Assembly: GCA_018267675.1 (NCBI GenBank)
Contig: JAFDYA010000059.1
Span: 1 to 52,824 of the forward strand
Source: Bacteroidota bacterium
GTDB taxonomy: Bacteria; Bacteroidota; Bacteroidia; Chitinophagales; Chitinophagaceae
DNA: 52,824 bases
Reading direction: 5' to 3'
Part shown: positions 1-52,824 of the stretch, piece after piece
Position numbering within the stretch: the first letter of the stretch is position 1
How the letters are laid out: each line of letters starts with the position of its first letter
Notes under the pieces: model-generated
Databases searched by the model: none
The model's input: the letters and a program-made list of their open reading frames with translations, nothing else
Told to the model about the DNA's origin: nothing
Program-made: the position numbers and the translations under genes

Positions 1-141
1 CATTTCTGCAATTGATTTTTATTTTTCACAAAATAACAGTGGGATGATTGCTATTCCAGCATAAGCATGAATATTTGCCGGACTTGAAACCCCACAAGTA
101 AACGCCCACATTTTCAAAAGAAAAAGAACAAAGACCTACCG

Positions 142-1101
142 ATGGCTTACCAAAATGATATCGCAGCAACACAAGCATTAAGCGAAAAAATCGCCCAGAC
201 GCGCAAAGCAATTGCCCAAATCATTGTCGGCCAGGACGAGGTAGTACACCACCTGCTTATTTCAATTTTGTGTAATGGCCACTCGCTACTTGTCGGCGTC
301 CCTGGACTTGCAAAAACCTTACTAGTTAAGACTTTGGCGGATGTCCTAGACTTATCATTTCGGAGAATACAGTTTACGCCGGACCTCATGCCAAGCGATA
401 TTACCGGTGCAGAAATTCTAAATGAACAACGGCAATTTCAGTTCTTGAAAGGCCCTGTATTTGCCAATATCGTTCTTGCTGATGAGATCAACCGGACACC
501 GCCAAAAACACAAGCCGCATTGCTCGAGGCGATGCAAGAACGAAATGTTACCGTCGGTGGTGCACTCTACCCTTTACCTGCACCATTCTTTGTACTCGCT
601 ACACAAAACCCCATTGAGCAAGAAGGCACCTACCCGCTACCGGAAGCTCAATTGGATCGGTTCATGTTTTTAATATCCCTAGACTACCCTTCATTCGCTG
701 AAGAAGTAAATATTGTTCGGAACACAACCGGTAGCCAAAAAATTGAGTTACCAAAAATCATGGATGCTGCCACTATCCTAGAGTTCCAGGAATTGGTGCG
801 CCGAGTACCGGTTCCGGATAATGTTCTGGAATACGCCGTGGGTCTGGTACAAAAAACGCGCCCCGGAACCAATGCTACTACAACGACTAATCAATATATT
901 GCCTACGGCGCAGGGCCTAGAGCCTCACAATACCTAGTGCTTGGCGCCAAATGCCATGCATTGCTCAAGGGCAAGTACGCACCGGATATTGAAGATGTGC
1001 GCGCCATTGCCCTCCCAGTTTTACGGCACCGAGTGGTAAGAAACTATAAGGCAGAAGCCGAGGGGATCAGTCAAGAAAAACTGATAAATGATCTACTATA
1101 A
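142..1101 (+). CDS. MoxR-family AAA+ ATPase
   Basis: This 319-residue protein is a MoxR-type AAA+ ATPase, a cytoplasmic family that remodels or matures partner proteins, often ones with von Willebrand A domains. The Walker A motif GVPGLAKT lies at residues 52-59 and Walker B VLADEINR at 111-118. A sensor segment ATQNPIEQEGTYPLPEAQLDRF-like block follows at about 153-174, and the C-terminal lid domain fills the rest. Length is normal for the family. The ATG at 142 is the natural start. MoxR genes usually stand before DUF58 and VWA genes. Here the next genes are a DUF1398 protein and msrB, so the usual partners are absent downstream. The partner is therefore unknown from this window. The family call is secure; the role is not. 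Confidence 0.93.
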   Translation: MAYQNDIAATQALSEKIAQTRKAIAQIIVGQDEVVHHLLISILCNGHSLLVGVPGLAKTLLVKTLADVLDLSFRRIQFTPDLMPSDITGAEILNEQRQFQFLKGPVFANIVLADEINRTPPKTQAALLEAMQERNVTVGGALYPLPAPFFVLATQNPIEQEGTYPLPEAQLDRFMFLISLDYPSFAEEVNIVRNTTGSQKIELPKIMDAATILEFQELVRRVPVPDNVLEYAVGLVQKTRPGTNATTTTNQYIAYGAGPRASQYLVLGAKCHALLKGKYAPDIEDVRAIALPVLRHRVVRNYKAEAEGISQEKLINDLL

Positions 1102-1158
1102 CAACAAGCTTTGGCTATCCATTGGCTTATTTTCCGGTAGTAGTTTGTAAATTTATTG

Positions 1159-1554
1159 ATGACTCGACATGACGAAATCCTGGCCACACACAATAAAGAC
1201 GTTAGTGGTGTTGATTTTCCGGCGTTTATTTCTGAATTGGTTGACTTGGACGTCCAATCATTTGTCACTTACGTAGCAGATGGGCATACGATCTACACGT
1301 TAAGTGATGGGGAAGCAATCCGAACGGATCCGAAATATGCCACCCGTAGCATCGCGCCACACTGCAATGAAGCTGGCTTTAGAGAAAAGCTACTACTCCA
1401 TCAAAGTGGTATTACAGACTTCTTCACTTTTTGTATTGATGCGGCGCAATGTGGTATAGCCAATTGGGAGTTCGATATTGAAGCTATGGCTTGTACCTAC
1501 CATGACATTAATGGAAACGAGGTAATGACCGAAGTGCTCCCTATTCAATCTTAA
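1159..1554 (+). CDS. DUF1398 family protein
   Basis: This small cytoplasmic protein of 131 residues resembles the DUF1398 (YbcV-like) family. The family features seen are the segment SFVTYVADGHTIYTLSDG near residues 35-52 and the C-terminal FCIDAAQCGIANWEFDIE-like block near 98-115. Members of this family often have a tail such as the one here, ending in a YHDINGNEV-like turn. No enzymatic motif or membrane segment is visible, and function is unknown. A TTG at 1156 directly precedes the ATG at 1159; the ATG is the more likely start. The gene lies 57 bases after the MoxR gene and 14 bases before msrB, so the three may be co-transcribed. Confidence 0.75.
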   Translation: MTRHDEILATHNKDVSGVDFPAFISELVDLDVQSFVTYVADGHTIYTLSDGEAIRTDPKYATRSIAPHCNEAGFREKLLLHQSGITDFFTFCIDAAQCGIANWEFDIEAMACTYHDINGNEVMTEVLPIQS

Positions 1555-1568
1555 ATAGTAAAACTAGC

Positions 1569-1961
1569 ATGGCTTATAATCCACTGAGCAAAGAAGAAGA
1601 ACGGATAATCTTATCCAAAGGCACTGAAATGCCCTTTACTGGGGCACTATACCACAATAACCTGTCCGGCACTTATATCTGCCGGCGGTGCAATAGCCCG
1701 CTTTATCGTTCAAAGGACAAATTCAATTCCGGTTGCGGCTGGCCTAGTTTTGATGACGAAATTGAAGGCGCGGTAAGTCGCCATATTGATAGTGATGGAC
1801 AAAGGGTAGAAATAGTTTGCTCGCATTGTTCCGGGCATCTTGGCCATGTGTTTACGGGGGAGCAGTTCACCGCCAAGAACACGCGGCATTGCGTGAATTC
1901 AGCTTCGTTGCGTTTTATTCCCAGTAGTGAAGAACTACCTCCGTTACAATCTGATCTTTGA
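1569..1961 (+). CDS. msrB: Peptide-methionine (R)-S-oxide reductase MsrB
   Basis: MsrB reduces the R epimer of methionine sulfoxide in proteins and so repairs oxidised methionine. The 130-residue protein has the zinc-binding pairs C38-x2-C41 and C84-x2-C87. The SGCGWPSF motif is at about 54-61, and the catalytic cysteine C108 sits in RHCVNSASLRF. There is no signal peptide, so the enzyme is cytoplasmic. The gene starts 14 bases after the DUF1398 gene and ends about 50 bases before a strong hairpin terminator at 2013-2043. The partner methionine sulfoxide reductase for the S epimer, MsrA, is not in the window. Confidence 0.96.
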   Translation: MAYNPLSKEEERIILSKGTEMPFTGALYHNNLSGTYICRRCNSPLYRSKDKFNSGCGWPSFDDEIEGAVSRHIDSDGQRVEIVCSHCSGHLGHVFTGEQFTAKNTRHCVNSASLRFIPSSEELPPLQSDL

Positions 1962-2012
1962 ACATCAAGTCTTATCCCAAAATACACTAGGAAACAATGC
2001 GCAATAAACAAA

Positions 2013-2043
2013 AAAACCAAAGGGAAGGTTACCCTTTGGTTTT
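2013..2043. terminator. Bidirectional hairpin terminator between msrB and the T9SS protein gene
   Basis: A 12-base stem AAAACCAAAGGG pairs with CCCTTTGGTTTT around a seven-base loop. A-rich bases precede it and T-rich bases follow, so it can end transcription from msrB (plus) and from the convergent gene at 2070-4130 (minus). Confidence 0.85.
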
Positions 2044-2069
2044 ATAAAGTAAGCATCAATATCGCAGAT

Positions 2070-4130
2070 TTATTTCAACAAAACCGGCTGTGAAAATTGT
2101 CCGCTCGCAGTAATGAGTTTGAAGAAATACTGTCCGGTGGATATGAATGTAGGGAGATGCACCATTTGAGGAGATACTTTTGTATCTAAGCTATGTGCGA
2201 ATACCAACTTCCCCATAGCATCAAACACCAATAGTTGCGCTGCAGCTCCATCAAAATCAGAAATGATAGAAACTTGACGACTGGCTTCAACAGGATTGGG
2301 ATACACAGAAAAACTCACTTCGGGCACTCGGCACACCGGCACATCGACATTCACTTGTTTTGGATAAGGCTTAGTGTATAAACCACAGGTAGTACCTATC
2401 AGCAGGTGACCATCATCTTCAAAAAGCGAAAGAACAACTTTACCTTGTAGCGTATCGGCATTCCAAGTTCCGGCCCGTTCCCGGTAAACACCATCCATCG
2501 TTCCGGCTACGAGATTGTTGCTATCTACAGCTAACGAAAGAATATTCAAAGGCAGACCGGACGCCGAAACAGGATTCCAAGTATTGCCGTCTGTAGAAGA
2601 ATAGAGCCCTGTCCCGTTAGTACCGGCATAGAAATCCCCATTAAATCGAATAACGCTTGTGACTGGTGCTGTAAAAATACTTGTCGGGTAAAATACACTA
2701 TTGGAGCCGGCATGGAACAATTTCACACCTGCGGTAACAAACAAATTGCTATCCATCCCCATAATTTTTTCGGCAGTGCCGGGAGGGATACTTGAACTTG
2801 GAAGTGCAATAAAATGAATTCCATTATCAACCGAAAGATAAAGATCACCACCTTTAATGGCCCATACGAAACTTGTATCCGGTACAGCATAAATGGAGCT
2901 AATATTCCCCTGCCCAAGTGCAGACGTCAATCCTCCTAAAGTATAACTTGGCGCTGGAGAAAGTTGATAAATATCCTTGTCAACTCCAAGGAAAAGGAAA
3001 TCCTTATTGCTACTGATAGACACTTTTCTTCCTTCAAGCGTATTGTGGATCTTAATAACTTTAACCCAGGTCTTTGCACTATCAGGGCTCATATAAACTC
3101 CTCCATCAACAGTTGCCGCAAACAAGTCAGTGCCCATCGCAGCGACACTATGCACAGATGTTGAATAGAACCCAGTGTGACTAATATCCCAATTGGTACC
3201 TTGGTCTTTGGATGCATAAATATCAAAATCTGTTCCCACTAAGACTGCAGAATCAGAAATATAAAAATCAAAAACCTTTCTGTATTTCAAAGTTCCGGCA
3301 ATATTCTGAGGACCGGCATTGATAAAACTAGCTCCAGAATTTTGCGAATACTTGATCGTATCTCCTCCCGTTACAGTGTGAACAGACGCATAAATATTCT
3401 TTCCAGACGCTGCTACATTGGTTACATTCTTCCCCGCTAGTGCGAGCGTACTGAAATTCACTCCTTGATCAAGCGATTGCATCAAGCCATTGTTGGTAGC
3501 GAGGTAGGCCGTATCATTGGACCAAGTAAGCTTACCATTGTTCACAGCAGGATTGATGTTCGTAAACGTCACTCCATTATTCGCGCTAGTGTACAAGCCA
3601 AGATTAGTCACCACATACAGGATTCCATTCCGTTTAGAAATAGAATAAGCTTTAGAATTATTGATGAACATAGAAATGCGCTGCCAGGATGCCCCTTGAT
3701 TTGTAGTCAGAAAAAGCAAGCCGGAATCCGGGCGAATAGCTAATGCATTACTCCCTGCAAGCTCTAAATCAGAATACCGCGCGCCAGTGGTCATCATGCC
3801 ATTATTTACGGTACTCCAGGTAGCACCTGCATCCGTAGAGCGGAAGATCCCATGATTGGCAGTTGCGGCATATACTTCATTAGGGCTTGCCGCAACACAG
3901 AATACGCTATCCCCACCAAAAACGTTTTCGGCCATTGATGTATTCGTCCAAGTCGCCCCATTATCATTTGAAGTAAAAACACCAGCATTAGCGGCTACAT
4001 ACAGCATTCCGGCATCTTCGTAAAAACAATAGGCACGACCACCTTCAAAACCTACACGCTGCAATTGAGCTTTCGCTCCAAACACTGTCCAACAAAGGCC
4101 TAAGGCCAATAAGTAAAATTTTCTCTTCAT
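2070..4130 (-). CDS. Secreted Asp-box (BNR-like) protein with T9SS type A sorting domain
   Basis: This 686-residue protein begins with a signal peptide, MKRKFYLLALGLCWTVFGA then KAQ. An upstream TTG/CTG-type extension of 11 codons lacks signal-peptide character, so the ATG at 4130 is preferred. At least nine Asp-box-like turns of the type S-x-D/N-x-G-x-T-W/F follow, for example SNDNGATW, STDAGATW, SKDQGTNW and STDGNTW. They suggest one or two beta-propellers, as in sialidase or sortilin-type folds. The last 80 residues, from VYPNP onward, match the type IX secretion C-terminal sorting domain, ending in PVLLK. The protein is therefore probably exported through the outer membrane and anchored or released. 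No glycosidase active site is recognisable, so a binding or adhesion role is only a guess. A near-consensus promoter lies at 4161-4191. Confidence 0.88.
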   Translation of the reverse strand: MKRKFYLLALGLCWTVFGAKAQLQRVGFEGGRAYCFYEDAGMLYVAANAGVFTSNDNGATWTNTSMAENVFGGDSVFCVAASPNEVYAATANHGIFRSTDAGATWSTVNNGMMTTGARYSDLELAGSNALAIRPDSGLLFLTTNQGASWQRISMFINNSKAYSISKRNGILYVVTNLGLYTSANNGVTFTNINPAVNNGKLTWSNDTAYLATNNGLMQSLDQGVNFSTLALAGKNVTNVAASGKNIYASVHTVTGGDTIKYSQNSGASFINAGPQNIAGTLKYRKVFDFYISDSAVLVGTDFDIYASKDQGTNWDISHTGFYSTSVHSVAAMGTDLFAATVDGGVYMSPDSAKTWVKVIKIHNTLEGRKVSISSNKDFLFLGVDKDIYQLSPAPSYTLGGLTSALGQGNISSIYAVPDTSFVWAIKGGDLYLSVDNGIHFIALPSSSIPPGTAEKIMGMDSNLFVTAGVKLFHAGSNSVFYPTSIFTAPVTSVIRFNGDFYAGTNGTGLYSSTDGNTWNPVSASGLPLNILSLAVDSNNLVAGTMDGVYRERAGTWNADTLQGKVVLSLFEDDGHLLIGTTCGLYTKPYPKQVNVDVPVCRVPEVSFSVYPNPVEASRQVSIISDFDGAAAQLLVFDAMGKLVFAHSLDTKVSPQMVHLPTFISTGQYFFKLITASGQFSQPVLLK

Positions 4131-4160
4131 AATAATAACTCTAAATAGTACTACTTCCAA

Positions 4161-4191
4161 CAAAATTGGGTATCAAGCTAACGACAACAAA
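4161..4191 (-). promoter_or_regulatory. Bacteroidota-type promoter for the T9SS Asp-box gene
   Basis: On the minus strand TTTG (4188-4191) is followed after 19 bases by CAATTTTG (4161-4168). This differs from the consensus TTTG-N19-TAnnTTTG by one base. The ATG follows 30 bases after the -7 box. Confidence 0.6.
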
Positions 4192-4254
4192 ACTTGGGTT
4201 GAAATTAACCCGAACCAATCTTGGATTTGTAAAACAATCGTCTTTTTAGAACAG

Positions 4255-7200
4255 CTACATATTTCTTCTGTACTGTCCTCCAACTTCAAACAAAGCATCA
4301 GTAATCTGGCCTAGGCTACAATACTTTACCGTATGGATTAGTTCTTCAAACACATTGCCACCATGAACAGCTACTTGTTGCAATTGCTTCAGTGCAGCTG
4401 CGCCGGCCGCTCCGCTGCGTGCTTGAACCAATGCGACATTGGCAATTTGAGCTTCCTTCTCTGCTGTTGTAGAACGAATCACTTCGCCCGGGCGAACCGT
4501 AGGTGAGCCCGTAGAGGATAAAAACGTGTTCACACCAATAATAGGATAGGCGCCGGTATGTTTCAGGGTTTCATAATAAAGGCTTTCTTCCTGAATCTTG
4601 CCCCGTTGATACATCGTCTCCATTGCACCCAACACGCCGCCCCGCTCGGTAATCCTATCAAACTCAGCTAGCACGGCTTCTTCCACCAAATCCGTAAGTT
4701 CTTCAATGATAAAAGAACCTTGCAGCGGATTCTCATTTTTGGCTAAGCCCAATTCTTTATTAATGATGAGCTGGATGGCCATAGCCCTGCGCACACTCTC
4801 CTCTGTCGGCGTGGTAATGGCCTCATCATAGGCGTTTGTGTGTAATGAATTACAGTTATCGTAAATCGCATAAAGCGCTTGGAGTGTTGTCCGGATATCA
4901 TTGAAGTCTATCTCTTGTGCGTGCAAGCTCCGACCACTTGTCTGAATGTGATATTTGAGCATTTGGCTCCGCTCATTTCCACCATACTTTAGCTTCATTG
5001 CTTTGGCCCAAATGCGCCGTGCTACCCTACCGATAACGCTGTACTCCGGATCCACACCATTCGAAAAGAAGAAACTCAGATTGGGTGCAAAATCATCAAT
5101 ATGCATCCCGCGGCTGAGGTAATATTCTACAAAAGTGAAGCCATTGGACAATGTAAATGCCAACTGAGAAATCGGGTTGGCGCCAGCCTCTGCTATGTGA
5201 TATCCGGAGATGGAAACCGAATAAAAATTGCGCACGCCATTATCAATGAAATATTGCTGCACATCGCCCATTACGCGGAGCGAAAATTCGGTAGAGAAAA
5301 TACAAGTGTTCTGCGCTTGATCTTCTTTAAGAATATCGGCTTGTACCGTTCCCCGCACTTGCTTCAGCGTTTCTGTTTTGATCTTTCCGTACACATCAGC
5401 CGGTAATACTTCATCTCCGGTAACCCCCAACAACATCAGCCCAAGACCATCATTCCCTTCAGGCAAGGTCATACTCTCCCCTTCTACACCATAGCTCGGA
5501 CGCTTCAATCCCTTGGCCTGATAAATTGCATCAATCTTCTTGTTTACTTCCGCTTCCAGACCATTGGCTTTGATGTATAATTCGCATTGCTGATCAATTG
5601 CAGCATTCATAAAAAACGCAGCAATGGTAGGTGCCGGACCATTAATTGTCATGCTCACTGAAGTCTTAGGGTCGGCAAGGTTAAAGCCGGAATACAACTT
5701 CTTCGCATCATCCAATGTTGGTACACTCACCCCACTATTCCCAATCTTCCCGTAGATATCGGGGCGATGAGCGGGATCTTGACCATAAAGAGTAACGGAA
5801 TCGAAAGCGGTACTTAGGCGCTTTGCCGGAAGCCCCTTAGAAACGTAGTGAAAACGCTTGTTGGTCCGCTCCGGACCGCCTTCACCGGCAAACATCCGTG
5901 CTGGATCTTCTCCCTCTCTTTTAAATGGATAGATACCAGCAGCATAAGGAAATTCACCAGGAAAATTCTCACTCAATGCCCACATCAATATTTCACCCCA
6001 TGCCTCAAAACGGGGAACGGCTACCTTAGGCACTTGAGTATGGGATAAGCTCTCGGTATGCGTCTTGATTTTGATTTCTTTTCCGCGAACCGAATAGACA
6101 TAGTACTCATCTTGAAAATGCCGTTTCCGGCTCTCCCAATTTTGAAGTAAGTGAAGGTTTTTGGGGTCTAAATCCAATGTTACGCGCTGGTAGGCTTCTT
6201 CCAATTCCTTAATGAGTCGATCGGCATCATTCGTCTTGGATGGGCTGCGCATTTCGGCTAAAGTCTCAATTGTTTTCCTAATCCCAAAGAGCTTCTGCGC
6301 CACATTTGCCTGATTCCGTGCCCACTTATCATAGTTCCGATTATTCTCCGAAATCTCGCTCAGGTAGCGAGTTCTGGAAGAAGGGATGATGTAAATCTTT
6401 TCACTGACCTCTTCACTTGGCTTAAAGCTGCTGTGGAAATCAGTACCCAGTTTCTTGTCCAAAGTATCCATCAATGCATGATACATCGTATTGGTACCCG
6501 GGTCATTAAATTGACTGGCAATGGTGCCAAATACAGGCATATCTGCAGGCGCTTCCGTGAAGCGTTTATGATTTCGCTGAAACTGCTTCTTCACATCCCG
6601 CAGCGCATCCTGCGCTCCACGTTTATCAAACTTATTGATACAAACGATATCGGCAAAGTCCAACATGTCAATCTTCTCCAACTGTGTGGCAGCACCATAT
6701 TCCGGTGTCATCACATAAAGACTTGCATCACAGTAATCCGTTATTTGGGTATCACTTTGCCCAATACCGGAAGTCTCCAAAATAATAAGATCATAATTAG
6801 CTGCTTTGAGTACATCTACAGCATCCTTGATGTGGCGGCTCACGGCGAGGTTGCTTTGGCGCGTGGCCATGGAGCGCATATAGACTCTTGGATTCCGGAT
6901 GGCATTCATCCGTATTCTGTCCCCGAGCAAAGCGCCGCCTGTCTTACGTTTGGACGGGTCAACGGAAATAATTGCCAAAGTCTTCTCCGGGAAATCCAGC
7001 AAGTAGCGTCGAACAATTTCATCAACCAACGAAGACTTACCGGAGCCGCCTGTACCCGTGATACCCAACACCGGTGGCACATGGGCTTGCTTCTCTATTT
7101 GTTCCCGCAAGCTCTTCATCATAGCTTGTGTCTCTATAGAGTCAGGGAAGTTTTCGGCAGCAGATATAAGGCGTGCAACATCTTTTGCATGATGCTCTGC

Positions 7201-7662
7201 AATATGCCCTACTTCTCCATTCAATTGATTGCCGGTCGGGTAATCGCTCTGCTGCAGGAGGTCCACAATCATCCCTTCCAGGCCCATTGCCCGGCCATCA
7301 TCCGGAGAGTAGATTCGGGTAATGCCATATTGATGCAATTCTTCAATTTCTTCCGGTAAGATCACGCCTCCACCACCGCCAAACAACTTAATATGCCCAC
7401 ATCCTGCAGCTTTTAGCAAGTCATACATGTACTTGAAGTATTCCACATGCCCACCTTGGTAACTGGTGATGGCTATTGCGTTAGCATCTTCTTGAATTGC
7501 AGTATCCACAACTTCCTGCACGGCACGGTCGTGCCCTAAATGGATCACCTCAGCACCATTCTGCTGCATGATACGCCGCATGATATTAATGCTGGCATCG
7601 TGCCCGTCAAATAGGGAGGCTGCTGTTACAATTCTTATCTTATTCTTCGGTGAAAAGCTCAT
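4255..7662 (-). CDS. icmF: Fused acyl-CoA mutase IcmF (B12 domain, GTPase chaperone, mutase)
   Basis: IcmF is an adenosylcobalamin enzyme that interconverts isobutyryl-CoA and butyryl-CoA, or related branched acyl-CoAs, with its G-protein chaperone built in. The 1135-residue protein shows the three expected parts in order. A B12-binding domain is at about 8-140 with D19-G-H21, the histidine that coordinates cobalt. A MeaB-like GTPase follows with the P-loop [12 protein letters not shown] near 199-210 and an NKFD guanine motif. The large substrate-binding mutase domain runs from about 560 to the C terminus, including a [22 protein letters not shown] block. No break is present and length agrees with the family. 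The gene stands alone, divergent from the helicase gene, and no B12 synthesis gene is nearby. The exact substrate cannot be read from sequence by eye. Confidence 0.95.
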
Positions 7663-7847
7663 AAAAAACGGAAAAATTTGAAGGTGGTAAAATTACAACA
7701 ATGCTTGCAGCGTAAAGTAAACATCATTGCCTTAGGATTTCAAGCCGAACTCAGCAGACGGAACGACTTTTATCCTGTTTGTGGCTGCTTCTTCAAAAAT
7801 GGCGGCGGCTACCACAAGGTTTCCCGGACTACCCGTCGTCCAAGTAC

Positions 7848-7855
7848 TACTTTTG
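7848..7855 (+). promoter_or_regulatory. -7 promoter box directly before the helicase start
   Basis: TACTTTTG matches the TAnnTTTG -7 element exactly. It ends only six bases before the ATG at 7862, so a transcript starting at the usual distance would have almost no leader. A good TTTG at the -33 position is not present. Confidence 0.45.
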
Positions 7856-7861
7856 CCTGCC

Positions 7862-9193
7862 ATGGACGCGATAGCACTTAAACTCCAGTCGGTACTGGAA
7901 AACATCAACTTGACTGCCCTAAACGAAATGCAGCTAGCCAGCCTAGCTGCGGCCAAATCCGGGAGCGATATTCTACTACAAGCGCCAACCGGCTCCGGCA
8001 AAACGCTCGCTTTTCTACTCCCCACTTTTCTTAAAATTGAGGTATCGCAAAAAACGACACAAGCCCTGATCATTGTTCCTTCCCGTGAACTGGCCCAACA
8101 GATTGAGTCTGTCTGGAAATCCCTCCGCAGTGGCTTAAAAGTGACCTGTTGCTATGGCGGTCATAAACGGGAGATCGAAGAAAACAGCCTGACGGAAGCA
8201 CCTGCTTTAATCATCGGCACAGCGGGTCGCTTGGCGGATCATATCCGACGGGGGAATATCCAGACCAACAATATCAAAACACTGATTGTCGATGAATTTG
8301 ATAAAACATTGGAGCTCGGCTTTGTTGCAGAAATGGAAGAAATAATTTCCGCGCTACCGAACATCAACCAACGAATCCTAACGTCTGCCACTCAAAATGT
8401 AGAAGTGCCTGCCTTTGTTGGCTTACAACAGCCTGAAATATTACATTACGAAGCAGAAGAAAAGGAAGAAGGATTTGGACTTGCCCTCCAAGTGCTGCAC
8501 ACCGAAGAAAAAGATAAGCTGCAACCACTTTTCCAATTACTCTGCCAACTCGGCGCCCGACCGACAATTATCTTCTGCAATCACCGTGATGCTGTAGAAC
8601 GAGTGAGCAATGCGCTCTATGAGCGCGGCATTTTCAACGAATACTATCATGGCGCAATGGAGCAACAAGAACGGGATGCGGCCTTGTGTAAATTCCGAAA
8701 CGGAAGCACCTATTTCCTAGTCACCACTGATCTGGCTGCTCGCGGACTGGATATAGCCCATCTACGGTACATCATCCATTACCATTTGCCTAATGACGAG
8801 GCTGCATTCATCCATCGCAATGGTCGTACTGCAAGAATGGACAAGAGCGGAACTGCCATCCTGCTCCTTGGGCCTGACGAAAAAGTGCCATCATACCTAC
8901 AAGAAGATAGCTACAAAACAATAGCACTGCAGGGAAGCACAAAACTCCCTGAGCGCCCGGATTGGCTCACCTTATACATTTCCGCGGGCAAGAAAAACAA
9001 AATAAACAAAGGGGATATCATGGGCTTTCTTGCACAAAAAGGCGGACTTAAAAAAGAAGACATAGGCCTTATTGAAGTAAAGGACTTCTTTTCGTTTGTC
9101 GCCGTACGAAATGCCAATGCCCCAACAGCACTAAAGGCGATAGCTAACGAAAAACTAAAGGGCAAAAAGGTAAAGATCAATATAGCTCAATAA
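7862..9193 (+). CDS. DEAD-box RNA helicase, DbpA-like
   Basis: This 443-residue protein is an ATP-dependent RNA helicase. Motif I is APTGSGKT, motif Ia PSRELAQQ, motif II VDEFDK, motif III SAT and motif VI HRNGRTAR. The C-terminal 70 residues, starting at KKNKINKGDIMGFLAQ, resemble the DbpA RNA-binding domain, which targets 23S rRNA during ribosome assembly in known members. Two motifs depart from the standard: DEFD instead of DEAD, and HRNGRTAR instead of HRxGRxGR. The reading frame is open up to 7781, but the ATG at 7862 begins at the expected point ahead of the Q-motif region (LNEMQ). The ATG is also placed just after a -7 box. Function in ribosome biogenesis is inferred from the C-terminal domain. 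Confidence 0.9.
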   Translation: MDAIALKLQSVLENINLTALNEMQLASLAAAKSGSDILLQAPTGSGKTLAFLLPTFLKIEVSQKTTQALIIVPSRELAQQIESVWKSLRSGLKVTCCYGGHKREIEENSLTEAPALIIGTAGRLADHIRRGNIQTNNIKTLIVDEFDKTLELGFVAEMEEIISALPNINQRILTSATQNVEVPAFVGLQQPEILHYEAEEKEEGFGLALQVLHTEEKDKLQPLFQLLCQLGARPTIIFCNHRDAVERVSNALYERGIFNEYYHGAMEQQERDAALCKFRNGSTYFLVTTDLAARGLDIAHLRYIIHYHLPNDEAAFIHRNGRTARMDKSGTAILLLGPDEKVPSYLQEDSYKTIALQGSTKLPERPDWLTLYISAGKKNKINKGDIMGFLAQKGGLKKEDIGLIEVKDFFSFVAVRNANAPTALKAIANEKLKGKKVKINIAQ

Positions 9194-9232
9194 GCAAAGA
9201 TTTCAGGAAAGCTAAAGCACTAAACGATTTTA

Positions 9233-9263
9233 TTTGTTGAAAAGCTATTCTTATTTACTTTTG
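9233..9263 (+). promoter_or_regulatory. Consensus Bacteroidota promoter for the PUR-family gene
   Basis: TTTG (9233-9236), 19 bases, then TACTTTTG (9256-9263) is an exact fit to TTTG-N19-TAnnTTTG. The GTG start lies 35 bases after the -7 box. Confidence 0.8.
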
Positions 9264-9298
9264 ATTCGTAACTAATCACAAAAAACAAAACTGCTCCT

Positions 9299-9763
9299 GT
9301 GGCGTACGACAACTCTTCAAATTACAACGGTAATGGTCAGGGCAATGACCGCAACAACGAAAGCATCTATTCTAAACGGGTAAAAGCGGGAAAGCGCCGC
9401 ACTTATTTTTTTGATGTCCGTGCTACTCGTGGTAATGACTATTTCATTACAATAACAGAAAGTAAAAAGCGCTTTGAAGACGGTGGCTATGACCGCCACA
9501 AGATGTTTATTTACAAAGAAGACTTCAACAAATTCCTAGCAGGCCTAGCCGAAACAATTGACTATGTAAAAACTGAGTTGATGCCCGACTTCGACTTTGA
9601 TTCCTTCAGCCATGAAAATGATGAAGAATACCAGGAAGGCCAAACACAGGCTGTTGGTGAAGCTGAAAATTACCAAGCCGCTCCTGCTGCATACGCAACC
9701 GAAACTATTACCTCATCCGCAAGCAATAACAATGATGCTGATTTGGATGATTGGAAGATGTAA
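9299..9763 (+). CDS. PUR-family (DUF3276) nucleic-acid-binding protein
   Basis: This 154-residue protein carries the compact PUR-alpha-like repeat found in DUF3276 proteins of Bacteroidota and spirochaetes, which bind single-stranded DNA or RNA. The core at about residues 22-100 contains IYSKRVKAGKRRTYFFDV, DYFITITESKKRF and a HKMFIYKEDFNKF-like strand-helix end. The N terminus is rich in Asn and Gly. The C-terminal third is acidic and low in complexity, which is normal for the family. Translation appears to start at GTG (9299): it directly precedes AYDNSS and no ATG is nearby. A consensus promoter precedes the gene and a hairpin terminator follows it, so it is probably a single-gene transcript. 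Confidence 0.9.
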   Translation: MAYDNSSNYNGNGQGNDRNNESIYSKRVKAGKRRTYFFDVRATRGNDYFITITESKKRFEDGGYDRHKMFIYKEDFNKFLAGLAETIDYVKTELMPDFDFDSFSHENDEEYQEGQTQAVGEAENYQAAPAAYATETITSSASNNNDADLDDWKM

Positions 9764-9787
9764 CCCTCATTAAGACTTTAGCCATAA

Positions 9788-9823
9788 AAAATACCCGTCC
9801 AGATAATCTGAGACGGGTATTTT
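9788..9823 (+). terminator. Hairpin terminator after the PUR-family gene
   Basis: AAATACCCGTC (stem beginning 9788) pairs perfectly with GACGGGTATTT (ending 9823) around a 12-base loop. A T-rich tail follows. It can also serve the convergent DUF3098 gene. Confidence 0.88.
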
Positions 9824-9844
9824 ATTTTGAACGCTAATTGTGAG

Positions 9845-10198
9845 CTATTCGATAGCTGAGGATTCTTCTTTTGCCGCTGGGTCGGGCTTCCGCTTCAGCA
9901 TGATGGCATAAGCTTCAATACCAAAACCAATAAGGATTATAATTGGCGCCAGGGTAATTCTCCTAAATGAATAAATTTCTTTGTAGTCAAATTGATGCGG
10001 ATCTGCACTCTTACCACCGGACATAAGCAGCAAGCCAATGAGGATACAAGCAAGGCCGACACCCATCCACATATAATTTCGTTTGTCAAAAAGGAAAGTC
10101 TGATTGCCCCGCGGCGCCGCACCGGAGGTGCTAGACTTGGCTTTTAGAGGGCTACGGTAGCCGGAGTTTTGAGTCGTGGTATGTTGTGCTTTGGCCAT
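9845..10198 (-). CDS. DUF3098 membrane protein
   Basis: This 117-residue protein has a polar N-terminal tail of about 40 residues. Two membrane segments follow, near WMGVGLACILIGLLLMSGG and ITLAPIIILIGFGIEAYAIM, separated by a short loop with HQFDYKEIYSFRR. It matches the DUF3098 family, whose genes commonly lie directly after ftsX in Bacteroidota. Here it also follows ftsX on the same strand, with 75 bases between. Function is unknown; the context suggests a link to cell division or envelope remodelling. Confidence 0.82.
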   Translation of the reverse strand: MAKAQHTTTQNSGYRSPLKAKSSTSGAAPRGNQTFLFDKRNYMWMGVGLACILIGLLLMSGGKSADPHQFDYKEIYSFRRITLAPIIILIGFGIEAYAIMLKRKPDPAAKEESSAIE

Positions 10199-10273
10199 AA
10201 TTATTTACTGGACGCAATATTAGCTAAAAAGTAGGAAGTGGATAATAAATGGTGTGAAATGAAAAACCAGGGT

Positions 10274-11131
10274 TTAATACAGATCATCAACCCGAACTTT
10301 CAAGTACTTAATCACAGAGCGATGGGTACTCGCCACTGAAATAACTACCCCTAATAGCAGCAAGCTGAGCATCAATAGGGCAATGAGCGTATTATCGTGC
10401 AATGCCTTCAATTCAGGCAACTGGGACTCGGCAAACTGCATCACAAACCAAAGACCAACTACCGCTACCACACCACTGATCAAGCCGTTGATGACAGCAC
10501 GTTGGTCAAATGGCTTAGAAATAAAGTGACGATTAGCACCAACCATCTGCATGGTCTTTATAAGAAAACGATTGCTAAACATTGCCAAACGGACAGTATT
10601 GTCTATCAAGACGACGACTGCAAATACCAGTACCAACGCAATGATTCCAAGAATAAGATTGATCCTGCGGAAATTGCTGTTCATTTGCTCCACTTGAACC
10701 TTAGGATAACTCAAGTCCCGGACAATATTACTCTGCAACACAAACTGCTTAATTTTCTCAAGACTATCCTTATTGGCATACTCTTGATATACGTTCATTT
10801 CCAAGGACGCAAAAAGTGGATTATAACCCAAGAATTTCCCAACGTCTTCCCCTTCAATTTCACTCTGCATCTTCAAGGCTTCTTCCTTAGTAATAACCCT
10901 AGACTTTTTAATAAAGGGTTGCTTGGCCACAATTTGATGCAAGGCTTCTATCTGCCCCGGCGCTACATTATCATGAAAATCGGCAGTGATGGTGATATTT
11001 TCCTTGAACTCGCGCGTGAGCGACCGTCCGTTAATAACCAACCAGCCAAGGGTTCCTAAAAGGAACAATACCAAGCTGACGCCAATTATTGAATAAACGT
11101 AGGAGGGTTTTGATTTCTTTCCAATAGACAT
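10274..11131 (-). CDS. ftsX: Cell division protein FtsX
   Basis: FtsX is the membrane subunit of the FtsEX ABC-type complex that activates peptidoglycan hydrolases at the division site. The 285-residue protein has the standard plan. The first membrane segment is at about 12-34, and an extracytoplasmic domain of about 130 residues follows. Three more membrane segments come after it, including ILGIIALVLVFAVVVLID and the final LIALLMLSLLLLGVVISV. The motif MVGANRHFISKPF after segment two is typical of FtsX. ftsE is not adjacent, which is usual in this phylum. The -7 box TATTTTTG on the minus strand (11154-11161) lies 22 bases before the ATG. Confidence 0.93.
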   Translation of the reverse strand: MSIGKKSKPSYVYSIIGVSLVLFLLGTLGWLVINGRSLTREFKENITITADFHDNVAPGQIEALHQIVAKQPFIKKSRVITKEEALKMQSEIEGEDVGKFLGYNPLFASLEMNVYQEYANKDSLEKIKQFVLQSNIVRDLSYPKVQVEQMNSNFRRINLILGIIALVLVFAVVVLIDNTVRLAMFSNRFLIKTMQMVGANRHFISKPFDQRAVINGLISGVVAVVGLWFVMQFAESQLPELKALHDNTLIALLMLSLLLLGVVISVASTHRSVIKYLKVRVDDLY

Positions 11132-11153
11132 GAATGAATAAGGCTTGAATCGT

Positions 11154-11161
11154 CAAAAATA
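11154..11161 (-). promoter_or_regulatory. -7 promoter box for ftsX
   Basis: TATTTTTG on the minus strand matches TAnnTTTG. No convincing -33 TTTG is seen at the right spacing. Confidence 0.4.
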
Positions 11162-11244
11162 ATGGAAATGCAGGTTGATTCTTCGCCTCCGCCATATTCT
11201 AACGCATCTTTGTGCTTGCTTTTATCCACACGCTACCCAAAGCG

Positions 11245-12936
11245 ATGAACAAATCCGCTGCCCCGCAGGTTCTGTATGCCACCGAATTCCGAGTGCCACT
11301 TTGGATATTCGTCATCATTGGGCTGATATATTGCCTGGCAATACCGGTAGATGTAATGGATGTGGACGCCGCCCAATATGCGGAAATGAGCCGCGAACTG
11401 ATGCACCAAACCAACTGGCTCCACCTTTTTGATCGCGGCAAAGATTATTTAGACAAACCTCCCTTACTATTCTGGATTACCGCCCTAAGCATGAAGTTGT
11501 TTGGGGCAAACAATTTCGCCTATAAGCTCCCTACTATTTTATCCGCATACTGGGCTATATACGCCACCTATCGACTCACAAGAATCCTTTATAACGAGAG
11601 TCTGGCAAGACTTTCAGCCTTGCTTCTTGCTTCTTGTCAAGGTCTGTTTCTCTGGACTAATGATGTCCGAACAGACATGCTCTTGATGAGCTGTGTCATC
11701 ACCGCTATTTGGTGTATTAGAGCATCTGAAGACAAGCGGAAATGGTATTTCATACTCGGTGGTGCTGTCGCAATCGCATTTGGCATGATGACCAAAGGCC
11801 CTATTGCCCTGCTTGTGCCCGCCTTTGCGATAGGTTCGGATAGCCTACTTCGAAAGGGATGGAAAAAGCTGGTAACTCCCTGGGGGCTATTATACATGGC
11901 TATTATTGGCGTTTTGCTCTTGCCCATGTGCATTGGACTGTATCAGCAATTTGATGCCCACCCTGAAAAAGTAATTGATGGGCATACTGGAGTATCCGGC
12001 CTGAAATTTTTCTTTTGGACGCAAAGCTTTGGGCGAATTACCGGAAGCAATGAATGGAGTAACGGCGCCGGCCCCTTCTTCTTGCTTGGAAGTATGTTTT
12101 GGGCTTTTCTACCCTGGATATTTCTCCTGATACCCGCGCTATTCCAAAATCTGAAGCAACTAATTCAGCAAAGATTGAAGCTATCAAATAAGCAAGAATG
12201 GATCAGCACAGGCGGCTTCCTCCTAAGCTATTTGTCTCTTTGTTTTTCCAACTATCAACTTCCGCATTATATTCTTGTCGCCTTCCCATTTGCCGCTATC
12301 GTAAGTGCCAAGATGCTTTATGACCTATTTACTGACAAAAAGTATGTGCCAACAGCCCGCTTTTTTAGTTCCTTCTACGTGCCCGTTTGTTTATTACTTC
12401 AATTGGGGGTAGCTCTACTCTATATCTACATTTTCCCGGCACACAACCTGCAATTGGTATGCTTTATCGGGGCACAATTGGTTTGGCTAGGCCTTTTGCT
12501 GAAAATAAATGGGATGAAAAGACTATTGTGGCTTCCTGTGGGCACCATGCTCATCATCAACCTTGTGTTGAGTACCCATTTCTATCCGAAACTGCTCCAG
12601 TACCAAGCCGGGTCTGTTTTTGGTCGTTACTTGAACGAAGCAAGGATTGATCCAAACAAAGTAATCATCTGGCTCATGCCCGACCCAATGGTGAGCCTAC
12701 ATTTTTATGCGAAAGGCGTTGTTACAGAAATCAACCACTATCCCGCGCCTGGTCAATCCGGAGACTATGTCATCACGACCAGCTCGCAACTCAACTCCTA
12801 CGATAGCAGCCACGCAAAATATGATGTATTGAAATCCGGCAATTTTTTTATAGTATCCGAACTTAACTTAGACTTTATCAATCCTGAAACGCGCAACAGC
12901 ACGTTGAAAAGCTATAGCCTTATCCGATTGAAATAA
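11245..12936 (+). CDS. Glycosyltransferase family 39 (ArnT/PMT-like) membrane protein
   Basis: This 563-residue integral membrane protein has about eleven hydrophobic segments. It matches the ArnT/protein O-mannosyltransferase-like family, which moves a sugar from a polyprenyl-phosphate carrier to lipid A, lipid or protein outside the membrane. The first periplasmic loop carries VMDVDAAQYAEMSREL, corresponding to the family's metal-binding acidic motif (usually DExxYA). DRGKDYLDKPPLLFW follows and is also typical. Residue-level acceptor preference cannot be read. A GTG at 11212 would add 11 residues, but the ATG at 11245 is preferred because MNKSAAPQ begins a normal cytoplasmic tail. The gene diverges from ftsX and converges on the lipocalin-like gene. 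Confidence 0.85.
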   Translation: MNKSAAPQVLYATEFRVPLWIFVIIGLIYCLAIPVDVMDVDAAQYAEMSRELMHQTNWLHLFDRGKDYLDKPPLLFWITALSMKLFGANNFAYKLPTILSAYWAIYATYRLTRILYNESLARLSALLLASCQGLFLWTNDVRTDMLLMSCVITAIWCIRASEDKRKWYFILGGAVAIAFGMMTKGPIALLVPAFAIGSDSLLRKGWKKLVTPWGLLYMAIIGVLLLPMCIGLYQQFDAHPEKVIDGHTGVSGLKFFFWTQSFGRITGSNEWSNGAGPFFLLGSMFWAFLPWIFLLIPALFQNLKQLIQQRLKLSNKQEWISTGGFLLSYLSLCFSNYQLPHYILVAFPFAAIVSAKMLYDLFTDKKYVPTARFFSSFYVPVCLLLQLGVALLYIYIFPAHNLQLVCFIGAQLVWLGLLLKINGMKRLLWLPVGTMLIINLVLSTHFYPKLLQYQAGSVFGRYLNEARIDPNKVIIWLMPDPMVSLHFYAKGVVTEINHYPAPGQSGDYVITTSSQLNSYDSSHAKYDVLKSGNFFIVSELNLDFINPETRNSTLKSYSLIRLK

Positions 12937-12947
12937 GCCGTGGTAGC

Positions 12948-13670
12948 CTATTTAAATTTTTTGAAAAAATAAGTCAGGCTACCTTCTTGCAGGATGAGTT
13001 CATTGCCTTCACATCGCAGCACTTTTAGCTTCCGATCTGTCTTCCCTTTGCATTCAATGATGCCATCTTGATATCCTACTACCTTCCAGGATGGCGCACC
13101 ATTCATATCTTTTGCCGACTCCACACCACCGGCCAAGCCCTCTTGCTCTTGCTTCAATTCCATCACCCGAATGATGGTTGTATAATCAATATCCGGCAGC
13201 GTCTCACTACTGGTTCTTTTGTACACTTCCCAACGCCCGGGGAGCTGCTCCTGCACAATGTTTCCAGCACTTATGTTTCCACGATTTCCACCCGCAACAT
13301 TTGAGGCACCCTCGGTTTGTTTTGGAATCTGGTAGCGATGAAATTGGTAGGTTCCCATTTCATCTTTCAGCACAATTTCATCCTTGCTTACTGTAAAAAT
13401 TTGGTACAGACGCATGCCAATATCCAATTGTCCATCATAAACTTTGTAGGTACCACGATACATAAAATGATTCTTGCGCTGTGTGGTATATTCATTACCT
13501 ATCAAAAAATGAAAGAAGGTAGTGTCATCAAAAGCAACATTTGATCGATTAGGGTAACTACGGGTCATTTCCCGCCAATCCCCCGTGAGATCAATGTTTT
13601 TATCTTTTTTGGCGGCAGATGCAGCAAATACGCAAAAAATACCGACCGAAATCAATATCGGGAATTTCAT
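12948..13670 (-). CDS. Secreted protein with two lipocalin-like repeats
   Basis: This 240-residue protein begins with a signal peptide, MKFPILISVGIFCVFAASAA. Two similar halves follow. The first opens with DLTGDWREMTRSYPNRS and the second with LPGRWEVYKRTSSETL. This Gly-x-Trp opening is typical of lipocalin-like calycin domains in Bacteroidota. There is no lipobox cysteine, so the protein is probably periplasmic or released. No precise family or ligand is recognisable. A longer reading frame starts at 13694, but its extra eight residues precede the signal peptide and the ATG at 13670 fits better. The gene diverges from the nitrilase-family gene. Confidence 0.7.
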   Translation of the reverse strand: MKFPILISVGIFCVFAASAAKKDKNIDLTGDWREMTRSYPNRSNVAFDDTTFFHFLIGNEYTTQRKNHFMYRGTYKVYDGQLDIGMRLYQIFTVSKDEIVLKDEMGTYQFHRYQIPKQTEGASNVAGGNRGNISAGNIVQEQLPGRWEVYKRTSSETLPDIDYTTIIRVMELKQEQEGLAGGVESAKDMNGAPSWKVVGYQDGIIECKGKTDRKLKVLRCEGNELILQEGSLTYFFKKFK

Positions 13671-13713
13671 AGGTTTGAACTGTGAATGATGCAATAATCT
13701 TCAGCCAAAATGT

Positions 13714-14523
13714 ATGCCAGTAATGAGTAAGAAAGCAAAAAATCTGTGTATCACACTACTGCAAACAGACATTGTGTGGGAAGACAAGGCTAAAAATATT
13801 GCCCAGTACACTGCAGCCTTGGCAGGAATTAAGGGGCAAAAGGAAATAGTGGTACTTCCGGAAATGTTTACCACTGGCTTCTCCATGAATCCGACCGACT
13901 TAGCTGAAGACATGGAAGGAACAACGATTGCCTGGATGCGGGATATAGCGCAGGCGCACAAAATCATCCTTTGTGGTAGCCTCATCATTAAGGAGGAAGG
14001 GAACTTCTACAATCGGCTAGTTTGGATGCAACCGAATGGTCAATATTATAGCTATGATAAGCGGCATCTTTTTGCGTTTGCAGGAGAAGACGAGCCGTAC
14101 ACCGCCGGCGATAAAAAAATAATTGTCCAGGTAAATGGATGGCGCATCTGTCCCCTTATCTGTTATGATTTGCGGTTTCCTGTTTGGGCGCGAAATATAG
14201 AACAGCACGGTGAGCCACTTTACGACGTACTACTTTACGTGGCCAATTGGCCAAGCAAACGGACGGTCGCCTGGAAAACACTATTGCAAGCAAGGGCGAT
14301 AGAAAACCAATGTTATTGCGTAGGCGTGAATCGTGTAGGCATTGATGGCAAGGAGATCCCTTATGAAGGGGCAAGCAGCGTGTTTGGACCACTCGGAGAA
14401 TTAATTTGGCAACAAGTGGGTGAGGTCGCAATTCAAACCATTGTCTTAGACCAAGAACATCTGGCTGAAGTGCGGAGGAATCTACCCTTCCTAAAAGACG
14501 GAGACTCCTTTCTTCTTCGCTAA
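13714..14523 (+). CDS. Nitrilase-family amidohydrolase (omega-amidase-like)
   Basis: This 269-residue cytoplasmic enzyme belongs to the carbon-nitrogen hydrolase superfamily. The catalytic triad is in place: E50 in VVLPEMFTTGF, K116 in YDKRHLF, and C150 in PLICYDLRFPVWAR. The sequence around these residues, especially MFTTGFSMNP and the RHLFAFAGED segment, is like YafV-type omega-amidases, which hydrolyse alpha-ketoglutaramate or alpha-ketosuccinamate. That substrate is inferred. A second ATG three codons in (13723) is an equally possible start. The gene is alone on its strand and is followed by the tRNA-Val gene on the other strand. Confidence 0.88.
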   Translation: MPVMSKKAKNLCITLLQTDIVWEDKAKNIAQYTAALAGIKGQKEIVVLPEMFTTGFSMNPTDLAEDMEGTTIAWMRDIAQAHKIILCGSLIIKEEGNFYNRLVWMQPNGQYYSYDKRHLFAFAGEDEPYTAGDKKIIVQVNGWRICPLICYDLRFPVWARNIEQHGEPLYDVLLYVANWPSKRTVAWKTLLQARAIENQCYCVGVNRVGIDGKEIPYEGASSVFGPLGELIWQQVGEVAIQTIVLDQEHLAEVRRNLPFLKDGDSFLLR

Positions 14524-14562
14524 AAAAAACTACAATCGCAATGATTGTGGGATAAAGTAATG

Positions 14563-14636
<74 letters not shown>

Positions 14637-14682
14637 CGAAAAGATGCCGCAAATGTAACCCTGGCGACATTGGCATCCTTTA

Positions 14683-14964
14683 CTATTTTTTCATCTTCAT
14701 GCTACCATCATAAAATTCTGGCGGCTTCTTTTTAATCCATTTGATGAACTTAGCGATCTCATCATGCCCCTTTAGCGCATCGACTGTATTGTAGTGCAAA
14801 CTCAATTCCCGCTCGGTGAAAACTGCGTGTACTTTACCCTGACAGATTTTATGCATCATCACAGTTTCTGTTCCTTTTCCACCTTTGCTCAAGGGTATGA
14901 GATGATGCCGATTCATCGGTTCTGCCAAGGGGCGTTCACACAAGGGACATATTTGCTCTGCCAT
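14683..14964 (-). CDS. Small HNH endonuclease-like protein
   Basis: This 93-residue protein has the zinc pair C6-x2-C9 in ICPLCERPL. It also has NRHHLIPLSKGGKGT with H20-H21, and MMHKICQGKVHAVF with C41 and H46. Together these form the beta-beta-alpha metal fold of HNH nucleases. The C-terminal part (DEIAKFIKWIKKKPPEFYDG) recurs in small housekeeping HNH proteins, including many of Bacteroidota. The gene follows fabH by 19 bases on the same strand and probably shares its transcript. The natural substrate is unknown, and nothing marks it as part of a mobile element. Confidence 0.8.
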   Translation of the reverse strand: MAEQICPLCERPLAEPMNRHHLIPLSKGGKGTETVMMHKICQGKVHAVFTERELSLHYNTVDALKGHDEIAKFIKWIKKKPPEFYDGSMKMKK

Positions 14965-14983
14965 TTCCGAAGCTACCTGTTAC

Positions 14984-15988
14984 TTATTTTCTATTGCCAT
15001 CATAAGCCCAACGAATGTATATAGAACCCCAAGTGAAGCCTCCACCAAACGCAGCCAAGACGATATTATCCCCTTTCCGTAGTTGCGGCTCCCATTGCCA
15101 CATACAGAGCGGTAAAGTGCCGTTGGTGGTGTTGCCAAACTTCTCGATATTGACCATTACTTTTTCGGGATTTAAGCCCATACGCTCTCTGGTGGCATCA
15201 ATAATACGCTTGTTGGCTTGGTGCGGAATGAGCCAGGTAATATCATCGGCAGCAAGTTGATTACGCTCCATAATATCCGCCGCTACATCTGCCATATTCT
15301 TCACGGCAAATTTGAAAACAGTCTGCCCTTCCTGATACACAAAATGTTCTTTGGCCATTACCGTCTCCACCGTTGCAGGCCGCATGGACCCTCCTGCCTT
15401 TTGATGCAGATAAGCCCTACCGGATCCATCCGATTTCAACACAGCATCTATCACACCAAACCCGTCTGTGTCTGGTTCTAACAAGACGCAACCGGCGCCA
15501 TCGCCAAAAATGATTGAAGTAGCTCTGTCTTCGTAGTTCATTATAGAACTCATCTTATCACCACCAATTACCAATACCTTCTTATGCCGACCGGATTCAA
15601 TAAACTGTGCGCCAGTCGTCAGCGCGAAAATGAAGCCACTGCAAGCTGCACTCACATCATAGCCCCATGCATTCTTCAGGCCGGCCTTGTCACAAATAAT
15701 ATTTGCAGTAGCTGGAAACTGCATATCCGGAGTGGTCGTCGCACAAATTACTAATTCAATGCTCAGAGGATCTACTCCTGTTTTGCAGATTAAATCCTTG
15801 ATTGCACCAACGGCCATTTCGGAGGTCCCCATATCGGCACCTTTCAGAATTCTGCGTTCACTAATTCCGGTACGGGTTCGGATCCATTCGTCGCTGGTAT
15901 CCATCATGGTTTCCAGTTCTGCATTTGTTAGGATATAGTCAGGTACGTACCCGCCAACGCCGGTTATGGCTGCGTGAATTTTTTGCAT
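14984..15988 (-). CDS. fabH: Beta-ketoacyl-ACP synthase III
   Basis: FabH starts fatty acid synthesis by condensing an acyl-CoA primer with malonyl-ACP. The 334-residue protein has the catalytic triad Cys116 in VSAACSGFIFAL, His256 in LIPHQANKRI and Asn286 in FGNTTNGTLPL. Length is normal. The reading frame opens at TTG (15997) and the first ATG is at 15988, giving MQKIHAAITGVGGYVPD. The ATG fits the family start. A -7 box ends just six bases before this ATG. The third catalytic block reads NTTNGT rather than the common NTTAAS or NTSAAS, a modest variation. The gene lies downstream of hemW and fabG on the same strand and before the HNH gene. Confidence 0.95.
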   Translation of the reverse strand: MQKIHAAITGVGGYVPDYILTNAELETMMDTSDEWIRTRTGISERRILKGADMGTSEMAVGAIKDLICKTGVDPLSIELVICATTTPDMQFPATANIICDKAGLKNAWGYDVSAACSGFIFALTTGAQFIESGRHKKVLVIGGDKMSSIMNYEDRATSIIFGDGAGCVLLEPDTDGFGVIDAVLKSDGSGRAYLHQKAGGSMRPATVETVMAKEHFVYQEGQTVFKFAVKNMADVAADIMERNQLAADDITWLIPHQANKRIIDATRERMGLNPEKVMVNIEKFGNTTNGTLPLCMWQWEPQLRKGDNIVLAAFGGGFTWGSIYIRWAYDGNRK

Positions 15989-15994
15989 AGTGGG

Positions 15995-16002
15995 CAAAGA
16001 TA
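15995..16002 (-). promoter_or_regulatory. -7 promoter box directly before the fabH start
   Basis: TATCTTTG on the minus strand matches TAnnTTTG. It ends six bases before the ATG at 15988, so the predicted transcript would be nearly leaderless. A GGGGC-TAATT-GCCCC hairpin lies just upstream (about 16006-16020). Confidence 0.45.
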
Positions 16003-16076
16003 AGCAGGGGCAATTAGCCCCGATACTTTCTACAAGAATTTAGAAACAATATCGAGAAGAATAGTGAAATAAATAT

Positions 16077-16823
16077 CTAGGTATTCATTCCACCGCAAGC
16101 AGAAATCACTTGTCCGCTCACATAACTGCTCATATCCGATGCTAGGAACAAGGCAACATCAGCAATCTCCTCAGGTTTTCCAAAACGCGCTAGCGGAATT
16201 TTTGAAAACCATTGCTCTGCCCCGCCATCCTTCAGATAATGCGTCATGTCAGTTTCAATAAACCCTGGAGCGATGGCATTACAGCGAATATTCCGAGAGC
16301 CTAGCTCCAAGGCAATGCTTTTTGTAAACCCTATGATACCGGCTTTGCTGGCGGCGTAGGCACTCTGCCCTCCATTCCCCGCTACGCCAACTATCGAGCT
16401 CATGTTGATAATAGAACCTTTCCGCGCCTTCATCATCGGGCGAATGACTTGCTTGGTCAAGTTATAGACTGATTTCAGATTGGCAGTCATCACCTCATCC
16501 CATTGTTCTTCACTTAGGCGGAGCAACAAATTATCTCTTGATATGCCGGCATTGTTCACACAAACATCAATAGTACCAAACTCCTTCACAACTTCATTTG
16601 CCAAAGCTTCCGCTGCTGAAAACTGAGCCGCATCGCTTTTAAAGGCCTTTGCCTTAACTCCAAAAGCAGCTAAGCGCCCTTCTAATGCTGCTGCGCGCTC
16701 GTCCGAACTCAAATAGGTGAAAGCCACATTGGCTCCATGCTCAGCAAATTTAAGCGCAATGGCTTCTCCAATTCCTCGGCTGGCGCCGGTAATTAACGCT
16801 ACCTTGTCTTGTAATAATTTCAT
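16077..16823 (-). CDS. fabG: 3-oxoacyl-ACP reductase FabG
   Basis: FabG is the NADPH-dependent reductase of fatty acid elongation. The 248-residue protein is a classical short-chain dehydrogenase. It has the cofactor motif TGASRGIG at about 12-19, NNAG near 91-94, Ser143 in NMSSIVG, and the YxxxK pair Tyr156/Lys160 in SAYAASKAG. It ends in SGQVISACGGMNT, the usual FabG tail (consensus GGMYM). The frame is open upstream to 16892, but the extra residues have no family character. The ATG at 16823 gives the normal start MKLLQDKVALITGASRG. hemW lies 70 bases upstream and fabH 88 bases downstream on the same strand. Confidence 0.95.
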   Translation of the reverse strand: MKLLQDKVALITGASRGIGEAIALKFAEHGANVAFTYLSSDERAAALEGRLAAFGVKAKAFKSDAAQFSAAEALANEVVKEFGTIDVCVNNAGISRDNLLLRLSEEQWDEVMTANLKSVYNLTKQVIRPMMKARKGSIINMSSIVGVAGNGGQSAYAASKAGIIGFTKSIALELGSRNIRCNAIAPGFIETDMTHYLKDGGAEQWFSKIPLARFGKPEEIADVALFLASDMSSYVSGQVISACGGMNT

Positions 16824-16893
16824 AGTCGGGAATAAGGCATAAAAATAATGGCTCCGGCGCGAATGAGCAGCATCTTCACTCGAATGCCCCATA

Positions 16894-18024
16894 TTACTCT
16901 GAAAAAAGACTAGCCGCTATACCATCTGCAAACAACTTTCCAGTAGGCGTTAATACCAATTTATCCTCCTGCAACGTTAGCTTCTGCTCCTCCCGATAGG
17001 GTTGGGATAGCCGAAGAATCCGCCGCCGAACTTCACCGCCCCAGCGCTGATCTATCCAATTCAAATCGCAACCCCACATGGTCCGCAGGGAAGTCATTAG
17101 GTATTCATTTAATTGCTGTGTGCTGCTCAATTCCTCCATTTCAAAAGGCACGACTCCGTTGTTGATAGAACGGATATACAGGGCATTGTTTGCAATATTC
17201 CATTGACGTATTTCTGCACCGTTATAGGAATGTGCCGAGGGCCCCAGGCCTAAGTAAGCAACACCTTGCCAATAGGAGGTATTATGAACAGCATAACACC
17301 CTGGCAAAGAATAATTGCTTATTTCGTATTGTTCATACCCAAGCTGTGTTGATGCCTGCATCAAAAGCTTAGCTTGTCGAGCACTCTGTGCTTCATCAAC
17401 CGGTGTTGCAGCTTTTTTATTAATTGCAAAATGTAGTGCTGTACCCTCCTCCACAGTGAGTGCATAGGCAGAGAAATGCGGTATTGCCAAGGAAGCCATT
17501 TTGTTGATATTCTCCAGCCATGCTGCATCGGTCATGCCGGGTGTACCATAGATCAAATCGATACTCAAATTGCTGAATCCATTATCCTGCGCAGCTTTGA
17601 GTGCATAATCACTCTGTTGCGCGGTATGTGCCCGATTCATATAGCGCAAGTCTTCTTCCCGGAAACTCTGGATGCCGACACTCAAGCGATTGACCAGGGT
17701 TCCTTTTAACTGTTTCAAGTACTTCCCGCTCAAATCATCAGGGTTCGCTTCTAGGGTAAATTCCCTCAATTGCTCCAGCTTAAAATTATCAACAAGATGG
17801 TCTATCAGCCGTCGGAGTTCATCCACAGAAAGTAAAGACGGGGTACCGCCGCCAATGTATATTGTGTCCACTTTGGCATCATTTAGCCAATGTTGTTGTA
17901 ATTCTATCTCCCTGTAAAGTGCAGCTAGAAGCGACTCTTTCTGCTTGAGCGAAGTAGAGAAATGGAAATTGCAATAATTGCAAGCTTGTTTGCAAAAAGG
18001 AATATGGAGATAAATTCCGGCCAT
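16894..18024 (-). CDS. hemW: Radical SAM heme chaperone HemW
   Basis: This 376-residue protein has the radical SAM cluster motif C11-x3-C15-x2-C18 in HIPFCKQACNYCNFHF. IYIGGGTPSLL and LTLEANPDD-like strands follow, with RLSVGIQSF in the middle. The C-terminal HemN-like domain includes the YEISNYSLPG and GLGPSAHSY blocks that are typical of HemW. The family binds heme and delivers it to respiratory enzymes; it was formerly annotated as oxygen-independent coproporphyrinogen oxidase. The single-residue features that separate HemW from true HemN (here CxxxCxxC without a fourth nearby Cys) favour HemW. The gene diverges from the Omp85-like gene, with only 39 bases between starts. Confidence 0.93.
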   Translation of the reverse strand: MAGIYLHIPFCKQACNYCNFHFSTSLKQKESLLAALYREIELQQHWLNDAKVDTIYIGGGTPSLLSVDELRRLIDHLVDNFKLEQLREFTLEANPDDLSGKYLKQLKGTLVNRLSVGIQSFREEDLRYMNRAHTAQQSDYALKAAQDNGFSNLSIDLIYGTPGMTDAAWLENINKMASLAIPHFSAYALTVEEGTALHFAINKKAATPVDEAQSARQAKLLMQASTQLGYEQYEISNYSLPGCYAVHNTSYWQGVAYLGLGPSAHSYNGAEIRQWNIANNALYIRSINNGVVPFEMEELSSTQQLNEYLMTSLRTMWGCDLNWIDQRWGGEVRRRILRLSQPYREEQKLTLQEDKLVLTPTGKLFADGIAASLFSE

Positions 18025-18041
18025 GTGGTGTTCGGGTTTAG

Positions 18042-18049
18042 TATTTTTG
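18042..18049 (+). promoter_or_regulatory. -7 promoter box for the Omp85-like gene
   Basis: TATTTTTG matches TAnnTTTG and ends 14 bases before the ATG at 18064. It lies in the 39-base gap to the divergent hemW gene. No clear -33 element is seen. Confidence 0.4.
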
Positions 18050-18063
18050 AAAAGAGCCGAATT

Positions 18064-19845
18064 ATGCGCCTATTCTCATTTTGTACAGTTATGTTGCTCT
18101 TGTTTCAAGTGAGCTTGCTTCGTGCGCAAAGATATTCGCTGTTACTCCATTGCTTCGATAGCTCGGGTGTTCTCCCGCCTGAAATGTCGTCCCTTGCTCG
18201 TGAATACAAAAACCAAAATAGCGCCCGTCAGGCCTTAAATGATTTGATCTTCGAACTTCAGGAAAAGGGGTACCTGGAAGCATCGGTGGATAGTCTTCAT
18301 CTAAGCGATCAAACCCTTGATGCATGCATTCACTTGGGACAAAAGTGGCGCTGGGCAAAGATTTCATTAAAACAGGTACCCATAAACGTACTAGTCGGCA
18401 CCGGCATAAATGAATTGCAATACTCCGGTACCGAGCTACGTCCTAGGAGCGTAGCCAAACTTTGTGAACATATATTAAATTGGTGCGAAAACAATGGTTT
18501 CCCATTTGCCCGTGTACAGCTCGATAGCGTAAATCTTTCAGGGAAAGATGGAATCATTGCGCAATTAATGGTGGAGCCTAACCAGATAAGAACCATTGAC
18601 TCTATTATCTTAGAAGGGAATGCTCGTCTTGACAAAGTCTATCTCGGACAACTATTGGACATTCGGGAAGCCAGCCTTTACCAGGAATACAAACTTCAAA
18701 GCATCCAACAAAAACTCAACAATCTCTCATTCTTAGACCCTAGCAGCAGTTGGCACATCACTTTTGGGCGATACCACACCAAGCTTTACCTCAACCTGAA
18801 GGAGCGGCGCGCCAATCAACTCAATGCCCTAATCGGCTTGCAACCCAACACCGGCGGATCGGATAAATTCCTGCTTACTGCAGATGTCCAAGCCGCATTC
18901 CAGAATATCCTTGGCCGTGGCGAGGCGCTGTCCTTCTCCTACCAAAAACTACAAGAAGCTAGTCCTCGTATTAAGGCAGCGGCACAATACCCCTACCTGC
19001 TCCGCACCCCGATTGGGGTTGATTCTCGATTTGATCTATACTTCAATGGCACCTCTTTCCGCAAAACAAGTTTAGACATCGGCGGTAGCTACCTCCTGAG
19101 CGCACAAAACACCTTGCGCATCTATTACCAAAATATCAACTCCCGCATCATCAATCCGGATACTGCCTATATCCTAGCCAATCACCGACTACCGGAAGTT
19201 CTGGACTTAACGGCAAATGGACTAGGGCTTTCCGTGCAAACCGAACAAACGGACTATAAATTCAACCCACGTCGAGGATATAACCTAAGTGTTAGCGGTA
19301 TCGCGTTTAAACGAAACATCATTAAAAACGACGGTATCACCGGCATCAAAGATGGGAGCGGCTTTGACTATGCTACGCTCTATGATAGCCTATCCATCCC
19401 TAAATATCAATTTCAACTAACGGCACAACTCAATAAATTTTGGCCAATAACCGACAATCTCGTCCTTAAACTGGGATATGCCGGAGCATGGATCAGTGGG
19501 GAAAAGCTTTATCAAAATGAGCTTTATCAAATCGGCGGAATGAAGCTCCTTCGCGGCTTTGATGAAGAGAGCATATTTGCGAACCAATACCATTTACTCA
19601 ACGGCGAACTCCGATTTCTTTTTTCACGCAACTCAAACTTCTACTGCTTTAGCGATAATGCTTGGGTACAGACGACCATCAATGGATTTAGCAAAGAAGG
19701 CTGGTACCATGGCTTCGGAATTGGCACACAACTAGAAGTGAAAAATGGGCAATTCAACATTGCATACGCCCTGGGTAAAGCCCCGAACTCCCCAATACTT
19801 TTCCGACAAAGTAAGATTCACGTTGGGTATGTCGCTTACTTTTAG
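18064..19845 (+). CDS. BamA/TamA-like (Omp85 superfamily) outer membrane protein
   Basis: This 593-residue protein has a signal peptide, MRLFSFCTVMLLLFQVSLLRAQ. Two to three POTRA-like beta-alpha domains follow to about residue 240, for example IDSIILEGNARLDKVYLGQLLDI. The C-terminal half is a beta-barrel with NALIGLQPNTGGSDKF, ILGRGEALSFSYQKL and the late LLRGFDEESIFANQYHLLNGELRF block. That last block corresponds to the conserved VRGF segment of Omp85 barrels, here LRGF. It probably inserts or moves proteins or lipids at the outer membrane. It is not the main BamA, which is longer with five POTRA domains. The frame opens at 17962, but the ATG at 18064 starts the signal peptide. Confidence 0.85.
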   Translation: MRLFSFCTVMLLLFQVSLLRAQRYSLLLHCFDSSGVLPPEMSSLAREYKNQNSARQALNDLIFELQEKGYLEASVDSLHLSDQTLDACIHLGQKWRWAKISLKQVPINVLVGTGINELQYSGTELRPRSVAKLCEHILNWCENNGFPFARVQLDSVNLSGKDGIIAQLMVEPNQIRTIDSIILEGNARLDKVYLGQLLDIREASLYQEYKLQSIQQKLNNLSFLDPSSSWHITFGRYHTKLYLNLKERRANQLNALIGLQPNTGGSDKFLLTADVQAAFQNILGRGEALSFSYQKLQEASPRIKAAAQYPYLLRTPIGVDSRFDLYFNGTSFRKTSLDIGGSYLLSAQNTLRIYYQNINSRIINPDTAYILANHRLPEVLDLTANGLGLSVQTEQTDYKFNPRRGYNLSVSGIAFKRNIIKNDGITGIKDGSGFDYATLYDSLSIPKYQFQLTAQLNKFWPITDNLVLKLGYAGAWISGEKLYQNELYQIGGMKLLRGFDEESIFANQYHLLNGELRFLFSRNSNFYCFSDNAWVQTTINGFSKEGWYHGFGIGTQLEVKNGQFNIAYALGKAPNSPILFRQSKIHVGYVAYF

Positions 19846-19900
19846 GACTTGTTGAAACATCAGCAAGACTTTGGAAAAATTCACGTCTATTCCCTCCGAC

Positions 19901-20833
19901 TCACATCCGACCACTTTCGTAGGAAATCCCTTTAAAATAGGCTACATCCTCTCGGAGTTTTTTGCGTTGAATCATTTGTTGGATAAATGCGGTGAGCGAA
20001 CTTATCGGGGAAAGGATAAAAATTGCAACGATCAACAAGCGCTTAAATGCTTTCACCCGCCCCAAGCGCTCGGGCGCTCCGGACGGCCCTTTTTCTTTTA
20101 TGTACTTAGCCCAAAAACGGAAGTTTTTAATCCCTCGTTGCTCCAAAATAATCAGTCCGGCATTTAGCTTCACAGCATCAAGCAAGCAAAGCTGCGCATG
20201 AAGACTATCCATCCCTTCCTTAGATTGTAATGCCGCTAAAATCGGTTGGCCAAATCGCCGCGCCGCATTGATATCAGCTTGTTGCACCCCCGCTTCCGGC
20301 AACCAAGTTCCGGCCTCTTTCTTCCCCTTAAAGGCCCAGCGAATAATGGTAAGTATGGATACTAGATTGGTATTTGAATCCTCAAACACCAAGTTACCAA
20401 TTTGCTTTGCTCCAAATCGATGAAAATGTGCTTTCACTTTCTCGCCCGCATTGAGCCACATATTCCTACTGCCCACCACTGTGAGTACCTGCTTTCCGGT
20501 TAAAATGCGCGCATCATCACTTTGCAAGAACGAGCTAATCGGCAACGAAGGGTGTAAAAACCAGGGCTGCCATCCAAAAATCACCAAATCAAAATCCTGG
20601 CTGAAAAGTGCCCTATCTATCGGCTGGAGCGGTATTGATTCTTGATACACACATTCCGGCATAAGGTCAAAGAAATGATTAACCTTCCAGGGCAATGGAT
20701 AGGAACAGCTAGGCTGGATTGCTGCAAAGACAACTTGAGCTAGGGGCGAAATATCCTTTAAAACACTGTCCAATATCTGCCGAAGCTGTCCGGACTGTGA
20801 ATAATAAAGAACTAGGATTTTTGGAGTGTTCAT
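19901..20833 (-). CDS. darA: DarA-like dialkylresorcinol condensing enzyme
   Basis: This 310-residue protein has an N-terminal flavodoxin-like fold with LYYSQSGQLRQI at about 8-19, the usual phosphate-binding loop position. LVIFGWQPWFLHPSLPIS and VLTVVGSRNMWLNAGE blocks follow. These match DarA, which with DarB joins two fatty-acid-derived units and forms the resorcinol ring of dialkylresorcinols, the core of flexirubin pigments. The C-terminal part has a hydrophobic stretch (LLIVAIFILSPISSLTAF). The start lies seven bases after the end of darB, so the two genes form an operon. Other flexirubin genes are not nearby. The assignment rests on family recall and the diagnostic darB neighbour. Confidence 0.82.
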   Translation of the reverse strand: MNTPKILVLYYSQSGQLRQILDSVLKDISPLAQVVFAAIQPSCSYPLPWKVNHFFDLMPECVYQESIPLQPIDRALFSQDFDLVIFGWQPWFLHPSLPISSFLQSDDARILTGKQVLTVVGSRNMWLNAGEKVKAHFHRFGAKQIGNLVFEDSNTNLVSILTIIRWAFKGKKEAGTWLPEAGVQQADINAARRFGQPILAALQSKEGMDSLHAQLCLLDAVKLNAGLIILEQRGIKNFRFWAKYIKEKGPSGAPERLGRVKAFKRLLIVAIFILSPISSLTAFIQQMIQRKKLREDVAYFKGISYESGRM

Positions 20834-20840
20834 TGATAGA

Positions 20841-21974
20841 TTATACTACGGTGAGGTAGATATAGGCATAGGTAAACCGAGCACTTTCTGGCACCATCAC
20901 CAATAATCTATCTCCAACTTTCAGCATCCCATTATGGAACAACTCCTCCAACATCACATAGGCCGAGGCACTGCCTATATTCCCAACTTTAGTCAGGTTA
21001 TAAAACCACTTCTCATAAGGGATCTCCAGGCCAATCTTTGCTTGATAATCGTATATCTGTTGTTTAAAAAACTCGCTGGACATATGCGGGAGATAGTAGT
21101 CCACTTCTTCGGGCTTCAAGTTGTGTTTCTTAATCACTTCTTCAAGAAACATACCACCCCGAGGCACCACATTCTCGCCCAGCAGCCGCGTATCTTGCTT
21201 GTAGGCAAAGACACTTTGTTGTTCCCAATCATGAACGTTTAAATCGCCAAAGCCGATGATCGTCCCGTCTTCGTTCTTCATTGCTCCTGCATACATGCAG
21301 GTCTCCAGAACATTGGCATAGGAGGTCGTCTCAATCCACTCAATACGCAAAGACAATCCATTATCGTTGGGTTTTGGTTCCAACAATGCTGCACCAGCTC
21401 CATCGCTAAGCATCCAGCGCAAAAAATCTTTCTCAAATGCAATGAATGGATTCCCCTCAATATCTTTCCATGACTCGGCTTCGGCTTCATATCGCGAAGC
21501 ATTGATCATAGCTGATGTCCGCTCCGACCCAACCGCTACTGCACATTGCGCAGTACCTGCCGCGGTTGCTAAATAGGCATATTTCAAGGCTTGAATAGAG
21601 GAGGCACAGGCTCCGGACACGGATACAATTTCTAGATTATGAATACCCAACTCTCCATGAATAATTGCAGCATGTGAGGGCAACAATTGCTCCGGGGATG
21701 AAGTGCCCGCTGCTAACAAATCCATCTTTTCAATAGGATGCTGATCATCAAACAAAGACTTAACGGCTAATGCCGCCATCTGGGTGTTGGTATGGGTGCG
21801 TTGCCCATCTTTCAATGCGTAGTAGCGCGTCTTAATACCATTATTCCTCAAGACTATACCCCGCGCCCGAGAGGGCTTACCGGCCACCATGCCCAGCACT
21901 TGTTCCATCTCTTCATTACTAACAGGATTATTTGGAAAAAACTTTGATAAACGCGTGATATATACAGCTTCCAT
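20841..21974 (-). CDS. darB: DarB-like beta-ketoacyl synthase III
   Basis: This 377-residue thiolase-fold protein is a KAS III type enzyme with Cys123 in VSVSGACASSIQALKYA and a late YYLPHMSSEFF segment replacing the usual His-Gln-Ala-Asn block. GNIGSASAYVMLEEL supplies the Asn-Gly region. This divergent pattern and the directly following darA gene identify it as DarB, which condenses a beta-ketoacyl thioester with a second acyl unit in dialkylresorcinol synthesis. The frame opens at 22061, but the ATG at 21974 gives MEAVYITRLSKFFPNNPV, the normal start. On the minus strand a TATTTTTG -7 box (22005-22012) precedes it. Confidence 0.85.
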   Translation of the reverse strand: MEAVYITRLSKFFPNNPVSNEEMEQVLGMVAGKPSRARGIVLRNNGIKTRYYALKDGQRTHTNTQMAALAVKSLFDDQHPIEKMDLLAAGTSSPEQLLPSHAAIIHGELGIHNLEIVSVSGACASSIQALKYAYLATAAGTAQCAVAVGSERTSAMINASRYEAEAESWKDIEGNPFIAFEKDFLRWMLSDGAGAALLEPKPNDNGLSLRIEWIETTSYANVLETCMYAGAMKNEDGTIIGFGDLNVHDWEQQSVFAYKQDTRLLGENVVPRGGMFLEEVIKKHNLKPEEVDYYLPHMSSEFFKQQIYDYQAKIGLEIPYEKWFYNLTKVGNIGSASAYVMLEELFHNGMLKVGDRLLVMVPESARFTYAYIYLTVV

Positions 21975-22004
21975 CGGGTAGGGATCGTCAAAAAAATGAA
22001 TGGG

Positions 22005-22012
22005 CAAAAATA
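22005..22012 (-). promoter_or_regulatory. -7 promoter box for the darB-darA operon
   Basis: TATTTTTG on the minus strand matches TAnnTTTG, 30 bases before the darB ATG. No good -33 TTTG is visible at 19-21 bases. Confidence 0.4.
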
Positions 22013-22193
22013 GCAGAAATAAAATAGGGCTTCGTAGGGGAAAAGTGGTATTTCTGCACAATGCTAATGATAAAGCACCATTAATAAAAGCCGACTAGCA
22101 CACATTTTAAGCCTATATCCCCCTTGCAAAATGAGCACATTTACAAATCCTTGCTAGTCAAAAACAAACCTTTGCATCTTTGCATTTCCAATC

Positions 22194-23234
22194 ATGGCAA
22201 TCCATCAGCTGAATATTGACGATTTCCTAAATCAGGCAGATTCCTATCCTGTATTAGACGTGCGTAGCCCCGCTGAATTTGCACATGCCCATATTCCAAA
22301 CGCTCATTCTTTTCCCATTTTCTCGAATGAAGAACGCGCCGAAATCGGAACAGCCTACAAACAATGCTCCCGTGAAGCCGCAATAAAAATTGGTTTTAAA
22401 GCCTTTGGATCTCGACTAAACGACTATGTGGAAGCTGCTGAGAAAATATGCTCCAGAAACAACAAAGAAATCTTAGTGTATTGCTGGCGTGGCGGCATGA
22501 GAAGCAGTGCCATGGCTTGGTTGCTAGACTTCTATGGTTTTGAAGTGGGGCTATTGGACGGGGGCTATAAATCCTATAGAAATACTGTATTGAAAAGCTT
22601 TGAAAAAAGCTATCCCTTCCTGGTTCTCGGTGGAAAAACGGGATCCGGCAAGACAGACATCCTTAAGGAACTAGCTAAAAAAGGATACGCAGTTTTGGAT
22701 TTGGAGGACCTTGCATGCCATAAAGGTTCCGCCTTTGGCGATATTCCCGGACGCAAGCAACCCGGTCAAGAACAATTTGAAAATATGCTCCATCAGGCAC
22801 TCCGGAAACTCACACTGGAGCAACCTTCAACAATTTTCGTTGAAGACGAAAGCCAACGCATTGGCCAAGTAAACCTTCCCGGCAGCCTTTATCAACGTAT
22901 CCGAAATGGCCGACAATTGTATCTCGATATCCCCTTCGCAGCACGCTTGGAATATATCCTGCAAGACTACGCATCTGTACCTACTGCTGAGCTGATTGCA
23001 GCAATACTTCGTATTAAAAAGAGACTGGGACCATTAGAAAGTAAAACGGCTATTAATTACCTTTTAGAGGATGATAAGCAGGCTTGCTTTGATATTTTAC
23101 TCCAATACTACGACAAGCAATACACAAAGTCTTTGGCCAACAGAGCAATCCAATTGGATATTATCCTGCTCGAAAAAGTACACACAGAAACCAATACCAA
23201 TCACATTCTGGACAGACTAGCACAACAATCATGA
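22194..23234 (+). CDS. mnmH: tRNA 2-selenouridine synthase MnmH (SelU)
   Basis: MnmH replaces sulfur with selenium at 2-thiouridine 34 of tRNAs for Lys, Glu and Gln, by way of a geranylated intermediate. The 346-residue protein has an N-terminal rhodanese domain with catalytic Cys97 in LVYCWRGGMRSSAMAWLL. A P-loop domain follows with GGKTGSGKT at 146-154, then LDLEDLACHKGSAFG and a FVEDESQRIG-like Walker B region. Length is typical. Its stop overlaps the selD start (ATGA at 23231-23234), so the two are translationally coupled. A CATCTTTG box at 22175-22182 may be its -7 element. The enzyme uses the selenophosphate made by SelD. Confidence 0.95.
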   Translation: MAIHQLNIDDFLNQADSYPVLDVRSPAEFAHAHIPNAHSFPIFSNEERAEIGTAYKQCSREAAIKIGFKAFGSRLNDYVEAAEKICSRNNKEILVYCWRGGMRSSAMAWLLDFYGFEVGLLDGGYKSYRNTVLKSFEKSYPFLVLGGKTGSGKTDILKELAKKGYAVLDLEDLACHKGSAFGDIPGRKQPGQEQFENMLHQALRKLTLEQPSTIFVEDESQRIGQVNLPGSLYQRIRNGRQLYLDIPFAARLEYILQDYASVPTAELIAAILRIKKRLGPLESKTAINYLLEDDKQACFDILLQYYDKQYTKSLANRAIQLDIILLEKVHTETNTNHILDRLAQQS

Positions 23235-24304
23235 GCACCACCGAACATCCCGAAAAAGACCCCTCCCTTCTTACCCAATGGGCAAAGGCAACCGGCTGTA
23301 GCTGCAAAATAGCACCGACACAATTGAAGGAAATCTTACAATCCGGTTCGCCAAAATTTCAAGACAAGAAGTTGCTGGTGGGTAATGAGAACAACGACGA
23401 CGCAGCTGTATATGCGCTTGATGACACGACCGGCATCATCGCAACGACGGACTTCTTCACTCCGGTGGTTGATGACCCATACTATTTCGGGAAAATAGCT
23501 GCTGCTAATGCCTTGAGCGATGTCTATGCCATGGGGGGAAAACCCATCATGGCCTTGGCTGTTCTGGGTTGGCCGGTCGATACACTGCCTGCTGCATCCG
23601 CTGCTGCTGTCCTTGAAGGTGCGCGAAGTATTTGCACCGAAGCAGAAATCTCCCTCGCCGGCGGACATAGTATCCAATCCGCAGAGCCCTTCTTTGGTCT
23701 TACCGTCAACGGCTTGATTTGTCTAGAAAATCTAAAACAAAACAACACCGCCCAAGAAGGTGATCTACTCTTCCTCACCAAACCAATTGGCGTCGGACTC
23801 ATGACCACAGCAGCCAAACGGGGCGTACTTCCTGACGATGCAAAAAACAAACTACTCCTACAGTTGAGTCAACTGAATAGCATAGGTGCTACTGTCGCAA
23901 AAATTACAGGTGTACATGCAATGACGGATATTACCGGATTCGGTCTGCTCGGGCATTTGATAGAAATGGCAGAGAGTAGTCAACTTTCAGCACAACTCAA
24001 CTATACCAACATCCCCATCATCCCCATTGCTAAAGAATTGGCAGCACAACGTATCGTTCCGGATGCCACCTACCGGAATTGGAATAGCTATAGCAGCAAA
24101 GTAGCCTTCAGCCCGGGCGTGAATGTAATGGAAGCCTTCAACCTCCTTCCCGACCCGCAAACTAATGGCGGCCTTTTGATTGCCGTTGCACCAACTGCAG
24201 CGCAAGAATTGCAAGCACTACTCCAACAACATGGATACTCGGAGTACCTACAGCCGATTGGCACGGTGACCGCTAAAGCAGACAAAATCGTAACCGTGAA
24301 TTAA
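23231..24304 (+). CDS. selD: Selenide, water dikinase SelD
   Basis: SelD makes selenophosphate from selenide and ATP. The 357-residue protein has the active-site loop TGCSCKIAP with Cys23, Cys25 and Lys26; a cysteine, not selenocysteine, occupies the catalytic position. NNDDAAVYAL and TTDFFTPVVDDPY carry the metal-binding aspartates. The AIR-synthase-type fold continues to the C-terminal MTDITGFGLLGHL and TNGGLLIAV segments. Cotranslation with mnmH points to use in tRNA selenation. No selA, selB or tRNA-Sec gene is in the window. The gene ends four bases before the convergent M1 peptidase gene, with no hairpin between. Confidence 0.95.
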   Translation: MSTTEHPEKDPSLLTQWAKATGCSCKIAPTQLKEILQSGSPKFQDKKLLVGNENNDDAAVYALDDTTGIIATTDFFTPVVDDPYYFGKIAAANALSDVYAMGGKPIMALAVLGWPVDTLPAASAAAVLEGARSICTEAEISLAGGHSIQSAEPFFGLTVNGLICLENLKQNNTAQEGDLLFLTKPIGVGLMTTAAKRGVLPDDAKNKLLLQLSQLNSIGATVAKITGVHAMTDITGFGLLGHLIEMAESSQLSAQLNYTNIPIIPIAKELAAQRIVPDATYRNWNSYSSKVAFSPGVNVMEAFNLLPDPQTNGGLLIAVAPTAAQELQALLQQHGYSEYLQPIGTVTAKADKIVTVN

Positions 24305-24307
24305 TTC

Positions 24308-26176
24308 TCACTTCCGTACCAACTTATCCAATTTCACCTGAGTGAGCGGATGATAATTCTGCCGGTATTTACTATAGATTTCAGCAGCCAAACGCTGCTG
24401 GCCACTTGCCATCATCGCACCATACAAGGGCTCTAAAAACTTCTGACGACCAACAGAAGACAAGAATTTTTCCATGGCAGGATAAGCAACGCTATAATGA
24501 CGGTTTACCGCCATAATAAACCACAAGTCCGCGATTTCACTGTTGCCACTCTGCGTAAATTGAAACTGTTTATCCAACATTGCCATTTGTGCAACAGTAA
24601 GCTCTTTCGGCATCTTTCTTAAAAACTGAAGCCATTCATTTGTCGTCCATTCAGTAGTTGCCAAACTTGCCGGCGTTGCACCGGCTAAAAATTCTGCTCG
24701 CGCTGCATTCACCTTCACAAAGCGTACACTATCCGCTCGTGGCGCATTACTCGGAATTCCGGGACCATACACCCATTCATTGATTCTAATCTTACTGGCC
24801 AAGGTCGAATCTCCCTTTATCAAATGCTGATTGAGATAGTCCAAAAATTGCTCTGTTGTAATTGACTTGAAAGCATGAGCCGCAAAATATTCTTTTAAGA
24901 ATGGGTCAAACTTTTCTCGGCCAACCGCTTGTTCTATCAACTCCAAAAACAAAGAGCCTTTTTCGTATGGTATATCCGACAAACTTAAATCCGGATCCCG
25001 CCCATCAACAGCTCCCTTCAGCCAGGTATCCCGACTGTCTTTACCCAATTCTGTGACCTGCTCCTCCAAATCCTGAAAGCCTAATTCCCAAAGCATGTCC
25101 ACATACGTCCTACCTAACATGGCCTCGGTGATTCTTCGTTCAAAATAAACAGTAAACCCTTCATTCATCCAGATATCATTCCACGTTGCATTAGTCACCA
25201 AATTTCCACTCCAATTGTGCGCCAATTCATGCGCAATTAGATTGACTAAACTTCTATCCCCCGCTATAATCGTCGGCGTCGCAAATGTGAGTCTAGGATT
25301 TTCCATCCCGCCAATAGGGAATCCGGGTGGTAATATCAAAACATCATACCGCCCCCACCGATAAGGCCCATATAAGCCTTCAGCAGTCGTCACCATTTTC
25401 CCTACATCAGCCAACTCCCAACGCGCTCTGTCAATCATTGCAGGCTCCGCATATACACCCGTACGACTGTCAATAGCCCGAAACTGAATATCACCAACCG
25501 CTAGCGCCAACAAATATGCGGGTATCGGGTTCTCCATCCGGAAATGATATATTCCACTATCACTCACCTTCTGTGGATTCTCCGCACTCATCAAAGCCAT
25601 CAATCCCTTCGGAACTGTCACCCGCGCATCATACGTAAATCGTATCCCGGGGCCATCAGGACAAGGCACCCAAGAACGAGCATAAACACTTTCACTCTGG
25701 GTATATAGGAATGGATGCTTCTTAGTCAGAGTTTGCGTAGGGCTCAACCACTGCAAGGCCGTTGCACTATCAGAACTTGCATAGTAAACGCTTACCTCCT
25801 TGGTGGCAGGCAGTATAGGAATTCGCAACTGCTGGCCTAAATAAGGCACGCTAGGTCCAAAACTAAAACTACCCTTCTTCCCATCAACATAAACACTATC
25901 TACACTAAGCGCATAACTATCCAAACGCAAATCCTTTGCTGCTCCTCGATTCGATATCGCCCAAACCGCCTGTCCACTTATCTCCTTACGCTCAAAGGAA
26001 ACCGATACATCCAAATGCAAATGCTTAAAATCAATACTGTCGGCATTGCTCAATGTCTGAGTATCGCGAACCGAATTGGTATCAGTGTTTGTAATTTTCT
26101 CAGAATTGGTTGCTGTCCCGGACTGACAAGAACCGAAAAGAACCGTGGCTGTTAAAAAAACTAAGGCAGATTTCAT
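24308..26176 (-). CDS. M1-family zinc metallopeptidase, lipoprotein
   Basis: This 622-residue protein is an aminopeptidase of the M1 family, close to the leukotriene A4 hydrolase/aminopeptidase type. The zinc site is HELAH with H316 and H320, and the third ligand is E339 in MNEGF. E317 is the general base. The exopeptidase motif GGMEN is at 289-293, with PIGG just before. A signal peptide with lipobox LFGSC (Cys17) indicates a lipid-anchored protein facing the periplasm or the outside. The C-terminal helical domain is typical of LTA4H-like enzymes. It probably trims N-terminal residues from peptides. The gene is preceded by a 386-base gap holding a palindromic repeat. Confidence 0.93.
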   Translation of the reverse strand: MKSALVFLTATVLFGSCQSGTATNSEKITNTDTNSVRDTQTLSNADSIDFKHLHLDVSVSFERKEISGQAVWAISNRGAAKDLRLDSYALSVDSVYVDGKKGSFSFGPSVPYLGQQLRIPILPATKEVSVYYASSDSATALQWLSPTQTLTKKHPFLYTQSESVYARSWVPCPDGPGIRFTYDARVTVPKGLMALMSAENPQKVSDSGIYHFRMENPIPAYLLALAVGDIQFRAIDSRTGVYAEPAMIDRARWELADVGKMVTTAEGLYGPYRWGRYDVLILPPGFPIGGMENPRLTFATPTIIAGDRSLVNLIAHELAHNWSGNLVTNATWNDIWMNEGFTVYFERRITEAMLGRTYVDMLWELGFQDLEEQVTELGKDSRDTWLKGAVDGRDPDLSLSDIPYEKGSLFLELIEQAVGREKFDPFLKEYFAAHAFKSITTEQFLDYLNQHLIKGDSTLASKIRINEWVYGPGIPSNAPRADSVRFVKVNAARAEFLAGATPASLATTEWTTNEWLQFLRKMPKELTVAQMAMLDKQFQFTQSGNSEIADLWFIMAVNRHYSVAYPAMEKFLSSVGRQKFLEPLYGAMMASGQQRLAAEIYSKYRQNYHPLTQVKLDKLVRK

Positions 26177-26216
26177 GGGTGAAAGTTAGGCAGGTTGAAG
26201 GAATGGTATGGAGATG

Positions 26217-26271
26217 CTGCGCGAAGGCTCCAGCCTTCGCGCAGATATTTTGTAGCCTCTGGGCTACAAAA
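26217..26271. repeat. Composite palindromic repeat (two adjacent hairpins)
   Basis: Two perfect inverted repeats stand three bases apart. The first, 26217-26244, has a 13-base stem CTGCGCGAAGGCT with a two-base loop. The second, 26248-26271, has a 10-base stem TTTTGTAGCC with a four-base loop. The first stem is much richer in GC than its surroundings. The pair looks like a REP or small MITE-type element; it is not placed like a terminator alone, though it could stop transcription from the large operon. Confidence 0.75.
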
Positions 26272-26562
26272 AGAAAAATTCAAACCATAGCAAAAAGACA
26301 ATACTACCGAACACTTACAACTATCGAACCCTGATTAAGCACTAGGATTTATAATGAAATAAATTGAAACAAAATCGCTGAAATAATAGGATAAACGACT
26401 AGCGTACTATGCCCCGATGCAACAGAGTTTGATGCGCCGAAGTAGTCCATTACAAAATAGCTTCTGTAATAAAACCAGATTGAAAAATCAAGAAATCTCA
26501 CTCCACAGCGCGAAAGGCACCCACAAATTCGTATCACACAACAAAAGCAACAAACCTGAAGG
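26272..26562. other. Gene-free stretch between the palindromic repeat and the large operon
   Basis: This 291-base AT-rich stretch holds no convincing gene on either strand. Short frames occur but lack family character or a start context. No clear terminator for the large operon is seen. Confidence 0.6.
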
Positions 26563-29500
26563 CTACAAGGCCAAACCGGTAAAAGCCGCATATACCGTCG
26601 CTTCCAAGGTATTGAATTCAAGCCCGTCGGGATTAGCCAGTTCCTTATTGATCGTTGGGTCAACGAAAGGAACCCCGCGTTCATGGCCGTTAAAAAGTCG
26701 TTCAATCTTCCCCAATCCTCCTGCAATCAATTGTTGCCGAATCATGCTAAAACAAGCTTGAGTATTCTGCAATTGTAACGCCCGACTACTTGTATTGTCC
26801 CCTGCCGGAATACCTAATCGTTGCTTCTGTAAAGCAATCCTTAATTGTTTAATTGCAAGCGAATGGCCATTCGTTCTCTGACTATCAGTAAAGACAATAT
26901 CGCTACTCCCATCAAAGCTAAATCCGCGACGCCTAAAGCTGCTGCTACCCACCAAAGCCCATACGTCATCTACAATCATCACAGTTTGTTCCAAGTTCGA
27001 AGACCTACCAGGAAATCCAATTGGATGAAAGGCTACTACTTGCCGGCTGGGCAAACTATTAATAATCGTTAGCCGTTCCTTAAGCTCGCTTTTTATCCAT
27101 TGATCATACTGAGGGGCAAAATCCGGTTTCCTCGGCACACAAAGTATCAATCTAAGTCCCGGCTTATTGTTCAACTGTGTAGTCAACTCCTGAATCAAAT
27201 CAATTGCATAGTCTGCACTAGTTGCGCCTTTTGTAAAGCTAAAGCCAGGTGTTTCTAAATAAATAAATTGTCGTGCATTTTTTATAGCTTCTTCAATGCT
27301 CCATTGTGTATCCCTGCGACCATAGCAAGCCGCACTTAGCTCTCGTAGCATTTCATTATACACCCGCTCTTTATCACTTTCGCTTAAAGTATTATCATCC
27401 TTTAGATCATTGAGTTTATCGACAAGTTCAGTACGTAATCTATCCAATCCAGAAGAAAGTAAGCTAGGCAATGAGCCTAGGTTTAACCCATTAATCCACC
27501 CAACAACCAAATCTACAAAACCGTCAAACGTAGTCGGGATACTACTTATATTGCTTTCCACCAGCGACTTCAACAAGGCAAATTCAGGTGTTTCGCAATA
27601 CGGCGCAATGTTCTGTAGCACTGCCGCGTTGAACGTGCCAACGGCTTGTGTCGGCGCGTCAGTTTCACCCAATGGTGTTGCTGCTGTAGGCTCATTCCAA
27701 CTACTTCCTGCCAACTGAATAATCCTTTCATAAATATTTAGACAGCGCCTAAAGGCCATACGACCGATATCGTAAGCTAATTGGCCTTGCTCCGTGTAAA
27801 TGCCAACATTCGCAGATTCTTTTCCTCCAGGCCCACCTGGGCAACCGTTATCTTGACCGGCATTGTGTATTTGGGACAGGATGGGGCCACCACCCAACAA
27901 TGCCTCCCAACTCCCCCCTTTCAAAGAAGCTGCTAAAAGATCACGACGCGCCATTGTAGGGTGCCGCGGCGCATCTCTGGGTTGCAATTCTCCACTCAGT
28001 GTCAGAATAGAATTTAAAAAGCTGTTGAAGTTCGAAAAATCCAATGAAGTGATCGTAGTATGATTCAACCCTATGATTGGCGTATTACTTATTCCCTTTT
28101 TGGTTAAGGGTTGCAACACATTATTTGTTGTCGAAGGCGCAAAGTTGACTGGTGCCTGCACGGGCAGCATAATCGCCCCATACAATCGTTTACTCGTTCC
28201 ATCATTCAAATTGATCATTAAGTCGAAAAACAACTTAGGCTCCGTTGGTACCGTAATCGTACCATCCGGACGCCGCAAGCCTAATGGATCCTTCAAAACT
28301 AGGACAAGCTCTCCATTTAGGGTTCTACCAGGCACAGGGCTTGCCACTTGGGCACATACTCCACCTGCACCATCACCGCGACTCAAGATTGCATCTGTTC
28401 CAAAAACCCGATTATAAACTCTAATTGCCGCACCAACGGGTAAACCGGTAAGTTGCAAGCGCACATCAGTCGCTTGCCCTGATGACGGAGTAATAAACGC
28501 GGCTTGACTATTAGCCTGAATTTCATCCTTAAGGGTTTGAGGGAAATTTGTGTCAGCCGTTACACTACCGATATTCGGAAATTGTGGCCACAAAACAGCG
28601 GTATCATTTGCAGGAAGAATTAATTGATCATCAATTCCAGTACCGACACAAAGTCCCTCTGTCAGGGTTCCACTAAAAATAGTTTGTAGTCGTCCCATCA
28701 AATGATTGCCCGTAGTAAGCGCCGAAACATTTTGATGTAGTCGAATAAGCGGTTTGGGTTCCAATTTGGTGCCATTAAATGCACTATTCGGCGTTCCTAA
28801 CAAATAACCTCCGGATGTCACAACCTGCACGGTAAAGAAATCATGACTCAAGGTATTTGCACCTAAGCTGCTCGGCAGTAGCGGCAGGGGCACCGTCTGC
28901 ATCATCCGGCCATAACACACATTGCCCATTAAGAATTGTGCCGCTTTAACCGGCGGAAAAGCACCATCTTCATCCGTCGCATCTTCTCTCTTCAACTCTG
29001 CCTTTAATCCAGAATCGCTACCGGAATAGCTGGCTAAACTAAACAACCCAATTCCAGCGTTCACCGCTGTAATCCCCTGAATATGGCTACCATCATAGGG
29101 GGCACCACTAGGCTTTACTAAACGAACTGTACTACTATTTGTAGCCAGTCCAATGATCGTTCCCAATTGATCATCCAAGCTATTATCTGTATCAATATCC
29201 AAAATTGGATAAAGCCCAATAAGGCTTTTCACTAAGGAAGCCACATAGAGCGGATGCAGGATATGACCTTGTTCATCAAAAAAGCACATAGTTCCACTTA
29301 CTCCAAGATCTTCCCCAACATTGATATAACCACCTGTAACAGCCGCCGCTGTAGCACCACTATAAAAAATATAAGCGGGTACCTGCCGCAACGTATTTCC
29401 ACCAGTCCATTCAAATGCATGTGTATTATCCTTGTCATACTTCAAGGCCATAAGCCGCTTCATTCTCAAAATCTGTTGCGGAAATAACCGAAGAACAGCG

Positions 29501-29769
29501 CCATCTTCATTGAGCATGCTTCCATCTGCTTTTTGTAAACTAAATACCAGCTTTTTATCACTGTTATTTACAGCGTTTACAAGACCATTAAAAGGAGCAA
29601 GCCAATTGCTACCATTGGATAGGCACAATGTTGCCGCATCAAATGTTATAGACGGGCTACTACTGTTCTCGCTACTCCACTTCTGTGTAGTAGCCGGCAT
29701 GGTAAAACTAAGACCCTGAATGCCGAATTCCTTCAGGTTTTCAACCGTTAAATCTTCAATTAGTGGCAT
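26563..29769 (-). CDS. Large protein with C-terminal phospholipase-D-like fold, catalytic residues lost
   Basis: This 1068-residue protein is the last of three giant genes. It has no signal peptide, lipobox or T9SS tail. Residues 1-600 look beta-rich, with many short strands and Asn/Ser/Thr-rich turns, and no family is recognised there. A helical region follows, including a charged stretch near 780-815. Residues about 826-960 resemble the second half of a phospholipase D: a QFIYLETPGFSF strand, then LRLILCVPRKPD, then VMIVDDVWALVGSSSFRRRGF and SDIVFTD. In active enzymes the HxKxxxxD motif stands before VDD. Here the His and Lys positions are Glu927 and Thr929, and only Asp934 remains. No other HxKxxxxD motif is present. 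It is probably a non-catalytic PLD-like protein. It follows the 1152-residue gene by 33 bases. Confidence 0.75.
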   Translation of the reverse strand: MPLIEDLTVENLKEFGIQGLSFTMPATTQKWSSENSSSPSITFDAATLCLSNGSNWLAPFNGLVNAVNNSDKKLVFSLQKADGSMLNEDGAVLRLFPQQILRMKRLMALKYDKDNTHAFEWTGGNTLRQVPAYIFYSGATAAAVTGGYINVGEDLGVSGTMCFFDEQGHILHPLYVASLVKSLIGLYPILDIDTDNSLDDQLGTIIGLATNSSTVRLVKPSGAPYDGSHIQGITAVNAGIGLFSLASYSGSDSGLKAELKREDATDEDGAFPPVKAAQFLMGNVCYGRMMQTVPLPLLPSSLGANTLSHDFFTVQVVTSGGYLLGTPNSAFNGTKLEPKPLIRLHQNVSALTTGNHLMGRLQTIFSGTLTEGLCVGTGIDDQLILPANDTAVLWPQFPNIGSVTADTNFPQTLKDEIQANSQAAFITPSSGQATDVRLQLTGLPVGAAIRVYNRVFGTDAILSRGDGAGGVCAQVASPVPGRTLNGELVLVLKDPLGLRRPDGTITVPTEPKLFFDLMINLNDGTSKRLYGAIMLPVQAPVNFAPSTTNNVLQPLTKKGISNTPIIGLNHTTITSLDFSNFNSFLNSILTLSGELQPRDAPRHPTMARRDLLAASLKGGSWEALLGGGPILSQIHNAGQDNGCPGGPGGKESANVGIYTEQGQLAYDIGRMAFRRCLNIYERIIQLAGSSWNEPTAATPLGETDAPTQAVGTFNAAVLQNIAPYCETPEFALLKSLVESNISSIPTTFDGFVDLVVGWINGLNLGSLPSLLSSGLDRLRTELVDKLNDLKDDNTLSESDKERVYNEMLRELSAACYGRRDTQWSIEEAIKNARQFIYLETPGFSFTKGATSADYAIDLIQELTTQLNNKPGLRLILCVPRKPDFAPQYDQWIKSELKERLTIINSLPSRQVVAFHPIGFPGRSSNLEQTVMIVDDVWALVGSSSFRRRGFSFDGSSDIVFTDSQRTNGHSLAIKQLRIALQKQRLGIPAGDNTSSRALQLQNTQACFSMIRQQLIAGGLGKIERLFNGHERGVPFVDPTINKELANPDGLEFNTLEATVYAAFTGLAL

Positions 29770-29802
29770 AAAAAATCGTTTGTGCTGGTTTACAATAGAG
29801 GC

Positions 29803-32800
29803 TTATGAATGTGCCATTATTTCGGTGGATCTATTAAGAGGATCGGTAATCCTGACAATCACTTTCACAGGATTACCTTTAACGCAAATACTGAAATTGG
29901 TAATTCCATTCACGAGATTTGTTTCCTTACGACTAAAAGCAGGCAAAGCATTTGCTTCAGCTTCGGACGTTGCTAATGAGGGCAATCCGGATTGAGCCTT
30001 TTGTTCTGCTGCTGTCAAGGTGAGTATTCTGCTACGGACATTATTGCTATCTAGCTCAAACACTTCAACAACAGCACTTCCAAGACTAATTGCATCAAAA
30101 GGAGCGGAAGTCGAAAAAACAAATCGGCTACACCACGCATTAGTTACAGTCAAGCTCAATTGCACCAATGTGGGTGGTAGATCCGGTGGAAAAAAAATAA
30201 CTTCATTCGTGCTCGCCTCACTTGTCCCACTCAGCAAACCTCTACTGGGATCTGCCTTTCCAATCGCAACAGCTTGATAGACGAATGGTCGCCAACTTTT
30301 AACTACACCCAATTCATTTATACGTTTTCCATTGTAAGTAGTACCATCCAATAGCTCAATTGTGGTGTCCATCCATGCCGCATCAGAATGTTCATATACC
30401 GGCAAACCCTTTAACCCTATATCACTACTGATTAATTGCTTCCTTACTCGGTATAGCCTATAGCCGGCGGGTTCCTCACCAACTGTTGTCACCACCTTCA
30501 CCTCAATACCTTCCCCATCCGGATCAGAAGCAGTACGTTTCTTATACTTGCGCAACTGCAACATAGGCGAGGCTGGTACAACCATTCGCGGTACCGCAAA
30601 GAATATTACATTGCTCCGCCCACTTTCAATATTTGCACTATTCACGCTACTCACCTGATACAAAAACATCACATCGGCAGAACCCGGCAAACTCAGCTCC
30701 ATACTGGTAGCAGTTATCGGCTCTTTAGTAATCCTATTAAAAAACTTTTGGCAAGCTTCATTATACTTTGACTGCGCCAAAAGATCCCGCAACTGAGTGG
30801 CCCTATCCACCAGTGCTGTGCTAAGTGGTAGGATATACTTGGTAGGATCACTTGGAAATTCTGCTTTTAAAATCTTATCTAACTGTGTCCGGATTGCCGT
30901 TTCATTCGCTTCCCACACATTATACTTGAACGCATTGACAGCCGATGGCCAACTCAACATGCCTCGACCAGTCTTAGTCGCATCGGGTACCGCAGTAAAC
31001 AATACTGTAGCTGGCAAGAAGGTAACCGCCGGCGGCCTAGGATCCGCCATGCGTGCAACATAGTTTATCTTCTTCCTGTTGGCTACATCAAAAGGTATAT
31101 CCCATGGATTCCAATCACTAAATTCATTAATTGGAACCCGTACACGTTCCATGCCGCGGATATAGGCAGCAAAAGCAACTTCAAATGGCGCGATGCCCGG
31201 GAAATTGCAACTCACTGGTACAATCAATTTGTAGCGCACCATATTGTTCGAAGGCACGTCACTACTACCTACCATGGGTGCCGCCGTAGGCCCGGAGGGT
31301 GCATTGCTAGCCATGATCGATAGTTTATATGGTGCAGGCACATTCGGAACAATATTCGGATCGTCCACCGGAAAATTTATAACAATTATCGGGTTGGCGG
31401 TATCGGTACTATGGAGGGAGAAATAATTGGGAACACCGGCAGTAGGCTGATCTAACATAGCATTGAAAAATTTCCCGGCAAACTCAATTCTAGCTGGCGA
31501 CCGATCAATCCAATCCCAGCTAAACTCAATCTCCAACTGACAAGGCACAGGAGACTGATTAGGGCTTAAACTGTACAAATCCACACCATCCTCTATTCGC
31601 AATTCTATAGCCATAATCCCCGGCTGTTGTTTCGGTGGTGCCACTGCATTAAAGTTCAACTTCCGAAAAGCACTCCATCGTCCAAACACATCCCAAGCAC
31701 CCACAAAATATTTATGCTGCTCGCTTCCATACAAGGGCACAGGTTCCTCACTAGCATTAATGATATATCTATCAACGTCTGCCGGATCTTGCAGGAGGTC
31801 ATTCACCTTTGGCTGTGGCGTAAAAAAGTTTTTGTAACAGTACTTTTCAAACGAATAATCATCATTGTGCACCGTTGAATCGGCACCAGATTTATAGCTA
31901 GCCACAACACCATAACCATGTGGAACGTTACTCTTTGGCCAACGTAATTTTACACTCTGTGTATAGGGCTGGTCCCGCATCTGCGGACGATTGTACTGTA
32001 TCCCCATCGCCTCCAATACTTCTGGCTGTACAGGTTGAGTTCGTTCATCATTAAGCGCTGCAAACTCGATTTGCTTACTCAAATCATCTAAAAAACTAAA
32101 AGGGAACTCATCAAATGGCCTTACCACGTATTGGGCTGTAACCATATAATCTAGCGATAGAAAATTACTTGAAGTTGTAGCCTGCGCCGCATAGACTGCC
32201 CGATAATCGGCGGCTTTAGCTTGCATATTCTTCCGCTGAGGAAAATCATAGGTACCAAAACCCATACCCAAACTTGCTGGGCTTTCATTAGACACAGACA
32301 CCACGGTATGACCGACAACCGGAACCTTAACATTAGCAGTTTGGGAGGCAGAACTTCCTTGCTGATGAATGCCTTCCACCGTATAGTACTCCATATAGGC
32401 AGGCTGCCTTAAAGCTCTTAAAAATGAATAGTCATCACATTGCTCCAGACAATTTCTAACTTGTTTCAATGGCTCATGATGAAGAAAATCCAGATATTTG
32501 ACTGCTTCCGGATGCTGCCATTTGGGATCAACACACTGTGCGTCTATTGAATTGATGGAAGGCGGTGGTGTAAACAACCATTGTCCAAGTTTCAACCGTA
32601 GTCTTGCCGCCGTTTCAGGATCGACCAAATTGGGTAAAAAACCTTGCTTCCCACCATCGTACCCTAACCCTCCCACTTCTCCTGATGCAAAGGGCAAGCC
32701 CACAATTTGAATAGCTTGCCAGTCCTTCTTTTGTAGCATTGCCGCCAGGGCAACACCAGTCAGGTTGGTAACAGCACCCAACCCTTCCGCTTGGATACCC

Positions 32801-33261
32801 ATAATAAAGGGCGCTTTAAACATAACAGTACCACTACTTTCAAGTGTAAACTGCTTTGCCTCCATTAAATTTCCTCCGCGACCGATTGGTGTAAGAATCA
32901 AGCTTTGTCCGGGTGCAACCGTGCAGGAAATGGCCACTAGATACATCTCTTCCCCGAAATAAAAGGGTCGTGAAATATTCACAGCTTCATTACCATTTGA
33001 AATTACCTGACGAATATCGCTTGAGGTATAAACAGGATTTCGTCGCCAAACTTTAAATGGGCTTCTTGGAAAGCCAAATTCAGGATGTGTGGTCCAACGT
33101 AATGCTACCGGGACAGTATCGTTTGGTACATCCAATTTGACCCTACGAACGTCTTCGTCCTTTTTAAAGTTCGGGAAAAAGGATTTTTCTAGAACGCCTT
33201 GTAGCACTACATCGTTAAGCGAAGCACTAAATAATTGAAAGGATGGATGGGCTAAATACAT
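29803..33261 (-). CDS. Large multidomain protein with fibronectin-III-like segments
   Basis: This 1152-residue protein is the middle gene of the large operon and begins 30 bases after the first. I do not recognise a named family. No signal peptide, membrane segment or sorting tail is visible. The N-terminal 500 residues contain aromatic-rich segments such as YFVGAWDVFGRWSAF near 515-530. Later parts show repeated patterns of fibronectin-III-like sandwiches: a W or Y core strand, a GYRLYRV- or FKYNVWEA-type strand, and an end such as SNVIFFAVP. At least three such segments lie between about 740 and 1150. Such proteins often bind other proteins or glycans. Lack of an export signal suggests it acts in the cytoplasm or leaves by a route other than Sec. 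Confidence 0.7.
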   Translation of the reverse strand: MYLAHPSFQLFSASLNDVVLQGVLEKSFFPNFKKDEDVRRVKLDVPNDTVPVALRWTTHPEFGFPRSPFKVWRRNPVYTSSDIRQVISNGNEAVNISRPFYFGEEMYLVAISCTVAPGQSLILTPIGRGGNLMEAKQFTLESSGTVMFKAPFIMGIQAEGLGAVTNLTGVALAAMLQKKDWQAIQIVGLPFASGEVGGLGYDGGKQGFLPNLVDPETAARLRLKLGQWLFTPPPSINSIDAQCVDPKWQHPEAVKYLDFLHHEPLKQVRNCLEQCDDYSFLRALRQPAYMEYYTVEGIHQQGSSASQTANVKVPVVGHTVVSVSNESPASLGMGFGTYDFPQRKNMQAKAADYRAVYAAQATTSSNFLSLDYMVTAQYVVRPFDEFPFSFLDDLSKQIEFAALNDERTQPVQPEVLEAMGIQYNRPQMRDQPYTQSVKLRWPKSNVPHGYGVVASYKSGADSTVHNDDYSFEKYCYKNFFTPQPKVNDLLQDPADVDRYIINASEEPVPLYGSEQHKYFVGAWDVFGRWSAFRKLNFNAVAPPKQQPGIMAIELRIEDGVDLYSLSPNQSPVPCQLEIEFSWDWIDRSPARIEFAGKFFNAMLDQPTAGVPNYFSLHSTDTANPIIVINFPVDDPNIVPNVPAPYKLSIMASNAPSGPTAAPMVGSSDVPSNNMVRYKLIVPVSCNFPGIAPFEVAFAAYIRGMERVRVPINEFSDWNPWDIPFDVANRKKINYVARMADPRPPAVTFLPATVLFTAVPDATKTGRGMLSWPSAVNAFKYNVWEANETAIRTQLDKILKAEFPSDPTKYILPLSTALVDRATQLRDLLAQSKYNEACQKFFNRITKEPITATSMELSLPGSADVMFLYQVSSVNSANIESGRSNVIFFAVPRMVVPASPMLQLRKYKKRTASDPDGEGIEVKVVTTVGEEPAGYRLYRVRKQLISSDIGLKGLPVYEHSDAAWMDTTIELLDGTTYNGKRINELGVVKSWRPFVYQAVAIGKADPSRGLLSGTSEASTNEVIFFPPDLPPTLVQLSLTVTNAWCSRFVFSTSAPFDAISLGSAVVEVFELDSNNVRSRILTLTAAEQKAQSGLPSLATSEAEANALPAFSRKETNLVNGITNFSICVKGNPVKVIVRITDPLNRSTEIMAHS

Positions 33262-33291
33262 AAGGTTAGGTTTTGCGTTTTATCGTTCTGA

Positions 33292-36200
33292 TTAATCTTC
33301 CCAAGGGGCTTTGTTGTTCAACGAAACAGTAACAAGCGGTAGTAGCTTGGCTGGCGTACTATAAAAACTACTGGCCAATTGTTCGACCATGATAGAGCAA
33401 GCTTCTCCGGAATCCGGTATCAATTGTTGCTTGAAAACAACCAATGTACGAGTACCCGCTGTCGTTCTCACAAAATGGCTTATCCTATGTTCCCCGGCTT
33501 TCGCGCGCAGCACCATACAATCCACTGCGGTATTCTCATAAATTTTAAAGGCTGGATCGATCTCCTGATTCTGTGGGTTGAGCACGGTGCGTTTTTGCGC
33601 TTCAATACGTTGCCGCCAAATAGGCTCACTAGCATTAATCAATAAAGAATGCGGCACGAAATCGTCGCTGTTTCTACACCAACACAGTGTCATGCTCGTA
33701 GATTCATTGGTTGCGCTCGGCACGATACCCGCGCTAGCCAGCATACTTTCAAACTCCACATCGGGCAAAATATGGACACTTGGTTGAGGACTGGGCACTG
33801 CAGCCGGCAACCCTACAAAGGCCGTTGGGAGCGCTTTATGCTTAATGGCCTGAGCCGCGAGACTATTCACAAACTCTTCCAGATCCGCAAATCGACTGGT
33901 CTTAAAGGCTCTCCGAAACAAGGGCTGTTCCGACCCGTTGGCTGGTACCGCCTCCTTGGGATCCAGCTCAATATCGAAAGTATAAGGCATTAAAGGCTTC
34001 AATTCAAATGCTGGAGTAAACTGTGCGTGCGTCGGGAAACTCATTTCACCAATACAAGGCAACATTCCGGCGGCAATCATGGCTTCAATAGCTTCACGAT
34101 ACGGTGTCTTTACCTCAGCTGGAATTGCAGTCAATGAGTTCACGATCTCAGGACTATTAAACACCGGCTGCCCATCTGCACCTCTTATTATTGCCTTCAA
34201 TTGCTTTCCATAGGCTTGATACATTTTTAGGAATGCATCATCGTTGAATACCACCACTAATGGATCTTTATAAAAATGAAAAGGCTCATCCATTACCGGT
34301 AAAGTGCCCAAGACATAAGGCGACAAGGGCAGTGGCGGCTTCGCATCCGTCCTAAATGCGAACTCCTCAGTCATATTCTTAGTCGACTGTACCAGCCAAG
34401 GGTCACTAATTTTCTTACGAGTTTCAACCGTCGCTGTGTAGGAAACCGCTAGGCGATAATTCCGATTGGGCTTCATTAAAGGAACCGGCGAATTCCCATT
34501 CAGATAACCCGTAAGTGTTGTTTTATCCGTTGCCAATTGCTCACTCACTTGTGCATGATGCTGTACCTCTGACAACTGCAAGGTTTCAATTGCAGATACC
34601 AATAGAATTGGTAGACCGAGCTCAGGAATACAATTGCAGATACGTATGCGGCACGTCTTTTCTGTACTCGGCTTCACCACAAACAAAATCTTGGCAAATA
34701 GATTGAAGTAGCCACTATGGAGGTATGCCGCTGTTGGCAATACTTTGGGCCGCCAAGGCAAGGCTGGGTTTAGCCAATCCGCCGGAAGGTCAGTAGCCGG
34801 CAGTACATTTTCATCTACAATCAGCTCCGCCAAATTGTAACTCTTTAGAACATTATCCTCACTATCTAGCTCTTCGACAATAACCAACTTTGCCAGCGCC
34901 CCAGCCGATCCGGTACCTGTGGTGGTTTTGGTATTCCGATTGGGCATGTTCAACAAACCTCCATAGAACATGATATGCTCACAAGCTCCAGTTTCAAAAA
35001 TGATACAACAATTTTTACCTTGCTTATCATAGTACTCCTTGATCCATTTGGGATCAATAAGCTTCCGCGCAATCTCTTGCTTCTTTAAGTCCGGCTTGTC
35101 ACAGTAAGGAAGTTGCAGGGTGCGGAAACAAGGCATAGCCGCTTTGAGCATGTTCATTGCCGCATTCCTATCCCCCGCATAACAAATCTCCAAAAATTGA
35201 CCGGTAAAGTTTCTATTGTAAACAATAATGTGCTTAATCCCGTCACCTGCCAAGCTCACTGTATGAACTTCTTCCTCTCGACTTGTATCAATGAAAGTTT
35301 CCTTATCCAACAATGCTCCAGCAGCATTATAGGCGGAAAACACCATCCTAGGTTGTGCCTGAGCACGAGTATTAAAACTGCTAAACCGAAGCACAACTTC
35401 ATCTACCCCATCCACAAGGAAATCGATACGCATATACTCCCGAATACTCAAACCGATGGTTTCGCCAATCTGCCTAAAATGTGTCCGGTACGGACTTTCG
35501 AAGGGCGTTAGTTTACTGGCGTCAATAAATCCTATTTTGCGCTTGTAGAAACTCTTTTTGTCCGATGCACTGAAAATGACTAACGACTTATCAAGCACCA
35601 GTGGGTTCTGTTCAAAAGCTTTGGACTTCCGAGTCAATTTGTAGCATTTCCGCTCTTTTGAGGGTGGAATGTTGACATTAAACTTATCAACACCCAGCAC
35701 TTTTGCACCATAACAAGCACCATAACCGGTTTCACTCAAGAGCGCATCAAATGTTCCAAACTTTTTCTGACTTTGAGGCTCATAAATACGCATTTGGTTA
35801 TTCACCGGTTGGGTACGAACTGTACCGTCCGGATCCGGCTTAGGAATACCGGTAAGCGTCCATCCATTTATTGAATAGCCAATCTTCTGATGACAGAAGG
35901 TAAACAATACCGGCGCTGGTGGCGCAGGCTGCTTACATGCATCCTGCCAACGTACCGTCACATTTGTATTCAATTCGGTACTCCGCTCCACAGCATGTGG
36001 TGCAGTAGTAGGCACATGACTAAAGCAAGCCAAATCGATGCTCGTATCGGTGGGACTACCATTGTTAGGCCGATCAATACGCCATACACTCGGCGGCTTC
36101 CCACCAGGGTCACTGTATGGTGCTCCATCTTCCTGTAGTGTTACGCTACGAAGCGTGTAGGAAATTTTCACTTCATCACTTAGCTGAATGCTGCCACCGG

Positions 36201-39200
36201 TACCAGAATAAGTACCGGGGGAGCTAACAAAACTGTTCGATTCAAACGAGCCATCCAGCAATGGTGCAGCATGCAATTGAATTACCGGAACCGAATCAAT
36301 CGGTACTGTCAACAATTCACTCGGCATTGGGCCATCTGCCAGATTGTGTGCGGTACCGAGGGAAGCATCTACTGGACGCTGGGTAGCTTGCCCATTGCTG
36401 AGCACCGGACTAAAGCTCTGCAAATACACGCCCCGTACCAACTTGGGTGGCTCAACATCATAATCCTCGGTGCCTATTTCCAGCCCAATACAAGCACTGA
36501 TTTCAAAGAAAAACAAATCAATACTTCCACAAACCTCGCCCTTCATATACACTTTTAGATCTGTAGTATTGGGAATTTGAGAAACCAGAACATCAAAGTT
36601 TCCTCGTGCACCAATACTCAAAATCAACAACCGAAGCTTCCCTTCAAAATACATGGTCCCAACTACAAGGAAGGGACTAAAGCTCACTCCAAAATGACAC
36701 CCAGCCGCTATTTTCAGATAGATACCAGAGTCTTCGTCGCCCAATATTATTGCCGCTTCAAGGCCTACTGCAATCGCTATGCCCTGTAGCTTTTTGTTCC
36801 TCAAAAATTGAGGAACCTTATTGCCAAATTTGGAATAATCCAGTTCATTACCTTGAATCATGAGGTAGGCAGAGCCCCGAACTATATCGAGAATGGTCGC
36901 ACTAGCAGGTTGTGCTATTGTACCAAGCCAAAAATGCCAATCACTCGGGTTGTTCCAATTAAAATACAGCTCAATCGGCAGGGTAATGGCCAATACCTGT
37001 TCGATTGAAAAATTGAGCATTACGCCCAAAGTCATTTGACCACGCCCAAAGTCAATATCCAAAATGCCGATAATCCCCACTTGAAGGGTTGTCGCAGGAG
37101 TAGCCGGATTGGACGGTAGTACGGAGATTATCTTGGCCTTCACCATGATTAGAATCCGCGGCCCGGGAAGTTCCAAGACAAACATCCCCTGTAGGTTCAG
37201 GGTAAACCCACCTTCTGCAGTGCCCAACAAGACACCCACGCCAAAGCTCCATCTATCCAAAGCCATCCCCCAAAGCGGCGTAGTCCCATTGCGCAATTTT
37301 GTGGGGTCACCATCAGCATTGATTAACCACCGAAGTGCAGGACCTACTGCACTTGTTGGGTCGCGAGCAGGCTCCAGTCGGCGATAGTGCATTGCAAAAA
37401 CCCCGAGGAATCCATAAATCCCAAGCCCAGTAGCACCAAGAATGATAGGGGTAGGAAATTCTACTCTTAGTCCTAAAAATACACTGACTGCTTCCCGCTT
37501 AGTCACCGGATCGTTCAGAGTTCCCACACCAAGATTGGCCGCAATTCTGATTTTTAATGAGACCAGGGTAATGTCCACACCCCCTTGTATTCCTTTCGCG
37601 TCAATTTCTCGGTAGCCCTCGTCGGGATTATTGGGATTAACGGGTACCTGCACCTTTCCATTGATTATTTCTACAAAGCCACTACCAATAATAACCCCAG
37701 GTATATTGACTCGTACACCACTCGGTAGTATTTGTGGCGGCCCCGCTGGATCTAATGGAATTTTAAGCTTAAACCGATCAACAGTTATGATACCTAGATC
37801 AACTTTTATTGCAAAATCCAACTCTAGGGTTACCGGGTTAAACCGCGCAATCCTCGCCCCTGCGATTGCAAACAACTGCCCTAGTGGATCAGGCAATCGA
37901 AACAAAGAGGGATCACTCAAATCGAGATCATAACCTCTGCTCGCGTCAAAAACAGGTGTATAAGTAAGCCCTTTGTAGGAAGACGTATCACTATAGTTTA
38001 AATTAAATCCAATGGCTTTGTACCGGGCCCGAAGTGGTGGCGGGAGCGGACTAGACGCGCCGGGCAAACGATCCTGACCAATCCCCAATTGCTCACAGAT
38101 AATATCAAACTGCACTTCATAATCAAACACCAAGCCTAAATCAAAACTCCTCAATGGCTCTCCTGATGCCGGTGTCACAAATCGTGTCCTTGCTTCGCCT
38201 CCGTGTAGGATAACTTTACGTGTCCGGAACACATTTAAGCCACCAATGGCAACAGGAACCCCTAAGCCAACAGCCAACGATATCCATGCTCCTGCATCAT
38301 CAGGATTATTGCCAACCGCTGTAGCCGAACTATTGATGATCGGTGCAAAAAGCAACAACGCGCCAAAGATGTTTTTTAGCCGATCATCCCGCTGGGCATT
38401 ATTGTCCATGTGCAGCAAACCGTCTGCATCATTTTCATCAGCATTCAATTTAAAAATCAGCGTAGTTTCATTTGTTGCCTGATCATACTGATAGGTCAAC
38501 TTAAACTCTACCAATCCATCATTGCTCATCGCCAGTGGCCCCGTCTCTCCCGACTCAGCCCTCAATCTGTCTTCCAACTCTGTCTCAAAGTCAATCTCAC
38601 CATAAAGTTCAAGAAGACTCAACCGGCCCATTTCTACTTTCACCCGTATCCCCAATTGTTTCAAAACAGGAGGAATGCTGTTGGGTAGGCTTGGCGCGGT
38701 AGGTGGGGCAGCCGGTGGCACAACAGCCGGTGGATTGCCGGGGGCATGGGCTGGCCGATTAATTGTTGCCGTGATATCATGCGCAGGTGCGACGGTACTA
38801 TTGAATGTTATTCGCACCATCCGATTGTCGGGTTGGTTGGAATATTGCAAATTATCATGACCGTTCGCGTGTGGGGTTATAGTCGCCGAAGGATATAGGG
38901 CTTGTAGCCTATTCTCCACTACTTGATTTCTTCTTTCCGAGAGTCTAAGGTCCGATGTGGCGCCACTCGGATCGTTGCTTGCCCAACCCTCCAGATGAAT
39001 ACTGCCTATCTCATCTGCTGCAGGAAAATTTACCACCTGACTATTCCAATCACTAGAAAAAACAGTGTCCGTAGTCGTCATGGGGTTATCAGAATAGCTA
39101 CTCAATTCAGCACTACTATTCGAAGGACGATTGTAGGTAAACCTAAGCTCCGGACTATTGGGCAATGCCGCTGCTGTTCTTGCTTGGAAGCTTAAGGCAA

Positions 39201-40740
39201 CCGCAAGGTTGCTGTTGTTCGGAACATTCAACTGAATTGTTCGTTGGTTGGAATAGCTCTGTGGGCTTGGCCCTCCGGTAATGTTCACAGAAAATGGCTC
39301 CGCGCCCCGTACACGCAAGGTGACAAGATCGCTCGTCGCACTACCTTCAATTGTCAGTTCATGGCTCGAATCATTGCCTACAATATTGAACGGCTGTAAA
39401 CCCTCGAGTGGCTCACCCGATGGAGGATTATCCGCTTCAGTACCTTGCTGTGTCTGCGTTTCGGCAGCTTGTACCGTCACTTTTATGTATTCGCTACTTC
39501 GAAGAGTTGTCCCAACGCTAGCATCGGCTACACTGATAAATACATTGCGCTCCCCTACGGTATTAAATACTGCTGTCCGACTGGTATTGTCCCATACTTC
39601 GCTGCCATTATCCAAAACATGTATCGTATAGGGCGGCATTCCACCACTCACTTCAAGATGCATCACAGCTGCCTGCTGTACCGTGATAAAGCCTAGTGGT
39701 GCCGCGGATGGAGCACTTGACACTGCAGGAGTGATCACACCACGATGCAGACCGGCTACCCGATCAGCGCCGTTGTAAAATGTAGGTGTAGCTGAAAGAT
39801 TGCTGAGCGTTTCACTGGTATAAATATCCAATGCTGCTTCAAAACTTACTTCCCCGTCAAAAGATATCAGCGCATCGTTAAACCGAAGATTAAAGCCTAA
39901 GCCCTGATCGTTGCTGTAGTAAAGTAAAGCCTGACCAATGTATAGGCCGCGCCAATTCTCATCCACACCAAAGTGGTCTAGTATGTTTGCTGGTGTGTTC
40001 TGCGTACTGTTATCGATGACAACCTGATCAATACTAAAGGCAACATGCTCACTTTGATGCACGGCTATAGCAGGATTCATCCGAATCAATTCCCCCATAT
40101 CCAGATCTTGTGGCGCATCAAATCCACTTACTCCCCAGCTCTCAATATTGAATTGAGGATTCAGGTCGTTAGCATTATCCCCTTGGGTATAACTCAACAA
40201 TACCTTCGGCAAACTAATCACCACGCGCTCGTTGGCATGTGCGGGATCTATTTTCACCCGATTACTGGAAGGGTCTATTATTCCCGGTTTCCACTCCGCT
40301 CCAAGTGAAAAATTGAGTATATCCACCAATAGCTCAAGCCGGAACGCTACCGCCGGAAAATCCACAACCTCAAGCGTTGCGTCATCCATATCGGCATCTG
40401 TAGGCTGTGGGCGCAAATCATTCAATAAAGCAGAAACTTGAGGCAACTTTCCACCACCAGAACTATTATTTGCTGCACGATCCACAAACTCGGCGCCATC
40501 TCTCGGCACCATCATTCTAAAATTGAGGTTCCGTTTTTCCCAAGTAAACTGTGCTCCACTCGGTGCATTATGCACCACCTCCGCACTACCACTCCCATCA
40601 CCCTCAAAACTCAGAATCCCCGTATATACTACAAAATTGTCATCGTAAAAGGTATTGAGTTCATCTACACTTAATATCGATAAGTATTCCTGAACCTGTT
40701 GTGGTAGTTGAATGCCCACCAAATACTGTGGCGCTAACAA
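33292..40740 (-). CDS. Giant beta-rich protein with internal OmpA-like module
   Basis: This 2482-residue protein is the first gene of the large operon. Visible parts are: N-terminal beta region; a PKD/Ig-like segment about 350-425; an OmpA-like module about 565-645 with HLEGWASNDP and LRLSERRNQVVENRL; a Pro-rich linker about 657-690; and a long Gly/Ile/Leu-rich beta region about 850-1430 that reminds me of DUF6603 proteins (low confidence). The C-terminal 1000 residues are Cys-containing, for example KNCCIIFETGACEH. No signal peptide or T9SS tail is seen. The start is uncertain. TTG at 40740 opens the uninterrupted frame, but the only nearby ATG in the same frame is at 40762-40764 and is separated from it by a TGA at 40750-40752. 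Function is unknown. Confidence 0.72.
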   Translation of the reverse strand: MLAPQYLVGIQLPQQVQEYLSILSVDELNTFYDDNFVVYTGILSFEGDGSGSAEVVHNAPSGAQFTWEKRNLNFRMMVPRDGAEFVDRAANNSSGGGKLPQVSALLNDLRPQPTDADMDDATLEVVDFPAVAFRLELLVDILNFSLGAEWKPGIIDPSSNRVKIDPAHANERVVISLPKVLLSYTQGDNANDLNPQFNIESWGVSGFDAPQDLDMGELIRMNPAIAVHQSEHVAFSIDQVVIDNSTQNTPANILDHFGVDENWRGLYIGQALLYYSNDQGLGFNLRFNDALISFDGEVSFEAALDIYTSETLSNLSATPTFYNGADRVAGLHRGVITPAVSSAPSAAPLGFITVQQAAVMHLEVSGGMPPYTIHVLDNGSEVWDNTSRTAVFNTVGERNVFISVADASVGTTLRSSEYIKVTVQAAETQTQQGTEADNPPSGEPLEGLQPFNIVGNDSSHELTIEGSATSDLVTLRVRGAEPFSVNITGGPSPQSYSNQRTIQLNVPNNSNLAVALSFQARTAAALPNSPELRFTYNRPSNSSAELSSYSDNPMTTTDTVFSSDWNSQVVNFPAADEIGSIHLEGWASNDPSGATSDLRLSERRNQVVENRLQALYPSATITPHANGHDNLQYSNQPDNRMVRITFNSTVAPAHDITATINRPAHAPGNPPAVVPPAAPPTAPSLPNSIPPVLKQLGIRVKVEMGRLSLLELYGEIDFETELEDRLRAESGETGPLAMSNDGLVEFKLTYQYDQATNETTLIFKLNADENDADGLLHMDNNAQRDDRLKNIFGALLLFAPIINSSATAVGNNPDDAGAWISLAVGLGVPVAIGGLNVFRTRKVILHGGEARTRFVTPASGEPLRSFDLGLVFDYEVQFDIICEQLGIGQDRLPGASSPLPPPLRARYKAIGFNLNYSDTSSYKGLTYTPVFDASRGYDLDLSDPSLFRLPDPLGQLFAIAGARIARFNPVTLELDFAIKVDLGIITVDRFKLKIPLDPAGPPQILPSGVRVNIPGVIIGSGFVEIINGKVQVPVNPNNPDEGYREIDAKGIQGGVDITLVSLKIRIAANLGVGTLNDPVTKREAVSVFLGLRVEFPTPIILGATGLGIYGFLGVFAMHYRRLEPARDPTSAVGPALRWLINADGDPTKLRNGTTPLWGMALDRWSFGVGVLLGTAEGGFTLNLQGMFVLELPGPRILIMVKAKIISVLPSNPATPATTLQVGIIGILDIDFGRGQMTLGVMLNFSIEQVLAITLPIELYFNWNNPSDWHFWLGTIAQPASATILDIVRGSAYLMIQGNELDYSKFGNKVPQFLRNKKLQGIAIAVGLEAAIILGDEDSGIYLKIAAGCHFGVSFSPFLVVGTMYFEGKLRLLILSIGARGNFDVLVSQIPNTTDLKVYMKGEVCGSIDLFFFEISACIGLEIGTEDYDVEPPKLVRGVYLQSFSPVLSNGQATQRPVDASLGTAHNLADGPMPSELLTVPIDSVPVIQLHAAPLLDGSFESNSFVSSPGTYSGTGGSIQLSDEVKISYTLRSVTLQEDGAPYSDPGGKPPSVWRIDRPNNGSPTDTSIDLACFSHVPTTAPHAVERSTELNTNVTVRWQDACKQPAPPAPVLFTFCHQKIGYSINGWTLTGIPKPDPDGTVRTQPVNNQMRIYEPQSQKKFGTFDALLSETGYGACYGAKVLGVDKFNVNIPPSKERKCYKLTRKSKAFEQNPLVLDKSLVIFSASDKKSFYKRKIGFIDASKLTPFESPYRTHFRQIGETIGLSIREYMRIDFLVDGVDEVVLRFSSFNTRAQAQPRMVFSAYNAAGALLDKETFIDTSREEEVHTVSLAGDGIKHIIVYNRNFTGQFLEICYAGDRNAAMNMLKAAMPCFRTLQLPYCDKPDLKKQEIARKLIDPKWIKEYYDKQGKNCCIIFETGACEHIMFYGGLLNMPNRNTKTTTGTGSAGALAKLVIVEELDSEDNVLKSYNLAELIVDENVLPATDLPADWLNPALPWRPKVLPTAAYLHSGYFNLFAKILFVVKPSTEKTCRIRICNCIPELGLPILLVSAIETLQLSEVQHHAQVSEQLATDKTTLTGYLNGNSPVPLMKPNRNYRLAVSYTATVETRKKISDPWLVQSTKNMTEEFAFRTDAKPPLPLSPYVLGTLPVMDEPFHFYKDPLVVVFNDDAFLKMYQAYGKQLKAIIRGADGQPVFNSPEIVNSLTAIPAEVKTPYREAIEAMIAAGMLPCIGEMSFPTHAQFTPAFELKPLMPYTFDIELDPKEAVPANGSEQPLFRRAFKTSRFADLEEFVNSLAAQAIKHKALPTAFVGLPAAVPSPQPSVHILPDVEFESMLASAGIVPSATNESTSMTLCWCRNSDDFVPHSLLINASEPIWRQRIEAQKRTVLNPQNQEIDPAFKIYENTAVDCMVLRAKAGEHRISHFVRTTAGTRTLVVFKQQLIPDSGEACSIMVEQLASSFYSTPAKLLPLVTVSLNNKAPWED

Positions 40741-41399
40741 ATCAAATAGTCAGAATTTTCTCATAGCGAAGGGTATAAAAGAGTTAGTTTGAGGTTTAAG
40801 CGTCTAAATTTTTCTTCGTTCTTATTCTATTCTCGCAGATTCATCTTAAGCATAATAGTAGAAAATTAGTAACAGCATCAATAAAATGCATGTTTTTATA
40901 GTTCTTGTCGCCTAAATTAAAAATTAATTTTTTAAAACAAAAAAACAAATCTCAATTAGAAACTTTATACGTTACATATGATTTAATACAAGTCATTAAC
41001 TTGCCACAAATCAATGCATTATAAATAAAATCGCTATGATACAGTTTCCCAACTTTAATCAATTCAGACTAACTCAAGTCATCTACGATAAGAACCTTTG
41101 TAAAGAATTCTACCGGCAACAAGTAATACAGTTTGCGCAAGCATGCTATTCATTGCAGCACTTGTGGAATCTGGTATTTCAATTTCCGGGCTGTGTCCAA
41201 CTGCCTCTGTCGCCGCATTTGATCAGGTTTCGAAAATAAAAAGTGTTGCTCTAGTCTGAAAAAAAGAAAACATACTTGGTAGTATAATTCGGATCAGATT
41301 TACAATTCAAAAGGCAATCCAGATTCCGTAATAGACACGTTAGATTAAACTCGCGACACCTATCAACCGCCATCAAGAATAACGGTAACTATTGGGCAC
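40741..41399. other. AT-rich gene-poor stretch upstream of the large operon
   Basis: About 660 bases hold no convincing gene. Base content is clearly more AT-rich than the flanking genes, with runs of A and T near 40900-41030. A frame of 67 codons at 41036-41239 (plus) has no recognisable family. It should contain the promoter of the giant operon, but I found no clear TTTG-N19-TAnnTTTG pair. Confidence 0.6.
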
Positions 41400-41426
41400 A
41401 AAAAAAAGCTGCCCTTTGGACAGCTT
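41400..41426 (-). terminator. Intrinsic terminator after rpsP
   Basis: On the minus strand AAGCTGTCC pairs with GGGCAGCTT (one G-T pair) around a three-base loop. A run of eight T follows. It ends the rpsP transcript 25 bases after the stop codon. Confidence 0.92.
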
Positions 41427-41450
41427 CAAATAATCTTTGGCCGAAAAAAC

Positions 41451-41984
41451 CTACGCTTCAGGTGTAGCTTCTGTGCTTGCTACATCGGCAGATTCAACCG
41501 GAGCCGCTTCTTCAACAGCAGTAGCTTCGGCAGCCGCAGCAGTACGAGCAGCCATCTTTTCTTCCACCTTGGTAACGGAAGCTTTCACCACAGCATGGCG
41601 CTTTTCAGCTTTGCTCTTGCGGTGCGCTTCATCACGATCAATGACCAATTGTTCATGCTTACCGTTCCACTCTTCAAATTTGACACGAGCAGCAGCTTCG
41701 TCAAACAAGCCAAGTGCTGCACCCCGCATAAGATGCTTTAAATAAAGCACACCTTTGAAGGACAAAATCCGGCGGCAAGTGTTGGTTGGTTGTGCTCCTT
41801 CATTGAGCCAATACAACGCACGATCCCGATCAATGGAGACAGAAGCAGGGATGGTCAGTGGATTGTAGGTGCCAAGCTTTTCAATAAACTTTCCGTCACG
41901 GGGAGCGGTGCTATTGGCCACAACGATAAAGTAGAAAGGTCTTTTCTTAGACCCGTGCCTTTGGAGGCGAATTTTTACTGACAT
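41451..41984 (-). CDS. rpsP: 30S ribosomal protein S16 with long C-terminal tail
   Basis: S16 is a primary-binding protein of the small ribosomal subunit. The first 80 residues carry the family pattern: [20 protein letters not shown], then [13 protein letters not shown], and later [17 protein letters not shown]. The protein is 177 residues long, about twice the length in many bacteria. The tail is rich in Ala, Glu and Val from about residue 125. This long form is common in Bacteroidota. A TACCTTCG box at 42039-42046 lies upstream on the same strand, and ffh lies upstream of that. The terminator at 41400-41426 closes the unit. Confidence 0.97.
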
Positions 41985-42038
41985 AATTAATGGAAATTAA
42001 TTGTGTTAAGGGAATTGGTTTAAAAATAAAATAGTTCG

Positions 42039-42046
42039 CGAAGGTA
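42039..42046 (-). promoter_or_regulatory. Probable -7 promoter box for rpsP
   Basis: TACCTTCG on the minus strand, followed by CG, resembles TAnnTTTG with one base changed. The same ten-base string TACCTTCGCG occurs before ffh. The start codon follows 54 bases later. Confidence 0.4.
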
Positions 42047-42148
42047 AGGTAATTGTTCCTGTTTTTGGAAAACAATATTCCATAAATTTCTTTAAACATT
42101 TTTGCGAGAGGCACAGCAGCAATTCAAGCATCAAAAAATTTCAAAAAA

Positions 42149-43486
42149 TTAGCGCTTTCCCATCATGGGCAATCCCATTCCGGGCAAGCCCATCCCTTTC
42201 ATCTTCCCCATAGCGCCCATCATTTGCCGCATTTGCTCAAATTGTTTCATGAAGGCATTTACTTCTTGGATGTCTTTACCGGACCCTGCTGCAATCCTCT
42301 TCCTCCTACTTCCGTCGATGGCATCGGGATTATTGCGCTCATATGGTGTCATAGAATTGATCATCGCCTCAATCCCCTTGAATGCATCATCACTAATATC
42401 CAAATCCTTTACGGCTTTACCAATTCCTGGAATCATGCCCAGCAAATCTTTGATGTTGCCCATCTTTTTAATTTGCTGCAATTGATCTTTAAAATCTTCA
42501 AAGTCGAACTTGTTTTGCCGAATCTTCTTTTCCAATTTCTTGGCCGAGGCTTCGTCAAACTGATTTTGAGCCCGCTCCACCAAACTTGTGATATCGCCCA
42601 TCCCCAAGATCCGTTGGGCCATCCGCTCCGGATGAAACACATCCAAAGTATCCAACTTCTCTCCCCTACTCACAAACTTAATCGGCTTGTCCACCGTATA
42701 TTTTATCGTAAGTGCCGCACCACCGCGAGTATCACCATCCAACTTGGTTAATACAACCCCTGTAAAATCCAAACGGTCATTAAACGCCTTGGCAGTATTT
42801 ACCGCATCCTGACCGGTCATAGAATCCACGACAAACAAGATCTCTTGCGGGTTCAAAGCAGCTTTCAAATCAGCTACTTCCTGCATCATTTGTTCGTCAA
42901 CAGCTAAGCGACCCGCAGTGTCGATAATGACTACCCGATTGCCCTCTGCTTTGGCTTTGGCTAGGGCATCCTTAGCTATAGCCACCGGGTTCTTATTTTC
43001 CCGATCACTATACACCGGCACTTTTATCTGCTCCCCAAGCACATGCAATTGGTCTATCGCTGCCGGGCGATACACGTCACCCGCTACCAGCAAGGGATTC
43101 AACGATTTTTTTGTCTTCAAAAAATTGGCAAGCTTCCCGGAAAATGTCGTTTTTCCCGAGCCTTGCAGGCCTGCTATAAGAATAATTGTAGGCCGCGCAC
43201 TTAAATCCAATTCTGCAGCCTCACCACCCATCAATGCCGCCAGTTCATCTTTCACGATTTTCACCATGAGCTGCCCTGGCGAAATCGCATTGATTACCTT
43301 CTCGCCTGTTGCTTTCTCTTTGACTTTGTCGGTAAATTCTTTAGCAATTTTGAAGTTCACGTCCGCATCTACCAAAGCTCTGCGGATTTCTTTGATGGTA
43401 GCTGCTACATTTATTTCGGAAATGCGCCCCTCACCCTTCAACTGCTTAAACGCACCCTCTAACCGTTCACTAAGATTGTCAAACAT
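42149..43486 (-). CDS. ffh: Signal recognition particle protein Ffh
   Basis: Ffh binds signal sequences on nascent chains together with the 4.5S RNA and delivers them to FtsY at the membrane. The 445-residue protein has the N domain, then the GTPase domain with GLQGSGKTTFSGKLA, DTAGR and TKLDGDTRGGAAL, and then the methionine-rich M domain ending in GMGLPGMGLPMMGKR. The frame opens at 43570, but the ATG at 43486 gives the normal start MFDNLSERLEGAFKQLKGEG. The upstream 28 codons lack family character and include the promoter-like box at 43538-43545. Confidence 0.97.
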   Translation of the reverse strand: MFDNLSERLEGAFKQLKGEGRISEINVAATIKEIRRALVDADVNFKIAKEFTDKVKEKATGEKVINAISPGQLMVKIVKDELAALMGGEAAELDLSARPTIILIAGLQGSGKTTFSGKLANFLKTKKSLNPLLVAGDVYRPAAIDQLHVLGEQIKVPVYSDRENKNPVAIAKDALAKAKAEGNRVVIIDTAGRLAVDEQMMQEVADLKAALNPQEILFVVDSMTGQDAVNTAKAFNDRLDFTGVVLTKLDGDTRGGAALTIKYTVDKPIKFVSRGEKLDTLDVFHPERMAQRILGMGDITSLVERAQNQFDEASAKKLEKKIRQNKFDFEDFKDQLQQIKKMGNIKDLLGMIPGIGKAVKDLDISDDAFKGIEAMINSMTPYERNNPDAIDGSRRKRIAAGSGKDIQEVNAFMKQFEQMRQMMGAMGKMKGMGLPGMGLPMMGKR

Positions 43487-43537
43487 GAAAAAAAAGTTCT
43501 GTACCCTTAAATAAATTGGATGATAAAAAAATGGACG

Positions 43538-43571
43538 CGAAGGTAGAAAAATTAACCGTGCAACTGCCAAA
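43538..43571 (-). promoter_or_regulatory. Probable promoter for ffh
   Basis: TTTG (43568-43571) is followed after 22 bases by TACCTTCG (43538-43545) on the minus strand. The spacing is slightly long and the -7 box has C for T at one place, but both parts are present. The ATG lies 51 bases further. Confidence 0.4.
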
Positions 43572-43671
43572 ACTCTTCAAGACTTGGTTCAAATTTCCAA
43601 ACAAATAAAAGACTCCACTCCGCTAATACCTTTTATAGGATAATCAATCGGAAATACTACCCAATCTTATT

Positions 43672-43701
43672 TTTGAAAAAGAAGAAATAATTCGTTCTTT
43701 G
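43672..43701 (+). promoter_or_regulatory. Probable promoter for the outer membrane barrel gene
   Basis: TTTG (43672-43675), 18 bases, then GTTCTTTG (43694-43701). The TTTG ends of both boxes fit; the TA of the -7 box is not conserved. The ATG follows 35 bases later. Confidence 0.4.
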
Positions 43702-43736
43702 TACTACAAAATTCAACTCAACATAAACTATTTTCC

Positions 43737-44432
43737 ATGAAGATTTTCCGGATGCTTTTTGTCGCTTTCTGCGCTATTTCTTTCGCTACTCAGGCAAAAA
43801 ATGAACATCAGGATGCCGGACTAAAAATCGGATTGGCAGCAGGGGCAAACTTCACATCAATAAACACTGATGCTTTCAATGCAAAAATACCTGCTTCGCT
43901 TCCTAGCTTAAAGAAAAACATCGTCTCAATGAATGGCTCCTTCGACCTTTATTCAGAAGGCGAACCCTTGTACACGAACATTAACATTGCATCCATCCAA
44001 CGAAAAAGTGAACAGTCCGGAATCCGCCTGGAAGAATCGCTGGTCAATCTTGACATCAACCTTTGCTACATACCCCTTCTCTGGAAGAGCCGATATGTAT
44101 TTGGAGGCCTTGGGCTGGGGCAAATGACGTACACAGCTTCCTACTTTAGCGACCAACCTAACCTCAATTTTTCTACTGCAGCCGCAATACCAACCGGAGA
44201 ACGGAATTTTCGCTTAAAGCCCTTGTACTACCTCAATCTAAAGGCAGGATTTGTACAAAGTATTTCAAAAAAATTACCCTTCTCACTTGGCTTGGAAGCC
44301 GGATACCGCATCGGACTAAACAATCGGGAATGGGCACTTTATGGCAATAGCCTAAACAATAGTCCAAGCATGAATGCTAGTGGCCCATTTGCATCACTTT
44401 CAATTTATGTACTGGATCATTTCAAAAAATGA
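43737..44432 (+). CDS. Outer membrane beta-barrel protein
   Basis: This 231-residue protein begins with a signal peptide, MKIFRMLFVAFCAISFATQA. Alternating strands follow, as in the eight-to-ten-strand barrels (PorT/OmpW-like) common in this phylum. GLKIGLAAGANFTSI near residue 28-42 and the closing ASLSIYVLDHFKK fit that plan, although the last residue is Lys rather than the usual aromatic. The early part has KIPASLPSLKKN, a loop. No specific subfamily is recognisable, and no secretion partner gene lies next to it. The gene is followed by gapA. Confidence 0.72.
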   Translation: MKIFRMLFVAFCAISFATQAKNEHQDAGLKIGLAAGANFTSINTDAFNAKIPASLPSLKKNIVSMNGSFDLYSEGEPLYTNINIASIQRKSEQSGIRLEESLVNLDINLCYIPLLWKSRYVFGGLGLGQMTYTASYFSDQPNLNFSTAAAIPTGERNFRLKPLYYLNLKAGFVQSISKKLPFSLGLEAGYRIGLNNREWALYGNSLNNSPSMNASGPFASLSIYVLDHFKK

Positions 44433-44515
44433 TGGCGTCAGAGTCCTGCGTTACCCTTCAGTGCTCATCATAGAGTCGAAGCTGATGGAAATTAGGAAAA
44501 TTGCAACCTAGATTT

Positions 44516-44548
44516 TTTGAATGCACCCAAACAAAGTGCGTACTTTCG
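44516..44548 (+). promoter_or_regulatory. Promoter for gapA
   Basis: TTTG (44516-44519), 21 bases, then TACTTTCG (44541-44548). Only one base of the -7 box differs from TAnnTTTG. The ATG at 44574 follows after 25 bases. Confidence 0.6.
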
Positions 44549-44573
44549 CGCAAAATTTCAACAAAACCGTATT

Positions 44574-45587
44574 ATGAGCAATGTAAAAGTGGCCATTAAT
44601 GGCTTTGGCCGCATCGGTCGTCTGGCATTCCGCCAAATTTATAACATGAAGGGCATTGAGGTAGTTGCCATCAACGACCTGACCAAGCCGAATGTATTGG
44701 CCCACCTCCTGAAGTATGATACGGCACAAGGCCGTTTCGGCGTGGACGTGACTCATGGCGATGACAGCATCACTGTTGCCGGCGAAAAAATCAAAATCTA
44801 TGCTCAAAAAGATCCGGCACAAATTCCTTGGGGCGACCACCAAGTAGATGTAGTACTGGAGTGTACCGGCTTCTTTACCGACCGTGAAAAAGCCGAAGCC
44901 CATATTAAAGCGGGTGCCAAACGTGTGGTAATCTCTGCACCGGCAACCGGTGAAATGAAAACTGTTGTTTTCAACGTGAACCATGACATTCTTGATGGTA
45001 CAGAAACTGTGATTTCCTGCGCTTCTTGCACCACCAACTGCCTGGCACCAATGGCTAAGGTTCTAGATGATTCATTCGGTATCGTTACCGGCTTGATGAC
45101 CACCATCCATGCTTATACTAACGACCAGAACACGCTGGACGCACCTCATGCTAAGGGTGACCTTCGCCGTGCTCGCGCTGCTGCTCAAAACATCATTCCA
45201 AATTCAACCGGCGCCGCTAAAGCAATTGGTTTGGTACTGCCCAACCTAAAAGGGAAACTGGACGGTGGTGCACAACGCGTACCTACCGTTACCGGCTCGC
45301 TCACTGAGTTGAACACCATACTTTCTAAGAAAACAACGGTTGAAGAAATCAATGCCGCGATGAAAGCCGCAGCAAACGAGTCTTTCGGCTACACAGAAGA
45401 CGAAATCGTGAGCAGTGATATTATCGGTACCAGCTTCGGTTCTTTGTTTGATGCCACGCAAACTCGCGTGATGAATGTTGGCGATACACAATTGGTACGT
45501 ACTGTTTCTTGGTACGACAACGAAATGAGCTACGTTAGCCAACTCGTGCGTACAGTACACTACTTCGCCGGACTCATTTCTAAATAA
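44574..45587 (+). CDS. gapA: Glyceraldehyde-3-phosphate dehydrogenase, type I
   Basis: GapA oxidises glyceraldehyde-3-phosphate to 1,3-bisphosphoglycerate in glycolysis. The 337-residue protein has the NAD-binding start [15 protein letters not shown], the catalytic Cys152 in [17 protein letters not shown], and the C-terminal [17 protein letters not shown]. Length is normal. The frame opens at 44517, but the ATG at 44574 gives [16 protein letters not shown], the standard start. A promoter at 44516-44548 supports this. The product is the substrate of Pgk, encoded directly downstream; a terminator hairpin and a separate -7 box lie between them. Confidence 0.97.
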
Positions 45588-45611
45588 ACCCACTTACTTA
45601 TCTAAATTTTT

Positions 45612-45637
45612 GAAAGGCTTTCTACGGAAGGCCTTTC
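45612..45637 (+). terminator. Hairpin terminator after gapA
   Basis: An 11-base stem GAAAGGCTTTC pairs with GAAGGCCTTTC, with one G-T pair, around a TACG tetraloop closed by C-G (a UNCG-type loop). The T-rich tail overlaps the -7 box of pgk. Confidence 0.7.
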
Positions 45638-45638
45638 T

Positions 45639-45646
45639 TACTTTTG
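45639..45646 (+). promoter_or_regulatory. -7 promoter box for pgk
   Basis: TACTTTTG matches TAnnTTTG and begins two bases after the gapA terminator stem. The ATG at 45665 follows 18 bases after it. No -33 TTTG is seen at 19-21 bases. Confidence 0.45.
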
Positions 45647-45664
45647 CAGCCAATTCAAGCACCC

Positions 45665-46876
45665 ATGCAATTATTCTCCAGTCACAATTTTGCCAATGAA
45701 CGCGCATTTGTTCGTGTTGATTTCAATGTTCCCATCAAAAATGGTGTGATCACAGATGACACCCGTATCAAAGCTGCCCTACCTACTATTCAAAAAATAT
45801 TAGACGATGGTGGTAGCGTGATCATCATGAGCCATTTGGGGCGACCCCATAAAGAAATGGCCAAAAAGCCGGAATTGACACCTGCTCATTTCAGTCTGCA
45901 ACCAATAGGCGCACATCTTGCCGAACTATTGAAACGCCCGGTGTTATTTGCTGATGATGCCATCGGTGAAAAAGCCCTTCAAATGGCGAATGACATTCAG
46001 CCCGGACAGGTACTGCTCCTTGAAAATCTCCGTCTATACAAAGAAGAAGAAAAAGGGGACAAACACTTTGCAGAACAGCTGAGCAAGCTGGGCGATGTGT
46101 ACGTCAATGATGCCTTTGGCACAGCCCACAGAGCACACGCATCCACTGCCGTTATTGCCGAATTCTTTCCCAAAGAAAAAAAGATGTTTGGCCTGTTGAT
46201 GGAAGCTGAAATCGGAGCGGCAAAACAAGTACTCCAAAATGCGCAAAAACCGTTCACCGCGATCATTGGCGGGGCAAAGGTGAGCGATAAGATTTTGATC
46301 ATTGAAAATCTCCTGGATAAGGCTACCGACATCATTATTGGTGGAGGGATGGCTTATACTTTTTGGAAAGCACAAGGCTGCAAAGTGGGCAACTCATTGG
46401 TGGAAGACGAACGCTTGGACACCGCAAGGGAACTACTCAAAACTGCACAGGCAAAAGGCTGTTCCATTCACCTGCCGGCAGATTCCATTATTGCCGACAA
46501 GTTTGCCGAAGATGCCAATACTTCATCTGCCCAAAACCATGATATCCCCGACGGCTGGATGGGCTTGGATATTGGCACTATGGCCTGCGACATGTTCAGC
46601 AAGGTAATCTTAGCCAGCAAGACGATTCTATGGAATGGCCCCATGGGCGTATTTGAAATGAGTAAGTTTCAACACGGCACAAAATGCATTGCAGATGCCG
46701 TAGCTGAGGCTACATCAAATGGTGCATATTCCCTTGTGGGTGGTGGCGACAGTGTAGCTGCAGTCAATAAATTTGGCTATACCAATCAAGTGAGCTACGT
46801 GAGCACCGGTGGAGGCGCCTTGCTCGAATACTTTGAAGGCAAGACCCTTCCAGGCATCGCCGCCATTCAAGAATAA
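45665..46876 (+). CDS. pgk: Phosphoglycerate kinase
   Basis: Pgk transfers phosphate from 1,3-bisphosphoglycerate to ADP in glycolysis. The 403-residue protein shows the standard blocks: [15 protein letters not shown] near the N terminus, [20 protein letters not shown], the hinge region around [14 protein letters not shown], and the nucleotide-binding [17 protein letters not shown] with [18 protein letters not shown] at the end. No break is present. The frame begins at a TTG at 45644, but the ATG at 45665 gives [20 protein letters not shown] and fits the family. The gene is convergent with the thioredoxin-like gene seven bases away. Confidence 0.97.
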
Positions 46877-46883
46877 GCCGGAG

Positions 46884-47390
46884 CTATTTTTTGTTTTTAA
46901 GAACTGCATTGGCATTAGCGAGAAACACTTCTTCTTCTTTGCCCGGCGCAGCTTGTGGATATTGCAGCGAACCTAAAGCTGCAATATTCATTTTCTTCCC
47001 ATTCTCTTTTTGCATGTTGAACACCCAAATGGTGGGATAACCCTGTACATTAAAAAATTGTTGCAGGCTGTTATTTTGCTCCACTAATTTTTGTGGCAAT
47101 TGCTTATGCCGAGGGAAGTCCAATTCCAACAACACTACATTAGCCTTTGCCCATTGCTTAAAGCCAGGCTTGTCAAATACTTTAGCCTGTAGCCGATGAC
47201 ACCAACCACACCAATCGCTTCCGGTAAAGAAGGCAAAGACCGGCTTATGACTCTTCTGAGAAACCTCATAGGCTTGGTCCACATCATTATACCAAGTGAG
47301 GCCATTCTTTACTTCCTGCGCTTGCACCGAAGATATGCTGAGTAGAAGTAGGGAAAATGTAGCAACTAGAAGGGAATTAAATTTTGTCAT
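46884..47390 (-). CDS. Secreted thioredoxin-like protein
   Basis: This 168-residue protein has a signal peptide (MTKFNSLLVATFSLLLLSIS then SVQAQ) and one thioredoxin fold. The active site is WCGWC with Cys61 and Cys64 in TGSDWCGWCHRLQ. This variant is found in DUF255/thioredoxin_7-like proteins. The cis-Pro segment is VQGYPTIWVFN. It probably acts in the periplasm as a disulfide reductase or as part of a stress response. Its partner is unknown. It is divergent from nothing close; the rpoZ terminator lies upstream in the 154-base gap at 47391-47544. Confidence 0.85.
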   Translation of the reverse strand: MTKFNSLLVATFSLLLLSISSVQAQEVKNGLTWYNDVDQAYEVSQKSHKPVFAFFTGSDWCGWCHRLQAKVFDKPGFKQWAKANVVLLELDFPRHKQLPQKLVEQNNSLQQFFNVQGYPTIWVFNMQKENGKKMNIAALGSLQYPQAAPGKEEEVFLANANAVLKNKK

Positions 47391-47494
47391 GATTGTTAGA
47401 AACAGAGGAAATATTGTTCAGAAAAATTGTTCTCAAAAAATAAAGAGCAACAATGATACCGCATCTAGCGACATCAGCAGACTTTAGCAAAATA

Positions 47495-47519
47495 AAAACC
47501 GCCACTTTGGGCGGATTTT
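47495..47519 (-). terminator. Hairpin terminator after rpoZ
   Basis: On the minus strand CCGCC pairs with GGCGG around a six-base loop, flanked by A and T runs that extend the stem past one mismatch. A T-rich tail follows. It lies 26 bases after the rpoZ stop. Confidence 0.75.
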
Positions 47520-47544
47520 CACAAATTTTAAGGTGTTGAAGCTA

Positions 47545-47865
47545 CTACTTACGGTAGTAAACTTCGTCATTGAAGAACTCCTGAGTGGCCTGCAAGGAAG
47601 GGCTAGCCATGCGTTCAAAGATTCGGCTCACTTCAATTTGCTCCCGATTTTCGTTCACCTCTTCCATGTTGTCCCCGATAACGTTAAATTCATCAAGGCG
47701 TTTATGCAACTCTTCCTTGATGGTCACATTGATTTGATTAGCACGACGGCTGATCACGGCAATACTTTCATACAAATTGCCCGTTTTCTCTTTCATTTTT
47801 ACCACGTCGCGCGTTTCAATTACGGAGCTAGCACCAGTGGACAATTTACGGTTGGGAGTACTCAT
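47545..47865 (-). CDS. rpoZ: DNA-directed RNA polymerase omega subunit (Bacteroidota type)
   Basis: This 106-residue protein matches the omega/RpoK-like subunit of Bacteroidota, which stabilises the beta-prime subunit. The pattern TGNLYESIAVISRRANQINVTIKEEL at about 28-53 corresponds to the RpoZ/Rpb6 core. The C-terminal half is acidic and helical, with EVNENREQIEVSRIFERM. The start codon is one base after the bamD stop, so the genes are translationally linked. This bamD-rpoZ order is usual in the phylum. A terminator follows at 47495-47519. Confidence 0.88.
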   Translation of the reverse strand: MSTPNRKLSTGASSVIETRDVVKMKEKTGNLYESIAVISRRANQINVTIKEELHKRLDEFNVIGDNMEEVNENREQIEVSRIFERMASPSLQATQEFFNDEVYYRK

Positions 47866-47866
47866 A

Positions 47867-48673
47867 TTATTTCAATTTCTTTAGGTTGTTATTGGCTAAT
47901 AGTTCAAAATGCGCTGCCTCTTTGAGATAAGCAGAATTCGGGAAAATTTCTTTCAATTCTTTATAGGCTTCAATCGTGCTGGCATAGCGCTCGGCCTGTT
48001 TATTGGATACACTCTTTCGTGCATATTCATAGTTTGATTTCACGACCATAAACTGGTAGAAATCCGCACTTGGAGACTCGGGATATACGTTGATAATATT
48101 TTTGTAGCAGAAAGTAGCTGCCTTATACTGCCCAATATTGTAATAAAGCTTTGCCGCATTCGCATCCTTCTTTTCCAATTTTTTACGAGCCTCTTCAATA
48201 AGCGTATCTGCCTCCCTCACCCGCGAAGATTGCTGGTGAGTATTGATAAACGACTGCAATGCTTCCATTGATTTAATGGTGTTGGTCTGATCCAGACTGG
48301 CTTTGGGTGCCATCTTCACCAAGCACAAAGCATTCATGTACTCACATTCTTCCGCATCTTTACTCGTAGGAAAATATTCGGAGAAATTTTTAAAGTAAAG
48401 GGAAGCTGTTGGGTAGTCGTGGAGGTAATAAAAACTATAGGCGTATCGATAGAAAAGCTGCTCATAGTTCTTTGTCCCCCGCAACACCGGCAAAAGATCA
48501 TGGTATAACTCATTGGCCTGGCTATACTTTTTCTTCTCAAAGTATTCGTTGGCCTTGGTCAACTTGAGGTTGATGTCATTGCTCTTCTTTACTTTGTCGA
48601 AGGTATTACAAGATGCACCAATGAGCATCGTAAGTACAACAATTAAAAGCAGGGGAATTCGAGTCGCTCGCAT
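47867..48673 (-). CDS. bamD: Outer membrane assembly lipoprotein BamD
   Basis: BamD is the essential lipoprotein of the BAM complex that inserts outer membrane proteins. The 268-residue protein has a lipobox LIGASC (Cys22) and then about five TPR-like helix pairs, for example ANEYFEKKKYSQANELYHDLL, YSFYYLHDYPTASLYFKNF and YPESPSADFYQFM. Length and repeat number are typical. The gene is followed by rpoZ after one base. BamA itself is not adjacent; the Omp85-like protein at 18064 is a different, shorter protein. Confidence 0.92.
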   Translation of the reverse strand: MRATRIPLLLIVVLTMLIGASCNTFDKVKKSNDINLKLTKANEYFEKKKYSQANELYHDLLPVLRGTKNYEQLFYRYAYSFYYLHDYPTASLYFKNFSEYFPTSKDAEECEYMNALCLVKMAPKASLDQTNTIKSMEALQSFINTHQQSSRVREADTLIEEARKKLEKKDANAAKLYYNIGQYKAATFCYKNIINVYPESPSADFYQFMVVKSNYEYARKSVSNKQAERYASTIEAYKELKEIFPNSAYLKEAAHFELLANNNLKKLK

Positions 48674-48752
48674 AGAGAGGGGCGCAAAAATAAGAAATAT
48701 TCCCCTCTTGCAAGAGGCAAAATTGTTAAACGTTACAGAGTTTTGACGACTA

Positions 48753-49814
48753 TTAGGCTTTTTTCACCAAATACACCAACACTGGAAAGTGGTCGGAATA
48801 GCCGTCAATCCAATTAGGGCCATCAAAGGAACGATGTGGGTAACCTTTATACTGACCGAATTTAGTCTTCAGAAAATCCCGACTAAAAATCTCGGACTTA
48901 TAAAATTGCCAGTCATTACTATTTGTTTGCAACCAGGCACTGGAGAGCATTATTTGATCAAAGAGGCTCCAGGTATCTGCATAGCCGAGTGTGCCAATTC
49001 CTTTCTTAAAATAATTGATCCAAGGGTTATATAATTCACCTGGTTTCACTTTTTTAATATTCCCTTTTGCTCCCAACACTTTAGTAATACTATAATCAGT
49101 CGGGTTATCGTTCAAGTCCCCCATCACCAATACTTTGGTATTCGTATTGACCGCCATCAACGAATCAATCACTTTTTTACTCACGCCGGCTGCAATTGCC
49201 CGCAGCGGCTCCGATACGGCTTGCCCACCTCGGCGAGACGGCCAGTGATTAACAAATACATGAACCGTATCACCTGCCAGTATTCCGACTACATGGAGCA
49301 CGTCGCGGGTCTTACCGCTTTTCTCGCCAAACTTGCTGATATCTGTATAAAGTGCTTTTGCCTGAAGAACCTTGAAATATTTTGGATTGTAGAGTAAAGC
49401 CACATCTATACCTCGGCTGTCCGGGCTTTCAAAATGTACAAACTGATACTTTCGCGCTGCAATCTCGGGCTGAAGTACCAAATCGGCCAATACCCGATCA
49501 TTTTCAATCTCAGCAGTACCGATCAATGCTGGGCCATCGGGAGTAACATTGGTACCCAATTGTTGTAATACAGTAGCTAGATTATGTAGCTTTTCGTGGT
49601 AAATTTTTGAGGTATAATGATAGGCTCCATTGGGGGTAAAATCCTCATCAAATTTTTTAGGTGCATCTATCGTGTCAAAAAGGTTCTCAAAATTGTAAAA
49701 AGCAAGTGCGATAACCTGATAGTTAGTGCGCGCTTCTTGCGCCTTTGCACCATTAATGATACCGACCTGCAACAGTACTGCTGCAAAAACAAAAGAGCAA
49801 AAATTACGTTTCAT
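48753..49814 (-). CDS. Secreted endonuclease/exonuclease/phosphatase (EEP) family protein
   Basis: This 353-residue protein has a signal peptide MKRNFCSFVFAAVLLQVGI followed by INGAKAQ. The EEP fold is shown by AFYNFENLFDT, GTAEIENDRVL with the metal-binding Glu, FVNHWPSRRGG with the Asn-His pair, VLVMGDLNDNPTD with the active-site Asp and Asn, and the closing SDHFPVLVYL with Asp-His. All active-site residues are present. It lies outside the cytoplasm and could act on nucleic acids, phosphoesters or lipids. It has no close gene partner, and about 80 bases separate it from bamD. Confidence 0.87.
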   Translation of the reverse strand: MKRNFCSFVFAAVLLQVGIINGAKAQEARTNYQVIALAFYNFENLFDTIDAPKKFDEDFTPNGAYHYTSKIYHEKLHNLATVLQQLGTNVTPDGPALIGTAEIENDRVLADLVLQPEIAARKYQFVHFESPDSRGIDVALLYNPKYFKVLQAKALYTDISKFGEKSGKTRDVLHVVGILAGDTVHVFVNHWPSRRGGQAVSEPLRAIAAGVSKKVIDSLMAVNTNTKVLVMGDLNDNPTDYSITKVLGAKGNIKKVKPGELYNPWINYFKKGIGTLGYADTWSLFDQIMLSSAWLQTNSNDWQFYKSEIFSRDFLKTKFGQYKGYPHRSFDGPNWIDGYSDHFPVLVYLVKKA

Positions 49815-49940
49815 ATTTGAATCTGCAAAGAAAGGAGATTATCAACATTTCCCATTTTTATAGTTGAAGTACTAGAAAAACTTAACCAACACATAATCCC
49901 CACCTATCAAATAAAACCCCCAACCTTAACTAGATACAAT

Positions 49941-49948
49941 TACTTTTG
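49941..49948 (+). promoter_or_regulatory. -7 promoter box for the TonB-dependent receptor gene
   Basis: TACTTTTG matches TAnnTTTG and ends 24 bases before the ATG at 49973. A good -33 element is not seen. Confidence 0.45.
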
Positions 49949-49972
49949 CGAATATTTTTAGCGATTCCTTGT

Positions 49973-52786
49973 ATGTTAAGACAGCAACCCTATTTCATTT
50001 TTATCAGTATCGTGTTTTTCGTTGCACAAGCAAGTGCCCAATCCAATCCGGAAGCTAAACGATCTGCATTAGTCAAAGGAAGAGTACTCACTGCAACTGA
50101 TAGATTACCGGTGAATGATACCAAAGTATCCATTCCCTACCTCAAGATGATGACCACCACGGACGAAGCGGGTAATTTCTCATTTGACAATGTCCCTTTT
50201 GGTAATCAGAGAATTTATATTGGGACTCAAAATAGTTTTAGAGATTCGCTCAAGATAAATGTAGATAAGCCACTTGTGGATCTAGGCTACGTCCTCATCA
50301 CACCTAATGATGCCCATGGCGCTCAAAAAGGATTTGACATCCCGACAATATCGCTAGAAGACAATAGCAGTATCAGTACTGAGGATGATGGCGTGCGGAT
50401 GAGTAGCGTCAGCGGTTTGCTCACAGCATCAAGAGACCCCTTCACTTCGGCTGTTGCCTTCACCTTTGGCCCCCTGCGTTTTCAAGCACGTGGAATCAAT
50501 CGGGGAGGCCAGGATGTGTATATCAACGGCGCACCAATGAATGATGTGGAAAGTGGCGATGCTTATTGGGCACAATGGGGTGGCCTCAATGATGTCTTTA
50601 GAAATCGTACTGGCAGCTATGGCTTAGGCGCATCGGAGATCGCGTTTGGCGGTATCAATGGCACAAGCTCCTTTGATGCTACTGCTGCTAAACAAAGACA
50701 ACAAACACGAGTGAGTTATAGTATTGCCAACAGAAGCTACCGCAATCGACTTATGGTCACGCATAGTAGCGGCTTATTGAAAAGCGGATGGGCCTATTCA
50801 CTATCGGCTTCCAAGCGCTGGGCAAAGGAAGGCTATATCGAGGGGACATTCTATGATGCCTATTCCTATTATGCTGCTGTGAGCAAACGGATCGGTTCCA
50901 AGCATGAATTGAGCTTGACAACTTTTGGAGCGCCCAGCCGTCGGGGGAAAAGCTCACCGGTCACCCAAGAAGTCTATGACCTTGCTGGATCCAATTTCTA
51001 CAATCCAAACTGGGGCTATCTAAATGGAGAAAAAAGAAACAGTCGTGTAGCCAATAATTTCCAGCCTGTTACCATTCTCAACTATAACTATGCGCCAAAT
51101 AATACGTTCCGTTGGAACACAAGCCTAGCTTATCAATTTGGCGAAAATAGAAATAGTGCTTTGGACTGGTATAATGCGGAAAACCCGCGCCCGGACTACT
51201 ACCGCAACCTTCCCAGCTATGCCCTACTTAATGGCGACGACCCCAATGCATCCTTATTCAATGCGCAAAAACAAGTGGATTGGGACAAGATGTACAATGC
51301 CAACTACATGAATGTACAAACCATGCAAGACGTAGATGGAATTCCGGGAAATGATATCGTAGGCCGCCGCTCCGTCTATGTCCTGGGCGACTATGTGGAC
51401 AATACCAAAAAGATATCCTTCAACACGACACTAAACAAAGTGCTGGGCGAACATATCAATGTACAAGGCGGCTTGCAGTACATCTACCAAAAGACAGAAA
51501 GCTATAAAGAACTAAGCGACTTGCTTGGTGGTGATTTTTATGTAAACCTCAACCAGTTTGCCTTCCAGCAAAATATCCCCAATGCCAGCTACGACCAGTA
51601 TGATTTAGCGCATCCTAATCGGTTAATAAGAGTAGGCGACAAATACAACTACGATTATATCAGCCACTTCACAAAAGCTTTTTTATGGGGACAGTCCGTG
51701 TTTAATTACAACAAGGTGGACTTCTTCGTTGCTGCCCGAGCAGGCTTTACCGATTTCTTCCGGGAAGGCTTATACCAGAATGGTCTTTTCCCAAACAACT
51801 CTTACGGGAAAAGCCATGTCCAAAGCTTTGCTACCTACGGCATCAAGGGTGGTGCTACCTATAAAATGGATGGACGCAATTACTTTTTCATAAATGCCCA
51901 ACACGTACAGGATGCTCCGGAATTTGACAATACTTTCATCTCACCCGCATCCAGAAACCAAGTGGTGGACTATGCAACTACAGAAAAAACTAGCAGCATA
52001 GAAGCCGGGTATCTGATGCGTACTCCCCAATATAATATTCGAATTGTAGGCTATGCTACCGAAGTAAAAGATGCCAACATAATTAAGCGTTTTTATAATG
52101 ATGACCCTGCATTCCGCTCTTTTACAAACTATGTGATGAGTGGGGTAAATACCCGTTCTACCGGCCTCGAACTTGGGGCTGAAGTAAAAATCAACTCTAC
52201 ACTGGCTGTCACAGGTGTTGCGGCAATTGGCCAAGCCTTTTATACCAGCAATCCGAAATCTATTGGTATTTACCGGGACAATGACACGATTCAATCGCCC
52301 ACCAACCGGAATGTTTATATCAAAAATTACAACCTTGCTGTAGGGCCGCAAAACGCCTACACGCTTGGTGTGCGCTATGGCCCTAAGAAATATTGGTATG
52401 CCAATGTAAACTTCAACTATTTTGATAGAAACTATGTAGATATTAGTCCCGACCAACGTTCTGTTGAGGCTGTTGAAGGTGTACCGGTTGGCTCTTTACC
52501 CTACCATAGTATTTTAGACCAACAAAAGCTTCCCTCTGCCTTTACTATGGATATAAGTGTAAGCAAATCCTTCATGCTGCACAAATTTGACAAACGCATC
52601 TCCCGCAATACTTTCCTTTATTTCAATGCAGGAGTATCCAATTTACTGGACAATAAGAACATCCAAACTGGAGGCTTTGAACAGTTGCGATATGATTTCT
52701 CCGAGCACAATCCCAACAAATTTCCACCAAAATATTTCTATGCTTATGGTCGTAACTTCTTTATCAACCTAAGCCTCAAATTCTAA
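49973..52786 (+). CDS. TonB-dependent receptor with carboxypeptidase-regulatory-like domain
   Basis: This 937-residue outer membrane protein has a signal peptide MLRQQPYFIFISIVFFVAQ followed by ASAQ. An N-terminal carboxypeptidase-regulatory-like domain follows (VKGRVLTATDRLPVNDT, TTDEAGNFSFDNVPFG). A plug domain comes next, with FTFGPLRFQARGINRGGQDVYINGAP near residues 160-185, and then a long beta-barrel that ends in YGRNFFINLSLKF with a terminal Phe. Such receptors take up a ligand by using TonB energy. There is no SusD-like partner directly upstream, and the window ends 38 bases after the stop, so a partner downstream cannot be excluded. The ligand is unknown. The frame opens at a TTG at 49946, but the ATG at 49973 starts the signal peptide. 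Confidence 0.92.
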   Translation: MLRQQPYFIFISIVFFVAQASAQSNPEAKRSALVKGRVLTATDRLPVNDTKVSIPYLKMMTTTDEAGNFSFDNVPFGNQRIYIGTQNSFRDSLKINVDKPLVDLGYVLITPNDAHGAQKGFDIPTISLEDNSSISTEDDGVRMSSVSGLLTASRDPFTSAVAFTFGPLRFQARGINRGGQDVYINGAPMNDVESGDAYWAQWGGLNDVFRNRTGSYGLGASEIAFGGINGTSSFDATAAKQRQQTRVSYSIANRSYRNRLMVTHSSGLLKSGWAYSLSASKRWAKEGYIEGTFYDAYSYYAAVSKRIGSKHELSLTTFGAPSRRGKSSPVTQEVYDLAGSNFYNPNWGYLNGEKRNSRVANNFQPVTILNYNYAPNNTFRWNTSLAYQFGENRNSALDWYNAENPRPDYYRNLPSYALLNGDDPNASLFNAQKQVDWDKMYNANYMNVQTMQDVDGIPGNDIVGRRSVYVLGDYVDNTKKISFNTTLNKVLGEHINVQGGLQYIYQKTESYKELSDLLGGDFYVNLNQFAFQQNIPNASYDQYDLAHPNRLIRVGDKYNYDYISHFTKAFLWGQSVFNYNKVDFFVAARAGFTDFFREGLYQNGLFPNNSYGKSHVQSFATYGIKGGATYKMDGRNYFFINAQHVQDAPEFDNTFISPASRNQVVDYATTEKTSSIEAGYLMRTPQYNIRIVGYATEVKDANIIKRFYNDDPAFRSFTNYVMSGVNTRSTGLELGAEVKINSTLAVTGVAAIGQAFYTSNPKSIGIYRDNDTIQSPTNRNVYIKNYNLAVGPQNAYTLGVRYGPKKYWYANVNFNYFDRNYVDISPDQRSVEAVEGVPVGSLPYHSILDQQKLPSAFTMDISVSKSFMLHKFDKRISRNTFLYFNAGVSNLLDNKNIQTGGFEQLRYDFSEHNPNKFPPKYFYAYGRNFFINLSLKF

Positions 52787-52824
52787 TCCCAAAACTTAGT
52801 TACCGTCAAATCAATATTTTTGAA

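Follow-up and report, generated by a model that had tools for sequence, protein, structure and literature searches.

A co-inherited cassette of three giant, signal-free proteins that might form a membrane-active complex

Genes A, B and C are three adjoining giant genes that are inherited together in Bacteroidota and Rhizobium, and their products belong to families in which a hydropathy test recognises no export signal. We tentatively propose that these co-inherited, signal-free giants form one membrane-active complex, which would be released by lysis and would dock on the membranes of other cells. The initial annotation of the window (the whole stretch of DNA that was analysed, 52,824 nucleotides) described three neighbouring minus-strand genes filling over a quarter of it, and this is confirmed, with gaps of 30 and 33 bases between A and B and between B and C, and with 27% of the window taken up by the three genes (Table 1). 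The span first assigned to them, 26563..40764, is correct at its inner end; at the outer end, the in-frame ATG at 40764 meets a stop at its fifth codon, which leaves the TTG at 40740 as the only possible start of A in the window. One database protein, P0084 (2490 aa), is near-identical, lacks a stop at the corresponding position and reads through it, and thus intact copies of A exist. The window gene represents either a TTG start, a nonsense variant or a consensus error. A contains 23 cysteines.

Table 1. Coordinates of the genes of the cassette, their parts and flanking elements in the window
Feature	Position	Strand	Remarks
Gene A	33292..40740	-	2482 aa, TTG start; leads the cassette; Ig-like and OmpA-like domains plus a core related to DUF6603
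Gene B	29803..33261	-	1152 aa; without assigned family; fibronectin-III-like and jelly-roll-like units in a chain (by eye)
Gene C	26563..29769	-	1068 aa; predicted pseudo-phospholipase D
Ig/PKD-like domain, A residues ~350-425	39466..39693	-	Profile matches to solved structures
OmpA-like domain (GxAS...LSxRR variant), A residues ~570-655	38776..39033	-	Profile matches and alignment
A core, residues ~693-1442	36415..38664	-	~30 amphipathic strands; DUF6603-related; porin-like in predicted model
Helices inside A core, residues 787-834	38239..38382	-	Partly hydrophobic; predicted
Two-lobed phospholipase D fold, C residues 320-1049	26623..28812	-	Complete; predicted
Site of second catalytic HxKx4D, C residues 927-935	26965..26991	-	Lacks His and Lys but retains Asp
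Terminator-like hairpin between C and next gene	26217..26244	.	12 pairs; consensus match only
Terminator-like hairpin after rpsP (S16), upstream of A	41405..41427	-	Consensus match only

The cassette is preceded by rpsP and the SRP54 gene and followed by a gene for an M1 aminopeptidase. Terminator-like sites are not commoner in the stretch than in shuffled versions of it (14 against a shuffle mean of 15.4), no RNA element was detected in the 700-base gap upstream of A, and the Rfam matches in the window are to tRNA only. A T9SS tail domain is present in the window and, with the relatives of the genome, points to Bacteroidota as its phylum.

Homologues found at E<=1e-3 number 95 for A, 47 for B and 36 for C, far more than chance would give, and many are full-length. 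With profiles of the three families, the order A-B-C on one strand was found at six loci: the window, Niabella drilacis (L002), a Ferruginibacter MAG (L003), two genomes of the same family as the window genome (G079 and G171, the latter with A split into two overlapping frames) and plasmid c of Rhizobium tropici CIAT 899 (L016). In G250, A-B and B-C lie on two contigs that both end inside B, and Paracoccus aminophilus pAMI4 (L032) has the order A'-B'. When contigs of equal size are taken as the same contig, eight are common to the homologue lists of A, B and C, and 19, 13 and 12 are shared by the pairs A-B, A-C and B-C. Moreover, the pairwise distances among 11 triples are highly correlated between the proteins (r 0.992, 0.976 and 0.973; for none of the three did any of 5000 permutations reach the observed value). 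The triples come from five of the six loci (G171 was omitted because its A is broken) and from six of the eight shared contigs, the other two being a contig of 467753 bases, which is the Ferruginibacter locus already counted, and one of 33195 bases with a partial A. Since the genes are kept together and their distances are correlated, we conclude that they are inherited together, which upholds the view of a coherent three-gene system, even if A is broken at one of the six loci and the trio is reordered in Mycetohabitans. In all 10 comparisons made with the window, B changes faster than either A or C. The profile of A was built from the window protein and 77 of the 95 homologues (P0085-P0161), the 18 omitted being the near-identical P0084 and the weaker P0162-P0178; the alignment for the structure of A used 35 of the 95, alignment A1 33 of the 47 B homologues and alignment A2 28 of the 36 C homologues. 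Neutrality is improbable for a co-inherited giant trio that is present in Bacteroidota and Rhizobium and that recurs, rearranged or incomplete, in Mycetohabitans, Paracoccus and Streptomyces.

That the set might occur in some strains only had been raised at the outset, and its distribution is patchy indeed. With the window genome counted, B is present in one of four genomes of the window's genus and in 4 of 294 genomes of a family sample; it is also present in one of two genomes of the genus of G079, the positive being G079 itself. A profile search for C gave one positive among 395 genomes of a phylum sample, the window genome itself. This genome (2.7 Mb in 211 contigs, 84% complete) has one match each for A and B. 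Other named sources of homologues, several with A only, are Algoriphagus, Lewinella, Nitrospira inopinata, Nannocystis, Sulfidibacter, Streptomyces and a Leptolyngbyaceae cyanobacterium; A and B of Streptomyces NPDC057280 are on contigs of equal size, and a homologue of C comes from Streptomyces NBC_00658. A of the window differs by 0.69 from its counterpart in G079, which belongs to the same family, and by 0.72 from that in Rhizobium, which suggests that the cassette has likely been transferred between lineages. The aminopeptidase gene that adjoins C was found in all three genus relatives, and the other neighbours in the window were not found beside it there.

Neither a signal peptide nor a lipobox had been seen in the three products, and largely the same holds for their families. 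The signal test takes the best 12-residue hydrophobic stretch at a threshold of 2.0 and is a simple hydropathy test, not SignalP. Within the first 45 residues, none of the 77 A, 48 B and 37 C sequences starting with M, V or L reaches the threshold; within the first 60 residues, values of at least 2.0 occur in 2 of 77 A (2.11 and 2.06), 0 of 48 B and 1 of 37 C sequences (2.00). Lipobox-like starts are absent from all 78 A, 48 B and 37 C sequences. As controls over 60 residues, all seven exported-looking window proteins score at least 2.3, and 3 of 11 presumed cytosolic proteins of the window also exceed 2.0, namely the aminopeptidase, with its lipoprotein-like start, and two ORFs whose starts are doubtful. 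By this test, the A, B and C families are without a recognisable export signal. The initial annotation had allowed that the genes might prove to occur mostly alone, to belong to known families or to carry clear signal peptides; none of these was found in the searches described here.

Giant proteins without signals may be cargo or parts of a contractile injection particle, a link that was raised at the outset and that the genomes do not support. A tail-sheath domain (PF17482) occurs in four of the six A-B-C genomes searched, but sheaths are found in 40 of 147 genomes of the family sample anyway (a sample that includes two of the six), and none was found in Niabella drilacis. Where the two could be compared, in three genomes (G000, G079, with a cassette contig of 487 kb, and G171), sheath and cassette are on different contigs, and no particle gene is present among the 20 ORFs scanned, a subset of those of the window. 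Moreover, PMC11297309 cites an effector of over 1,100 aa as packed in an eCIS, and A is more than twice as long as this protein. We regard a contractile particle as very improbable.

Pfam at E<=1 returned nothing for A or B, and NCBIfam nothing for A, B or C. The Ig/PKD-like and OmpA-like parts foreseen by the initial annotation were recovered in A as profile matches to solved structures: the A3 family profile matches the phage decoration proteins 5lxk (E 5.6e-4) and 8zvi (E 1.4e-3) in the Ig/PKD-like part, and the A family profile matches 6u83 (E 3.1e-5) and 1r1m (E 2e-4) in the OmpA-like part, where Pfam OmpA stays below its cut-off. The OmpA-like domain has a Ser at the position aligned with the usual Asp, which we take to be the residue for peptidoglycan. 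The best conserved stretch of A, about residues 900-1450, lies inside the core. This core is predicted to be amphipathic and porin-like, and to be distantly related to DUF6603. Because the model of A has a pTM of 0.54 and superimposes on outer-membrane barrels with an rmsd of 7-13 A, the core is not established as a closed barrel, and we know of no precedent for a self-inserting single-chain barrel of its size. In a viral fold library, the core has one match at E<=0.001 (E 3.1e-4, TM 0.11). That an OmpA-like domain adjoins a predicted porin-like core is what a complex of the producer's own envelope would show, in which A would be an outer-membrane barrel, fixed to the wall through the OmpA-like domain and exported by an unusual route. 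Yet there is no clear signal in 77 A homologues, and homologues of A, B and C come from Streptomyces, which is without an outer membrane; an envelope complex is in our view improbable.

PF20248 (DUF6603; curated cut-off 27 bits) has no match in A of the window at E<=1 and none in a search of the window genome; it is carried, by precomputed annotation, by 8 of the 95 A homologues, and P0086 is named DUF6603 by NCBI. Proteins with DUF6603 were found in 12 of 296 genomes of the phylum sample and in 0 of 14 controls. Like A, they are encoded in operons of giant proteins: the six loci examined are operons of giant genes and represent two further kinds, L033 with L036, and L034 with L035, L037 and L038. 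The partners in these operons differ from B and C; by phmmer, and among the profile pairs examined, no partner protein is common to A-B-C and the six loci. The core of A matches DUF6603 of L033/L036 weakly over ~340 columns (hhalign E 0.0011 and 0.00079, probability 21-25) and gives no match with the set of L034, L035, L037 and L038 (hhalign probability 0.2); the two DUF6603 sets match each other (hhalign probability 98.3). A segment-wise profile run over 261 pairs returned only the match of the A core to DUF6603, that of C to the phospholipase D of Mycetohabitans and one short stretch between A and B. In the L034/L035/L037/L038 kind, the proteins have a common N-terminal part and differing ends: that of L035 is an S74 tail-spike chaperone (E 1.1e-8), L038 has an S74 end in common with L035 (E 3e-4, just under the cut-off) and an unmatched N-terminal part, L056, which continues L034, ends in Kelch repeats, and L057, which continues L037 and is one of four tandem paralogues, ends in WD40-like repeats. 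These proteins look like a set of target-binding fibres, and among relatives they give the chief indication that operons of this type make a released product. The DUF6603 link of A to the fibre-bearing operons is weak. DUF6603 and PF20248 are unmentioned in the literature searched, the scope of which was papers outside subscription.

B has no family and no convincing structure match, with one chain at E 0.92. Its repeated LRW...G..V.RR-like units are fibronectin-III-like to the eye, as initially described, and no tool confirmed a fibronectin-III domain. The short profile match between A and B (probability 19.6) is in an apparent jelly-roll. For C, the only Pfam match at E<=1 is a sub-threshold one to PLDc_2 (E 0.072), and the phospholipase D-like part that had been suspected was recovered as a two-lobed fold in the predicted structure. 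The motif HxKx4D occurs nowhere in 37 C sequences and is also absent from C of R. tropici; residues 927-935 align with the intact motif of the Mycetohabitans protein, with residue 927 being E in 30 sequences, S in 4, T in 2 and Q in 1, and residue 934 being Asp in all 37. C is thus predicted to have a whole phospholipase D fold that has lost its catalytic motif. Without HxKx4D, C would be unable to cleave through the known mechanism, and its role would be the binding of phospholipid head groups.

Under the release reading, A, B and C, made in the cytoplasm, would assemble into one complex that would leave the producer cell on lysis or by another route. C would bind phospholipid head groups through its predicted dead phospholipase D fold, while the core of A, as a porin-like or belt-like sheet with a hydrophobic and a polar face, would insert into or cover the lipid, and the OmpA-like domain would reach the cell wall beneath the membrane. 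B may be a fibre or adaptor that joins A and C or recognises the target. Against release stand the conservation of A, B and C along their whole length, without a variable toxin tip, the apparent enzymatic death of C and the lack of a recognised immunity gene, as well as the modest model of A, the Ser in its OmpA-like domain and the weak DUF6603 link; among the 20 window ORFs scanned, no immunity, secretion or VgrG gene was recognised near the cassette. The joint evolution and the missing signals fit an internal complex equally well, and the data taken together fit it nearly as well as they fit release by lysis. By analogy with the beta belt of ApoB100, the sheet of A would then hold or carry lipid and C would read head groups, with no export at all. 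However, the OmpA-like domain is unexplained inside the cell, rarity and patchiness are odd for housekeeping lipid work, and ApoB100 matches the model of A with an rmsd of 38.5 A and a TM of 0.10. We consider such an internal lipid-handling complex rather unlikely, and there is a small chance that the cassette does something other than the four readings named here.

If the membrane reading is true, the cassette would encode a giant assembly that acts on membranes and resembles none of the toxin and secretion systems tested, and in which a conserved dead phospholipase D is kept for another task. Going further, DUF6603-type giants might constitute a novel class of membrane machines, signal-free and made of several subunits, that has spread across phyla in several operon types. 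In the present type, a chain of ~30 amphipathic strands would enter membranes while bypassing the usual export and barrel insertion, and a dead phospholipase D that only reads lipid head groups would guide it; this generalisation is distinctly doubtful. The intact trio of Niabella drilacis DSM 25811 makes the cassette directly testable.

The A-B-C cassette fits no known system tested, and none of the curated families searched matches A, B or C of the window above its cut-off. An anti-phage defence system was rejected (no PADLOC-DB match at E<=0.01), as was a phage origin: B has no tblastn match in phage records, the C profile has none in viral contigs, and PHROGs gave no match. The trio on the megaplasmid of Mycetohabitans endofungorum (IHE27_RS02675-RS02665, L031) is related to the cassette through an A-like (E 1.4e-38), a B-like (E 1.9e-6) and a phospholipase D part (E 2.3e-6), but its order is B'-PLD-A' and its phospholipase D, of 509 aa, retains an intact HxKx4D, unlike C. 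The phospholipases D closest to C are PldA of P. aeruginosa (a Tle5-type effector), eukaryotic PLD1/PLD2 and plant PLD alpha; C differs from them in the absence of HxKx4D and in sitting with A and B at six loci, and the missing catalytic motif equally sets it apart from Tle5-type T6SS effectors. A resembles OmpA-type proteins in its OmpA-like domain, but differs from these and from barrels such as the OccK porins in having no recognisable signal peptide, a far longer core and homologues in Streptomyces. Within the same scope, no literature was found on the OmpA family protein of Nitrospira inopinata or on Tc-like operons of this kind, and the literature found on giant proteins and injection systems appears not to concern the A-B-C set. 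Tc toxin complexes consist of three giant, signal-free subunits that are encoded by neighbouring genes, in a size order similar to that of A-B-C; the present proteins differ from them in having no Tc/Rhs Pfam match and in the phospholipase D fold predicted for C.

The stop codon that closely follows the upstream ATG of A is absent from a near-identical database copy of the gene (coordinates of this and other features are collected in the table). A histidine kinase gene adjoins A at three cassette loci and is accompanied by a response regulator in Niabella drilacis (L002); one also lies near a DUF6603 operon at L037. Because histidine kinases are common here, these associations may be due to chance. 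Elsewhere in the window, the 1135-aa fusion protein has an IcmF-like domain arrangement.

Coordinates of features in the window and at the compared loci (L)
Feature	Location	Coordinates
Stop codon, fifth codon after upstream ATG of A	Window	40740-40764
A in two overlapping frames instead of one	L013, genome G171	6408-13402
Histidine kinase gene adjoining A	L002, Niabella drilacis	6968-9724
Histidine kinase gene adjoining A	L003, Ferruginibacter MAG	6529-9657
Histidine kinase gene adjoining A	L012, cassette locus	9088-12717
Histidine kinase gene near DUF6603 operon	L037	13550-18085
Four tandem paralogues sharing N-terminal ~300 residues	L057, continuation of L037	7258-13691
Single 1135-aa protein joining B12-binding, MeaB-like and methylmalonyl-CoA mutase domains	Window	4255-7662
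Transposase genes near cassette	L016, Rhizobium megaplasmid	11366-12289
Transposase genes near A/B/C-homologue trio	L031, Mycetohabitans megaplasmid	3410-7205
PLD of the trio	L031, Mycetohabitans megaplasmid	12161-13699

DUF6603 proteins also occur in two further kinds of operon encoding giant, unclassified proteins in other Bacteroidota, and both kinds are kept across genomes from different families (L033-L038, L056 and L057). Two of the four tandem paralogues of L057 have little in common with the others beyond the N-terminal region, and one of the four ends in WD40-like repeats.

Transposase genes lie near both the Rhizobium cassette and the Mycetohabitans trio of homologues. In contrast to C, the PLD of the Mycetohabitans trio retains an intact catalytic motif.
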